Assembly: GCF_016097555.1 (NCBI RefSeq)
Contig: NC_054699.1
Span: 62,001-126,000, forward strand
Length of the DNA stretch: 64,000 nt
Source: Gigantopelta aegis
Lineage: Eukaryota; Mollusca; Gastropoda; Neomphalida; Peltospiridae
Reading direction: 5' to 3'
The position numbers and the translations under genes are program-made. Below are positions 1 through 64,000 of the stretch, one piece after another. Positions within the stretch are counted from its first letter, which is position 1. Each line of letters begins with the position of its first letter. The notes under the pieces are model-generated. The model had not been told where the DNA came from, searched no databases, and saw only the letters and a list, made by a program, of their open reading frames with translations.

Positions 1-683
1 AGGTTATACATTTTTGGTTTGTGTGTCCATTTGTTGCACTATTTCGGTTGAGAAACATTTGAAACATGTTTAACAGTTACATAACACAGATGTTTAACAA
101 TTACATAACACAGATGTTCATAATATTTGTTTTATCAAGTCTGTAATCAATAGTCACACACATAAGGACAAACAGTAAAGTATCATAGGGAGACCGAGGT
201 AAGGTTCCCTAGCTAGGGCTTGAAATTTGTTTTGGAGTGTTACCTCGGGGTGGATATCATCCTCTACATCGCTTTCCTCATCCTTGCTGAAGTCTAGGCT
301 AAGGTTGGAGGATCCTTTCCATTTAATGGAGCTTCTAGGGGTGTTGGAGTCCACACTGTTGACTAAGTTAAGTGCTAGTTTTATGTCATGGCCCTAACTT
401 TGGGACATGTGGAAACGAATTCCACATCTGAGTCTATGTCCATGTTAGTAACCGGTCCGACATGGTGCATGTCCTAATCGGTGGTCTTGGTCAATGTCTT
501 AGTCATGGGCGATGGTGGGGGACCTAGGGGAGTCCATTGCTACAAGGTTGGTCTCTATACCTCTACATGGATTTTGCTAAAACTCGTGGGTTTTCTGGGG
601 CTAGGCCCTTGATCCTGGCTAACTAGAGGGTACTGGATTTAATGGCTTCCATTATTGCTTTCCGATATTTTGAAAGTTAAATC
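1..683. other. Intron sequence, possible retroelement ORF1-like remnant
   Basis: No host exon seen. On the - strand 154-354 is an acidic open frame with DEESDVEDDIHPEVT followed by NKFQAL. This is a style common in ORF1-like proteins of retroelements, but too short to place in a family. The rest is unremarkable. Confidence 0.25.
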
Positions 684-1889
684 TAAGTTAAAGAAATGCT
701 AAAGCAAGGCTTTTGGACTGTTATGCATATTCAACGATACATAATGCACATTATTGCTTAATATCAACAAGTATAATCGTATAGTTAATTAATAAAACAG
801 TTAAATGTGACGGCTATTATATATAACGGGCGCAGCCATTTTGTACCATCCCAATGAATACGCCCTCTGGCGAGCTGGTGGTTACGTAATACCTAACGTG
901 TCACATCAGGAATTAGTCTTCGAACTGAAGAAACAAAACATACCTGATTTTTGCGGATGCATCACAATGTTCTGTAATAATATCCATCCCAGTAACACAG
1001 CAACGTGTATATGTGGTTTATTTTTCAATACAAAATAAACCACCATTGCCAAAGTGTTGAAATAACTGTATTATGTTTTGTATATAAATTAACCCACGTA
1101 CTGAAATAATAGTCGGAGTGTTTTCTTGGTTAATTGGTCTTTTGTTTCCGTGGCCTGTACCTGTGGTTCCTGATTGGCAGGTGTATATTTAGATGGTCCC
1201 CAGACACTGTGTCTAGACACACTAAAAAGACGTGCCTCTTTTATTAAGATCACAGGGTATTGTGTGATAACCTCAAATCGTAATGGACTTTACCAGCCGT
1301 CCTGCTTTATTACTGTAAGTAATTCTGTAAAACCCTTGATTAAGTAGACTTTCCCATCTAAAATCACAAAACTGACCAATTACGTAGACCCAAAGAAAAG
1401 AAAATTATCACTTGGGTATCATGAGTGGTCATTTTTGCTCGAACGTATCCTACCAATAGACTTAATAATATGCATTTTTTTCTTTGGATTGTTTAAAAGA
1501 AAAACATTCTATAACTCCATTTCATTATATTGATGTAAATTGAAATATATTTAGTTAAATAGTTTATTATACTATCAAGTCATTTATGTTGTTTTACAAG
1601 TCAGGTTGATGAAAGCGAAGCGCCTTGTCGTAAATTAGAGCGTTTGTTTACACTGTGCATAATAGAGAAGTTGGATGGAGCTGACGTCACTTTGCCCTAA
1701 GCTATACCACCGGACGTCGAAAAACAAAACAAAATGGCTGCCCCCAGTTAGCAGGAATAATCATGGTTTTTTATTAATTCTACAATTACGCGTTTTTCAT
1801 TTGTTAAAGTGTCAGTATGTGTTGATGGTCCGGGTATGCATCTTTCCAACACATAAGGCTCTTGTTGGAGTTTAGTCTACCTTTAAGAT
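684..1889 (+). mobile_element. TTAA-flanked non-autonomous DNA transposon, copy 1
   Basis: About 1.2 kb closely similar to 43880-45466. Shared blocks include ATGCATATTCAAC, AACGGGCGCAGCC and CAAAATGGCTGCCCCCAG, and the right end near CTCTTGTTGGAGTT. The right end abuts TTAA (CCTTTAA at 1879-1885) and the left end starts near TTAAAG at 684. No transposase was seen. TTAA targets are used by piggyBac and some other superfamilies; assignment is inference. Confidence 0.6.
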
Positions 1890-1944
1890 GTGTTGGATTT
1901 GAGTAACAGGGAGATACGCTAACTAACTACTATGTAGTCCAACA

Positions 1945-2355
1945 CAAGAAATAAAGTATCCAAATATATGTACAGAGAAAACTACAATGAATTAAACAAG
2001 TCTATTCTGAGGGCAAAATTAATACAAAAATACTAATGTGAAAATGATGAACAAAGAAATAAAGTATCCAAATATATGTACACAGAAAACTACAATGAAT
2101 TAAACAAGTCTATTCTGAGGGCCAAATTAATACAAAAATACTAATGTGAAAATGATGAACAAAGAAATAAAGTATCCAAATATATGTACACAGAAAACTA
2201 CAATGAATTAAACAAGTCTATTCTGAGGGCAAAATTAATACAAAAATACTAATGTGAAAATGATGAACAAAGAAAACTACAATGAATTAAACAAGTCTAT
2301 TCTGAGGGCCAAATGAATACAAAAATACTAATGTGAAAATGATGAACAAAGAAAA
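1945..2355. repeat. About 108-bp tandem repeat, nearly 4 copies
   Basis: The unit contains AAAGTATCCAAATATATG, then GTCTATTCTGAGGGC, then AATGTGAAAATGATGAAC. Some copies lack the first part. It is AT-rich and non-coding. Confidence 0.85.
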
Positions 2356-2358
2356 TTA

Positions 2359-2535
2359 CAGTAAAACTCCTCTTAACTGGACACCCTTGGGACCATGTAA
2401 AAAAGTCCTGTTTTAAGAGGTATCCGGTTTAGAGAGGTTCTCTTCTGTACATATATTTAAAAAGGGGCCGCAAAAAACGTCTGGTTTTGAAGGAATTCCA
2501 GTTTACAGAGGGTCCAGTTTTGTGAGGTTTCATTG
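2359..2535. mobile_element. MITE with TA duplication (Tc1/mariner/pogo type)
   Basis: Left end CAGTAAAACTCCTCTTAACT and the reverse complement of the right end (CAATGAAACCTCACAAAACT) are inverted repeats, both flanked by TA. The 177-bp element has no coding capacity. TA duplication and these termini fit pogo/Tc1-like MITEs (family knowledge). Confidence 0.7.
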
Positions 2536-2626
2536 TAGTTAATTGTCAGTACAATGGCTGTTTGGTCCTCTTCCTGTCGTATATTGGTGGTTCACAAACG
2601 TTATGCAATCAATGAATCCACAAAAT

Positions 2627-5600
2627 CTAGCATGTAGATAGGGCCATCAATGACACATCTGTTGTAGATAGGGCCATCGATGACACATCTGTTGTAGATA
2701 GGGCCATCGATGACACATCTGTTGTAGATAGGGCCATCAATGACAGATCTGTTGTAAATAGGACCATCAATGACACATCTGTTGTAGATAGGGCCATCAG
2801 TGACATATCTGTTGTAGATAGGGCCATCATTAACACATCTGTTGTATATAGGACCATCAATGACACATCTCTTATATATAGGGACATCAATAACAGATCT
2901 GTTTTAGATAGGGCCATCAGTGACACATCTGTTGTTGATAGGGCCATCAGTGACACATCTGTTGTAGATAGGGCCATCAATGACACATCTGTTGTAGATA
3001 GGGCCATCGATGACACATCTGTTGTAGATAGGGCCATCGATGACACATCTGTTGTAGATAGGGCCATCAATGACAGATCTGTTGTAAATAGGACCATCAA
3101 TGACACATCTGTTGTAGATAGGGCCATCAGTGACATATCTGTTGTAGATAGGGCCATCATTAACACATCTGTTATATATAGGACCATCAATGACACATCT
3201 CTTATATATAGGGACATCAAGAACATCTGTTTTAGATAGAGCCATCAGTGACACATCTGTTGTAGATAGGGCCATCAGTGACACATCTGTTGTAGATAGG
3301 GCCATCAATGACACATCTGTTGTAGATAGGGCCATCAATGACACATCCGTTGTAGATAGGGCCATCAATGACACATCTGTTGTAGATAAGTCCATCAATA
3401 ACACATTTGTTGTAGACAGGGCCATCAATAACAGATCTGTTGTAGATAGGGCCACCAATGACACATCTGTTGTAGATAAGGCCCATCAATGACACATCTG
3501 TTGTAGATAGGGACATCAATGACACATCTGTTGTAGATAGGACCATCAATGACACATCTGTTGTAGATAGGACCATCAATGACACATTTGTTGTAGATAG
3601 GGCCATCAATGACACATCTGTTGTAGATAAGGCCCATCAATGACACATATGTTGTAGATAGGGCCATCAATGACACATCTGTTGTAGATAGGACCATCAG
3701 TGACACATCTGTTGTAGATAGGACCATCAATGACACATCTGTTGTAGATAGGGCCATCAATGACACATCTGTTGTAGATAGGACCATCAATGACACATTT
3801 GTTGTAGATAGGGCCATCAATGACACATCTGTTGTAGATAAGGCCCATCAATGACACATATGTTGTAGATAGGGCCATCAATGACACATCTGTTGTAGAT
3901 AGGGCCATCAATGACACATCTGTTGTAGATAGGACCATCAATGACACATCTGTTGTAGATAGGGCCATCAATGACACATCTGTTGTAGATAAGGCCCATC
4001 AATGACACATCTTTTGTAGATAGGGCCATCAATGACAGATCTCTTGTAGATAGGGCCATCAATGACATATACGTTGTAGATAGGGCCATCAATGACACAT
4101 CTGTTGTAGATAAGCCCATCAATGACACATCTGTTGTAGATAGGGCCACCAATGACAGATATGTTGTAAATAGGACCATCAATGGCACATCTGTTGTAGA
4201 TAGGGCCATCAGTGACATATCTGTTGTAGATAGGGCCATCATTAACACATCTGTTGTAGATAGGACCATCAATGACACATCTCTTATATATAGGGACATC
4301 ATTGACAGATCTGTTTTAGATAGGGCCATCAGTGACACATCTGTTGTAGATAGGGCCATCAATAACACATTTGTTGTAGACAGGGCCATCAATAACAGAT
4401 CTGTTGTAGATAGGGCCATCAATGACACATCTGTTGTAGATAAGGCCCATCAATGACACATATGTTGTAGATAGGGCCATCAATGACACATCTGTTGTAG
4501 ATAGGGCCATCAATGACACATCTGTTGTAGATAGGACCATCAATGACACATCTGTTGTAGATATGGCCATCGATGACACATCTGTTGTAGATAGGGCCAT
4601 CAATGACACATCTGTTGTAGATAAGGCCCATCAATGACACATCTGTTGTAGATAGGGCCATCAATGACACATCTGTTGTAGATAGGGCCATCAATGACAC
4701 ATCTATTGTAGATAGGACCATCAATGACACATCTGTTGTAGATAGGGCCATCAATGACACATCTGTTGTAGATAAGGCCCATCAATGACACATCTGTCGT
4801 AGATAGGGCCATCAATGACACATATGTTGTAGATAGGGCCATCAATGACACATCTGTTGTAGATAGGGCCATCAGTGACACATCTGTTGTAGATATGGCC
4901 ATCAATGACACATCCGTTGTAGATAGGGCCATCAATGACACATCCGTTGTAGATAGGGCCATCAATGACACATCTGTTGTAGATAAGTCCATCAATAACA
5001 CATTTGTTGTAGACAGGGCCATCAATAACAGATCTGTTGTAGATAGGGCCATCAATGACACATCTGTTGTAGATAAGGCCCATCAATGACACATCTGTTG
5101 TAGATAGGGCCATCAATGACACATCTGTTGTAGATAGGGCCATCAATGACACATCTGTTGTAGATAAGGCCCATCAATGACATATATGTTGTAGATAGGG
5201 TCATCAATGACACATCTGTTGTAGATAAGTCCATCAATGACACATCTGTTGTAGATAGGGCCATCAATGACAGATATGTTGTAAATAGGAGCATCAATGA
5301 CACATCTGTTGTAGATAGGGCCATCAGTGACATATCTGTTGTAGATAGGGCCATCATTAACACATCTGTTGTAGATAGGGCCATCATTAACACATCTGTT
5401 ATATATAGGGACATCATTGACAGATCTGTTTTAGATAGGGCCATCAGTGACACATCTGTTGTAGATAGGGCCATCAGTGACACATCTGTTGTAGATAGGG
5501 CCATCAATGACACATATGTTGTATATAGGGCCATCAATGACACATCCGTTGTAGATAGGGCCATCAATGACACATCTGTTGTAGATAAGTCCATCAATAA

Positions 5601-6312
5601 CACATTTGTTGTAGACAGGGCCATCAATAACAGATCTGTTGTAGATAGGGCCATCAATGACACATCTGTTGTAGATAAGGCGCATCAATGACACATCTGT
5701 TGTAGATAGGGCCATCAATGACACATCTGTTGTAGATAGGTCCATCAATGACACATCTATTGTAGATAGGACCATCAATGACACATCTGTTGTAGATAGG
5801 GCCATCAATGACACATCTGTTGTAGATAGGGCCATCAATGACACATCTGTTGTAGATAGGGCCATCAATGACACATCTGTTGTAGATAGGGACATCAATG
5901 ACACATCTGTTGTAGATAGGACCATCAGTGACACATCTGTTGTAGATAAGGCCCATCAATGACACATCTGTTGTAGATAGGGCCATCAATGACAGATCTC
6001 TTGTAGATAGGGCCATCAATGACAGATCTCTTGTAGATAGGGCCATCAATGACAGATCTCTTGTAGATAGGGCCATCAATGACACATCTGTTGTAGATAA
6101 GTCCATCAATGACACATGTTGTAGATAGGGCCATCAATGACACATATGTTGTAGATAGGGCCATCAATGACACATCTGTTGTAGATAAGTCCATCAATGA
6201 CACATCTGTTGTAGATAGGGCCATCAATGACACATCTGTTGTAGATAAGTTCATCAATGACACATCTGTTGTAGATTGGGCCATCAATGACACATCTGTT
6301 GTAGATAGGGTC
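2627..6312. repeat. 30-bp minisatellite, about 120 copies
   Basis: The unit contains GATAGGGCCATCAATGACAC and ATCTGTTGTA. Because 30 is a multiple of three, long open frames with a ten-residue period (MALSTTDVSL, or shifted) appear on both strands. They start and stop with unit variants and show no gene features. Blocks of variant units recur, for example CTCTTATATATAGGGACATC at about 2868, 3198 and 4281, indicating larger-scale duplications. Confidence 0.97.
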
Positions 6313-6349
6313 ATCGTGGCAGGTCTGTTGCACAGACAGCAAAAGTGCC

Positions 6350-6510
6350 AGAAACATAGCCTGGCATAATGTTGCAGAGAAACATAGCCTGGCATAATGT
6401 TGCAGAGAAACATAGCCTGGCATAATGTTGCAGAGAAACATAGCCTGGCATAATGTTGCAGAGAAACATAGCCTGGCATAATGTTGCAGAGAAACATAAC
6501 CTGGCATAAT
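6350..6510. repeat. 28-bp tandem repeat, about 6 copies
   Basis: Units read AGAAACATAGCCTGGCATAA followed by TGTTGC. They lie directly after the 30-bp minisatellite in the SPRYD7 intron. Confidence 0.9.
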
Positions 6511-6792
6511 GTTACAGACTAATACTCAGTGTTGCATCAACTGAACTCACCCAATTCCATCTGTCATCTACTATTAAATTAAATTATTTGATTGTAATAT
6601 TTTATGGGCATATAGTTGAATGTATTATATTTACATTTTAAAGCAAAATTAATAAATCATTTTGGCAGGAAGCCACAATTATTCAGTTTTGATATACTGT
6701 AGCATCTTTAAATTAAAAACTTAAAATTGAATACTGTCATTTATGGGTATATTCTGTTCTGCTACATTAAGGATGTTTGTTTTCTCTCATAG
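6511..6792. other. AT-rich intron leading to SPRYD7 exon A
   Basis: Unique sequence ending in a TTTTCTCTCATAG acceptor. Nothing else was recognised. Confidence 0.5.
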
Positions 6793-6909
6793 GCAATGAT
6801 GTGGTGATTGTGAAGAATGGTAGGAGGATATGTGGCACGGGGGCTGCTTTGGCCAATGCACCACTTGTACAGGACAAAGCTTATTTTGAGGTCAAAATTC
6901 AGAGTTCAG
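6793..6909 (+). CDS. SPRYD7: SPRYD7 coding exon A (start of SPRY domain)
   Basis: The 117-bp exon sits between a CTCATAG acceptor and a GTGAGA donor. It begins with two bases completing a glycine codon and ends with one base of the next codon. It encodes NDVVIVKNGRRICGTG followed by ANAPLVQDKAYFEVKIQSS. Human SPRYD7 reads DVVIVKNGRRICGTG at the same place, so the match is close to identical in the first strand of the SPRY fold. This start is internal; no initiator methionine is expected here. Both splice junctions keep frame with exon B. Confidence 0.95.
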
Positions 6910-7217
6910 GTGAGAGAAGTTTGCAATAAAACTTTCTGTTTGGCCCACAATTTCCATCTGTTTCCACCCTGTCTGTCAGTTTCCTCTCATTCTGTCTTCT
7001 CAGCTGTTCACATCATCTGTGTGTACTTCACTGCACCCACCTGGCACCCTCTTCCTCTGCCACTAGTGAAGCTGGTCTGACCCACGACACTTACTAACAA
7101 CCGCCAGTAGTAGGGGAGTATAGTAGGTGGTTACAAGAGACTCTTAACACTGCCACAAGTAACTACTGAACACTCATGGAAAAGCTAAAGCTGATGGGAA
7201 ACGGCAGGTGTGTAGCA
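6910..7217. other. SPRYD7 intron, unique segment
   Basis: Follows the exon A donor. The open frame through 6817-7080 simply reads exon A in another frame and into the intron. No repeat was recognised. Confidence 0.5.
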
Positions 7218-7225
7218 CAGATAGC

Positions 7226-8621
7226 TAGTGCTGCAACGATAAACTGGTATTCCGGTACCGCGATAATTGATCAGCTCGATACGAACCGCGGTACACTTTT
7301 GTGTATCACGATTTTTACACGCTATGTTTTCCTTGTATCATATTTGACTTGAAATAGGCAAACAAACAAACAAACAAAAACCCCATCATTTTATTAATTG
7401 GTGATGACAGGAAATATAACAATCACATTAAGCGTAGTCAGCTTACTTGTTGGCATACGAAGTAATAGGTCGGTTATACTTGGTTCTAACTTCTGAACAA
7501 AATGTGTTAAAAGTCCGATAAAAATAACCAGTTGATGATAATTAAATGTTTTGTTACTTTCACATTATTATGCATTGTTCATTTACGTTGGAATATTTAA
7601 GTGAGAATCGCACTTCGCTGTTTTTCCCTGAACTCGGAATACTTCTGCCGATCGTTCAAAACACCTCAGGCAATAACCTCTGGTTCGGTCGATCTGCCGA
7701 AACATTGCGACATACTTTCCGTGTCAAGCGAGCAGCAATGGAAAAAAGCCCGATAGTAAGGATTTCCGAATGTGACTATGTATAAATAGTTTGAAACCGT
7801 CACACCGGTGTTCTAGTAGACTAGTATTGTGTTAAAAAATAAATATGACAAAGAAGAACATTATGCTACTAATAAATGTTGTGGTTTATATAATCATTTA
7901 GGTCTATGATGGAATCAATATTACAGATGTTGTGGTTTATATGATCATTTAGGTCTATGATGGAATCAATATTACAGATGTCGTGGTTTATATAATCATT
8001 TAGGTCTATGATGGAATCAATATTACAGATGTCGTGGTTTATATAATCATTTAGGTCTATGATGGAATCAATATTACAAATGTCGTGGTTTATATAATCA
8101 TTTAGGTCTATGATGGAATCAATATTACAAATGTCGTGGTTTATATAATCATTTAGGTCTATGATGGAATCAATATTACAAATGTCGTGGTTTATATAAT
8201 CATTTAGGTCTATGATGGAATCAATATTACAAATGTCGTGGTTTATATAATCATTTAGGTCTATGATGGAATCAATATTACAAATGTCGTGGTTTATATA
8301 ATCATTTAGGTCTATGATGGAATCAATATTACAAATGTCGTGGTTTATATAATCATTTAGGTCTATGATGGAATCAATATTACAAATGTCGTGGTTTATA
8401 TAATCATTTAGGTCTATGATGGAATCAATATTACAAATATCGTGGTTTATATAATCATTTAGGTCTATGATGGAATCAATATTACAAATATTACGATTTA
8501 TATCCTTAGATTATGCCTTCTGCTTTCATTAAAAACCCACATAAATATTAAATTTAAATAATACGGTTTCTTATATCGCAATATATCGCAATACGGTTTT
8601 TACCATATCGTTGCACCCCTA
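7226..8621. mobile_element. hAT-like non-autonomous element 1 (1.4 kb)
   Basis: It is flanked by an exact 8-bp duplication, CAGATAGC, at 7218-7225 and 8622-8629. The termini are TAGTGCTGCAACGAT and, inverted, TAGGGGTGCAACGATA. An 8-bp target duplication with a TAGGGGTGCAACGAT-type end is typical of hAT elements. No transposase was seen. The interior carries a 51-bp tandem array. Confidence 0.85.
7877..8495. repeat. 51-bp tandem repeat inside hAT element 1, about 12 copies
   Basis: Units share GTGGTTTATATAATCATTTA and GGTCTATGATGGAATCAATA. Copies are nearly identical except for CGTGG/TGTGG and GATG/AATG variants that run in blocks, suggesting stepwise recent expansion. Confidence 0.95.
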
Positions 8622-8629
8622 CAGATAGC

Positions 8630-8912
8630 CACAAGAGACAGTCACCTGTCACGGTTGGAGAGATAAGGACTGAGATGTGGAGTTGGACAGTGAAAGAAAT
8701 TGAAGATGGGAGGAGTTGCCAGATTGGGAAGAAATGAGATGGAAGTCACAGGAGAGAAAGAAAAGGGGGCATTGGGATAAAAAAACAGATTATATTTAAA
8801 ATAATTATAGATGAATAAGATTATTAAGGCATTCATTTTGACTAATTGTAATTGTGGTCAGTTTTAAATCTATGACAGTCTTCGTTGTTTTAAGTTTCAT
8901 TTTGTTTTTCAG
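8630..8912. other. SPRYD7 intron up to exon B
   Basis: Unique, purine-rich stretch (8640-8770) then AT-rich sequence, ending in the TTTGTTTTTCAG acceptor. The tract at 8867-8911 contains a normal polypyrimidine region. Confidence 0.5.
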
Positions 8913-9073
8913 GTTCTTGGGGTGTTGGACTTGCGACACAAAAGTGTAATGTGAACAAAGTTCCTCAAGGGAACTGCACAGAATCCTGGGTACTCAGACA
9001 CGATGGGAGAATATTCCACGACTCACAAGAAAAGGGAAAGCTCTCGGTTCTTCCTGAGGAAGGAGACATTGTG
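8913..9073 (+). CDS. SPRYD7: SPRYD7 coding exon B (SPRY core)
   Basis: The 161-bp exon follows a TTTTTCAG acceptor and ends in phase 0 with GTG (Val) before a GTAAAT donor. The translation includes WGVGLATQKCNVNKVP, then ESWVLRHDGRIFHDSQEKG and LPEEGDIV. This corresponds to human IWGIGVATQKVNLNQIP and LPQEGDVV. The conserved W-G-[IV]-G motif is typical of SPRY domains. The donor is formed by the left target-site duplication of a hAT-like element that begins at 9079, so the sixth intronic base onward belongs to the transposon. Confidence 0.95.
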
Positions 9074-9090
9074 GTAAATAGGGGTGTCAC

Positions 9091-9352
9091 AATACATAGC
9101 CCACGATACGATACATAGCCCACAATACAATACATAGCCCACAATATGATACATATGATACATAGCCCATGATACGATACATAGCCCACGATACGATACA
9201 TAGCCCACAATACAATACATAGCCCACAATATGATACATACGATACATAGCCCATGATACGATGCATAGCCCACGATACGATACATAGCCCACAATACGA
9301 TACATAGCCCACGATACGATACATAGCCCACGATACGATACATAGCCCATGA
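9091..9352. repeat. About 19-bp subterminal tandem repeat in hAT element 2
   Basis: Units of the form CATAGCCCACGATACGATA with AT/GC variants start just inside the left terminus of the hAT-like element. They probably grew from its subterminal sequence. Confidence 0.9.
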
Positions 9353-9660
9353 AATGATATGTATTATGATTCTTCATTCACAGTATTTTCCCTATAGAAC
9401 AAAGAGCTGAAACTTAGGTGAAATGATTTCAAAATAAGAAATAAACATGATAAAAGAAAAACATTGATTAAACACAGTTTTATTGTAGAAATACCACATA
9501 ACAGACAAACAGTTACACAATATTCTCTCTCCATTTTACTGTTTCCTTGGTGGAAATAACTTGTCAATAAGTACATCTCAGTTGGTGTTAACTTAAGGAT
9601 TGTCTGTTATTTCTTTTACGTTCTTCAGGGTATAAACAATAAAAAATCATCCACAAACTG

Positions 9661-10741
9661 GATTCCCAGTCTGGAGCTCCACGCGGTAAGACGTGTTTGT
9701 TTCGCTTGTGTACACTGCACGTGCTTTCGTGTGCTCGACTTGGGGATCCTTCATTTCATAGTTTTTGTTAGCGAAATGAAGTTTTCTACTGGGATGTATG
9801 CGGCCATTGGAACTGATTGAACGCTGGAACGCTTCTCGTTTCGACAGCCTGCACCTCCAGGTTGGATTCTTTTTTAGCGAGATTCCTTGCCTCCACGTCA
9901 TTTCTCCGTTTGACTGTCGACTTGGTTTTTTCGTGACTCGTATGACAGCCATTCTGCAGAATGCCACGGTTGTTCGCGTTTAGTCTCTACATGTCCGAGC
10001 CTGTCCTAGCAGCACTGGAAGATTGACCGCCCCACTCTAAGAAGAAATAGGAAGCGGGGTCGGCCCCTACTACTCTATTTCTAGACTTTACCTTGCTTTA
10101 TAGTGATACCATCTCGTATCCTCCGGAGTCGGGCCCGTCAGCACCACTATACCAACCCATGACGACTGGACTATACCCTAGTCTGATACTCTCTCTCGTT
10201 CAAACGGATCCGGCTTCTCAAGATCTGTATTTCAGCACAGCACTACACCTTCAACGTCTATCGACTGTCAATCTAGGGGTTTTCTTGACGGGATGCAACC
10301 CATCTCGTCCCTTTAAGCTGTGCACCCAAACAGCCTTAACGAGGCCACTCACATGGACATATCGATCAGACTTTGAACTTTTAGATCTGCGTTCAAAATT
10401 TTATGTCGAAATTACTTTTTTTAAAATATTATTAAATAGTCCGATCCTCTCTTCGTTCTCTTATTTAATTTTGGACTGTCCTTCTAAAATGCTCCAAATT
10501 ATATAAATATTCGGCCGAGCAGTCAATTCTTTTTTATTTTTGGCTTGTAACCTTTTTTTTTTTTTTTTTTTATTCTATTAACTTTTTTACTAATTGCTAT
10601 TTTCAAAATTCTGCCCATTTTCAACCCCCCCCCCCCCCCCCCCCCCCATCCCGAGTGAGGCCACCGATCTTGTCGGAGGTCGGACTCGGGATGGGCGTGT
10701 TCGAAACCCTAGTAGTATATGGGCACGTTAAACTAGTTATC
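9661..10741 (+). mobile_element. Retroposon insertion nested in hAT element 2
   Basis: A 15-bp direct repeat, ATCATCCACAAACTG, flanks the insert (9646-9660 and 10742-10756). The right end has GGGCACGTTAAACTAG and a short (ATC)n tail. Long target duplications and a simple 3' tail indicate target-primed insertion by a LINE or a LINE-driven element. No reverse transcriptase is visible, so it is probably a 5'-truncated copy or 3' region. It contains a T-run at 10552-10571 and a C-run of about 22 near 10626-10647. Confidence 0.55.
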
Positions 10742-11160
10742 ATCATCCACAAACTGTGTGAATTGGCAAAGCCGTTCTCACATAAGTTTGCAGATGATTT
10801 GTTTTTGTTCATATCCAGATGAACGTAAAAGAAATAACAGACAATACTTATAATTAAATTTGAAGTATACTTGCTAATAATAACACTAAAACTTCATACT
10901 TTATTTTGAATTATTTTGGTTCATAAACAATAACGCTCAATAAGACAACTTGCTCATATAAAATGACGTCATCATATATATGATGTTTCCTGATGACCAA
11001 ATTTTTACATTCATCGAGAAATGAAGAAAATGAACCCCTCCGCTGAAACAAATGGTCCGCTTTCAGAACTAAAACAATGCCATACAGGTTTATACATACG
11101 GAGTTTCTGGTGGTGCAAAAACAAAATAGAAAAAGGGTCCATTAGGTTCAAATTCGAACC

Positions 11161-11180
11161 CCCCCCCCCCCCCCCCCCCC
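11161..11180. repeat. Poly-C tract
   Basis: An uninterrupted run of about 20 cytosines near the right end of hAT element 2. Its length in the assembly may be unreliable. Confidence 0.9.
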
Positions 11181-11389
11181 AGGTCGAGATCATGCTATGC
11201 TACCCCTCTGTGTTGTATATTTTACATCGTATTGTCAGCAGTAGTATTGTGAGTCATCAATGCATCTGCCTATTGTGACATCTCTAGTGGTAAACTTTAA
11301 AAAGCTTTCTAAAAATCTGGACTTACAGGGACTATTTTGTTTCTTTTCAACTCAACCTGACCCAGGGCTTCTAGAATTCTTGTAAAATC

Positions 11390-12135
11390 CACTAGCCATG
11401 GGATCAGTGATTTAAAAAATGTACTAGCCATGGGATCAGTGGTTTAAAACATGTACTAGCCATGGGATCAGTGGTTTAAAACATGTACTAGCCATGGGAT
11501 CAGTGGTTTAAAAAATGTACTAGCCATGGGATCAGTGGTTTAAAACATGTACTAGCCATGGGATCAGTGGTTTAAAACATGTACTAGCCATGGGATCAGT
11601 GATTTAAAACATGTACTAGCCATGGGATCAGTGGTTTAAAACATGTACTAGCCATTGGATCAGTGGTTTAAAAAATGTACTAGCCATGGGATCAGTGATT
11701 TAAAAAATGTACTAGCCATGGGATCAGTGATTTAAAACATGTACTAGCCATGGGATCAGTGGTTTAAAAAATGTACTAGCCATAGGATCAGTGGTTTAAA
11801 ACATGTACTAGCCATGGGATCAGTGGTTTAAAACATACTAGCCATGGGATCAGTGGTTTAAAACATGTACTAGCCATGGGATCAGTGGTTTAAAACATGT
11901 ACTAGCCATGGGATCAGTGGTTTAAAACATGTACTAGCCATGGGATCAGTGGTTTATAAAATGTACTAGCCATGGGATCAGTGATTTAAAAAATGTACTA
12001 GCCATGGGATCAGTGGTTTAAAACATGTACTAGCCATGGGATCAGTGATTTATAAAATGTACTAGCCATGGGATCAGTGATTTATAAAATGTACTAGCCA
12101 TGGGATCAGTGATTTAAAAAATGTACTAGCCAAGA
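11390..12135. repeat. 32-bp tandem repeat, about 23 copies
   Basis: Units contain GTACTAGCCATGGGATCAGT and GGTTTAAAACAT. One unit is shortened near 11830. Non-coding, in the SPRYD7 intron. Confidence 0.96.
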
Positions 12136-12192
12136 TTAAAAGTTCACTATCCCTACTTTACTTTAAGTTAATACAATTTTACTGAATAATAG

Positions 12193-13263
12193 CAGGGTTC
12201 GAAACTCGCCAAAAAAATATGGTGGCCCAAAAACAAATATCTGGGCCACTAAAATTTCATTTTCAGTGGCCCTAAATTTGCTTTAGGTAGCCCAAACACA
12301 AAATATTCATATTTCTGGTTTTAAACGAAATATTTAAGTAAGCATATGAAATGTGCTGAAATAAAATAATATTGATTTGAAGAACCATTTCTAGATAGCA
12401 AAGGTACCAACATACATGATATTGAAATATAAAATTAAAAGAAAACACTGACGTGAGCAAATTATTTACTTATTTTGTATAATTTTACAAAATGTCTGCA
12501 TTTCATAATTTTTTTGTTTACATCACCAACTCAAAATTGCATAGCGTGACTCGTATCCTGGGGTAGCTCATGACATATAATAATAATAATAATAATTTTA
12601 CAACCAGCTGGGCTACATAATTATTGTTTACGTGTTAGCGAAGTATTGTTCATTGTTTAATATAAGTATTTTTAAGAAATAGATACACACGGAGTGGGGT
12701 AAGATTCTCCTTATCCTAACAGAACCTAACTTTATATGCACTAGACAGAACTGAAAAACAAATTCATATTTTTTGGTATGCTTGCTTTTTTCCTTTGCTT
12801 CTTGCTGTTCTTTTAAGAAAATTCCACCCGGCACAGAGGACATCATGATCGTGATTTTACTCCGAAAATAGTAACAATTCATTTCATTAGTCAGTTCAAT
12901 AGAAACCAAATTAAATTGCCATGAATGTTTGGATTTGATCGCATATTTGGCTAAGATGTTACGAATGGTTACGAACTGGATTGGAATGACTGCATTCGGT
13001 CTACAACATCAATGTTTTGATAAATGATTGTTGGCAAATTACGGTAAGCCAGTACATTCAGTGTTGCGACTCACGAGCAAGATCTTAATGTGGAATAAAT
13101 ATATGTTATATAATTATTAATAGTAGCTCATATATTATAGAAAGAAGATCGCCAAAATAATATTATTAGGGCAACCAACGCCATTATTTTTTAAATATTT
13201 AAGTTGCCCAAAAGGGACATTGGTCGCATTTGGCGACCTGGCCACAGGCCATTTCGAGCCCTG
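12193..13263. mobile_element. hAT-like element 3 (1.07 kb)
   Basis: The termini CAGGGTTCGAAACTCGCC and, inverted, CAGGGCTCGAAATGGCC are flanked by an exact 8-bp duplication, AATAATAG, at 12185-12192 and 13264-13271. CAGGG-type ends with 8-bp duplications are a hAT hallmark. There is no transposase, so this is a non-autonomous or internally deleted copy. Confidence 0.85.
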
Positions 13264-13499
13264 AATAATAGTAATAATCAGAAACAGGGACTATACAAAA
13301 GAGGGAGATAGAGCTTAAAAACACTAACACTGGGGGTTGGAGTGGGGTCAGTATATTCATATTTACAAAACATTTGACAAAAAAAAAAAATCATTAGCCG
13401 TCGGGCATGGCAATTGTAGTTATTATTTACTAGCCCAACATTCACTATCACAAGCTACGGGAGTGGGGCTACCATAATCTACAAGTCCTGCTGATCTCA

Positions 13500-13951
13500 A
13501 ACTAACCGCAAAGGCTCAGATAGTATGAGAGAATATGTCTGGACTGTAAGCGTGAAGCCCTGCTGACTGGCTCAGATTGTATGAGAGAATGAGAGAATAT
13601 GTCAGGACTGTAAGTGTGAAACCCTGCTGACTGGCTCAGATTGTATGAGAGAATGAGAGAATATGTCTGGACTGTAAGTGTGAAGCCCTGCTGACTGGCT
13701 CAGATTGTATGAGAGAATATGTCTGGACTGTAAGCGTGAAGCCCTGCTGACTGGCTCAGATAGTATGAGAGAATGAGAGAATATGTCTGGACTGTAAGTG
13801 TGAAGCCCTGCTGACTGGCTCAGATTGTATGAGAGAATATATGTCTGGACTGTAAGTGTGAAGCCCTGCTGACTGGCTCAAATTGTATGAGAGAATATGT
13901 CTGGACTGTAAGTGTGAAACCCTGCTGACTGGCTCAGATTGTATAAGAGAA
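13500..13951. repeat. 56-bp satellite, left block
   Basis: Units contain GGACTGTAAGTGTGAAGCCC and TGCTGACTGGCTCAGATTGT, with some units lengthened by an extra GAATGAGA. The block continues at 16599 after an inserted element. Confidence 0.95.
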
Positions 13952-14094
13952 TCCCAAACAAAAATTGCAAACTTAATAAATAGCTGGTAACTATCTTGCA
14001 ACAAGGTTGTACAAGCATATTTTACACGGTAGTAACTACCGCGTTTCGAGCTAGTATTTGGAACCTTTTTACAACCATGCGACCAGCTTGTTGC

Positions 14095-14880
14095 ATGCTT
14101 GCAGCAAGCTTCCGACCAGTTTCTTGCATGCTTGCAACTAGCATCTCGCAAACTTCTCACACGCTTGCGACGAGCTTGCCTCACGCTTGCGACGAGCTTG
14201 CTGCACGCTTGCGATGAGCTTCCCGCAAGCTTGCGACGAGCTTCCCGCAAGCTTGCGACTAGCTTCCTGCATGCTTGTGACGAGCTTCCCGCAAGCTTGT
14301 TCAGTTTAAGCTAGTATTTGGAACCTTTTTACAACCTTGCGACAAGCTTCCTGCAAGCTTGCGATGAGCTACCCGCACGCTTGCTACGAGCTTCCCGCAC
14401 GCTTGCGACAAGCTTCCCGCACGCTTGCGACAAGCTTCCCGCAAGCTTGCGACGAGCTTCCCGCAAGTTTGTTCAGTTTAAGCTAGTATTTGGAACCTTT
14501 TTACAACCTTGCTGCAAGCTTGCTACGAGCTTCCCGCAAGCTTGCGATGAGCTTCCCACAAGCTTGCGATAAGCTTCCCGCAAGCTTGCGACAAGCTTCT
14601 CGCACGCTTGTGACAAACTTCTCGTAAGCTTGCGACAAGCTACCTGCACGCTTGCGACGAGCTTCCTGCAACCTTGCGACAAGCTTCCTGCAAGCTTGCG
14701 ATGAGCTTCCCGCAAGCTTGCGATGAGCTTCCCGCAAGCTTGCGACAAGCTTCTTGCACGCTTGTGACAAACTTCTCGTAAGCTTGCGACGAGCTACCTG
14801 CACGCTTGCGACGAGCTTCCTGCAACCTTGCGACAAGCTTCCTGCAAGCTTGCGACGAGCTTCCCACAAGCTTGCGCCAT
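14095..14880. repeat. About 22-bp GCTTGCGACGAGCTTCC array inside the element
   Basis: Dense repeats of GCTTGCGACGAGCTTCCCGC and close variants, rich in AAGCTT. A block with GCTAGTATTTGGAACCTTTT occurs three times (about 14050, 14308 and 14480), giving a second repeat level. Similar GCTTGC motifs reappear near the right end (16380-16480), so the array probably expanded from subterminal repeats. Long open frames here are repeat artefacts. Confidence 0.9.
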
Positions 14881-15029
14881 CATCAGTGGCAGCCATCTTG
14901 CATCTTGTATAATTCTTTAAAAAAAAAACCAATGGTTTTAAAGTGAAAAACATGAAAAAACTATGTATGTGGGATAGTCTTGACTAAACTAATATGCTAA
15001 AAAGCTCCTGGTCCTGTATTCTTCTTCTT

Positions 15030-16090
15030 CTTCTTCTTCTTCTTGTTTTAGGTTATATTCCTCCACTATCTGGAGATCCACACTGTGGTGTAAAGTCATT
15101 TGTTTGTTTCTTCTTCTTTTCTTTTTTCTCCTGTTCCACCAAGCAGGATTCAACCAAATTTGGTCCAAATGATCCTCTTATAGACCTGACCAAGTGTTGT
15201 TATTTTTCAGGCCAATAAAAATTCCAAGATGGCCGCCCCCTGGCCTCTGAACAACTGAGACATTTTTTACTTTTCCTCAAGTTCTACCATGCAAATTTCA
15301 ACCGTATGTATTCCTAATGATCCTCTCATGGCCCTGACCAAGTTTGTTATTTTTCGGGGAGATTTAAAATCAAGATAGCTGCCCTGGCCTCTGATTGACA
15401 GAGATATTTTTTTTTGCTTTTTCTCAAGGTCCACCAGGCAGGTTTCAATCAAACTTAGTCCAAATGATTCTCTCATGACTTACTAATTAAAGTGTTGTTA
15501 TTTTTGTGGCTGATTCAAAATCCAAGATATGCATGGCCTCCCAGGCCTCTGATTAACTGAGAACTTTTAGTTCTTAAGTTCCACCAGCCAGGTTTCAATC
15601 AAATTCGGTCCAAGTCATCCTCTCATGGCACTTACCAAGAGTTGTTATTTTTGGGGCAGTTTCAAAATCCAAGATGGCCGATCTGGCCTTTGATTGACTG
15701 AGTTGGTTTTGACTTCTCATGCATGGTCCACGTATAAGCAGATTTTAACCAAACCTAATCTATGGCCGTGACCAAGTATTGTTATTTTTCAGGCCAATTC
15801 AAAATCCAAGATGGCCGGCTGGCCTCCGATTGACTGAGACATTTTTAAAACTTCTTTTCAAGGTCCACCATCCAGGTTTCAACCAAACTTGGTTGAAACG
15901 ATCCTCTCATGGACCTGACAAAGTATTGCTATTTTTGGGACCGATTCAGAATCCAAGATGGCCACCCTGGCTTCTGATTGGCTCAGACATTTTCAACATC
16001 TTCTCAAATTCCACCAGGCTAATTTCAACCAAATATGGCCCATGTCATCCTCTCATGGCCATGCATATGTTATTATTTGGGGGCCAATTG
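15030..16090. repeat. Diverged 140-170-bp tandem repeat, about 7 copies
   Basis: Units share AATCCAAGATGGCCG, GGCCTCTGATTGACTGAGA, TTCCACCAGGCAGGTTTCAA and TCCTCTCATGG. They are older and more diverged than other arrays here. They lie inside the Mutator-like element. Confidence 0.8.
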
Positions 16091-16608
16091 AAAATTCAGT
16101 CATTACAAGATGATTCTGTTTTAACCATATTGCATTATCATTCGTATGTATTAATATTAATTTTGTTTTAATTATTATTGTAAATACTATCTAAATCTGT
16201 TACATGTATGTTTGGTTGTTTAGCCACTGTTCCCACTGAATTTGATAAATCATATGAGAAGTTATGAATTAAAACAAAATAACCATGAAAATGATTTGGA
16301 CTTAGCTTTTTCTCCACAAGTGTAGAGATGCTTTCACAGTTGAAGATACACATGCAACAAGCTTGCAAAAATTAAAACATGCTTGCGGGAAGCTTGCACA
16401 GTTGAAGATATGCTTGCAGCAAGCTTGCGCATGCTTTCACAAATGAAAACATGCATGCGGCAAGCTTGCAGAATTACTGACTACCTTACGCGAGCTAAAT
16501 GTTAGCTTGCAAATAGCTTACATTGCTTGTACTACCATGTAACAACCTTGTAACTACCTTGCAACAACCTAGCCACAAGCATGCATTTTTGTTTGGGATA
16601 TGAGAGAA

Positions 16609-18930
16609 TATGTCTGGACTGTAAGCGTGAAGCCCTGCTGACTGGCTCAGATTGTATGAGAGAATATGTCTGGACTGTAAGCGTGAAGCCCTGCTGACTG
16701 GCTCAGATTGTATGAGAGAATATGTCAGGACTGTAAGTGTGAAACCCTGCTGACTGGCTCAGATTGTTTGAGAGAATGAGAGAATATGTCTGGACTGTAA
16801 GTGTGAAGTCCTGCTGACCGGCTCAGATTGTATGATAGAATGATAGAATATGTCAGGACTGTAAGTGTGAAGCCCTGCTGACTGGCTCAGATTGTATGAG
16901 AGAATATGTCTGGACTAAGTGTGAAGCCCTGCTGACTGGCTCAGATTGTATGAGAGATCATGCCTGGACTGTAAGTGTGAAGCCCTGATGACTGGCTCAG
17001 ATTGTATGAGAGAATGAGAGAATATGTCTGAACTGTAAGCATGAAGCCCTGCTGACTGGCTCAGATTGTATGAGAGAATATGTCAGGACTGTAAGTGTGA
17101 AACCCTGCTGACTGGCTCAGATTGTATGAGAGAATGAGAGAATATGTCTGGACTGTAAGTGTGAAGGCCTTTTGACTGGCTCAGATTGTATGAGAGAATA
17201 TGTCTGGACTGTAAGCGTGAAGCCCTGCTGACTGGCTCAGATTGTATGAGAGAATATGTCTGGACTGTAAGCGTGAAGCCCTGCTGACTGGCTCAGATTG
17301 TATGAGAGAATATGTCAGGACTGTAAGTGTGAAACCCTGCTGACTGGCTCAGATTGTTTGAGAGAATGAGAGAATATGTCTGGACTGTAAGTGTGAAGCC
17401 CTGCTGACCAGCTCAGATTGTATGATAGAATGATAGAATATGTCAGGACTGTAAGTGTGAAGCCCTGCTGACTGGCTCAGATTGTATGAGAGAATATGTC
17501 TGGACTAAGTGTGAAGCCCTGCTGACTGGCTCAGATTGTATGAGAGATCATGCCTGGACTGTAAGTGTGAAGCCCTGATGACTGGCTCAGATTGTATGAG
17601 AGAATGAGAGAATATGTCTGAACTGTAAGCGTGAAGCCCTGCTGACTGGCTCAGATTGTATGAGAGAATGAGAGAATATGTCTAGACTGTAAGTGTGAAG
17701 CCCTGCTGACTGGCTCAGATTGTATGAGAGAATATGTCTGAACTGTAAGTGTGAAGCCCTGCTGACTGGCTCAGATTGTATGAGAGAATATGTCTGGACT
17801 GTAAGCGTGAAGCCCTGCTGACTGGCTCAGATTGTATGAGAGAATATGTCAGGACTGTAAGTGTGAAACCCTGCTGACTGGCTCAGATTGTATGAGAGAA
17901 TGAGAGAATATGTCTGGACTGTAAGTGTGAAGCCCTGCTGACCGGCTCAGATTGTATGATAGAATGATAGAATATGTCAGGACTGTAAGTGTGAAGCCCT
18001 GCTGACTGGCTCAGATTGTATGAGAGAATATGTCTGGACTAAGTGTGAAGCCCTGCTGACTGGCTCAGATTGTATGAGAGATCATGCCTGGACTGTAAGT
18101 GTGAAGCCCTGATGACTGGCTCAGATTGTATGAGAGAATGAGAGAATATGTCTGAACTGTAAGCGTGAAGCCCTGCTGACTGGCTCAGATTGTATGAGAG
18201 AATATGTCTGGACTGTAAGCGTGAAGCCCTGCTGACTGGCTCAGATTGTATGAGAGAATATGTCTGAACTGTAAGTGTGAAGCCCTACTGACTGGCTCAG
18301 ATTGTATGAGAGAATATGTCTGAACTGTAAGTGTGAAGCCCTGCTGACTGGCTCAGATAGTATGAGAGAATATGTCTGGACTGTAAGCGTGAAACCCTGC
18401 TGACTGGCTCAGATTGTATGATAGAATGATAGAATATGTCTGAACTGTAAGTGTGAAGCCCTACTGACTGGCTCAGATTGTATGAGAGAATATGTCTGGA
18501 CTGTAAGTGTGAAGCCCTACTGACTGGCTCAGATAGTATGAGAGAATATGTCTGGACTGTAAGCGTGAAACCCTGCTGACTGGCTCAGATTGTATGATAG
18601 AATGATAGAATATGTCTGAACTGTAAGTGTGAAGCCCTACTGACCGGCTCAGATAGTATGTGAGAATATGTCTGGACTGTAAGTGTGAAGCCCTGCTGAC
18701 TGGCTCAGATAGTATGAGAGAATATGTCTGGACTGTAAGTGTGAAGCCCTGCTGACCGGCTCAGATTGTATGAGAGAATAAGAGAATATGTCTGGACTGT
18801 AAGTGTGAAGCCCTGCTGTCTGGCTCAGATAGTATGAGAGAATATGTCTGGACTGTAAGTGTGAAGCCCTGCTGACTGGCTCAGATTGTATGAGTGAATA
18901 TGTCTGGAATGTAAGCGTGAAGCATTTCAG
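16609..18930. repeat. 56-bp satellite, right block
   Basis: Same unit as 13500-13951, about 40 copies. A block of variants (TGTTTGAGAGAATG, CCGGCTCAG, GACTAAGTG, AGATCATGCC) recurs around 16770, 17360 and 17900, giving a higher-order period of roughly 600 bp. Confidence 0.95.
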
Positions 18931-19135
18931 CCTTTAACAAAGTCTGGAGTCATTAATTTCCTAGCAGTTTTATACAAACTGTGCAGCACTTCAGCCTTTA
19001 ACAAAGTCTGGAGTCATTAATTTCCTGGCAGTTTTATACAACCTGTGCAGCACTTCAGCCTTTAACAAAGTCTGGAGTCATTAATTTCCTGGCAGTTTTG
19101 TACAAACTGTGCAGCACTTCAGCCTTTAACAAAGT
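18931..19135. repeat. 61-bp tandem repeat, about 3.4 copies
   Basis: Units contain CAGCCTTTAACAAAGTCTGG and AGTCATTAATTTCC. This short array adjoins the 56-bp satellite. Confidence 0.9.
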
Positions 19136-19502
19136 CAGGACATTATTACTTTTTCTTCTTTTGGGAGGGGGAAGTGTATTTTTTTTTATATAAATAAGAT
19201 CAGGTGCTGATTTAAGTTTTATATTTAAAGTTAGCTTTTATTTATTCTGTCCATGCAATTAAGTTTCAAGCATGCTATTCTGCAGTTTTAAACTTCATTT
19301 ACATCATACATCAAAGTAGAGTTAATTCAAGTATATTTTTTGACAATACGTTATTCCCCTTTTGGAATTTGTCCTCCCTCTTACACATTTTGAATGTTTT
19401 TTTTATCAGTCATAATCATTATGACTACTCTTGCTTTATGTATATTGCATTTACAATTGAAATTGTTATGTTATGAATAAACTGATAACGTTATGATTTC
19501 AG
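19136..19502. other. AT-rich intron leading to SPRYD7 exon C
   Basis: Unique sequence ending with the exon C acceptor; no feature recognised. Confidence 0.5.
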
Positions 19503-19604
19503 GGGCTGTCTTATGATCACATAGAACTGAATTTCTTTGTCAACGGGACTTCAGCCAACTGCCCTATTACTGGAATCAAAGGAACAACATTCCCCTTACT
19601 TTAT
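19503..19604 (+). CDS. SPRYD7: SPRYD7 coding exon C (cut by assembly gap)
   Basis: The exon follows a TGATTTCAG acceptor in phase 0 and encodes LSYDHIELNFFVNGTS, then ANCPITGIKGTTFPLLY. Human SPRYD7 has ITYDHVELNVYLNGK and GIRGTVYPVVY here. The sequence runs into 200 Ns after the TAT (Tyr) codon. Exon D starts with the last two bases of a Val codon, so exon C should end with one further G, meaning the donor is expected at the second missing base. The visible 102 bp is therefore nearly the whole exon. Confidence 0.93.
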
Positions 19605-19804
19605 NNNNNNNNNNNNNNNNNNNNNNNNNNNNNNNNNNNNNNNNNNNNNNNNNNNNNNNNNNNNNNNNNNNNNNNNNNNNNNNNNNNNNNNNNNNNNNNN
19701 NNNNNNNNNNNNNNNNNNNNNNNNNNNNNNNNNNNNNNNNNNNNNNNNNNNNNNNNNNNNNNNNNNNNNNNNNNNNNNNNNNNNNNNNNNNNNNNNNNNN
19801 NNNN
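19605..19804. other. Assembly gap (200 N)
   Basis: Exactly 200 unknown bases, a usual placeholder length, between exon C and a 23-bp satellite. True size unknown. Confidence 0.98.
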
Positions 19805-21133
19805 CATGAGAAAGACAGTGTTTGTTACATGAGAAAGACAGTGTTTCTTACATGAGAAAGACAGTGTTTCTTACATGAGAAAGACAGTGTTTGTTACATG
19901 AGAAAGATACATGTAGTGTTTTTTCCATGAGAAAGAAAGAGTTCCATGAGAAAGAAAGTGTTTGTTACATGAGAAAGATACATGTAGTGTTTGTTACATG
20001 AGAAAGACAGTGTTTGTTACATGAGAAAGATACATGTAGTGTTTGTTACATGAGAAAGACAGTGTTTGTTACATGAGAAAGACAGTGTTTGTTACATGAG
20101 AAAGAAAGTGTTTGTTACATGAGAAAGATAAGAAAGTGTTTGTTACATGAGAAAGAAAGTGTTTCTTACATGAGAAAGACAGTGTTTGTTACATGAGAAA
20201 GACAGTGTTTCTTACATGAGAAAGACAGTGTTTGTTACATGAGAAAGATACATGTAGTGTTTGTTACATGAGAAAGAAAGAGTTCCATGAGAAAGAAAGT
20301 GTTTGTTACATGAGAAAGATACATGTAGTGTTTGTTACATGAGAAAGACAGTGTTTGTTACATGAGAAAGATACATGTAGTGTTTGTTACATGAGAAAGA
20401 CAGTGTTTGTTACATGAGAAAGACAGTGTTTGTTACATGAGAAAGAAAGTGTTTGTTACATGAGAAAGATACATGTAGTGTTTGTTACATGAGAAAGACA
20501 GTGTTTGTTACATGAAAAAGACAGTGTTTGTTCCATGAGAAAAAGTGTTACATGAGAAAGAAAGTGTTTGTTACATGAGAAAGAGTTTGTTACATGAGAA
20601 AGAAAGTGTCTGTTCCATGAGAAAGAAAGTGTTACATGAAAAAGAAAGTGTTTGTTACATGAGAAAGAAAGTATTTGTTCCATGAGAAAGACAGTGTTTG
20701 TTACATGAGAAAGAAAGTGTTTGTTACATGAGAAAGATACATGTAGTGTTTGTTCCATGAGAAAGAAAGTGTTTGTTCCACGAGAAAGAAAGTGTTTGTT
20801 ACATGAGAAAGATACATGTAGTGTTTGTTCCATGAGAAAGAAAGTGTTTGTTCCATGAGAAAGAAAGTGTTTGTTACATGAGAAAGATACATGTAGTGTT
20901 TGTTACATGAGAAAGACAGTGTTTGTTACATGAGAAAGAAAGTGTTTGTTACATAAGAAAGAAAGTGTCTGTTCCATGAGAAAGAAAGTGTTACATGAGA
21001 AAGAAAGTGTTTGTTACATGAGAAAGAAAGTGTTTGTTCCATGAGAAAGTGTTTGTTACATGAGAAAGAAAGAGAAAGACAGTGTTTGTTACTTGAGAAA
21101 GAAAGTGTTACATGAGAAAGAAAGTGTTTGTTA
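19805..21133. repeat. 23-bp satellite, block 1
   Basis: Units are TTACATGAGAAAGAAAGTGT plus TTG, with variants GACAGTG, GATACATGTAGTG and TTCCATGAG. The array begins at the gap and is cut by a Harbinger element whose TTA target lies inside a unit. Open frames such as MEQTLSFSWNKHFLS are repeat artefacts. Confidence 0.96.
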
Positions 21134-21623
21134 AGGCCCAGTCACACCGGGCTTGCAACCAGGTTACGACCTAGCTGCGACCGAAAAATGTTGCAATTGT
21201 GGGCAAATCGTACAACGAGCGTGCGACTGGTCGCAGAGGTTGTGGGTGATCGCCAGCAAAATCAGTCGCAGCAAGGTCGATGGTCATGTTCAAAACTTCT
21301 GACCTGCGATTCCAAATCATAAGAGGTTGCAGATAGGTCTTACATGGTCGTACCACCAGTCGTGCATGCTCGCACCACCAGTCGTGGATGATCGCGGGTC
21401 CCACAGTCGTACAACTGGTCGTGCCACTTGACAATTGGTGGTGCCACCTGTGATACGACCTCACGATCGGTAGTGCGACCAGTCACGACCTGTCCCGACT
21501 GGTTGCACGACCTTTACGATTGGTGGTACCACCTGTCTTTAGCTGCCTGAGACCAGTATATATGGAGCACTTCTGGGGATTCAGGTCACTCTCCACTACG
21601 ATGCCCGAAGAGGGAATATTGTT

Positions 21624-22145
21624 ATGCCACCAGGAAGACTCGAACTTATGTCAGTCCGGCTCCAGATGGAACAGCAACAACAGCTGGGTGCTGTAGCCGC
21701 AGCTGTACTTCTCCGACGAAGAAACCAGCGCATAGAGAGACGTCGGCGCCAGTACTGGGTGCGTCCCTGGATCGGGAGACGGTTATTGTACGGCAACTAT
21801 GCCAACCTGATAAAGGAACTGGAGAGGGAATCACAAGGCGATTTCACCAACTACATGCGCATGGAACCGCACATGTTCCACGAATTGCTTCACCGATTGT
21901 CGCCCCGTCTGACGAAGCAGGACACCAACTACCGACGTGCTCATGAACCAGGACTCAAGCTGGCTATCACCTTACGGCACTTTCTTCTTCTTGATTGCTG
22001 CTTGATCTGCCGATTCATCACCAGAATCCTGTGTTTCGGTTTCAGTTTCCCGGACGACATCATGTGCAGAGGTTACATCACTCTCTGGCTTTGGTTGCAT
22101 CCTTTTTCCACGCCCCTTCCCCTTCTTGGGAGGCATAGCGAGTGA
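21624..22145 (+). pseudogene. Harbinger (HARBI1-like) transposase, N-terminal fragment
   Basis: The 173-codon frame has about 120 residues of Harbinger nuclease N terminus: RRRRQYWVRPWIGRRLLYGN, MRMEPHMFHELLHRL, SPRLTKQDTNYRRA and PGLKLAITLRHF. The DDE catalytic domain that should follow is absent; after about 21983 the frame reads antisense through the second Harbinger gene. The element therefore cannot make an active nuclease. Start chosen at 21624 because it is the first ATG of the frame and gives a normal-length N terminus. Confidence 0.85.
21972..22136 (-). pseudogene. Harbinger second protein (Myb-like partner), N-terminal fragment
   Basis: On the - strand an ATG at 22136-22134 opens a 54-codon frame. 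It starts MPPKKGKGRGKRMQPKPESD, continues acidic (ETETETQDSGDESADQ), then KKKKVP and stop. A basic then acidic N terminus fits the DNA-binding partner protein that Harbinger elements encode beside the nuclease. The Myb-like domain is missing. It faces the transposase fragment, as expected after an internal deletion joining the two gene starts. Confidence 0.6.
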
Positions 22146-22322
22146 TGACGTATATATATTTTACTACAGTTTACTACTACACTTCTGAAGTGCACGCCTT
22201 GGGACCGTGGAGCTAGCTACTGATCCTGATGAATGATTGAGAGCCTTTTATATCTGATTGACTGATCGTGTGACTAGTCGCACGATTACCTATGACTGAT
22301 CTTGATCAATCTTCTCCAATCG

Positions 22323-25300
22323 TTACATGAGAAAGATACATGTAGTGTTTGTTACATGAGAAAGAAAGTGTTTGTTACATGAGGAAGATACATATAGTGT
22401 TTGTTACATGAGAAAGAAAGTGTTACATAAGAAAGAAAGTGTTTGTTACATAAGAAAGAAAGTGTTTGTTACATGAGAAAGAAAGTGTTTGTTCCATGAG
22501 AAAGAAAGTGTTTGTTCCCTGAGAAAGAAAGTGTTTGTTCCATGAGAAAGAAAGTGTTTGTTCCATGAGAAAGACAGTGTTTGTTACATGAGAAAGAAAG
22601 TGTTTGTTCCACGAGAAAGACAGTGTTTGTTCCATGAGAAAGAAAGTGTTTGTTCCATGAGAAAGAAAGTGTTTGTTCCACGAGAAAGACAGTGTTTGTT
22701 ACATGAGAAAGAAAGTGTTACATGAGAAAGAAAGTGTTTGTTACATGAGAAAGATACATGTAGTGTTTTTTCCATGAGAAAGAAAGTGTTTGTTACATGA
22801 GAAAGATACATGTAGTGTTTCTTACATGAGAAAGACAGTGTTTGTTACATGAGAAAGACAGTGTTTCTTACATGAGAAAGACAGTGTTTCTTACATGAGA
22901 AAGAAAGTGTTTGTTACATGAGAAAGAAAGTGTTTCTTACATGAGAAAGATAAGAAAGTGTTTGTTACATGAGAAAGAAAGTGTTTCTTACATGAGAAAG
23001 ACAGTGTTTGTTACATGAGAAAGACAGTGTTTCTTACATGAGAAAGACAGTGTTTCTTACATGAGAAAGAAAGTGTTTGTTACATGAGAAAGAAAGTGTT
23101 TGTTACATGAGAAAGATACATGTAGTGTTTGTTACATGAGAAAGACAGTGTTTGTTACATGAGAAAGATACATGTAGTGTTTGTTACATGAGAAAGACAG
23201 TGTTTGTTACATGAGAAAGACAGTGTTTGTTACATGAGAAAGAAAGTGTTTGTTACATGAGAAAGATACATGTAGTGTTTGTTACATGAGAAAGACAGTG
23301 TTTGTTACATGAAACAGACAGTGTTTGTTCCATGAGAAAGAAAGTGTTACATGAGAAAGAAAGTGTTTGTTACATGAGAAAGAGTTTGTTACATGAGAAA
23401 GAAAGTGTCTGTTCCATGAGAAAGAAAGTGTTACATGAAAAATACTTGTAGTGTTTGTTACATGAGAAAGAAAGTATTTGTTCCATGAGAAAGACAGTGT
23501 TTGTTACATGAGAAAGAAAGTGTTTGTTACATGAGAAAGATACATGTAGTGTTTGTTCCATGAGAAAGAAAGTGTTTGTTCCATGGGAAAGAAAGTGTTT
23601 GTTACATGAGAAAGATACATGTAGTGTTTGTTCCATGAGAAAGAAAGTGTTTGTTCCATGAGAAAGAAAGTGTTTGTTACATGAGAAAGATACATGTAGT
23701 GTTTGTTACATGAGAAAGACAGTGTTTGTTACATGAGAAAGAAAGTGTTTGTTACATAAGAAAGAAAGTGTCTGTTCCATGAGAAAGAAAGTGTTACATG
23801 AGAAAGAAAGTGTTTGTTACATGAGAAAGAAAGTGTTTGTTCCATGAGAAAGTGTTTGTTACATGAGAAAGAAAGAGAAAGACAGTGTTTGTTACTTGAG
23901 AAAGAAAGTGTTACATGAGAAAGAAAGTGTTTGTTACATGAGAAAGAAAGTGTTTGTTACATGAGAAAGATACATGTAGTGTTTGTTCCATGAGAAAGAA
24001 AGTGTTTGTTCCATGAGAAAGAAAGTGTTTGTTACATGAGAAAGAAAGAGAAAGACAGTGTTTGTTACATGAGAAAGAAAGTGTTTGTTACATGAGAAAG
24101 ACAGTGTTTGTTACATGAGAAAGAAAGTGTTTGTTACATGAGAAAGTGTTTGTTACATGAGAAAGAAAGAGAAAGACAGTGTTTGTTACATGAGAAAGAA
24201 AGTGTTACATGAGAAAGACAGTGTTTGTTACATGAGAAAGAAAGTGTTACATGAGAAAGAAAGTGTTTGTTACATGAGAAAGTGTTTGTTACATGAGAAA
24301 GAAAGAGAAAGACAGTGTTTGTTACATGAGAAAGAAAGTGTTACATGAGAAAGACAGTGTTTGTTACATGAGAAAGAAAGTGTTACATGAGAAAGAAAGT
24401 GTTTGTTACATGAGAAAGTGTTTGTTACATGAGAAAGTGTTTGTTACATGAGAAAGAAAGAGAAAGACAGTGTTGGTTACATGAGAAAGAAAGTGTTACA
24501 TGAGAAAGACAGTGTTTGTTACATGAGAAAGAAAGTGTTACATGAGAAAGACAGTGTTTGTTACATGAGAAAGAAAGTGTTACATGAGAAAGAAAGTGTT
24601 TGTTACATGAGAAAGTGTTTGTTACATGAGAAAGAAAGAGAAAGACAGTGTTTGTTACATGAGAAAGAAAGTGTTACATGAGAAAGACAGTGTTTGTTAC
24701 ATGAGAAAGAAAGTGTTACATGAGAAAGAAAGTGTTTGTTACATGAGAAAGAAAGTGTTACATGAGAAAGAAAGCGTTTGTTACATGAGAAAGAAAGTGT
24801 TACATGAGAAAGAAAGTGTTTGTTACATGAGAAAGAAAGTGTTTTTACATGAGAAAGACAGTGTTTGTTACATGAGAAAGAAAGTGTTACATGAGAAAGA
24901 AAGTGTTTGTTACATGAGAAAGAAAGTGTTTTTACATGAGAAAGACAGTGTTTGTTACATGAGAAAGAAAGTGTTTGTTACATGAGAAAGACAGTGTTTG
25001 TTACATGAGAAAGAAAGTGTTTGTTACATGAGAAAGTGTTTGTTACATGAGAAAGAAAGAGAAAGACAGTGTTTGTTACATGAGAAAGAAAGTGTTACAT
25101 GAGAAAGACAGTGTTTGTTACATGAGAAAGACAGTGTTTGTTACATGAGAAAGAAAGTGTTTGTTACATGAGAAAGAAAGTGTTACATGAGAAAGAAAGT
25201 GTTTGTTACATGAGAAAGAAAGTGTTTGTTACATGAGAAAGAAAGTGTTTGTTACATGAGAAAGAAAGTGTTTGTTACATGAGAAAGAAAGAGAAAGACA

Positions 25301-25503
25301 GTGTTTGTTCCATGAGAAAGAAAGTGTTTGTTCCATGAGAAAGAAAGTGTTCCATGAGAAAGAAAGTGTTTGTTCCATGAGAAAGAATGTGTTCCATGAG
25401 AAAGAAAGTGTTTGTTACATGAGAAAGAAAGTGTTTGATACATAAGAAAGAAAGTGTTTGTTCCATGAGAAAGAAAGTGTTTGTTCCATGAGAAAGAAAG
25501 AAG
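22323..25503. repeat. 23-bp satellite, block 2
   Basis: Continuation of block 1. Rare variants recur on both sides of the Harbinger insert: GAAAGATAAGAAAGTG at about 20125 and 22948, and TTACTTGAGAAAG at about 21089 and 23891. This implies a large duplication in the array. From about 24150 a longer unit with GAAAGAAAGAGAAAGACAG recurs. Confidence 0.96.
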
Positions 25504-25685
25504 GGTTTGACAAGCCTGCTCGCCTTGGGCCCAGCTAGTAAATTTTAACTGTATTACTGTCATACATAGGACACTAGCCAAAGCTTCTGTGAGGGCTGTC
25601 TTAAATATTTGTCGAACACTGGAAAATAAAGTTTGTTAAATAAAAAAAAAAAGCAGTGTATGTACTGTCCTGTCTATGGGAAAAT
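25504..25685. other. Unique spacer with AATAAA and A-run
   Basis: After the satellite comes unique sequence ending in AATAAAGTTTGTTAAATAAA and an 11-A run near 25641-25652. A retroposed tail is possible. No target duplication could be shown. Confidence 0.35.
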
Positions 25686-25689
25686 AGAT

Positions 25690-25855
25690 CAAACATTTCT
25701 TGCTACTTTATTGATGGGGGTAGCCTAGATGTGATGGCAGGTTTCTGCTCTTGTTGTCTGTTAACCAAATGTCGAAAATATCCATATGTTAGACACCAAC
25801 TAGCCATGATAGTTTAAAATTTGCTGAGGTGTCATTAAAGAAACATTCCTTTCCT
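25690..25855 (+). mobile_element. SINE 3' fragment (molluscan tRNA-SINE)
   Basis: Contains GCAGGTTTCTGCTC, CCATATGTTAGACACC and GTGTCATTAAAGAAACATTC, followed by CTTTCCTTTC. These are relatives of the 3' half of the abundant molluscan SINE also found at 43553-43857 and 49425-49725. Its tail leads straight into the 92-bp satellite. Confidence 0.65.
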
Positions 25856-28300
25856 TTCTCTCAATATAAGCCATGTTTTGAAATAACCATATGTCAGAAA
25901 CCAGATAGCTATAGTTTAAAATGTGCTGAGGTGTTGCTAAACAAACATTCCTTTCCTTTCTCTCACTGTCAGCCAAGTTTTGAAATATCCATATGTTAGA
26001 CACCAAATAGCAATAGTTTGAAATGTTGTTAAACAAACATTCCTTTCCTTTCTCTCACTGTCCACCAAGTTTGAAATATCCATATGTCAGACACCAGATA
26101 GCTATAGTTTAAAATGTGCTGAGGTGTTGTTAAACAAACATTCCTTTCCTTTCTCTCACTGTCAACCAAGTTTTGAAATAACCATGTTAGACACCAAATA
26201 GCAATAGTTTGAAATGTTGTTAAACAAACATTCCTTTCCTTTCTCTCACTGTCAACCAAGTTTTGAAATATCCATATGTTAGACACCAAATAGCAATAGT
26301 TTGAAATGTTGTTAAACAAACATTCCTTTCCTTTCTCTCACTGTCCACCAAGTTTGAAATATCCATATGTCAGACACCAGATAGCTATAGTTTAAAATGT
26401 GCTGAGGTGTTGTTAAACAAACATTCCTTTCCTTTCTCTCACTGTCAACCAAGTTTTGAAATATCCATATGTTAGACACCAAATAGCAATAGTTTGAAAT
26501 GTTGTTAAACAAACATTCCTTTCCTTTCTCTCACTGTCAACCAAGTTTTGAAATATCCATATGTTAGACACCAAATAGCAATAGTTTGAAATGTTGTTAA
26601 ACAAACATTCATTTCCTTTCTCTCACTGTCAACCAAGTTTGAAATATCCATATGTTAGACACCAATAGCTATATAGTTTGAAATGTTGTTAAACAAACAT
26701 TCCTTTCCTTTCTCTCACTGTCAACCAAGTTTTGAAATAACCATATGTTAGACACCAAATAGCAATAGTTTGAAATCTTGTTAAACAAACATTCCTTTCC
26801 TTTCTCTCACTGTCAACCAAGTTTTGAAATATCCATATGTTAGACACCAAATAGCAATAGTTTGAAATGTTGTTAAACAAACATTCATTTCCTTTCTCTC
26901 ACTGTCAACCAAGTTTGAAATATCCATATGTTAGACACCAATAGCTATATAGTTTGAAATGTTGTTAAACAAACATTCCTTTCCTTTCTCTCACTGTCAA
27001 CCAAGTTTTGAAATAACCATATGTTAGACACCAAATAGCAATAGTTTGAAATGTTGTTAAACAAACATTCCTTTCCTTTCTCTCACTGTCAACCAAGTTT
27101 TGAAATATCCATGTTAGACACCAAATAGCAATAGTTTGAAATGTTGTTAAACAAACATTCCTTTCCTTTCTCTCACTGTCAACCAAGTTTGAAATATCCA
27201 TATGTTAGACACCAATAGCTATATAGTTTGAAATGTTGTTAAACAAACATTCATTTCCTTTCTCTCACTGTCAACCAAGTTTGAAATATCCATATGTTAG
27301 ACACCAATAGCTATATAGTTTGAAATGTTGTTAAACAAACATTCCTTTCCTTTCTCTCACTGTCAACCAAGTTTTGAAATAACCATATGTTAGACACCAA
27401 ATAGCAATAGTTTGAAATCTTGTTAAACAAACATTCCTTTCCTTTCTCTCACTGTCAACCAAGTTTTGAAATATCCATGTAAGACACCAAATAGCAATAG
27501 TTTGAAATGTTGTTAAACAAACATTCCTTTCCTTTCTCTCACTGTCAACCACGTTTTGAAATATCCATATGTTAGACACCAAATAGCAATAGTTTGAAAT
27601 GTTGTTAAACAAACATTCATTTCCTTTCTCTCACTGTCAACCAAGTTTGAAATATCCATATGTTAGACACCAATAGCTATATAGTTTGAAATGTTGTTAA
27701 ACAAACATTCATTTCCTTTCTCTCACTGTCAACCAAGTTTGAAATATCCATATGTTAGACACCAATAGCTATATAGTTTGAAATGTTGTTAAACAAACAT
27801 TCCTTTCCTTTCTCTCACTGTCAACCAAGTTTTGAAATAACCATATGTTAGACACCAAATAGCAATAGTTTGAAATCTTGTTAAACAAACATTCCTTTCC
27901 TTTCTCTCACTGTCAACCAAGTTTTGAAATATCCATGTTAGACACCAAATAGCAATAGTTTGAAATGTTGTTAAACAAACATTCCTTTCCTTTCTCTCAC
28001 TGTCAACCACATTTTGAAATATCCATATGTTAGACACCAAATAGCAATAGTTTGAAATGTTGTTAAACAAACATTCCTTTCCTTTCTCTCACTGTCAACC
28101 AAGTTTTGAAATATCCATGTTAGACACCAAATAGCAATAGTTTGAAATGTTGTTAAACAAACATTCCTTTCCTTTCTCTCACTGTCAACCAAGTTTTGAA
28201 ATATCCATATGTTAGACACCAAATAGCAATAGTTTGAAATGTTGTTAAACAAACATTCCTTTTATTTGTCTCACTGTCAACCAAGTTTGAAATATCCATG
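25800..28300. repeat. About 92-bp satellite derived from a SINE 3' end
   Basis: About 27 units contain CCATATGTTAGACACC, AATAGTTTGAAATGTTGTTA and AACATTCCTTTCCTTTCTCT. These match the 3' tail of the neighbouring SINE fragment, so the satellite was probably seeded from it. Blocks with CTATATAG or CATTCATTTCC variants repeat at larger scale. The array ends about 20-60 bp before SPRYD7 exon D. Confidence 0.93.
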
Positions 28301-28321
28301 TTGTCATGTGTTCTTCTACAG

Positions 28322-28419
28322 TTGACGATGGCGCGGTGCTGGACGTTCAGTTTGACAAATTCTACCATCAGCCTCCAGACAGCTTTAACCCCATCATGAT
28401 CGAGCAGTCTCTCTTATAG
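28322..28419 (+). CDS. SPRYD7: SPRYD7 last coding exon D with stop
   Basis: The exon follows a GTTCTTCTACAG acceptor and reads VDDGAVLDVQFDKFYH, then QPPDSFNPIMIEQSLL and TAG at 28417-28419. Human SPRYD7 ends VDDSAILDCQFSEFYH...FEQQIF, so length and spacing to the stop agree. The first Val codon is split after its first base, which should come from exon C. About 60 bp upstream a long SINE-tail-derived satellite ends, so this acceptor sits just beyond repeat DNA. Confidence 0.95.
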
Positions 28420-28789
28420 ACCACACACTTCACCTCGCATGGGTGATCTCCCTTTCATGGGAATAGAGGTGAAAGGTCAACATACGACATCCTGAGGTTG
28501 GAGATTGGTGCTTTTAGTCATCTTGGGAAAGAAGTGATTTGATGCAGTCCAACTTACATTCTTAGGGAAATACCATTCGGAAGTGGGGGTGGGGGGCAAT
28601 TTGTGTTATATATATATACAGTGTCATACTTACAACACATAAAGTAAAATTGTATTTAAATTATGTATGAATAAGAAAATATAAGCAATTTGCTGCAGTC
28701 AACTTTACCCAGGAGGCATGGGTGGCCATGTGCCCTCCACGTTACCCTGTTAGTGTGCTGAGAAGGTGTCTGACATATCAGAAAACCTG
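28420..28789 (+). other. SPRYD7 3' UTR candidate
   Basis: Unique-looking sequence runs from the SPRYD7 stop to the start of an inverted-repeat element near 28790. No AATAAA was found; a variant CATAAA at 28638-28643 is the only nearby candidate poly(A) signal. A short TA run lies around 28608-28618. UTR status is inferred from position only. Confidence 0.4.
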
Positions 28790-28799
28790 GGCCTGGTTG

Positions 28800-29045
28800 T
28801 TCGAATTCCTGGATTAGCACTAACCCTGAGTTAAGTGCCTAACCCGAGTTAACTTTAATCACTGATTGAAAAATGTGTTGAAGGAATGTTGGTTAGCACT
28901 AACCACGAGTTAAATTTAATCACTGATTGAAAAATGCATTGTTTGAACATTGGTTAGCACTAACCATGAGTTAAATATATACCCTAACCCTGTGTTAAAG
29001 TTAAAGCAGCTCTGACCTGCGGGTAAATGTCTAACCAGTGATTAA
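28800..29045. repeat. Diverged about 56-60-bp repeats at left end of outer element
   Basis: Three to four units with GGTTAGCACTAACC and TTTAATCACTGATTGAAAAA. They are the inverse of the right-end 52-bp array. Confidence 0.7.
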
Positions 29046-29327
29046 GAGTGGCGAATTTGATTCCATTTGTATGTTTAGATGAGTTTTAAATGTAAAATTG
29101 TGCTGAAATAGAATATCGGCATCAATTACAGTGACGTCAAATTCCCATGAAATGTTTTTGAATAGATGGTTCATTAATTTGATTTGATTTTATTTTGGAT
29201 TGTGGGTAGTGGGAGGTTGGTCAAATTTGGGAAACACATCGATGTGTATGAACTGTCCTTTATTATTAAAAATTCTCCATTAAATAACAGTATGAATAAT
29301 GAAAAGAATCAGTTGTAAGACTGGTTA

Positions 29328-31843
29328 CCAGACGTTTCGTCCCCAAGTCAGTTCTCCCCAAGTTGGTTCAACCCCAACGAATAGGCAGTTCACTCCCAAC
29401 TATTTGTCAGTTCGTCCCCAACTATTAGTTAGTTGGCCTCCTCACTCATTATTATGTCAGATATTAAATATGGATGGTTTTGGTGGATATTGTTTTTTCA
29501 TTATACCATGAGGATCAAGAAAAAGGAACAGATCTAAGCTTAGTGTGTTAAATATTATAAGAAAAAATGTATGAACACCACAAATATCACAGTTAATACA
29601 AAAGGGATTTAATTAAATTGGTTTTAACGGTTAATCATGGAACTAAAATAAATTAGGTTGATGTTTTGATAATACCAAACAGTGCTTTGACCCACAGATG
29701 ATGGGGCCTCTAGGTGGTATTCACTTTGCCCGCCCTTTACTAGTGGGATTAACAAATGGGGTCAGTTTCGGTCATTAGTTCTGAAGCATCGAGAAGATAA
29801 TTACCATTAGAAAAAGCATACAGTGATTAAAGTTAACTATTAATATATGGTTTGGTCAGTCTCATTTTTTCATTTTATTTATTTATTTAATTATTTTATT
29901 TTATTTTTTCTTCTGGATCCGGGGATGGGAGAGAGTCCAGGGATGGGGGCGAGTCCAAGAACGGGGGAGAGTCCGGGGACGGGGGTGAGTCCAGGGACGG
30001 GGGTGAGTCCAGGGATGGGTGGCTGTCCAACTGAGTTGCTCCGGGTGATAGTTGATTTTTTTCTTCGTCTTCTTCTTCCTCCCCTTTTCTTAGTATTCAT
30101 TATTATAATTATGATCTATTATCATTAGTTTACTTAGTATTTTAGTCAAGTAATGTGTGCCTAGGGAAGGCTGGTCCAGACTGGGTGGATGCTTGCACAT
30201 TAGTTGGGTCTATATGACAATTTTTGTTTAATAGCATGCCTGACAACACAAAATTATAGTCTGTGGCAGGGGTACTGTTTCTGTGTCTTAGTTTGCTTGT
30301 TTTATTTCATTTTTATAAACCCATTTTAACATAAATACAGGCATGTTTATAAACTAATGTAATAAATGTATATTTTTAATATTAGGTTTCAGTCATGCTG
30401 AATGACCATCTGTTTCCCTCCAATTGTTTCTGGGTTCTTAAACACTAAAGGGCTTACAAATTTGTGGAGTGGGTGGCAGATGTCTTAACAACATATTTGT
30501 GTTATTTTCAACCTCTGGACCATGGATTTTGATTAATTTCAATCATTCGCTGACCTTAAAAACTTAAAGGGCATATAGTTAACAATAAAGTTTAATTGTT
30601 AATAATGAAATTAAGTAAACTTGTTTTCTCTTTCTCTTTGGACCAAATGCCTGCTCTAAAATGTGTCAGTAATTTACAAATGTGCAATAGCCTCCTATAT
30701 GTAGGCTGAAATAAATCTTCATCATACATGTAATGCAAATCATATGCACACATATTTTTGTCGAACAAGACTATTTTCATATTCTTTCTTTCCATCCACT
30801 GTTAAACTATGTCAGCTGTTATTAGGCATTCTTCATCACTACATACATGTAGATATAAAATTCAAATTGAACATTTTTATCAGTTACACTATCATACTTT
30901 TATAACATCAGTAGAATGCAGCAGACATTACACATCCGACTCCATTTGGGTCATAAATTCTCACGAGACGTGACAACCTACATGTAGGCTATCTTGTGCT
31001 TGCTGAACGCGTCTTACACTTTTGTCCACTATACAATGTCGTTCGAAATACTCATTTGTCAGATTTTCAAAATCTTAATTGTAATATTTTCCTGTTAGGT
31101 GACCCAAACCTCATTCTCCAAGAAAATAATGTTATATTCAAACATATAAGCGTACGAGACGGGTCTTGGAAACAATTCTCAAATTCGGGTAAAAAACAAT
31201 AGAGAACTTCGGGCAAAATGAGGTGGCTGGAACACTTAATCATGTACTTTCATTATTCTGCCAACAATTTTAGTTGTAATTCATGTAAACATGCGTGGCG
31301 ATTCATTTGTAACCCTATATAGCTGTTTAAAAGTAATGCTAATATGAATAAACGTTGTGATCTAAATTTGGACACTTTTGTTTAATTTGGGAAAAAACCC
31401 AGCGTGCCCCGGCCACTACAAAAATGGGAGCACGTTCGCCTGTGTATTCAAATCTGTCCACAACTTCATTATAAATAGTAAACGTTTTGACATTAATTAC
31501 CCATTCACATTCTTTCTCTTTTGACATCTAATCCTAAATAATGTGTAATCATGGTAAAAATAATAACCTATTCATACTCTTTACCTTCACTTCCTTCTAT
31601 TCTCCCTCTTTGTTAGTAAATTTGGTGGAAGTTATAACCATTGTTTTATTTTTATTGCTTGTAAACTATTCATATGTTGGGAGAGGCCTTAATATAGGTG
31701 AACGAACACCTGTTGGCCAATCCGCAGACCACTGCTGTTTTTGAATGGCCATAAATATTGTTTAAACCAAAGTGGGGACAAATTGTTAATGTCTTGGGGG
31801 CAAACTGGTGTGGGACGAACAGGCGTGGGTCGAAACGTCAGGA
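29328..31843. mobile_element. Inner inverted-repeat element
   Basis: Left CCAGACGTTTCGTCCCCAAG and inverted right CCTGACGTTTCGACCCACGC are similar. Subterminal CCCCAA/TTGGGG-rich short repeats occur at both ends. It is nested in the outer element. No transposase was seen; the interior is AT-rich. Superfamily not assigned. Confidence 0.45.
29917..30030. repeat. 18-bp GC-rich tandem repeat, 6 copies
   Basis: Units like GGGGACGGGGGTGAGTCC in an otherwise AT-rich region. Reads as an 18-bp periodic frame in both directions, but no gene features. Confidence 0.9.
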
Positions 31844-32342
31844 ATTCCTTTTCTTCTTTTTGCCCCAGGCCAGCCTTTTCTTTTCTTTTCTTTTTTCTTG
31901 GTGTATGTGTGTGGGGAAGTAGGGGTATTTTTTATTTGTTGCTGGGGGTTTTGGTTTTTTTTTAAATAAATATATTTTCCAGGGGAATATGATTCGAATT
32001 CCCATAAAAACTTTGCTCACTAGGCTAGGCCCCTATTTAATAACTGGGTCATTCTTCATCAAGTGCAATTTTTTTTAAGCCACAAAGATCTGCATTTTTT
32101 GGTTGTATGAAATGAGAAAACGATTTCTATACGTGTTCTAGAGCTGTGTTCTATGTTCTAGAGCTGTGTTCTAGAGCTGTACTTAACAACAGAAAGATGA
32201 TTAGGACACATTAATATACAGGATCTTAAACGGTTGACTACAGAACAAGACATTATGTAATGTGGTACCATCATTTTGGTACACACAATAAATAGAAAAT
32301 ATTTTTCCTTAATTTCACTTTAGGTAAATTTTTATCAAACGG

Positions 32343-32467
32343 CAGTGGCACAGAAAGCGATGGTGGCGGGCAAGATATTTTGCTTTTTATTTGCTTTATA
32401 ATAGTGTAAAAGTGTGTAAATATGAAAGTGTGCCCCCCACTTTTTGGCACCTTCCTACGCCAGTGAA
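32343..32467. mobile_element. Short MITE with CACTGGCGTAGG end
   Basis: Left GGCAGTGGCACAGAAAGC and inverted right CACTGGCGTAGGAAGGTGCC are similar. About 125 bp, with a GTGCCCCCCAC block. The same type of end is seen at 36781-36812. Confidence 0.45.
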
Positions 32468-32949
32468 TGGTATAATGTCCAAAATTAATATAGCTTTTTA
32501 AACAGAGCCATATGAATTCGTAATCATCACACAAACCAAAAAAAAAATCCAATAGCAATTAAATTTACATGAAAAATTTCTAAAAAAGAGAAAGAATTTA
32601 GATGAGTTTATTATTATTATAGGAACATGTAAAGTGAAATCATTTGAATACTGATGTCATTGAAATTAGAAACACATGTGAATGATAGAACGCATCTTTT
32701 TAGTCAATCCTCACTCCGTCCAAATAATTGTCTGTTCCATATTGATCAGACAAAGACGCTTAGTGTATATATATACATACATATATGTAACCAAAACCAA
32801 AACGATGATGCCACAATGTCCTGACATAAACCTTAAAGTTAAAAAGATATGTTTTCACAACTACCCTCCCCTGCTAGTTTCCGCCTTGTTGGTTTCACTA
32901 ATTGTCTCAATATTATACGCATCATAATCTACAATTATGTAATATCACC

Positions 32950-33640
32950 AGTTTGCTAACCCAGAGTTAAAAGTATGTTTCAGCAACATTTTGTTAATCA
33001 GTGATTAGCCAAGCCTGGGTTAAGGAATTTAACTCACAGTTAGTGTTAATCAGTGATTAGCCAAGCCTGGGTTAAGGAATTTAACTCACAGTTAGTGTTA
33101 ATCAGTGATTAGCCAAGCCTGGGTTAAGGATTTAACTCAAAGTGTTAATCAGGGATTAGCCAAGCCTGGGTTAAGGAATTTAACTCACAGTTAGTGTTAA
33201 TCAGTGATTAGCCAAGCCTGGGTTAAGGAATTTAACTCACAGTTAGTGTTAATCAGTGATTAGCCAAGCCTGGGTTAAGGATTTAACTCAAAGTGTTAAT
33301 CAGGGATTAGCCAAGCCTGGGTTAAGGAATTTAACTCACAGTTAGTGTTAATCAGTGATTAGCCAAGCCTGGGTTAAGGAATTTAACTCACAGTTAGTGT
33401 TAATCAGTGATTAGAGAAGCCTGGGTTAAGGAATGTAACTCACAGTTAGTGTTAATCAGGGATTAGCCAAGCCTGGGTTAAGGAATTTAACTCAGTTAGT
33501 GTTAATCAGGGATTAGCCAAGCCTGGGTTAAGGAATTTAACTCACAGTTAGTGTTAATCAGTGATTAGCCAAGCCTGGGTTAAGGAATTTAACTCACAGT
33601 TAGTGTTAATCAGTGATTAAATTAATCCAGGTTTCGAACA
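32950..33640. repeat. 52-bp tandem repeat, about 13 copies
   Basis: Units contain GTTAATCAGTGATTAGCCAA and GCCTGGGTTAAGGAATTTAA. Forms the right arm of the outer inverted-repeat element. Confidence 0.95.
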
Positions 33641-33652
33641 ACTGGGCCCTGA

Positions 33653-34150
33653 AATTTGACATTTTCTCAAGGAAGCATGCCCCGAACCCCCTATATCATG
33701 GTATATATATGGCCCTTTGTAGGCGTGTGTGTATAGGGTGTGTTTTCTGAGTCAATCTCCCCTCCCGCTCGAGTAAAATAAATAAATAAATACATATTTA
33801 TGTTTATGGAGCATGTCTCAACCCCCCTAAAATATTTGCTTGCCACAGTTGTGACCCCCTGCTAAAATTCCTTCACACTCTCCTGTCTTGGGCCCTCAAA
33901 TTGTCATCGCCTGGATAATCACACTTTCAAATACATTATTACGGCAGTTCCAGAATTGATCACATTGGGTTGATTGTGGTTGTGTGTGGGGTATATACCC
34001 ACCACCACAACCGTCACCCCAAATAGATTTTTAATTTAAATCATGTATGAGATGGGGAAAGGTAATGCAGATCGATCGGGCATGAAATAATTATTGCATT
34101 CCTGCTTTCCCTGTTGTTAATTCTGGGACAGGTACTACCAGTCAATCAGT
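33653..34150. other. Intergenic, no feature recognised
   Basis: Mixed sequence with short C-rich runs and GTGTGT. Neither coding signals nor a known element was seen. Confidence 0.4.
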
Positions 34151-34159
34151 AGTTTTTTT

Positions 34160-34250
34160 TTTTTTTTAAATGTTTTGTTTAACGACACCACTAGACATCA
34201 TGATGCGACACCACTAGACATCATGATGCGACACCAGTAGCATCATGTTA
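34160..34250 (-). mobile_element. SINE tail fragment with small tandem
   Basis: GTTTAACGACACCACTAGA is the inverted 3' end of the molluscan SINE. GACACCACTAGACATCATGA is then repeated two to three times. Confidence 0.6.
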
Positions 34251-34364
34251 TAGTAGCCTGAAATTTTCAGATGCTCATACTCAACAGACCTACTGCATCT
34301 CACTGCCCAATCATGATTATCCGTCTTTGTTAGCAATCCAACATTCCCTGAACTCCAAGCATGT

Positions 34365-34695
34365 TTTTCTAATTGTTTTTACTCTAACCCTTTAATGTGT
34401 CACAGCCCCTAGTTCTCAAACACTATCATGTATTTTTACTCTAACCCTTAAATGTGTCACAGACCCTAGCTAGTTCTCAAACACTACCATGCATTTTTAC
34501 TCTAACCCTTTAATGTGTCACAGACCCTAGTTCTCGAACATTATCATCTATTTTTACTCTAACCCTTAAATGTGTCAAAGACCCTAGCTAGTTCTCAAAC
34601 ACCATCATGTATTTTTACTCTAACCCTTAAATGTGTCACAGACCCTAGTTCTCAAACACCATCATGTATTTTTACTCTAACCCTTTAATGTGTCA
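34365..34695. repeat. About 60-bp tandem repeat, 5-6 copies
   Basis: Units contain TTTTTACTCTAACCCTT, AATGTGTCACAGACCCTAG and TCTCAAACACCATCATG. Confidence 0.9.
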
Positions 34696-35415
34696 CTAAA
34701 TGCATTTCTGAACATCCGTAGTGTTTCTACTCATCCTGGTGTGTGTAATACATGTATCACTAAATGCATTTCTGAACATCCGTAGTTTTTCTGTTCATCC
34801 TGGTGTGTGTAATACATGTATCACTAAATGCATTTCTGAACATCCGTAGTTTTTCTGTTCATCCTGGTGTGTGTAATACATGTATCACTAAATGCATTTC
34901 TGAACATCCGTAGTTTTTCTGTTCATCCTGGTGTGTGTAATACATGTATCACTAAATGCATTTCTGAACATCCGTAGTTTTTCTGTTCATCCTGGTGTGT
35001 GTAATACATGTATCACTAAATGCATTTCTGAACATCCGTAGTTTTTCTGTTCATCCTGGTGTGTGTAATACATGTATCACTAAATGCATTTCTGAACATC
35101 TGTAGTTTTTCTGTTCATCCTGGTGTGTGTAATACATGTATCACTAAATGCATTTCTGAACATCCGCAGTGTTTCTAGTCATCCTGGTGTGTGTAATACA
35201 TGTACCACTAAATGCATTTCTGAACATCCGTAGTGTTTCTACTCATCCTGGTGTGTGTAATACATGTATCACTAAATGCATTTCTGAACATCCGTAGTGT
35301 TTCTAATCATCCTGGTGTGTGTAATACATGTATCACTCAATGTATTTCTGAACATCCGTAGTGTTTCTAGTCATCCTGGTGTGTGTAATACATGTATCAC
35401 TAAATGCATTTCTGA
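34693..35415. repeat. 64-bp tandem repeat, about 11 copies
   Basis: Units contain TCACTAAATGCATTTCTGAA, CATCCGTAGT and CATCCTGGTGTGTGTAATAC. Highly uniform, so recent. Confidence 0.95.
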
Positions 35416-36465
35416 TAATTATAAAAATGCACATACCTCTGAGAAGTCATGGTTATGAAGACAAGCTCCAGTCTATTTTTAGAAGGTATCTCCTCATTTC
35501 AACATCACACTCTTGTTTTACTCTGTTGTAACTCTATCCAAATGAGTTACAGGTTTGTAGATTAACCAAACTTAGTGTCCATTTTCACAAGCTAAAACTA
35601 GGGTCTGTGACGTTTAACAAAAATGATCTCTGTTTAGTTTAAAGTTTCCCTTTTAGCTTGAGGAAAAACCTGTATTACGGTCCACAGATTTTGTTTTGAT
35701 TAAAACTCCTAATTGTGGCCCAGATATAACCCATATTGGGGTAGCATCAGAGATTTGAATACTGACAAAGATAACAGGCTGTTCAACAAAAGCATAATAA
35801 AATAGAGGCAGTAGGTTGTTAAATCCATTGCATAATGTTCATGGGAGGGAAGGTTAGGGTTAGGGTTAGGGTTAGGGTATCAGGGTTAGGGTTAGGGTTA
35901 GGGTATCAGTCGAGATTTAATATGCTATTGTAATATTATGTATTTCTGGTACTTCCAATGTTGGATAATACATGTACATATACAGATCATTTGTCACTAG
36001 TGTTTTTTCAAATGAGGTATTTATTGAGACTCTTCTGAGACAAATAGCAATTAACTAGACGAAGTTACAAAATATGAGTAGCAAATTCTTATTTATTCTA
36101 TAACACTTTAATTCAATGTTTAGTAAATCACTATTCTAAAGTTGTCATCATCGGTAGTGTAACATCATCACATGGCCTACTGTACGTTTAACCAAATCGT
36201 ATCAAAACGTTACGCCCAGGTGTGCAGGTCATATTTGCTTGTAAACAAATGACCCTTGGACAGCAAAAAAATGTGTTATGACATGGATATTATGGGTAAG
36301 TTACTGAATAAAGTTAATTATTGCATTTCCAGCAAGTCTCAGAGAAGCATATACATACTTTTATTTATTCTTTTGATTTTCTTGTACATGAAATGTGTTG
36401 AATGTGTGTTTGATTGTTGTGCAGTAAATGTTTTTAAAGTGATTATTACTTCTGAAAGGCGTGTG
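35416..36465. other. Intergenic, mostly unique
   Basis: AT-rich sequence without recognisable genes; contains the telomere-like tract at 35854-35903. The small frame from 36256 has no recognisable domain. Confidence 0.4.
35854..35903. repeat. Interstitial telomere-like tract
   Basis: Four TTAGGG, then TATCAGGG, then three TTAGGG, followed again by TATCAG. TTAGGG is the telomere motif of most animals including molluscs. Confidence 0.9.
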
Positions 36466-36466
36466 T

Positions 36467-36497
<31 letters not shown>

Positions 36498-36506
36498 GGG
36501 GGGGGG
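36462..36506. repeat. (GT)n followed by about 26 G
   Basis: GTGTGTGTGT runs directly into an uninterrupted G tract. Run length is probably approximate. Confidence 0.9.
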
Positions 36507-36644
36507 TTGGTGGTTACAGGGGATTCTCCAGAAATTAGCTCAGAGGGGATGGAATCCACTTGAATTTATATTCATAAGTTCCTGAGAATTGACAACTTGA
36601 AACACAAAAGGACATTTGCATCACTCACTCTCTTATTTGATCAC

Positions 36645-36815
36645 ATCTGGAAGTGGGGGGCAGGGGGGTCATGCCCCCCTCCCCCCCCCCCAATCCCAGG
36701 AAATTTTTACCTTTTGGCTTATTAACATTAAAAAGGTTCCTGTGTCATATCCCACTACACAGGTGTCCCCCCCCCCCCCCCCCCCCACAAAATCCTGCCT
36801 ACGCCACTGTCTGGA
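36645..36815. mobile_element. MITE-like fragment with poly-C blocks
   Basis: The right end, inverted, reads CAGTGGCGTAGGCAGGATTT followed by a long G run. The left part has GGGGGGTCATGCCCCCC and another C run (36677-36691). Ends of the CAGTGGCGTAGG type are common in animal MITEs. Superfamily not assigned. Confidence 0.45.
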
Positions 36816-37119
36816 AGAACTCTTGTTAAACAATGCTGACGGTGAGACAAGTGATGTATAACACACACTGAATGTACTATTTCAATAAGACGTTGTAGTG
36901 ATAGTGTATATCTTGTATTTAAATGTAATTCTGAAACATATACTCTACATGCATTGCCATATAGATGGCAGACTTTCATTTATGGAGAACTTAGAGGCGT
37001 GAAAAATAGCATTCCTCAAAATGTGGAGTGGAAAATTGCAATCCCAAAATACTTGGGAGTTAGATGGAAGTGCAGTTTGTTTTATCAACTAACACAGTAC
37101 TTCACACCCAACAGATTTA

Positions 37120-37960
37120 ATTCACTGGTACACAGAGGTGCAATTGTTCTGAATATCAAGTCTTATATCAGTGTTCGCTGGTACACAGAGGTGCAGTTGT
37201 TCTGAATATCGAGTCTTACATCGGTGTTGGCTGGTACACCGAGGTGCAATTGTTCTGAATATCAAGTCTTACATCGGTGTTGGCTGGTACACCGAGGTGC
37301 AATTGTTCTAAATATCAAGTCTTATATCGGTGTTGGCTGGTACACAGAGGTGCAGTTGTTCTGAATATCGAGTCTTACATCGGTGTTGGCTGGTACACCG
37401 AGGTGCAATTGTTCTGAATATCAAGTCTTACATCGGTGTTGGCTGGTACACAGGTGCAATTGTTCTAAATATCAAGTCTTACATCGGTGTTGGCTGGTAC
37501 ACAGAGGTGCAGTTGTTCTCCTGAATATCAAGTCTTATATCAGTGTTGGCTGGTACACAGAGGTGCAGTTGTTCTGAATATCAAGTCTTATATCGGTGTT
37601 GGCTGGTACACAGAGGTGCAGTTGTTCTCCTGAATATCAAGTCTTATATCAGTGTTGGCTGGTACACAGAGGTGCAGTTGTTCTGAATATCAAGTCTTAT
37701 ATCGGTGTTGGCTGGTACACAGAGGTGCAGTTGTTCTGAATATCAAGTCTTATATCGGTGTTGGCTGGTACACAGAGGTGCAGTTGTTCTCCTGAATATC
37801 AAGTCTTATATCAGTGTTGGCTGGTACACAGAGGTGCAGTTGTTCTCCTGAATATCAAGTCTTATATCAGTGTTGGCTGGTACACAGAGGTGCAATTGTT
37901 CTCCTGAATATCAAGTCTTATATCAGTGTTGGCTGGTACACAGAGGTGCAGTTGTTCTGA
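37120..37960. repeat. 53-56-bp tandem repeat, about 15 copies
   Basis: Units contain GAATATCAAGTCTTATATCG and GTGTTGGCTGGTACACAGAG. Some copies have an extra CTC before CTGAATATC, giving the length variation. Confidence 0.95.
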
Positions 37961-37964
37961 ATAT

Positions 37965-38590
37965 ATACCGGTAACACACATGGACATATAGGTGTACATA
38001 CTCCAGGTACCGGTAACACACATGGACATACAGGTGTACATACTCCAGGTACCGGTATTACACATGGACATACAGGTGTACATACTCCCGGTACCGGTAT
38101 TACACATGGACATACAGGTGTACATACTCCAGGTACCGGTATTACACATGGACATACAGGTGTACATACTCCAGGTACCGGTATTACACATGGACATACA
38201 GGTGTACATATTCCAGGTACCGGTATTACACATGGACATACAGGTGTACATACTCCAGGTACCGGTATTACACATGGACATACAGGTGTACATACTCCAG
38301 GTACCGGTAACACACATGGACATACAGGTGTACATACTCCAGGTACCGGTAACACACATGGACATACAGGTGTACATACTCCAGGTACCGGTAACACACA
38401 TGGACATACAGGTGTACATACTCCAGGTACCGGTATTACACATGGACATACAGGTGTACATACTCCAGGTACCGGTAACACACATGGACATACAGGTGTA
38501 CATACTCCAGGTACCGGTATTACACATGGACATACAGGTGTACATACTCCAGGTACCGGTATTACACATGGACATACAGGTGTACATGTA
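37965..38590. repeat. 42-bp tandem repeat, about 15 copies
   Basis: Units contain ACACATGGACATACAGGTGT and ACATACTCCAGGTACCGGTA. As 42 is a multiple of three, long open frames exist on both strands (MDIQVYILQVPVLH; CPCVIPVPGVCTPV). Rich in KpnI/AgeI-like GGTACCGGT. Not a gene. Confidence 0.96.
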
Positions 38591-39051
38591 GATCAAAAGC
38601 AACACAAACAATACAAGCAGTAATTGTCATCGATACACAATATAAGCAGCTTGCTTTATGCACAACCTGAGTGATATACATTGCATATATAGTTTTCACT
38701 ATTCATCTTAAAAAGTTAGACTTTTTTTTCTACACATATACTCAACAAAATTAATTAAGGGTCATTACACTTTTGGCAATTTGCTAGTGTCGTATTATTT
38801 GACTAAGGTTTGACTATAGAGGACTTCTAAACATCGTTTTCCTAAAAGTAAATCCACAATACATGCACAAATCTTGCACATGGTGCTGGGTTTTCATGTT
38901 TTTATGAAAATTACTAAACTGCACATTTAGCTGGCATTGTAAACAGTTTGGTTCCTAACAATACTTGTCATTTTGTACCCTCTAACTTGTTGTGTAAATC
39001 ATAAGTTTAAGAACATTTTATAATGTCAACACCTTACAGAGGAAGAATCTG

Positions 39052-39312
39052 GAGCCAATTTCACAAAGCATCGTAAGTTTACGTCTGCGACTAGCAGTTA
39101 TACTAGTGGTTCGTTTACACGTGTTTGGCATCAATTTCACGGAGAAAATTACATCATTACGAAAGATAGAGCATTTTAAGGATAAAAGAAAACGAAATAT
39201 GTGTATTTCAAACTATATTTATTGTACTTCAATAATAATAAGAAAAGTGATTTAGTCGTAGATTTACGTTTACGTGCAAAACTAGGCTTACGATGTTTTG
39301 TGAAATTGGGCT
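39052..39312. mobile_element. MITE, about 260 bp
   Basis: Left GAGCCAATTTCACAAAGCAT followed by CGTAAG, and the inverted right end GAGCCCAATTTCACAAAACA followed by TCGTAAG, form about 26-bp inverted repeats. No coding capacity. Confidence 0.75.
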
Positions 39313-39699
39313 CTGTTCTTTAAACATATGATTAAAGAAAAATGCCAACCATCTATTGGCCGTAATTAGTCTGATTGATACGTTTCCTTCTGATGAACGT
39401 GTCCAGCTACGTCGGCTCTGTATTCAAGCATGCAGTGTGCAACGCTTGCTAGCCTGGTCCTAATTGAATGCATCTTCACAAGCCAAGCTACCATTTCATC
39501 CAACTACTGCCTAATGCAGGAGCTTAACGGAATGGAACCTTAGCTTGTGAAGATGAATTTAATGTTAACAACATCTCATTATTTCACGGTATTTATTGTA
39601 TTACAGTGTTAATTAAAAACATTTAATATACCGTATATGGTTTTCTGTTTTAATTTACTAATAACAGCCTGGGGGTGAATCTCATTTTGACTGTAAACT

Positions 39700-40110
39700 G
39701 GATCTGGTGACTGTACCCGGAACACTCAAAGGGTGCTGATACCAGAATGTCATCTTGGATAGAGTTATCGTTCCTTGTGTTGACAACCATGCACTTGCAA
39801 GCCACTCTGTCTTCGTGCCATAGCAGTACTCGGCTATCTGCAGCAGCATGCAACTGAAACTCTACCATGGCCTGCAAGAAGCCCTTACCGTAACCCTATA
39901 GAGCATACCTGGGATGTTTTGAGGAGCATGCTGTGAAAGAGGGATCCTCCTGTACAGAATTTACACCAGTTGACTCGGGCACTTCATGAGGAATGGCAGA
40001 GATTACCGTGTTTGATGATTCGTCCATTGGTGTCCAGCATGAAGTGGGGTGTCCAGTCCGTCATCCAAGCACAGGGTGGACATACCTGATATTGATCAGT
40101 GACAAGACTC
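39700..40110 (+). pseudogene. Tc1-like transposase remnant
   Basis: In one + frame 39722-39870 reads like the central part (YQNVILDRVIVPCVDNH) with in-frame stops. After a frameshift 39868 onward reads WPARSPYRNPIEHTWDVLRS, the conserved block around the last catalytic glutamate (usually WPARSPDLNPIEHVWD). Then comes a TGA and a C-terminal stretch with LHEEWQRLP and SSMKWGVQSVIQAQGGHT. It is clearly inactive. The catalytic Glu of the NPIEH block is kept, while the usual DL before NP is YR. Confidence 0.8.
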
Positions 40111-40410
40111 AAACCCCGTGTTGAGATGTTGAACGACATATACAGATGATGTTACCAACCACTGTATGGCAAATTCTAATTTTTATGTCACTTGTTCAAG
40201 TGTTAATCCTTCAGTATTTCCATGGCATTATCCCAAGTGTTTCTCTTCTTTCCATATTATCTATTGTAATCAGACATACATTTAAATTTATTTTAATATT
40301 ATTCATATTTTCGTAGTATGACATGTGTCCATGTCTGTGAAAAAAATGAGTAGTACTTAACGTTTGTGCTGGTGTATATATTTCCAGTTTGTAACCATCC
40401 TCAAAACATG

Positions 40411-40930
40411 ACTATAATGCACAATGTTCATTTAATTCTTATATAGGCCTATTTAAGTTTGCTCTTTATTCTATAATTTAACCTATTTGTAAAATACTAG
40501 AACTAAAAATACTGAAGGAATTAATTTGAAAAGCATGAAGAATCGATAAAAAAAATTAATAAAAAAAAAATTAATCCATAAAAAGATAGTGTTGCTTTGC
40601 ACCCCTGACCACTACTTCTACTGACAACAAACGCTCCATTTTTTTAATCAAATTTTAATATAAATTACATACTTGACCATTCACAGGTCCGTTAAACAGT
40701 GTCCATACACAAAAGTGAAATATGCTCCATCTGAACCAGTGACCTTCACCTTAATATCAATTTAGGCCTGTTTTGGTCTGAAATTACACATAATGGATTT
40801 AATTAAATCCATTTTATACAAGCCTTAGGTAAAAAAAAACGTGTGATGAATAAATTAGACTGATGAATGAATCCGTTAAATTGTTTTTAATGCAACAATA
40901 CTCTACACAGAAATCTGTTGGAATAAAGAA
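40411..40930. other. AT-rich intergenic or distal PCID2 3' UTR
   Basis: Several A/T runs; nothing recognised apart from the possible - strand ATTAAA at 40886-40891. Confidence 0.35.
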
Positions 40931-41395
40931 ATCCTTTACATCATGCTCGATGCTATGAGGAGAGAATCCTTACTGGTCTGTTTGAGCTATAGAGCTGGAC
41001 AATGAAATCTGATGACTGATGAAAGACTCCTTGACATTTGTCACATAAAATGAACAGCACTTTTTGATATGTTATAATGGAATCCTTTACACTGTCCAAT
41101 GCTTTTCGACTGTACAATGAAATTGACTGATGGGACAAAGGGTTCCTCTTCTCTGCATTCAGTGCTATAAGACTACAGTGAAATTGACTGATGGGACGAA
41201 CGGTTCCTATGCATTCAGTGCTATAAGACTACAGTGAAATTGACTGATGGGACGAACGGTTCCTATGCATTCAGTGCTATAAGACTACAGTGAAATTGAC
41301 TGATGGGACGAAGGGTTCATCTTTACATTCAGTACTGTAAGACTACAATGAAATTGACTGATGGGACGAAGGGTTCCTCTTCTCTGCATTCAGTG
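40930..41395 (-). repeat. 55-60-bp array in presumed PCID2 3' UTR
   Basis: At least five good units and further degenerate ones occupy the first 300-450 bp after the PCID2 stop. Each unit contains, on the - strand, GTCTTATAGCACTGAATG, which is the last two codons, the stop and following bases of PCID2. The array therefore appears to have been seeded from the end of the coding region. A possible ATTAAA poly(A) signal (- strand) lies at 40886-40891. Confidence 0.7.
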
Positions 41396-41485
41396 CTATA
41401 AGACTGAAGACAACACTGGGAATGGATTCTGCTTACTGACAACAAGTTTCTGGTGCTGGTGAGATATGTAGCCTTTTATTTTGTT
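41396..41485 (-). CDS. PCID2: PCID2 last coding exon with stop
   Basis: On the - strand a CTTCTGTTTCAG acceptor is followed in phase 0 by [20 protein letters not shown] and PFPVLSSVL, then TAG at 41398-41396. Human PCID2 ends [18 protein letters not shown] and PFPPLSTVC, so the C terminus is complete and of normal length. A 74-bp intronic array begins 8 bp outside the acceptor. A 55-60-bp array made partly of the stop-codon region follows the exon. Confidence 0.95.
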
Positions 41486-41493
41486 CTGAAACA

Positions 41494-42860
41494 GAAGGAC
41501 AAAGGTTCATGAGTCAAGTGTTTTATAGAAGAGGTGACTGTTTTAAATGGCTAGAGAAATGGTGTTTAATGAACAGAGGTTCATGAGTCAAGTGTTTTAT
41601 AGACATGATGACTGTTTTAAATGGCTAGAGAAGTGGTGTTTAATGAACAAAGGTTCATGACTCGTGTTTTATAGAAGTGATGAATGTTTTAAATGGCTAG
41701 AGAAGTGGTGTTTAATTAACAAAGGTTCATGAGTCATGTGTTTTATAGAAGAGATGACTGTTTTAAATGGCTAGAGAAGTGGTGTTTAACGAACAAAGGT
41801 TCATAAGTCAAGTGTTTTATAGAAGAGATGAATGTTTTAAATGGCTAGAGAAGTGGTGTTTAACGAACAAAGGTTCATGAGTCAAGTGTTTTATAGAAGA
41901 GATGACTGTTTTAAATGGCTAGAGAAGTGGTGTTTAACGAACAAAGGTTCATGAGTCAAGTGTTTTATAGAAGAGATGACTGTTTTAAATGGCTAGAGAA
42001 GTGGTGTTTAACGAACAAAGGTTCATGAGTCAAGTGTTTTATAGAAGAGATGACTGTTTTAAATGGTTAGAGAAGTGGTGTTTAATTAACAAAGGTTCAT
42101 GAGTCAAGTGTTTTATAGAAGAGATGACTGTTTTAAATGGTTAGAGAAGTGGTGTTTAATTAACAAAGGTTCATGAGTCAAGTGTTTTATAGAAGAGATG
42201 ACTGTTTTAAATGGCTAGAGGAGTGGTGTTTAACGAACAAAGGTTCATGAGTCAAGTGTTTTATAGAAGAGATGACTGTTTTAAATGGCTAGAGAAGTGG
42301 TGTTTAACGAACAAAGGTTCATGAGTCAAGTGTTTTATAGAAGAGATGACTGTTTTAAATGGCTAGAGAAGTGGTGTTTAACGAACAAAGGTTCATGAGT
42401 CAAGTGTTTTATAGAAGAGATGACTGTTTTAAATGGCTAGAGGAGTGGTGTTTAACGAACAAAGGTTCATGAGTCAAGTGTTTTATAGAAGAGATGACTG
42501 TTTTAAATGGCTAGAGAAGTGGTGTTTAACGAACAAAGGTTCATGAGTCAAGTGTTTTATAGAAGAGATGACTGTTTTAAATGGCTAGAGAAGTGGTGTT
42601 TAACGAACAAAGGTTCATCAGTCAAGTGTTTTATAGAAGAGATGACTGTTTTAAATGGCTAGAGAAGTGGTGTTTAACGAACAAAGGTTCATGAGTCAAG
42701 TGTTTTATAGAAGAGATGACTGTTTTAAATGGCTAGAGAAGTGGTGTTTAACGAACAAAGGTTCATAAGTCAAGTGTTTTATAGAAGAGATGAATGTTTT
42801 AAATGGCTAGAGAAGTGGTGTTTAATGAACAAAGGTTCATGAGTCTGTTTTATAGAAGAG
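41494..42860. repeat. 74-bp tandem repeat, about 18 copies, in last PCID2 intron
   Basis: Units contain AACAAAGGTTCATGAGTCAA, GTGTTTTATAGAAGAGATGA and GCTAGAGAAGTGGTGTTTAA. On the - strand the terminal unit supplies CCTTTGTCCTTC just before the last exon acceptor, so part of the polypyrimidine tract is repeat-derived or the repeat was seeded there. Confidence 0.95.
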
Positions 42861-42924
42861 GTGTTTAATGTTTAGCCAGTGTCTGTAAGGAAAGGAGTAT
42901 GATCAAGCCTTTTAGGACGACTCT

Positions 42925-43145
42925 GATTGCCCCATCCCAGCCAGTGCCTTGTGACTGCTATATCCAAGGTAGTGATCATGTCCTATCAGTGGGAAAAGTG
43001 GATATAAAACATCTCTTTCTGCTAATGGTAAAATGTAGAAGGTTTCCTCTGAAAATTGCATTTCAGAATTGCCAAATGTTTGACATCCAACAGCCAATAA
43101 TTAATTTTAGTGTTTTAGTGGTGTCATTAAACATTTACTATGTTG
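42925..43145 (+). mobile_element. Diverged molluscan SINE (3' part)
   Basis: Contains CCATCCCAGCCAGTGC, GTAGAAGGTTTCCTCTG, CCAAATGTTTGACATCCAA and AGTGGTGTCATTAAACA, in the order of the full SINE. Confidence 0.6.
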
Positions 43146-43552
43146 AGTATTTACTTGAAAATTAATAAAATGTGGTTAGTTTAAGAAATGGTTTTTTTTA
43201 GCCAAAGACTAAATGTAGCCATTTTGTATAAAAAAACAAGGACAGGGTGAGCCCTGATTAGGTGTCTCAAACTGTAATTGTGACACTGTCTACAGAATGA
43301 GAGAAAAAACCCACTTATGCCAAAGAGGCTACATCCTGAGCTATTTTGATATACTTTTTGCAATAGATACAATAAAAACTGGTTAAAATGGAAAGCAGCA
43401 TGGCGAGTCTTAAAAAGAGGGATTGATCCCAGGACTCGCTGCACATCAAGCAATAGCACTACTACTGACCTGTGACCTACTCCGCCACACAACACAGGAC
43501 AGAAGTATCAGTTATATAATCACAAACATTTGCAAGGACTTAGACCAACTAA
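43146..43552. other. PCID2 intron with possible old SINE
   Basis: GGGATTGATCCCAGGACTCG (43419-43438) resembles an inverted tRNA-like B-box region, suggesting an old SINE on the - strand around 43290-43490. Otherwise unrecognised. Confidence 0.3.
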
Positions 43553-43857
43553 AGTTAAAGATGGTTTTCTTTAATGACACCACTACAGCACATTGATTTA
43601 TTAATCATTGGATATCAAACATTGGGTAATTCTGACAAATAGTCTCAGAGAGGAAACCCGCTACATTTTTCCATGAATAGCAAGGGATCTTTTACAAGCA
43701 CCATCCCACAGACAGGATAGCACATACCACAGCCATTAATATATTAGTTGTGGTGCACTGGCTGGAACAAGAAATAGTTCAATGGGTTCACTGATGGGGA
43801 TCGATCCTAAACCGACCATACATCAGACGAGAGCTTTACCCCTGAGCTACATCCCAC
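43553..43857 (-). mobile_element. Near-complete molluscan tRNA-derived SINE
   Basis: About 305 bp, inverted. It runs from the 3' tail (TAATGACACCACTACAGCAC) through CTACATTTTTCCATGAATAG, AAGGGATCTTTTACAAGCAC and TGGTGCACTGGCTGGAACAA to the tRNA-like head (GGGGATCGATCCTAAACCGA and GAGCTACATCCCACC). The head has A-box and B-box-like motifs for Pol III transcription. Confidence 0.85.
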
Positions 43858-43879
43858 CATATAAACTAAGTACCCATCT

Positions 43880-44385
43880 TAAAGGAGGGGACAATCAAGG
43901 CATTTGGCCTGGTATGCATATTCAACTATATATAATGCACATTATTGCTTAATATCAACAAGTATAATCGTATAGTTAAAGGAGGGGACAATCAAGGCAT
44001 TTGGCCTGGTATGCATATTCAACGATATATATGCATATTCAACGATATATAATGCACGTTATTGCTTAATATCAACAAGTATAATCGTATAGTTAAAGGA
44101 GGGGACAATCAAGGCATTTGGCCTGGTATGCATATTCAACGATATATAATGCACATTACTGCTTCATATCAACAAGTATAATCGTATAGTTAAAGGAGGG
44201 GACAATCAAGGCATTTGGCCTGGTATGCATATTCAACGATATATAATGCACATTACTGCTTAATATCAACAAGTATAATCGTATAGTTAAAGGAGGGGAC
44301 AATCAAGGCATTTGGCCTGGTATGCATATTCAACGATATATAATGCACATTATTGCTTAATATCAACAAGTATAATCGTATAGTT
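43880..44385. repeat. About 98-bp repeats of the transposon left terminus, 5 copies
   Basis: Each unit runs from AAAGGAGGGGACAATCAAGG to AAGTATAATCGTATAGTT. The junction AGTTAAAGG contains TTAA, the same tetranucleotide found at the inner site AGTTAATTAA of the body. The second unit has a further short duplication of TATGCATATTCAACGATATA. Confidence 0.9.
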
Positions 44386-45466
44386 AATTAATAAAACGGT
44401 TAAATGTGACAGCTATTATATATAACGGGCGCAGACATTTTGTACCATCACAGTGAATAGGCGCTCTGGCAAGCTGGTGGTTACGGAATTGGTCTTCGAA
44501 CTGAAGAAACAAAACATACCTGATTTTTGCGGATGCATCACAATATTCTGTAATAATATCCATCCCAGTAAGCCAGCAACAAGTATATATTATTTTTCAA
44601 TACAAAATAAACCACCATTGTCAAAGTGTTGAAATAACTGTATTATATTTTGTACATAAATTAACCCACACACTGAAATAATAATCAGAGTGTTTTCTTG
44701 GTTAATTGGTCTTTTGTTTCCGTGGCCTGTACCTGTGGTTCCTGATTGGCATGTGTATATTTAGACAGTCCCCAGTCACTGTGTCTAGACACACTAAAAA
44801 GACATGCCTCTTTTATTAAGATCACAGGGTTTTGTGTGATAACCCGCAGACACCCCTCAAATTGTAATGGACATTATCAGCTGTCCTGCTTTATTACTGT
44901 AAGTAATTCTGTAAAACCCTTGATTAAGTACACTTTCCCCATCTAAAATGATAAATCTTACCAATGACGTAGTCCCAAAGAAAAGAAAATTATCACTTGG
45001 GTATCGTGAGTGGTCGTTTTTGCTCGAACATACCCTACCAATAGGCCTAATAATATGCATTTTTTCTTTGGATTTTTTAAAAGAAAAATACTATAACTCC
45101 ATTTCGTTCCGTTGGTGCAAACTGAAATATATTTAGTTAAATAGTTTATTATACTATAAAGTCATTTATGTTGTTTTACAAGTCAGGCTGATGAAAGAGA
45201 AGCACCTTGTCGTAAATTAGAGCGTTTGTTTACACTGTGGATAGAGGAGTTGGATGGAGCTGACGTCACTTCGCCCCAAGCTATAGCAGCAGACGTCACA
45301 AAAACGAAACAAAATGGCTGCCCCCAGTTAACAGGAATAATCATGGCTTTTTATTAACTCTAAAATTATGCGTTTTTCATTTGTTAAAGTGTCAGTACGT
45401 GTTGGTGGTCCGGGTATGAATCTTTCCAACACACAAGGCTCTTGTTGGAGTTGACCCTTCCTTTAA
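43880..45466 (+). mobile_element. TTAA-flanked DNA transposon, copy 2, with multiplied left end
   Basis: Closely related to 684-1889. Left end TTAAAGGAGGGGACAATCAA; right end GTTGGAGTTGACCCTTCC then TTTAA. The reverse complement of the right end (TTAAAGGAAGGGTCAAC) resembles the left end, so short inverted termini next to TTAA are present. The first 100 bp or so are repeated five times before the body starts. No transposase. Confidence 0.65.
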
Positions 45467-45469
45467 TGG

Positions 45470-45600
45470 ACAGGAAGGAAGAAATATCTTATTTAATGAC
45501 TCATTTAACACATTTTTGATTAGTTACAATGTGATATAACCATAAATAAAATGTGTTGAGTGCGTCGTTAAATAAAACATTTCCTTTATCCTTTCCTTTA
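45470..45600 (+). mobile_element. SINE 3' tail
   Basis: ATAAATAAAATGTGTTGAGT followed by GCGTCGTTAAATAAAACATT and CCTTTCCTTT is the typical 3' end of an abundant molluscan SINE. Confidence 0.7.
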
Positions 45601-45830
45601 GTTACAATAGCACCAGGTTCAGGCCCCCACTGAGGAGAGAGGAAACTTGCTGTTATTGTTAACTAACAACAAGGTATCTTTTATCTGCACCATTCCACTG
45701 ACATGACAGTACATACTATGGCCTTTGTTACACTAGTAGTGGAGCACTGGTTGTAACAAGAAACAGTCCAAAGAGCCCACCGATTAGGATGAGCCTGTAT
45801 CAACTGTGCATCAAAGTTTGTTTTGTTACA
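45601..45830 (-). mobile_element. Diverged SINE, inverted, founder of the next array
   Basis: GAGAGGAAACTTGCTG, AGGTATCTTTTATCTGCACC, TACATACTATGGCCTTTG and GGAGCACTGGTTGTAACAAG follow the inverted SINE order. The last part is the unit amplified from 45826. Confidence 0.65.
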
Positions 45831-46996
45831 CTAGTAGTGGAGCACTGGTTGTAACAAGAAACAGTCCAATGAGCCCACCGATTAGGATGAGCCTGTATCA
45901 ACTGTGCATCAAAGTTTGTTTTGTTACACTAGTAGTGGAGCACTGGTTGTAACAAGAAACAGTCCAATGAGCCCACCGATTAGGATGAGCCTGTATCAAC
46001 TGTGCATCAAAGTTTGTTTTGTTACACTAGTAGTGGAGCACTGGTTGTAACAAGAAACAGTCCAATGAGCCCGCCGATTAGGATGAGCCTGTATCAACTG
46101 TGCATCAAAGTTTGTTTTGTTACACTAGTAGTGGAGCACTGGTTGTAACAAGAAACAGTCCAAAGAGCCCACCGATTAGGATGAGCCTGTATCAACTGTG
46201 CATCAAAGTTTGTTTTGTTACACTAGTAGTGGAGCACTGGTTGTAACAAGAAACAGTCCAATGAGCCCACCGATTAGGATGAGCCTGTATCAACTGTGCA
46301 TCAAAGTTTGTTTTGTTACACTAGTAGTGGAGCACTGGTTGTAACAAGAAACAGTCCAATGAGCCCACCGATTAGGATGAGCCTGTATCAACTGTGCATC
46401 AAAGTTTGTTTTGTTACACTAGTAGTGGAGCACTGGTTTAACAAGAAACAGTCCAATGAGCCCACCGATTAGGATGAGCCTGTATCAACTGTGCATCAAA
46501 GTTTGTTTTGTTACACTAGTAGTGGAGCACTGGTTGTAACAAGAAACAGTCCAATGAGCCCACCGATTAGGATGAGCCTGTATCAACTGTGCATCAAAGT
46601 TTGTTTTGTTACACTAGTAGTGGAGCACTGGTTGTAACAAGAAACAGTCCAATGAGCCCACCGATTAGGATGAGCCTGTATCAACTGTGCATCAAAGTTT
46701 GTTTTGTTACACTAGTAGTGGAGCACTGGTTGTAACAAGAAACAGTCCAATGAGCCCACCGATTAGGATGAGCCTGTATCAACTGTGCATCAAAGTTTGT
46801 TTTGTTACACTAGTAGTGGAGCACTGGTTGTAACAAGAAACAGTCCAATGAGCCCACCGATTAGGATGAGCCTGTATCAACTGTGCATCAAAGTTTGTTT
46901 TGTTACACTAGTAGTGGAGCACTGGTTGTAACAAGAAACAGTCCAATGAGCCCACCGATTAGGATGAGCCTGTATCAACTGTGCATCAAAGTTTGT
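45738..46996. repeat. About 97-bp satellite derived from a SINE middle, 13 copies
   Basis: Units contain TTACACTAGTAGTGGAGCAC, TGGTTGTAACAAGAAACAGT, CCACCGATTAGGATGAGCCT and CTGTGCATCAAAGTTTG. They correspond to the inverted SINE segment between body and tRNA head. Copies are nearly identical, so expansion is recent. Confidence 0.93.
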
Positions 46997-47195
46997 TTTG
47001 TTTTAATGATACCACTAGATCACATTGATTAATTAATCATTGACTATTGGATGTCAAACATTTGGTAATTCTGACTTGTAGTCATCAGAGGAAACCTGCT
47101 ACATTTTTCCTAATGCAGCAAGGGATCTTTTATATGCACTTTCCCACAAACAAGAAAGTACATACCATGGCCTTTCACCAGTTGTGGTACAGTGA
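46990..47195 (-). mobile_element. Partial SINE, inverted
   Basis: TTTTAATGATACCACTAGAT, CATTTGGTAATTCTGACTTG, GGAAACCTGCTACATTTTTC and AAGGGATCTTTTATATGCAC are the SINE 3' half. The head is missing; the array and this copy probably come from one or two abutting insertions. Confidence 0.7.
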
Positions 47196-47565
47196 CCTAG
47201 TAATAGTACATGACACACCACCAAGTTGTTCCTACATGTGAGGTTTGATAGTCCTGTATGCATCTGTATGCAAGATATGGTCTGGACAAGGATTTACTGT
47301 TACATGTAGTAGACCATGAAAAGTAGGTCACAGTGACCTAGTAATAGTACGTGACACACCAACATTCCAAGTTGTCCCTACATCTGAGGTTTGATGGACC
47401 TGTATGTAAGATATGTCCGGTCCATGATTTACTGTTATGTGCAGTAGATCATGAAAAGTAGGTTACACTGACCTAGTAAACGTACCCGACACACTGCCAT
47501 CCCAAGTTGTTCCTACATGTGAGGTTTGATGGTCCTGTATGCAAGATATGGTCCAGACAAGAAAA
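47190..47565. repeat. About 140-150-bp repeat, 2.5 copies
   Basis: Units share GTGACCTAGTAATAGTAC, AAGTTGTTCCTACATGTGAG, GTTTGATGGTCCTGTATG and ATTTACTGTTA. The last copy ends in GGACGGACGGACAATG. Confidence 0.8.
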
Positions 47566-47636
47566 AGTACGTATGGACGGACGGACAATGTCATATCATA
47601 ATAGGACCCATCCTAGACGGGCGAATAAAAAGTTAC

Positions 47637-47693
47637 CTCATAAATAAGATTTGCAATAATGCACTGTGTTTCATCATCGTCAATGTCTTCCAT
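47637..47693 (-). CDS. PCID2: PCID2 coding exon (57 bp), true copy of an amplified exon
   Basis: On the - strand the exon follows TTTTTTTTCAG and ends at a GTAACT donor. It encodes MEDIDDDETQCIIANLIYE in phase 0 at both ends. Human PCID2 has VEDVDIDEVQCILANLIY. This copy is chosen because it alone keeps the full 3' end (LIYE) and a donor that joins in frame to the last exon. Thirteen further copies of the acceptor plus the first 16 codons or so lie upstream of it in transcript order (47694-48496), which makes the actual acceptor choice uncertain. Confidence 0.92.
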
Positions 47694-48496
47694 CTGAAAA
47701 AAAACAAGATTTGCAATAATGCACTGTGTTTCATCATCGTCAATGTCTTCCATCTGAAAAAAAACAAGATTTGCAATAATGCACTGTGTTTCATCATCGT
47801 CAATGTCTTCCATCTGAAAAAAAAAAGATTTGCAATAATGCACTGTGTTTCATCATCGTCAATGTCGTCCATCTGAAAAAAACAAGATTTGCAATAATGC
47901 ACTGTGTTTCATCATCGTCAATGTCTTCCATCTGAAAAAAAAACAAGATTTGCAATAATGCACTGTGTTTCATCATCGTCAATGTCTTCCATCTGAAAAA
48001 ACCAAGATTTGCAATAATGCACTGTGTTTCATCATCGTCAATGTCTTCCATCTGAAAAAAAAAAACATAACAAGATTTGCAATAATGCACTGTGTTTCAT
48101 CATCGTCAATGTCTTCCATCTGAAAAACAAAAACATAACAAGATTTGCAATAATGCACTGTGTTTCATCATCGTCAATGTCTTCCATCTGAAAAAAACCA
48201 AGATTTGCAATAATGCACTGTGTTTCACCATCGTCAATGTCTTCCATCTGAAAAAAAAAAAGATTTGCAATAATGCACTGTGTTTCATCAACGTCAATGT
48301 CTTCCATCTGAAAAAACCAAGATTTGCAATAATGCACTGTTTTTCATCATCGTCAATGTCTTCCATTTGAAAAAACCAAGATTTGCAATAATGCACTGTG
48401 TTTCATCATCGTCAATGTCTTCCATCTGAAAAAAAAAAACATAACAAGATTTGCAATAATGCACTGTGTTTCATCATCGTCAATGTCTTCCATCTG
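47694..48496 (-). repeat. Tandem array of a PCID2 splice acceptor plus partial exon, 13 extra copies
   Basis: Each unit, on the - strand, has a T-run, CAG, then ATGGAAGACATTGACGATG and ACACAGTGCATTATTGC. This is the acceptor and about the first 47 bases of the 57-bp PCID2 exon. The exon end with LIYE and its GTAACT donor occur only in the true copy. Spacings between successive ATG positions are 60, 60, 59, 59, 61, 59, 68, 68, 60, 60, 59, 59 and 68. Only the nearest two extra acceptors are clearly in frame and open to the true exon. Confidence 0.95.
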
Positions 48497-48519
48497 AAAA
48501 AAACAACATAATGAGAAGG

Positions 48520-49140
48520 AGTCTACTGACCACATTTATTTTAAATCAGTAACTGGACTTGCTTAGTAACTGGACTTGCTTAGTAACTGGAATTGCTTTG
48601 ATTAGATATTCAGGGCTCGAAATACTGCCGGCACGACCAGGTTTGGCCAGTCAACATCACTATGGACATAAGATATTTCTGCCTGCTTTCCCATTGGACT
48701 ATATTTTGCATTTAATTGCCTGCTTATCACCTAAAAAAATTTTGAGCACAAAATTCAAATTTACCCTCTTTTAATAAAACTTGTAATAACTCCAAACTCG
48801 TTATGCCAAAATCAGTTGGGTCCCAAAGTGGACGGTATAACGAGGTTTGACTGTATACATGTACCGTATCATCAAGATTGGTTCAGCAGATTTTGATTTG
48901 GTCTGGTAGAAGTTTTAGCTTACCAGACCTAGTGTCCAGCAAGAAATTCTGCTCAATTTGACCCGTGATATCAATATACAAAAAGTGGCCACTTTTCAGC
49001 ATAGAATCTGCCAGTTGTGCTCTAACAAAGCAAAAGTTACAAACCTGGTAAGGTTCATCTAAACCTTTACTATTATATTTATTATTGGAGATCACCAGCA
49101 TGTACATTCTGGCAATTTACTTCACAAAATGAGGACATTT
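48520..49140. other. PCID2 intron with transposon ends
   Basis: CAGGGCTCGAAATACTGCCG at about 48612 is a hAT-like terminus without a partner. GTATAACGAGGTTTGACTGTA (split as GTATAACGAGG and TTTGACTGTA, near 48835-48856) is the right end of a pogo/Tc1-type MITE. Otherwise no feature was recognised. Confidence 0.45.
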
Positions 49141-49144
49141 CCAT

Positions 49145-49250
49145 CATCTCACTCATGGGCATTTTAGATTTACGTTTGACACCCATTGGCCGATGTATTT
49201 TTCGTGCTGGGGTGTCGTTAAACATTCATTCATTCATTCACTCACTCAGG
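49145..49250 (+). mobile_element. SINE-like 3' tail ending in (CATT)n
   Basis: GACACCCATTGGCCGATGTA, GTGCTGGGGTGTCGTTAAAC and CATTCATTCATTCA form a second molluscan SINE tail type. Confidence 0.6.
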
Positions 49251-49424
49251 GTATAAAATAAAATTTGCATATTATATGATTGGCACATTATACCACTGAG
49301 CTAGCGAGAAGCTGATAAAGGCTGAAACAGTATAATAAAACACTTTTAATATTTACATTGTTCGAACTACTGGGGTTTAATGGCTCACAATGGGAATAGT
49401 TTCAGCATCTCTCTAAAGCCCTGG

Positions 49425-49725
49425 GATGGGATTTTGCTCAGTTGGTCACATCACAGGATCAAACCACCTCGGTGGATCCATTCAACTGGCTGGGGGTTTT
49501 CTTGTTTCAACCAGTGCACCACAACTGGTCAAAGGCTGTGGTATATGTTTTCCTGTTTGTGGGAAAGTGCATATAAGAGATCCCTTCCTGCATTAGGAAA
49601 AATATAGCGGGTTTCCTCTGATGACTAAAAGTCAGAAGTACCAAATATTTGACATTCAATAGCCAATGATTCATTAGTCAATGTGCTCTAGTGGTGTCAT
49701 TAAACAAAACAAACTTTAACTCTCT
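49425..49725 (+). mobile_element. Molluscan tRNA-derived SINE, nearly full length
   Basis: Order matches the inverted copy at 43553-43857: head (GCTCAGTTGGTCACA, GGATCAAACCACCTCGGTGG), TTTCAACCAGTGCACCACAA, GTGCATATAAGAGATCCCTT, GCGGGTTTCCTCTGATGAC, ATTTGACATTCAATAGCC and GGTGTCATTAAACAAAAC. Confidence 0.8.
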
Positions 49726-49795
49726 AAAGCCGAAAACACACAGGAGCTGGTCCAGGTCTGGTATGGTACTAGTAAAAAAACAAGAAAAGAAAAGC

Positions 49796-50960
49796 CAGGG
49801 TTCATACAGGTTTGAGAAAATAAAATTCAAATTCAAGGACTTTTTCAAGTACTTAAATTAATTTTTCAAGGACACAAAAACATGTTTTAAATAAACTTAC
49901 CTAGTAATAAAAAGTAGACTGTCATTGCACATATAATTATACACTGCTTCAAGCCTTATTAATTTAACATGGAAGTCCTTCTGAATGGGCCTATAGGGGG
50001 GTAAGTACATTTATTGACGATATTTAAATGTTTCTTTACAACAGATGTCACAGATACTAACAGTGTATTACAGATGATGCACTACTTATTTCATACAAAC
50101 CAATTTTACAGCTTTGCCCTCTAGTTTTAATTCTAAAAACGATCTTTCAATGCTTAGGTGCGCCGGTTCACCAGACATCACCATATACATATCGAGGTCG
50201 GCTTGAGCGCGGGCGTCACTGAACTAATCTGTGACATCATTTCCCAAGAGCGCTATGGCTGTTTGCCTATTATCGCTCACCAGTAAACCCCAGTCACAAA
50301 ATTTATCGAGTTGCAAAATACTAACGCACATCATTAAATGTTAAACTAGCCTGAGAAACAAAACAAAGTACATACCAGATCATTTATTCAAACTACAAAC
50401 ATACAGACTTCGTAACGCTGCCTCGCCCATGCTTGCTATACTGAATGCTTTAGAGCATAGTCTGCATCGCACTTTGTGTCCATCATTGGGCACACACAAA
50501 AGCCAGTCCTTATAATCCTCGGTTTGCAACCAGGTATCATTAAATTTACACTTGCATGACATGTTGAAAGAATTTTCATGGTTAATTTAACAATCAAACA
50601 ATGGCGTATTCCGATGATGTACAACAACCACATGTCTGCATGTGCAAATACTTTGACCCAATCAGAGATCAGTATTTGTGAATATTTCATTTCCGTGGAC
50701 AGCCGAAGCACATATTTGGCGGGAATGTCAAAGAAGTTTTGGATTGACGCGTAAATAAACCTATGGAAGCGATTCATTTTTTTTTTTACTAAAGCTATGA
50801 AAGGCATGTTTCCTATTTTTTCGGGAGGGGAAAATAAAATTCAAGGACTTTTCAAAGACTTTTTCACAAAAATATGAGTTTTCAAGGTGGTCAAGGCCTT
50901 AAAAATACATTAACAAAATTCAAGTACTTTCAAGCACTTCAAGCACCTGTGCGAACCCTG
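49796..50960 (-). mobile_element. hAT-like element with zinc-finger fragment
   Basis: The termini CAGGGTTCATACAGGTTTGA and, inverted, CAGGGTTCGCACAGGTGCTT are flanked by the direct repeat AAAAGC (49790-49795 and 50961-50966). Both ends have TTGAATTT/CAAGGACTT subterminal repeats. The duplication seen is 6 bp rather than the 8 usual for hAT, so the superfamily is tentative. Confidence 0.7.
50380..50562 (-). pseudogene. Transposase N-terminal zinc-finger fragment
   Basis: A 60-residue - strand frame reads KCKFNDTWLQTEDYKDWLL, then CVPNDGHKVRCRLCSKAFSI and ASMGEAALRS. The pattern K-F-N-x-x-W-L...W-L...C-x2-C-x-K-x-F is that of BED-type zinc fingers at the start of hAT-like transposases (family knowledge). 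The distal His pair is not visible and the catalytic domain is missing, so the parent element is a deletion derivative. Confidence 0.6.
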
Positions 50961-50966
50961 AAAAGC

Positions 50967-51227
50967 ATTGAATCAAATGTGACAAAACACATTGCATCTG
51001 CGCTAGTGTGGATTACAGTAGAGATCTGGCAGCAAATGACATAGAATAGGTGCTATACTTGAACAGACTCGCCAGAACCAGACCCAGCTTTGGAGTATTT
51101 TGGGTAAACACTAAATTTATAAATGACTGACCCAACATACCACAGAGCTTACAGAAAGATGCTTCTACATTTCATTGTTTAAACTGTTCCAAATACTGGC
51201 ACATTAATTTTTAAAAACAATCTTTAC
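50967..51227. other. PCID2 intron beside the 70-bp exon
   Basis: Unique sequence; no feature recognised. Confidence 0.4.
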
Positions 51228-51297
51228 CTCCATTAGTTTGAGAACTGTTGTGAACTCATCAATGGGCAAGAGATGCGTCTTGTTGTTGATGAGATAT
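51228..51297 (-). CDS. PCID2: PCID2 coding exon (70 bp)
   Basis: On the - strand the exon runs from a TTTTTTCTCTTACAG acceptor to a GTAAAG donor. After completing the split Val codon it encodes YLINNKTHLLPIDEFTTVLK and LME. The human counterpart is [20 protein letters not shown] followed by MQ. The exon ends in phase 0. Its polypyrimidine tract overlaps the T/C-rich 3' tail of a SINE inserted on the same strand just upstream (51305-51590). Confidence 0.92.
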
Positions 51298-51304
51298 CTG
51301 TAAG

Positions 51305-51598
51305 AGAAAAAAGGAATGTTATATTTAACACGGCTACCTGGTGTCTGACATATGGTGAGTGTAACACTAGGGTGAATGCCAGAACCCAGTGCCATCAACA
51401 CGGACTACTTGAACCAAACAGCAGCAAGGGAACTTTTATATAGACTTCCATCACAAACAGTACAGCACATATTAGGGACTTTAATAAAGGACTGGCTGGG
51501 ATGAGAAAAAACCCATTGGGTCCACTGAGGAGATTTGATTCTATGACCCATCGCTCTTCAGGCAAGCACTCTACCACTGGGCTACACCCTATTTCTCT
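51305..51598 (-). mobile_element. SINE on the PCID2 strand, abutting the exon acceptor
   Basis: On the - strand the head reads GTAGCCCAGTGGTAGAGTGC (A-box TRGCNNARYGG present), then GGTCATAGAATCAAATC in the B-box position, GGACCCAATGGGTTTTTTCT and CACCATATGTCAGACACC. The tail reads GTTAAATATAACATTCC then TTTTTTCTC, leading directly to TTACAG and the 70-bp PCID2 exon. Its head is also the start of the 88-bp satellite. Confidence 0.75.
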
Positions 51599-54500
51599 GT
51601 ATGGTTTAACAAGCCACTAACATCGTAAGGTATTAACTGCTACACATTAACAAGCACTCTACCACTGGGCTACACCCTATTTCTCTGTATGGTTTAACAA
51701 GCCACTAACATCGTAAGGTATTAACTGCTACACATTAACAAGCATTCTACCACTGGGTTACACCCTATTTCTCTGTATGGTTTAACAAGCCACTAACATC
51801 GTACGGTATTAACTGCTACACATTAACAAGCATTCTACCACTGGGTTACACCCTATTTCTCTGTATGGTTTAACAAGCCACTAACATCGTAAGGTATTAA
51901 CTGCTACACATTAACAAGCACTCTACCACTGGGCTACACCCTATTTCTCTGTATGGTTTAACAAGCCACTAACATCGTACAGTATTAACTGCTACACATT
52001 AACAAGCATTCTACCACTGGGTTACACCCTATTTCTCTGTATGGTTTAACAAGCCACTAACATCGTACGGTATTAACTGCTACACATTAACAAGCACTCT
52101 ACCACTGGGCTACACCCTATTTCTCTGTATGGTTTAACAAGCCACTAACATCGTAAGGTACTAACTGCTACACATTAACAAGCACTCTACCACTGGGTTA
52201 CACCCTATTTCTCTGTATGGTTTAACAAGCCACTAACATCGTAAGGTATTAACTGCTACACATTAACAAGCATTCTACCACTGGGTTACACCCTATTTCT
52301 CTGTATGGTTTAACAAGCCACTAACATCGTACGGTATTAACTGCTACACATTAACAAGCACTCTACCACTGGGCTACACCCTATTTCTCTGTATGGTTTA
52401 ACAAGCCACTAACATCGTAAGGTATTAACTGCTACACATTAACAAGCACTCTACCACTGGGTTACACCCTATTTCTCTGTATGGTTTAACAAGCCACTAA
52501 CATCGTAAGGTATTAACTCTACACATTAACAAGCATTCTACCACTGGGTTACACCCTATTTCTCTGTATGGTTTAACAAGCCACTAACATCGTAAGGTAT
52601 TAACTGCTACACATTAACAAGCCACTAACATCGTAAGGTATTAACTGCTACACATTAACAAGCACTCTACCACTGGGCTACACCCTATTTCTCTGTATGG
52701 TTTAACAAGCCACTAACATCGTAAGGTATTAACTGCTACACATTAACAAGCACTCTACCACTGGGCTACACCCTATTTCTCTGTATGGTTTAACAAGCCA
52801 CTAACATCGTAAGGTATTAACTGCTACACATTAACAAGCATTCTACCACTGGGTTACACCCTATTTCTCTGTATGGTTTAACAAGCCACTAACATCGTAA
52901 GGTATTAACTGCTACACATTAACAAGCCACTAACATCGTAAGGTATTAACTGCTACACATTAACAAGCACTCTACCACTGGGCTACACCCTATTTCTCTG
53001 TATGGTTTAACAAGCCACTAACATCGTAAGGTAGTAACTGCTACACATTAACAAGCCACTAACATCGTAAGGTATTAACTGCTACACATTAACAAGCACT
53101 CTACCACTGGGCTACACCCTATTTCTCTGTATGGTTTAACAAGCCACTAACATCGTAAGGTATTAACTGCTACACATTAACAAGCACTCTACCACTGGGC
53201 TACACCCTATTTCTCTGTATGGTTTAACAAGCCACTAACATCGTAAGGTATTAACTGCTACACATTAACAAGCACTCTACCACTGGGCTACACCCTATTT
53301 CTCTGTATGGTTTAACAAGCCACTAACATCGTAAGGTATTAACTGCTACACATTAACAAGCACTTTACCACTGGGCTACACCCTATTTCTCTGTATGGTT
53401 TAACAAGCCACTAACATCGTAAGGTATTAACTGCTACACATTAACAAGCCACTAACATCGTAAGGTATTAACTGCTACACATTAACAAGCACTCTACCAC
53501 TGGGCTACACCCTATTTCTCTCTATGGTTTAACAAGCCACTAACATCGTAAGGTATTAACTGCTACACATTAACAAGCACTCTACCACTGGGCTACACCC
53601 TATTTCTCTGTATGGTTTAACAAGCCACTAACATCGTAAGGTATTAACTGCTACACATTAACAAGCACTCTACCACTGGGCTACACCCTATTTCTCTGTA
53701 TGGTTTAACAAGCCACTAACATCGTAAGGTATTAACTGCTACACATTAACAAGCACTCTACCACTGGGCTACACCCTATTTCTCTCTATGGTTTAACAAG
53801 CCACTAACATCGTAAGGTATTAACTGCTACACATTAACAAGCACTCTACCACTGGGCTACACCCTATTTCTCTGTATGGTTTAACAAGCCACTAACATTG
53901 TAAGGTATTAACTGCTACACATTAACAAGCCACTAACATCGTAAGGTATTAACTGCTACACATTAACAAGCACTCTACCACTGGGCTACACCCTATTTCT
54001 CTGTATGGTTTAACAAGCCACTAACATCGTAAGGTATTAACTGCTACACATTAACAAGCACTCTACCACTGGGCTACACCCTATTTCTCTGTATGGTTTA
54101 ACAAGCCACTAACATCGTAAGGTATTAACTGCTACACATTAACAAGCACTCTACCACTGGGCTACACCCTATTTCTCTGTATGGTTTAACAAGCCACTAA
54201 CATCGTAAGGTATTAACTGCTACACATTAACAAGCATTCTACCACTGGGCTACACCCTATTTCTCTGTATGGTTTAACAAGCCACTAACATCGTAAGGTA
54301 TTAACTGCTACACATTAACAAGCACTCTACCACTGGGCTACACCCTATTTCTCTGTATGGTTTAACAAGCCACTAACATCGTAAGGTATTAACTGCTACA
54401 CATTAACAAGCACTCTACCACTGGGCTACACCCTATTTCTCTGTATGGTTTAACAAGCCACTAACATCGTAAGGTATTAACTGCTACACATTAACAAGCA

Positions 54501-57500
54501 CTCTACCACTGGGCTACACCCTATTTCTCTGTATGGTTTAACAAGCCACTAACATCGTAAGGTATTAACTGCTACACATTAACAAGCATTCTACCACTGG
54601 GTTACACCCTATTTCTCTGTATGGTTTAACAAGCCACTAACATCGTACGGTATTAACTGCTACACATTAACAAGCACTCTACCACTGGGCTACACCCTAT
54701 TTCTCTGTATGGTTTAACAAGCCACTAACATCGTAAGGTATTAACTGCTACACATTAACAAGCATTCTACCACTGGGTTACACCCTATTTCTCTGTATGG
54801 TTTAACAAGCCACTAACATCGTAAGGTATTAACTGCTACACATTAACAAGCCACTAACATCGTAAGGTATTAACTGCTACACATTAACAAGCACTCTACC
54901 ACTGGGCTACACCCTATTTCTCTGTATGGTTTAACAAGCCACTAACATCGTAAGGTAGTAACTGCTACACATTAACAAGCCACTAACATCGTAAGGTATT
55001 AACTGCTACACATTAACAAGCACTCTACCACTGGGCTACACCCTATTTCTCTGTATGGTTTAACAAGCCACTAACATCGTAAGGTATTAACTGCTACACA
55101 TTAACAAGCATTCTACCACTGGGTTACACCCTATTTCTCTGTATGGTTTAACAAGCCACTAACATCGTAAGGTATTAACTGCTACACATTAACAAGCCAC
55201 TAACATCGTAAGGTATTAACTGCTACACATAAACAAGCACTCTACCACTGGGCTACACCCTATTTCTCTGTATGGTTTAACAAGCCACTAACATCGTAAG
55301 GTAGTAACTGCTACACATTAACAAGCCACTAACATCGTAAGGTATTAACTGCTACACATTAACAAGCACTCTACCACTGGGCTACACCCTATTTCTCTGT
55401 ATGGTTTAACAAGCCACTAACATCGTAAGGTATTAACTGCTACACATTAACAAGCACTCTACCACTGGGCTACACCCTATTTCTCTGTATGGTTTAACAA
55501 GCCACTAACATCGTAAGGTATTAACTGCTACACATTAACAAGCACTCTACCACTGGGCTACACCCTATTTCTCTGTATGGTTTAACAAGCCACTAACATC
55601 GTAAGGTATTAACTGCTACACATTAACAAGCACTCTACCACTGGGCTACACCCTATTTCTCTGTATGGTTTAACAAGCCACTAACATCGTAAGGTATTAA
55701 CTGCTACACATTAACAAGCACTTTACCACTGGGCTACACCCTATTTCTCTGTATGGTTTAACAAGCCACTAACATCGTAAGGTATTAACTGCTACACATT
55801 AACAAGCCACTAACATCGTAAGGTATTAACTGCTACACATTAACAAGCACTCTACCACTGGGCTACACCCTATTTCTCTCTATGGTTTAACAAGCCACTA
55901 ACATCGTAAGGTATTAACTGCTACACATTAACAAGCACTCTACCACTGGGCTACACCCTATTTCTCTGTATGGTTTAACAAGCCACTAACATCGTAAGGT
56001 ATTAACTGCTACACATTAACAAGCACTCTACCACTGGGCTACACCCTATTTCTCTGTATGGTTTAACAAGCCACTAACATCGTAAGGTATTAACTGCTAC
56101 ACATTAACAAGCACTCTACCACTGGGCTACACCCTATTTCTCTCTATGGTTTAACAAGCCACTAACATCGTAAGGTATTAACTGCTACACATTAACAAGC
56201 ACTCTACCACTGGGCTACACCCTATTTCTCTGTATGGTTTAACAAGCCACTAACATTGTAAGGTATTAACTGCTACACATTAACAAGCCACTAACATCGT
56301 AAGGTATTAACTGCTACACATTAACAAGCACTCTACCACTGGGCTACACCCTATTTCTCTGTATGGTTTAACAAGCCACTAACATCGTAAGGTATTAACT
56401 GCTACACATTAACAAGCACTCTACCACTGGGCTACACCCTATTTCTCTGTATGGTTTAACAAGCCACTAACATCGTAAGGTATTAACTGCTACACATTAA
56501 CAAGCACTCTACCACTGGGCTACACCCTATTTCTCTGTATGGTTTAACAAGCCACTAACATCGTAAGGTATTAACTGCTACACATTAACAAGCATTCTAC
56601 CACTGGGCTACACCCTATTTCTCTGTATGGTTTAACAAGCCACTAACATCGTAAGGTATTAACTGCTACACATTAACAAGCACTCTACCACTGGGCTACA
56701 CCCTATTTCTCTGTATGGTTTAACAAGCCACTAACATCGTAAGGTATTAACTGCTACACATTAACAAGCACTCTACCACTGGGCTACACCCTATTTCTCT
56801 GTATGGTTTAACAAGCCACTAACATCGTAAGGTATTAACTGCTACACATTAACAAGCACTCTACCACTGGGCTACACCCTATTTCTCTGTATGGTTTAAC
56901 AAGCCACTAACATCGTAAGGTATTAACTGCTACACATTAACAAGCATTCTACCACTGGGTTACACCCTATTTCTCTGTATGGTTTAACAAGCCACTAACA
57001 TCGTACGGTATTAACTGCTACACATTAACAAGCACTCTACCACTGGGCTACACCCTATTTCTCTGTATGGTTTAACAAGCCACTAACATCGTAAGGTATT
57101 AACTGCTACACATTAACAAGCATTCTACCACTGGGTTACACCCTATTTCTCTGTATGGTTTAACAAGCCACTAACATCGTAAGGTATTAACTGCTACACA
57201 TTAACAAGCCACTAACATCGTAAGGTATTAACTGCTACACATTAACAAGCACTCTACCACTGGGCTACACCCTATTTCTCTGTATGGTTTAACAAGCCAC
57301 TAACATCGTAAGGTAGTAACTGCTACACATTAACAAGCCACTAACATCGTAAGGTATTAACTGCTACACATTAACAAGCACTCTACCACTGGGCTACACC
57401 CTATTTCTCTGTATGGTTTAACAAGCCACTAACATCGTAAGGTATTAACTGCTACACATTAACAAGCATTCTACCACTGGGTTACACCCTATTTCTCTGT

Positions 57501-60500
57501 ATGGTTTAACAAGCCACTAACATCGTAAGGTATTAACTGCTACACATTAACAAGCCACTAACATCGTAAGGTATTAACTGCTACACATAAACAAGCACTC
57601 TACCACTGGGCTACACCCTATTTCTCTGTATGGTTTAACAAGCCACTAACATCGTAAGGTAGTAACTGCTACACATTAACAAGCCACTAACATCGTAAGG
57701 TATTAACTGCTACACATTAACAAGCACTCTACCACTGGGCTACACCCTATTTCTCTGTATGGTTTAACAAGCCACTAACATCGTAAGGTATTAACTGCTA
57801 CACATTAACAAGCACTCTACCACTGGGCTACACCCTATTTCTCTGTATGGTTTAACAAGCCACTAACATCGTAAGGTATTAACTGCTACACATTAACAAG
57901 CACTCTACCACTGGGCTACACCCTATTTCTCTGTATGGTTTAACAAGCCACTAACATCGTAAGGTATTAACTGCTACACATTAACAAGCACTCTACCACT
58001 GGGCTACACCCTATTTCTCTGTATGGTTTAACAAGCCACTAACATCGTAAGGTATTAACTGCTACACATTAACAAGCCACTAACATCGTAAGGTATTAAC
58101 TGCTACACATTAACAAGCACTCTACCACTGGGCTACACCCTATTTCTCTCTATGGTTTAACAAGCCACTAACATCGTAAGGTATTAACTGCTACACATTA
58201 ACAAGCACTCTACCACTGGGCTACACCCTATTTCTCTGTATGGTTTAACAAGCCACTAACATCGTAAGGTATTAACTGCTACACATTAACAAGCACTCTA
58301 CCACTGGGCTACACCCTATTTCTCTGTATGGTTTAACAAGCCACTAACATCGTAAGGTATTAACTGCTACACATTAACAAGCACTCTACCACTGGGCTAC
58401 ACCCTATTTCTCTCTATGGTTTAACAAGCCACTAACATCGTAAGGTATTAACTGCTACACATTAACAAGCACTCTACCACTGGGCTACACACTATTTCTC
58501 TGTATGGTTTAACAAGCCACTAACATTGTAAGGTATTAACTGCTACACATTAACAAGCCACTAACATCGTAAGGTATTAACTGCTACACATTAACAAGCA
58601 CTCTACCACTGGGCTACACCCTATTTCTCTGTATGGTTTAACAAGCCACTAACATCGTAAGGTATTAACTGCTACACATTAACAAGCACTCTACCACTGG
58701 GCTACACCCTATTTCTCTGTATGGTTTAACAAGCCACTAACATCGTAAGGTATTAACTGCTACACATTAACAAGCACTCTACCACTGGGCTACACCCTAT
58801 TTCTCTGTATGGTTTAACAAGCCACTAACATCGTAAGGTATTAACTGCTACACATTAACAAGCATTCTACCACTGGGCTACACCCTATTTCTCTGTATGG
58901 TTTAACAAGCCACTAACATCGTAAGGTATTAACTGCTACACATTAACAAGCACTCTACCACTGGGCTACACCCTATTTCTCTGTATGGTTTAACAAGCCA
59001 CTAACATCGTAAGGTATTAACTGCTACACATTAACAAGCACTCTACCACTGGGCTACACCCTATTTCTCTGTATGGTTTAACAAGCCACTAACATCGTAA
59101 GGTATTAACTGCTACACATTAACAAGCCACTAACATCGTAAGGTATTAACTGCTACACATTAACAAGCCACTAACATCGTAAGGTATTAAGTGCTACACA
59201 TTAACAAGCACTCTACCACTGGGCTACACCCTATTTCTCTCTATGGTTTAACAAGCCACTAACATCGTAAGGTATTAACTGCTACACATTAACAAGCACT
59301 CTACCACTGGGCTACACCCTATTTCTCTGTATGGTTTAACAAGCCACTAACATCGTAAGGTATTAACTGCTACACATTAACAAGCACTCTACCACTGGGC
59401 TACACCCTATTTCTCTGTATGGTTTAACAAGCCACTAACATCGTAAGGTATTAACTGCTACACATTAACAAGCATTCTACCACTGGGTTACACCCTATTT
59501 CTCTGTATGGTTTAACAAGCCACTAACATCGTAAGGTATTAACTGCTACACATTAACAAGCCACTAACATCGTAAGGTATTAACTGCTACACATTAACAA
59601 GCACTCTACCACTGGGCTACACCCTATTTCTCTGTATGGTTTAACAAGCCACTAACATCGTAAGGTAGTAACTGCTACACATTAACAAGCCACTAACATC
59701 GTAAGGTATTAACTGCTTCACATTAACAAGCACTCTACCACTGGGCTACACCCTATTTCTCTGTATGGTTTAACAAGCCACTAACATCGTAAGGTATTAA
59801 CTGCTACACATTAACAAGCACTCTACCACTGGGCTACACCCTATTTCTCTGTATGGTTTAACAAGCCACTAACATCGTAAGGTATTAACTGCTACACATT
59901 AACAAGCACTCTACCACTGGGCTACACCCTATTTCTCTGTATGGTTTAACAAGCCACTAACATCGTAAGGTATTAACTGCTACACATTAACAAGCACTCT
60001 ACCACTGGGCTACACCCTATTTCTCTGTATGGTTTAACAAGCCACTAACATCGTAAGGTATTAACTGCTACACATTAACAAGCCACTAACATCGTAAGGT
60101 ATTAACTGCTACACATTAACAAGCACTCTACCACTGGGCTACACCCTATTTCTCTCTATGGTTTAACAAGCCACTAACATCGTAAGGTATTAACTGCTAC
60201 ACATTAACAAGCACTCTACCACTGGGCTACACCCTATTTCTCTGTATGGTTTAACAAGCCACTAACATCGTAAGGTATTAACTGCTACACATTAACAAGC
60301 ACTCTACCACTGGGCTACACCCTATTTCTCTGTATGGTTTAACAAGCCACTAACATCGTAAGGTATTAACTGCTACACATTAACAAGCACTCTACCACTG
60401 GGCTACACCCTATTTCTCTCTATGGTTTAACAAGCCACTAACATCGTAAGGTATTAACTGCTACACATTAACAAGCACTCTACCACTGGGCTACACCCTA

Positions 60501-61760
60501 TTTCTCTGTATGGTTTAACAAGCCACTAACATTGTAAGGTATTAACTGCTACACATTAACAAGCCACTAACATCGTAAGGTATTAACTGCTACACATTAA
60601 CAAGCACTCTACCACTGGGCTACACCCTATTTCTCTGTATGGTTTAACAAGCCACTAACATCGTAAGGTATTAACTGCTACACATTAACAAGCACTCTAC
60701 CACTGGGCTACACCCTATTTCTCTGTATGGTTTAACAAGCCACTAACATCGTAAGGTATTAACTGCTACACATTAACAAGCACTCTACCACTGGGCTACA
60801 CCCTATTTCTCTGTATGGTTTAACAAGCCACTAACATCGTAAGGTATTAACTGCTACACATTAACAAGCATTCTACCACTGGGCTACACCCTATTTCTCT
60901 GTATGGTTTAACAAGCCACTAACATCGTAAGGTATTAACTGCTACACATTAACAAGCACTCTACCACTGGGCTACACCCTATTTCTCTGTATGGTTTAAC
61001 AAGCCACTAACATCGTAAGGTATTAACTGCTACACATTAACAAGCACTCTACCACTGGGCTACACCCTATTTCTCTGTATGGTTTAACAAGCCACTAACA
61101 TCGTAAGGTATTAACTGCTACACATTAACAAGCCACTAACATCGTAAGGTATTAACTGCTACACATTAACAAGCCACTAACATCGTAAGGTATTAAGTGC
61201 TACACATTAACAAGCACTCTACCACTGGGCTACACCCTATTTCTCTCTATGGTTTAACAAGCCACTAACATCGTAAGGTATTAACTGCTACACATTAACA
61301 AGCACTCTACCACTGGGCTACACCCTATTTCTCTGTATGGTTTAACAAGCCACTAACATCGTAAGTATTAACTGCTACACATTAACAAGCACTCTACCAC
61401 TGGGCTACACCCTATTTCTCTGTATGGTTTAACAAGCCACTAACATCGTAAGGTATTAACTGCTACACATTATCACTCTACCACTGGGCTACACTATTTC
61501 TCTGTATGGTTTAACAAGCCACTAACATCGTAAGGTATTAACTGCTACACATTAACAAGCCACTAACATCGTAAGGTATTAACTGCTACACATTAACAAG
61601 CCACTAACATCGTAAGGTATTAACTGCTACACATTAACAAGCCACTAACATCGTAAGGTATTAACTACACCCTATTTCTCTGTATGCTTTAACAAGCGTA
61701 AGGTATTAACACTAACATCGTAAGGTATTAACTGCTACACATTAACAATCACTCTACCAC
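51562..61760. repeat. 88-bp satellite (about 110 units) with higher-order repeats
   Basis: The main unit is 47 bp (AACAAGCACTCTACCACTGG, GCTACACCCTATTTCTCTGT, ATGGTTT) plus 41 bp (AACAAGCCACTAACATCGTA, AGGTATTAACTGCTACACAT, T). Extra 41-bp half units occur at intervals. The 47-bp half is the SINE tRNA head inverted. A rare variant TAACATTGTA at 53896, 56254, 58524 and 60530 marks higher-order copies of 2358, 2270 and 2006 bp. Confidence 0.97.
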
Positions 61761-62150
61761 TGTGCTACACCCTAACAAGCACTTTCTCTGTATGCTTAAA
61801 GCAACATGCCACTTAACATCGTAACACATGTATTTACTGCAACGCATTAACAAGCCACTAACATCGCAACACAAGGTATTAACTGCTACACATGTCCCCT
61901 TAACAAGCATGTCCCTTAAAGCATGCATGTCCCCTTAAGGTATTAACTGTCCCCTACACATTTAACAAGCCACTAACATCGTAAGGTATTAAGTGCTACA
62001 CATTAACAAGCACTCTTAGAGTACTGCTTAAAGCAACACATGTCCCCTTAAAGCAACGCATGTCCCCTTAAAGCAACGCATGTCCCCTTAAAGCAACGCA
62101 TGTCCCCTTAAAGCAATGCATGTCCCCTTAAAGCAATGCATGTCCCCTAT
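61760..62150. repeat. Degenerate satellite edge and 21-bp repeat
   Basis: Scrambled pieces of the 88-bp unit mixed with CCCCTTAAAGCAACGCATGT, which then runs as a 21-bp repeat about six times (62030-62150). The edge shows short rearranged fragments rather than clean units. Confidence 0.85.
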
Positions 62151-62154
62151 AAGG

Positions 62155-62275
62155 CCCATCAAAGTTTTGTATTTTCTAATTTCTCGTTCTAGCCAGTGCA
62201 CCACGACTGGTAAATAAAATGTGTTGAGTGTGTCATTAAATAAAACAATTCTTTCTTTCTTTCTTTTTGTATTTT
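62155..62275 (+). mobile_element. SINE fragment with (CTTT)n tail
   Basis: CTCGTTCTAGCCAGTGCACC and ACGACTGGTAAATAAAATGT, then GTGTCATTAAATAAAAC and CTTTCTTTCTTT. The middle of the SINE is deleted between ACTGGTA and AATAAAATG. Confidence 0.7.
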
Positions 62276-62404
62276 CTAGGTTCAAGGGACATAACTTGAT
62301 CTGTAACTCAACATGATAAAGATATACACAAAATTTTCGCAGGAAAAATATATCATCAATACAAATATATGAATGTATTGATGATTGTGAAAAAATTGTC
62401 TGGA

Positions 62405-62935
62405 AAACAATATGTGTGACAGACAGACACAGACAGAGAGAGATAAAACCTGTGAATAAAGCTGGGACTTACACCTTGTTAAAAGACACAGACAGACAGA
62501 CAGACACACAGACAGACACACAGACAGACAGAGACAAAACCTGTGAATAAAGCTGGGACATACACTTTGTTAAAAGACACAGACAGACAGACAGACAGAC
62601 ACACACACAGACAGACACACAGACAGAGAGAGATAAAACCTGTGAATAAAGCTGGGACTTACACTTTGTTAAAAGACACAGACAGACAGACAGACACACA
62701 GACAGACAGACAGAGACAAAACCTGTGAATAAAGCTGGGACATACACTTTGTTAAAAGACACAGACAGACAGACAGACACACAGACAGACACACACAGAC
62801 ACACAGACAGACACACAGACAGACAGAGACAAAACCTGTGAATAAAGCTGGGACATACACTTTGTTAAAAGACACAGGCAGACAGACAGACAGACACACA
62901 CACAGACAGAGACAAAACCTTTGAATAAAGCTGGG
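62405..62935. repeat. About 90-100-bp array containing copies of the PCID2 exon donor
   Basis: Five units alternate (ACAG)n/(ACACAG)n tracts with AACCTGTGAATAAAGCTGGG and ACTTACACTTTGTTAAAAGA. On the - strand each has TTTTAACAAAGT followed by GTAAGT (two units) or GTATGT (three units). This is nearly the end of the 126-bp PCID2 exon and its donor (TTTTCAAGAAAGT, GTAAGT). Confidence 0.9.
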
Positions 62936-62941
62936 ACTTAC

Positions 62942-63067
62942 ACTTTCTTGAAAAGGTTTCTGAATGTGATCACTTTGAGCTTCTCGAGAATGAGATAGAT
63001 TCCACACTTGATGAAGAATGCCTCGTTCTTCTCTAGAGACTCGTTCAGCTGGAGAAGGTTGCCCGAA
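62942..63067 (-). CDS. PCID2: PCID2 coding exon (PCI domain helices)
   Basis: On the - strand, a GCATTTCAG acceptor is followed by one base finishing a codon. The exon then reads [39 protein letters not shown] and KK plus two bases of Val. The donor is GTAAGT. Human PCID2 has [20 protein letters not shown] and CGIFLILEKLKIITYRNLF. Phase 2 at the 3' end fits the next exon, which begins with A to give GTA (Val). Immediately downstream the exon edge and donor are echoed in an intronic repeat array. Confidence 0.95.
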
Positions 63068-63183
63068 CTGAAATGCAGATAAAGTGAGAAAGAAACAAAA
63101 ATCAGTTATGTTTTACTCACAAAGATTCCCAGAATAAATGTTATTCATTTCATGTTAGACACACAACCCTGGAAGCACAGAAG
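63068..63183. other. PCID2 intron upstream of the 126-bp exon
   Basis: Unique sequence with the acceptor at 63068-63070 (- strand). No other exon was recognised to the end of the window. Confidence 0.5.
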
Positions 63184-63825
63184 CCTTTCATGTGGAAATA
63201 TTAGAGGTGTGCGGTATTACCGGTATGCCGAATACCACACACAGAACACACACACAGACAGACAGAGACAAAACCTTTGAATAAAGCTGGGACCACGAGT
63301 TTTTTCTGTCGTGGTACGTACCGGTATGTTTTGTACTGTACCGATATACTTCAACACTTTCCATGTGGAAATATTAGAGGTGTGCGGTATTACCGGTATG
63401 CCGAATACCACGAGTTTTTTCTGTCGTGGTACGTACCGGTATGTTTTGTACTGTACCGATATACTTCAACACTTTCCATGTGGAAATATTAGAGGTGTGC
63501 GGTATTACCGGTATGCCGAATACCACGAGTTTTTTCTGTCGTGGTACGTACCGGTATGTTTTGTACTGTACCGATATACTTCAACACTTTCCATGTGGAA
63601 ATATTAGAGGTGTGCGGTATTACCGGTATGCCGAATACCACGAGTTTTTTCTGTCGTGGTACGTACCGGTATGTTTTGTACTGTACCGATATACTTCAAC
63701 ACTTTCCATGTGGAAATATTAGAGGTGTGCGGTATTACCGGTATGCCGAATACCACGAGTTTTTTCTGTCGTGGTACGTACCGGTATGTTTTGTACTGTA
63801 CCGATATACTTCAACACTTTCCATG
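63184..63825. repeat. 115-bp tandem repeat, 5 copies
   Basis: Units contain TTAGAGGTGTGCGGTATTAC, CGGTATGCCGAATACCACGA, GTCGTGGTACGTACCGGTAT and TACTTCAACACTTTCCATG. AGAGGTGTGCGGTA resembles the end of some hAT-like MITEs. The first unit carries an extra 55 bp or so (63239-63293). Identical overlapping open frames of 98-105 codons here are repeat artefacts. Confidence 0.93.
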
Positions 63826-64000
63826 GACGATAACTTTACGGAAACTCCCGAGAAATAAATTATCAGTGTCATGAAACAAAATACATAATTTTGAGAGAAT
63901 TATTTAAAAAGCAAAATAGTAAATGTCAACTGTTAATGATTGTTTGTGGTTCATAACAAATCTTTGAAAAAATGGAAGTTCCGAAAGTATCTAGAATCTC
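63826..64000. other. AT-rich end of window (PCID2 intron)
   Basis: No feature recognised. Confidence 0.4.

Follow-up and report, generated by a model that had tools for sequence, protein, structure and literature searches.

A 14-unit tandem array of splice acceptors at a PCID2 exon that resembles the mirages of lancelet genes

PCID2 and its tandem arrays

The window, that is, the whole stretch of 64,000 nucleotides analysed here, contains on its minus strand the last four coding exons (A–D) of PCID2, a part of the TREX-2 mRNA-export complex. Joined in the order A-B-C-D, these exons encode 113 residues without a frameshift, 111 of which are covered by a match to human PCID2, the best solved relative (E 1.1e-47), and the Pfam PCI family was recognized on the 71 residues of exons B–D (35.6 bits; cut-off, 22). 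Each of the four exons has intact codons, phases and real splice sites, and the real exon C survives at the edge of a tandem array (Table 1). As far as can be judged from its sequence, the PCID2 gene here probably works.

Table 1 Positions of the PCID2 exons, of the arrays that overlap or adjoin them and of the copied splice sites (window coordinates)
Feature	Position	Strand	Description
Exon A	62942-63067	minus	donor GTAAGT at 62941
Donor array	62419-62955	minus	6 donors; each copied donor follows a degenerate version of the end of exon A
Donors	62941 (real), 62858, 62745, 62662, 62563, 62472		GTAAGT, GTATGT, GTATGT, GTAAGT, GTATGT and GTAAGT, respectively
Exon B	51228-51297	minus	donor GTAAAG; upstream of the array; closest array edge 266 bp off
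Unique intron sequence above the acceptor array	48512-48560	minus	CTCAT of the distal unit at its lower end
Acceptor array	47642-48511	minus	14 units, each of a T-tract, CAG and the initial 48 bp of exon C (TRF and unit list)
Exon starts, distal part	48493, 48425, 48366 (CAA), 48307, 48247, 48187, 48119
Exon starts, proximal part	48051, 47992, 47931, 47872, 47813, 47753, 47693 (real)
Exon C, real copy	47637-47693	minus	57 bp, MEDIDDDETQCIIANLIYE; donor GTAACT from 47636
Branch-region array	41499-42860	minus	18.5 x 74 bp; lower edge 14 bp short of the start of exon D
Exon D, last coding exon	41396-41485	minus	terminates with TAG
Stop-codon/3′ UTR array	41113-41405	minus	5.0 units of ~56 bp each

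Besides the acceptor array at exon C, PCID2 contains further arrays at a donor, a branch region and the stop codon, which the preliminary description leaves unmentioned and which make the locus richer than it suggests. Thus, the donor of exon A has been multiplied within a TGTC-rich repeat into three GTAAGT and three GTATGT sites, and any of the five copied donors, if used, would end the protein after 42 of the 113 modelled residues. By blastn, a 48-bp piece of the donor unit (96% identical) was also found at 63246-63293 in the upstream intron, beside a 115-bp array, and a 49-bp piece of the unit of that 115-bp array lies next to it at 63186-63234. In the last intron, both branch candidates (at 25 and 29 nt) belong to the branch-like word CTTGACTCAT. 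This word was counted 13 times from 41486 to 42920, and the array found there likely covers the branch region; the acceptor-like sequence CACTTCTCTAG also recurs in most of its 74-bp units. Finally, the array at the end of the gene starts within the final codons and has carried copies of the PCID2 stop codon into the 3′ UTR, the end of the reading frame being present four times as TCTTATAG (the real one included) and once as TCTTACAG.

The surroundings are similarly rich in repeats: minisatellites, taken as merged TRF arrays with units of 10 bp or more, occupy 37,598 of the 64,000 bases (58.7%) in 40 merged arrays, and a 10.2-kb array with an 88-bp unit (51563-61797) takes up most of the A–B intron. 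A gap of exactly 200 N at 19605-19804 directly precedes a 23-bp array that starts at 19805. Pfam matched none of the seven single open frames in the window and none of the six frames of 28300-33000. Six-frame translations of five regions (30 members) gave two families, both weak (best E, 0.017), and the 27 members of five further regions, one of which includes arrays, gave weak matches to five families, namely SpdB (E 0.00014) and TPK_catalytic (0.0058), with two members each, and three more at 0.019–0.043. No second clear gene was found in the DNA covered by these Pfam scans, which reached up to 62956 on the plus strand and passed over several short inter-array gaps. They are blind to short exons: the five further regions took in exon B of PCID2 and nearly the whole of exon A, and yet PCI was not matched there; Rfam likewise gave no match across the window at gathering scores. 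On the plus strand, an open frame of 200 residues (21543-22142) matched no Pfam family; we take it to resemble a Harbinger-type transposase.

Anatomy of the acceptor array

The acceptor array was delimited by TRF at 47642-48503 with a period of 59, 14.1 copies and a score of 1329, and a second TRF row with a period of 374 reached 48511. Its 14 units comprise 13 decoys and the real exon C. On the minus strand, its units carry exon starts of the form ATGGAAGACATTGACGATGATGAAACACAGTGCATTATTGCAAATCTT, each preceded by a T-tract and by CAG, which is replaced by CAA in the unit at 48366 only. The 13 spacings between units are 59 bp (five times), 60 bp (four times), 61 bp (once) and 68 bp (three times). 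Although 52 of the 57 bp of exon C lie inside the array, only the first 48 bases have been copied, and the final 9 bp, ATTTATGAG, are confined to the real copy. The preliminary description had reported a 57-bp exon start repeated 14 times upstream of the one copy that keeps a donor. TRF and the unit list bear out the tandem array, with its T-tract, CAG and exon start, but place 13 units upstream in addition to the real one and reduce the copied part to 48 of the 57 bp; the statement about the donor was correct, since the single donor GT at 47636 adjoins the lowest unit only.

Indeed, a word search for GT[AG]AG, GTATGT and GTAA detected no donor word between 47637 and 48520, so that the decoys should only lengthen exon C and not form exons of their own. 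The acceptor units thus differ from cassette or mutually exclusive exons, in which every copy has its own donor. Across the 14 units, only four substitutions were counted at 672 exonic positions; all four change an amino acid and all are in decoys (the units at 48366, 48307, 48247 and 47872), and 10 of the 14 units are free of substitutions. Small as this number is, it would suit copies on which no coding duty rests. So few differences among 14 copies are not explained by chance, and the array, to judge by its units, is either young or has been kept uniform through exchange.

The 374-bp period raised the possibility that units had been duplicated in blocks. No clear block duplication emerged, as the leaders of the units match exactly in one of seven pairs at a lag of 6, in one of eight at a lag of 5 and in one of 12 at a lag of 1. 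No other copies of the acceptor, branch or stop units were detected within the 64-kb window by blastn at E 1e-3. Four scans with exact repeat words of collections of genome contigs and viral contigs, neither of them devoted to animals, gave no hit. On its lower side, the acceptor array is adjoined by a 135-bp repeat with AGGTCACAGTGACCT at 47264-47561, possibly of a kind seen in mollusc genomes, and a similar stretch starts at 47188.

Reading frames, branch points and acceptor choice

Translation in frame revealed that the real acceptor at 47693 yields the normal C-terminus of PCID2. The decoys at +60 and +120 are likewise in frame; they insert 20 or 40 residues and still reach the normal end, reading MEDIDDDETQCIIANLVFFQ, just as had been proposed. 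Ten of the other 11 decoys, including the CAA unit, run into a stop inside the lengthened exon, and the remaining one, at 47872, is read out of frame into the last exon to give a wrong C-terminus. The earlier view that the more distal acceptors shift the frame was therefore right in effect, although +426 and +732, being divisible by three, keep the frame in length and lead to a stop all the same. A PCID2 of variable length, put forward there as a possibility, could come from only two of the 13 decoys, as the other 11 give a premature stop or an abnormal C-terminus. The +60 and +120 acceptors may, on rare occasions, yield a PCID2 longer by 20 or 40 residues, and RNA spliced at the remaining decoys is probably decayed.

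In all 14 units, 12–15 of the 20 bases that directly precede the exon copy, counting CAG, are pyrimidines, in keeping with the near-identical 3′ splice sites of the preliminary description. The sites are, however, not equivalent: one carries CAA, one alone has a full AG-free branch motif, and only the most proximal unit adjoins the donor. The most distal unit has the full AG-free yTnAy motif in the form of CTCAT, the A of which lies 19 nt upstream of the exon copy. The AG-free stretch of the other 13 units contains ATTAT, accompanied in three of them by GTTAT; their yTnAy words are TTGAC at 46–55 nt, each followed by one AG, and in one unit also TTGAT at 41 nt, again with one AG after it. CTCAT, located at the lower end of the unique intron sequence above the array, is the likely ancestral branch point.

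In the scanning model, the first AG past the branch point is chosen (PMC1431707). Easy use of the proximal acceptor is disfavoured by this model because only the distal unit has the full AG-free motif; the model would favour the distal unit, which is the worst one for the protein, adding 800 nt and a stop. The intact appearance of the gene suggests that the proximal unit is used nonetheless, and its use would therefore need a branch point within copied coding sequence. Presumably, U1 at the sole donor (47636) and U2AF at the nearest T-tract and AG would together define the 57-nt exon C, and through this exon definition 47693 would serve as the principal acceptor. What is likely the ancestral branch region would now be ~800 nt farther upstream of 47693, so that the branch point of this acceptor should sit in the preceding unit; the simplest candidate would be the A of ATTAT, which lies 24 nt upstream of the exon within the coding sequence that was copied. 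It is possible that more than one acceptor is in use.

Two further arguments about the decoys were rejected. That so many acceptors must break splicing is countered by the same intron itself: when one loose rule was applied to the 3534-bp B–C intron, 27 acceptor-like sites were counted, 14 of them outside the array. Looping-out of the decoys by RNA structure found no favour either, as the 931-nt strand gave a z of -1.41 and 3 of 20 shuffles folded equally well.

Mirages, related systems and alternative readings

Minisatellite-like tandem duplications of exon–intron boundaries have been described as mirages in lancelet genes, namely Adh3, the globins BflGb6 and BflGb9, TnC and PGBD5 (PMC3087553, PMC3902484). 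Among the open-access literature matches listed, this name for such repeats occurred in the lancelet papers only. RT-PCR suggests that regular splicing is kept in the lancelet mirages, and the copied signals could be cryptic sites; their length is unstable, even somatically, and they have been proposed as raw material or a model for intron gain (PMC3087553). In PGBD5, splice sites lie in 60- and 108-bp units, with 2 or 7 and 3 or 6 copies, respectively, in two sequence versions, and one annotation turns the copies into an exon, which the authors omitted (PMC3902484).

The PCID2 array shares structural features with these repeats. Its unit runs across an exon–intron boundary of a coding gene, tandem copies with splice-site sequence and a partial exon stand beside the real exon, and the latter, with its donor and open frame, is intact at the array edge. 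Moreover, in PCID2 as in the lancelet genes (PMC3087553, PMC3902484), either side of an exon can be hit, and the unit sizes are similar (60 and 108 bp in PGBD5; 10–72 bp in Adh3). Unlike the lancelet mirages, the PCID2 array has 14 units, whereas BflGb6 has 6 and 3 and PGBD5 has 2 or 7 and 3 or 6, and the gene combines donor, acceptor, branch-region and stop-codon arrays, of which the cited passages on lancelets mention neither of the last two. By its structure, the PCID2 array thus fits a mirage, a known though little-known kind. Nor is it isolated, as it both fits that kind and lies in an array-rich gene and window. Should the species prove not to be a lancelet, mirages would be more widespread among animals than the papers found report.

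Other systems are related less closely. In human segmental duplications, variable internal tandem repeats are likewise minisatellites at borders that alter splicing or intron boundaries, and 66% of the intron changes caused by tandem repeats, which include those at exon–intron borders, are accompanied by transcripts that keep the repeat in the exon, so that clean splicing cannot be taken for granted; these repeats, however, average ~30 bp and ~4 copies in recent paralogs, and the passages cited do not describe copying of splice signals (PMC2812944). Intron gain by tandem genomic duplication likewise copies splice signals as raw material for a new intron (PMC3087553), whereas a copy of the PCID2 acceptor unit, having no donor word, cannot alone create one. 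The locus would provide a test of the proposal in that paper that new introns draw their raw material from repeats of this kind. NAGNAG tandem acceptors (PMC3250501) similarly compete upstream of one exon, but they are 3 nt apart, while those of PCID2 are 59–68 nt apart and have a T-tract in each unit.

On a wider scale, the locus would show that exons are able to persist where more than half of the local DNA is minisatellite. To our knowledge, acceptor choice among near-identical sites has mostly been studied with hand-made duplications. Lang and Spritz (1983) and Reed and Maniatis (1986) reportedly used globin genes with hand-made duplicated splice sites and asked which copy the spliceosome takes. 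Those constructs had few copies, compared with the 14 natural units of PCID2, and the question of copy choice is the same. PCID2 poses it in nature, with 13 AG acceptors, 6 donors and a branch region of 18.5 units, and some of the units are marked by substitutions.

We consider it probable, at roughly three in four, that the acceptor array is a young minisatellite containing the exon–intron boundary of a probably working PCID2, that is, a mirage of the lancelet type. Its growth would have begun with a tandem duplication of the tail of the B–C intron (T-tract and CAG) together with 48 bp of exon C. The word TTATG is common to the exon C end, ATTTATGAG, and to the intron before the array, CATTATGTTG, and such microhomology is a plausible participant in the initial duplication; slippage or unequal exchange would then have raised the number of units to 14.

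Compatible with this reading, and entertained only tentatively, is the idea that the growth of arrays is drawn to exon borders or halted there, multiplying signals systematically. Four of the eight exon edges (seven splice edges and the stop codon), belonging to three of the four exons, lie within 15 bp of an array edge, exon C being counted by its donor side. Circular shifts reached four near edges in 0.034% of cases, free random placement did so in 0.035% for edges (P ~0.0004, post hoc) and 0.115% for exons, and placement with exons mostly outside arrays gave 0.03% for edges and 0.21% for exons; the last null allows no more than 20 bp of any exon to lie inside an array and is itself violated by exon C, with 52 of its 57 bp inside. 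These figures come from one gene and from a 15-bp cut set after seeing the data; with cuts of 10, 20, 30 and 50 bp, the edge values under free random placement were 1.8%, 0.06%, 0.28% and 1.6%. Selection against arrays in exons could also produce the excess, as exons that resist the growth of arrays would alone gather array edges. The fuller proposal, that minisatellites seeded at or stopped by exon borders multiply the donors, branch regions, acceptors and stop codons of ordinary genes, and that the spliceosome goes on working by choosing whichever copy is closest to the real exon and recruiting branch points from copied coding sequence, is a shade more doubtful still.

Regular use of the tandem acceptors to make PCID2 of varying length, with 20 or 40 residues more, is unlikely. 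The two nearest decoys are in-frame, exact copies of the exonic part with T-tracts like the real one and the normal C-terminus open to them, and they are free of substitutions, as are most units anyway; furthermore, the human border repeats often give both forms (PMC2812944). Nevertheless, the outcome at 11 of the 13 decoys, the undisturbed splicing reported for lancelet mirages (PMC3087553, PMC3902484) and the position of the insert, which falls in a conserved C-terminal region aligned there to human PCID2 without gaps, all argue against this use. Still less likely is a dying or dead PCID2 broken by its arrays, with another locus doing the work. The high share of minisatellite in the window, the involvement of donor, branch region, acceptor and stop codon, and the stop at one and the same residue from all five copied donors would agree with such decay, but not the four exons, whose codons, phases and real splice sites are undamaged, or the well-conserved protein. 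An assembly artefact, in which the copies were piled up by the assembler, is very improbable, for although the 200-N gap directly beside the array at 19805 indicates that repeats troubled the assembly there, gaps of this kind are typical of scaffolding with long-read contigs, and the reads behind such contigs would bridge 860 bp; the acceptor units, moreover, differ in leader and substitutions and lie ~28 kb from the gap.
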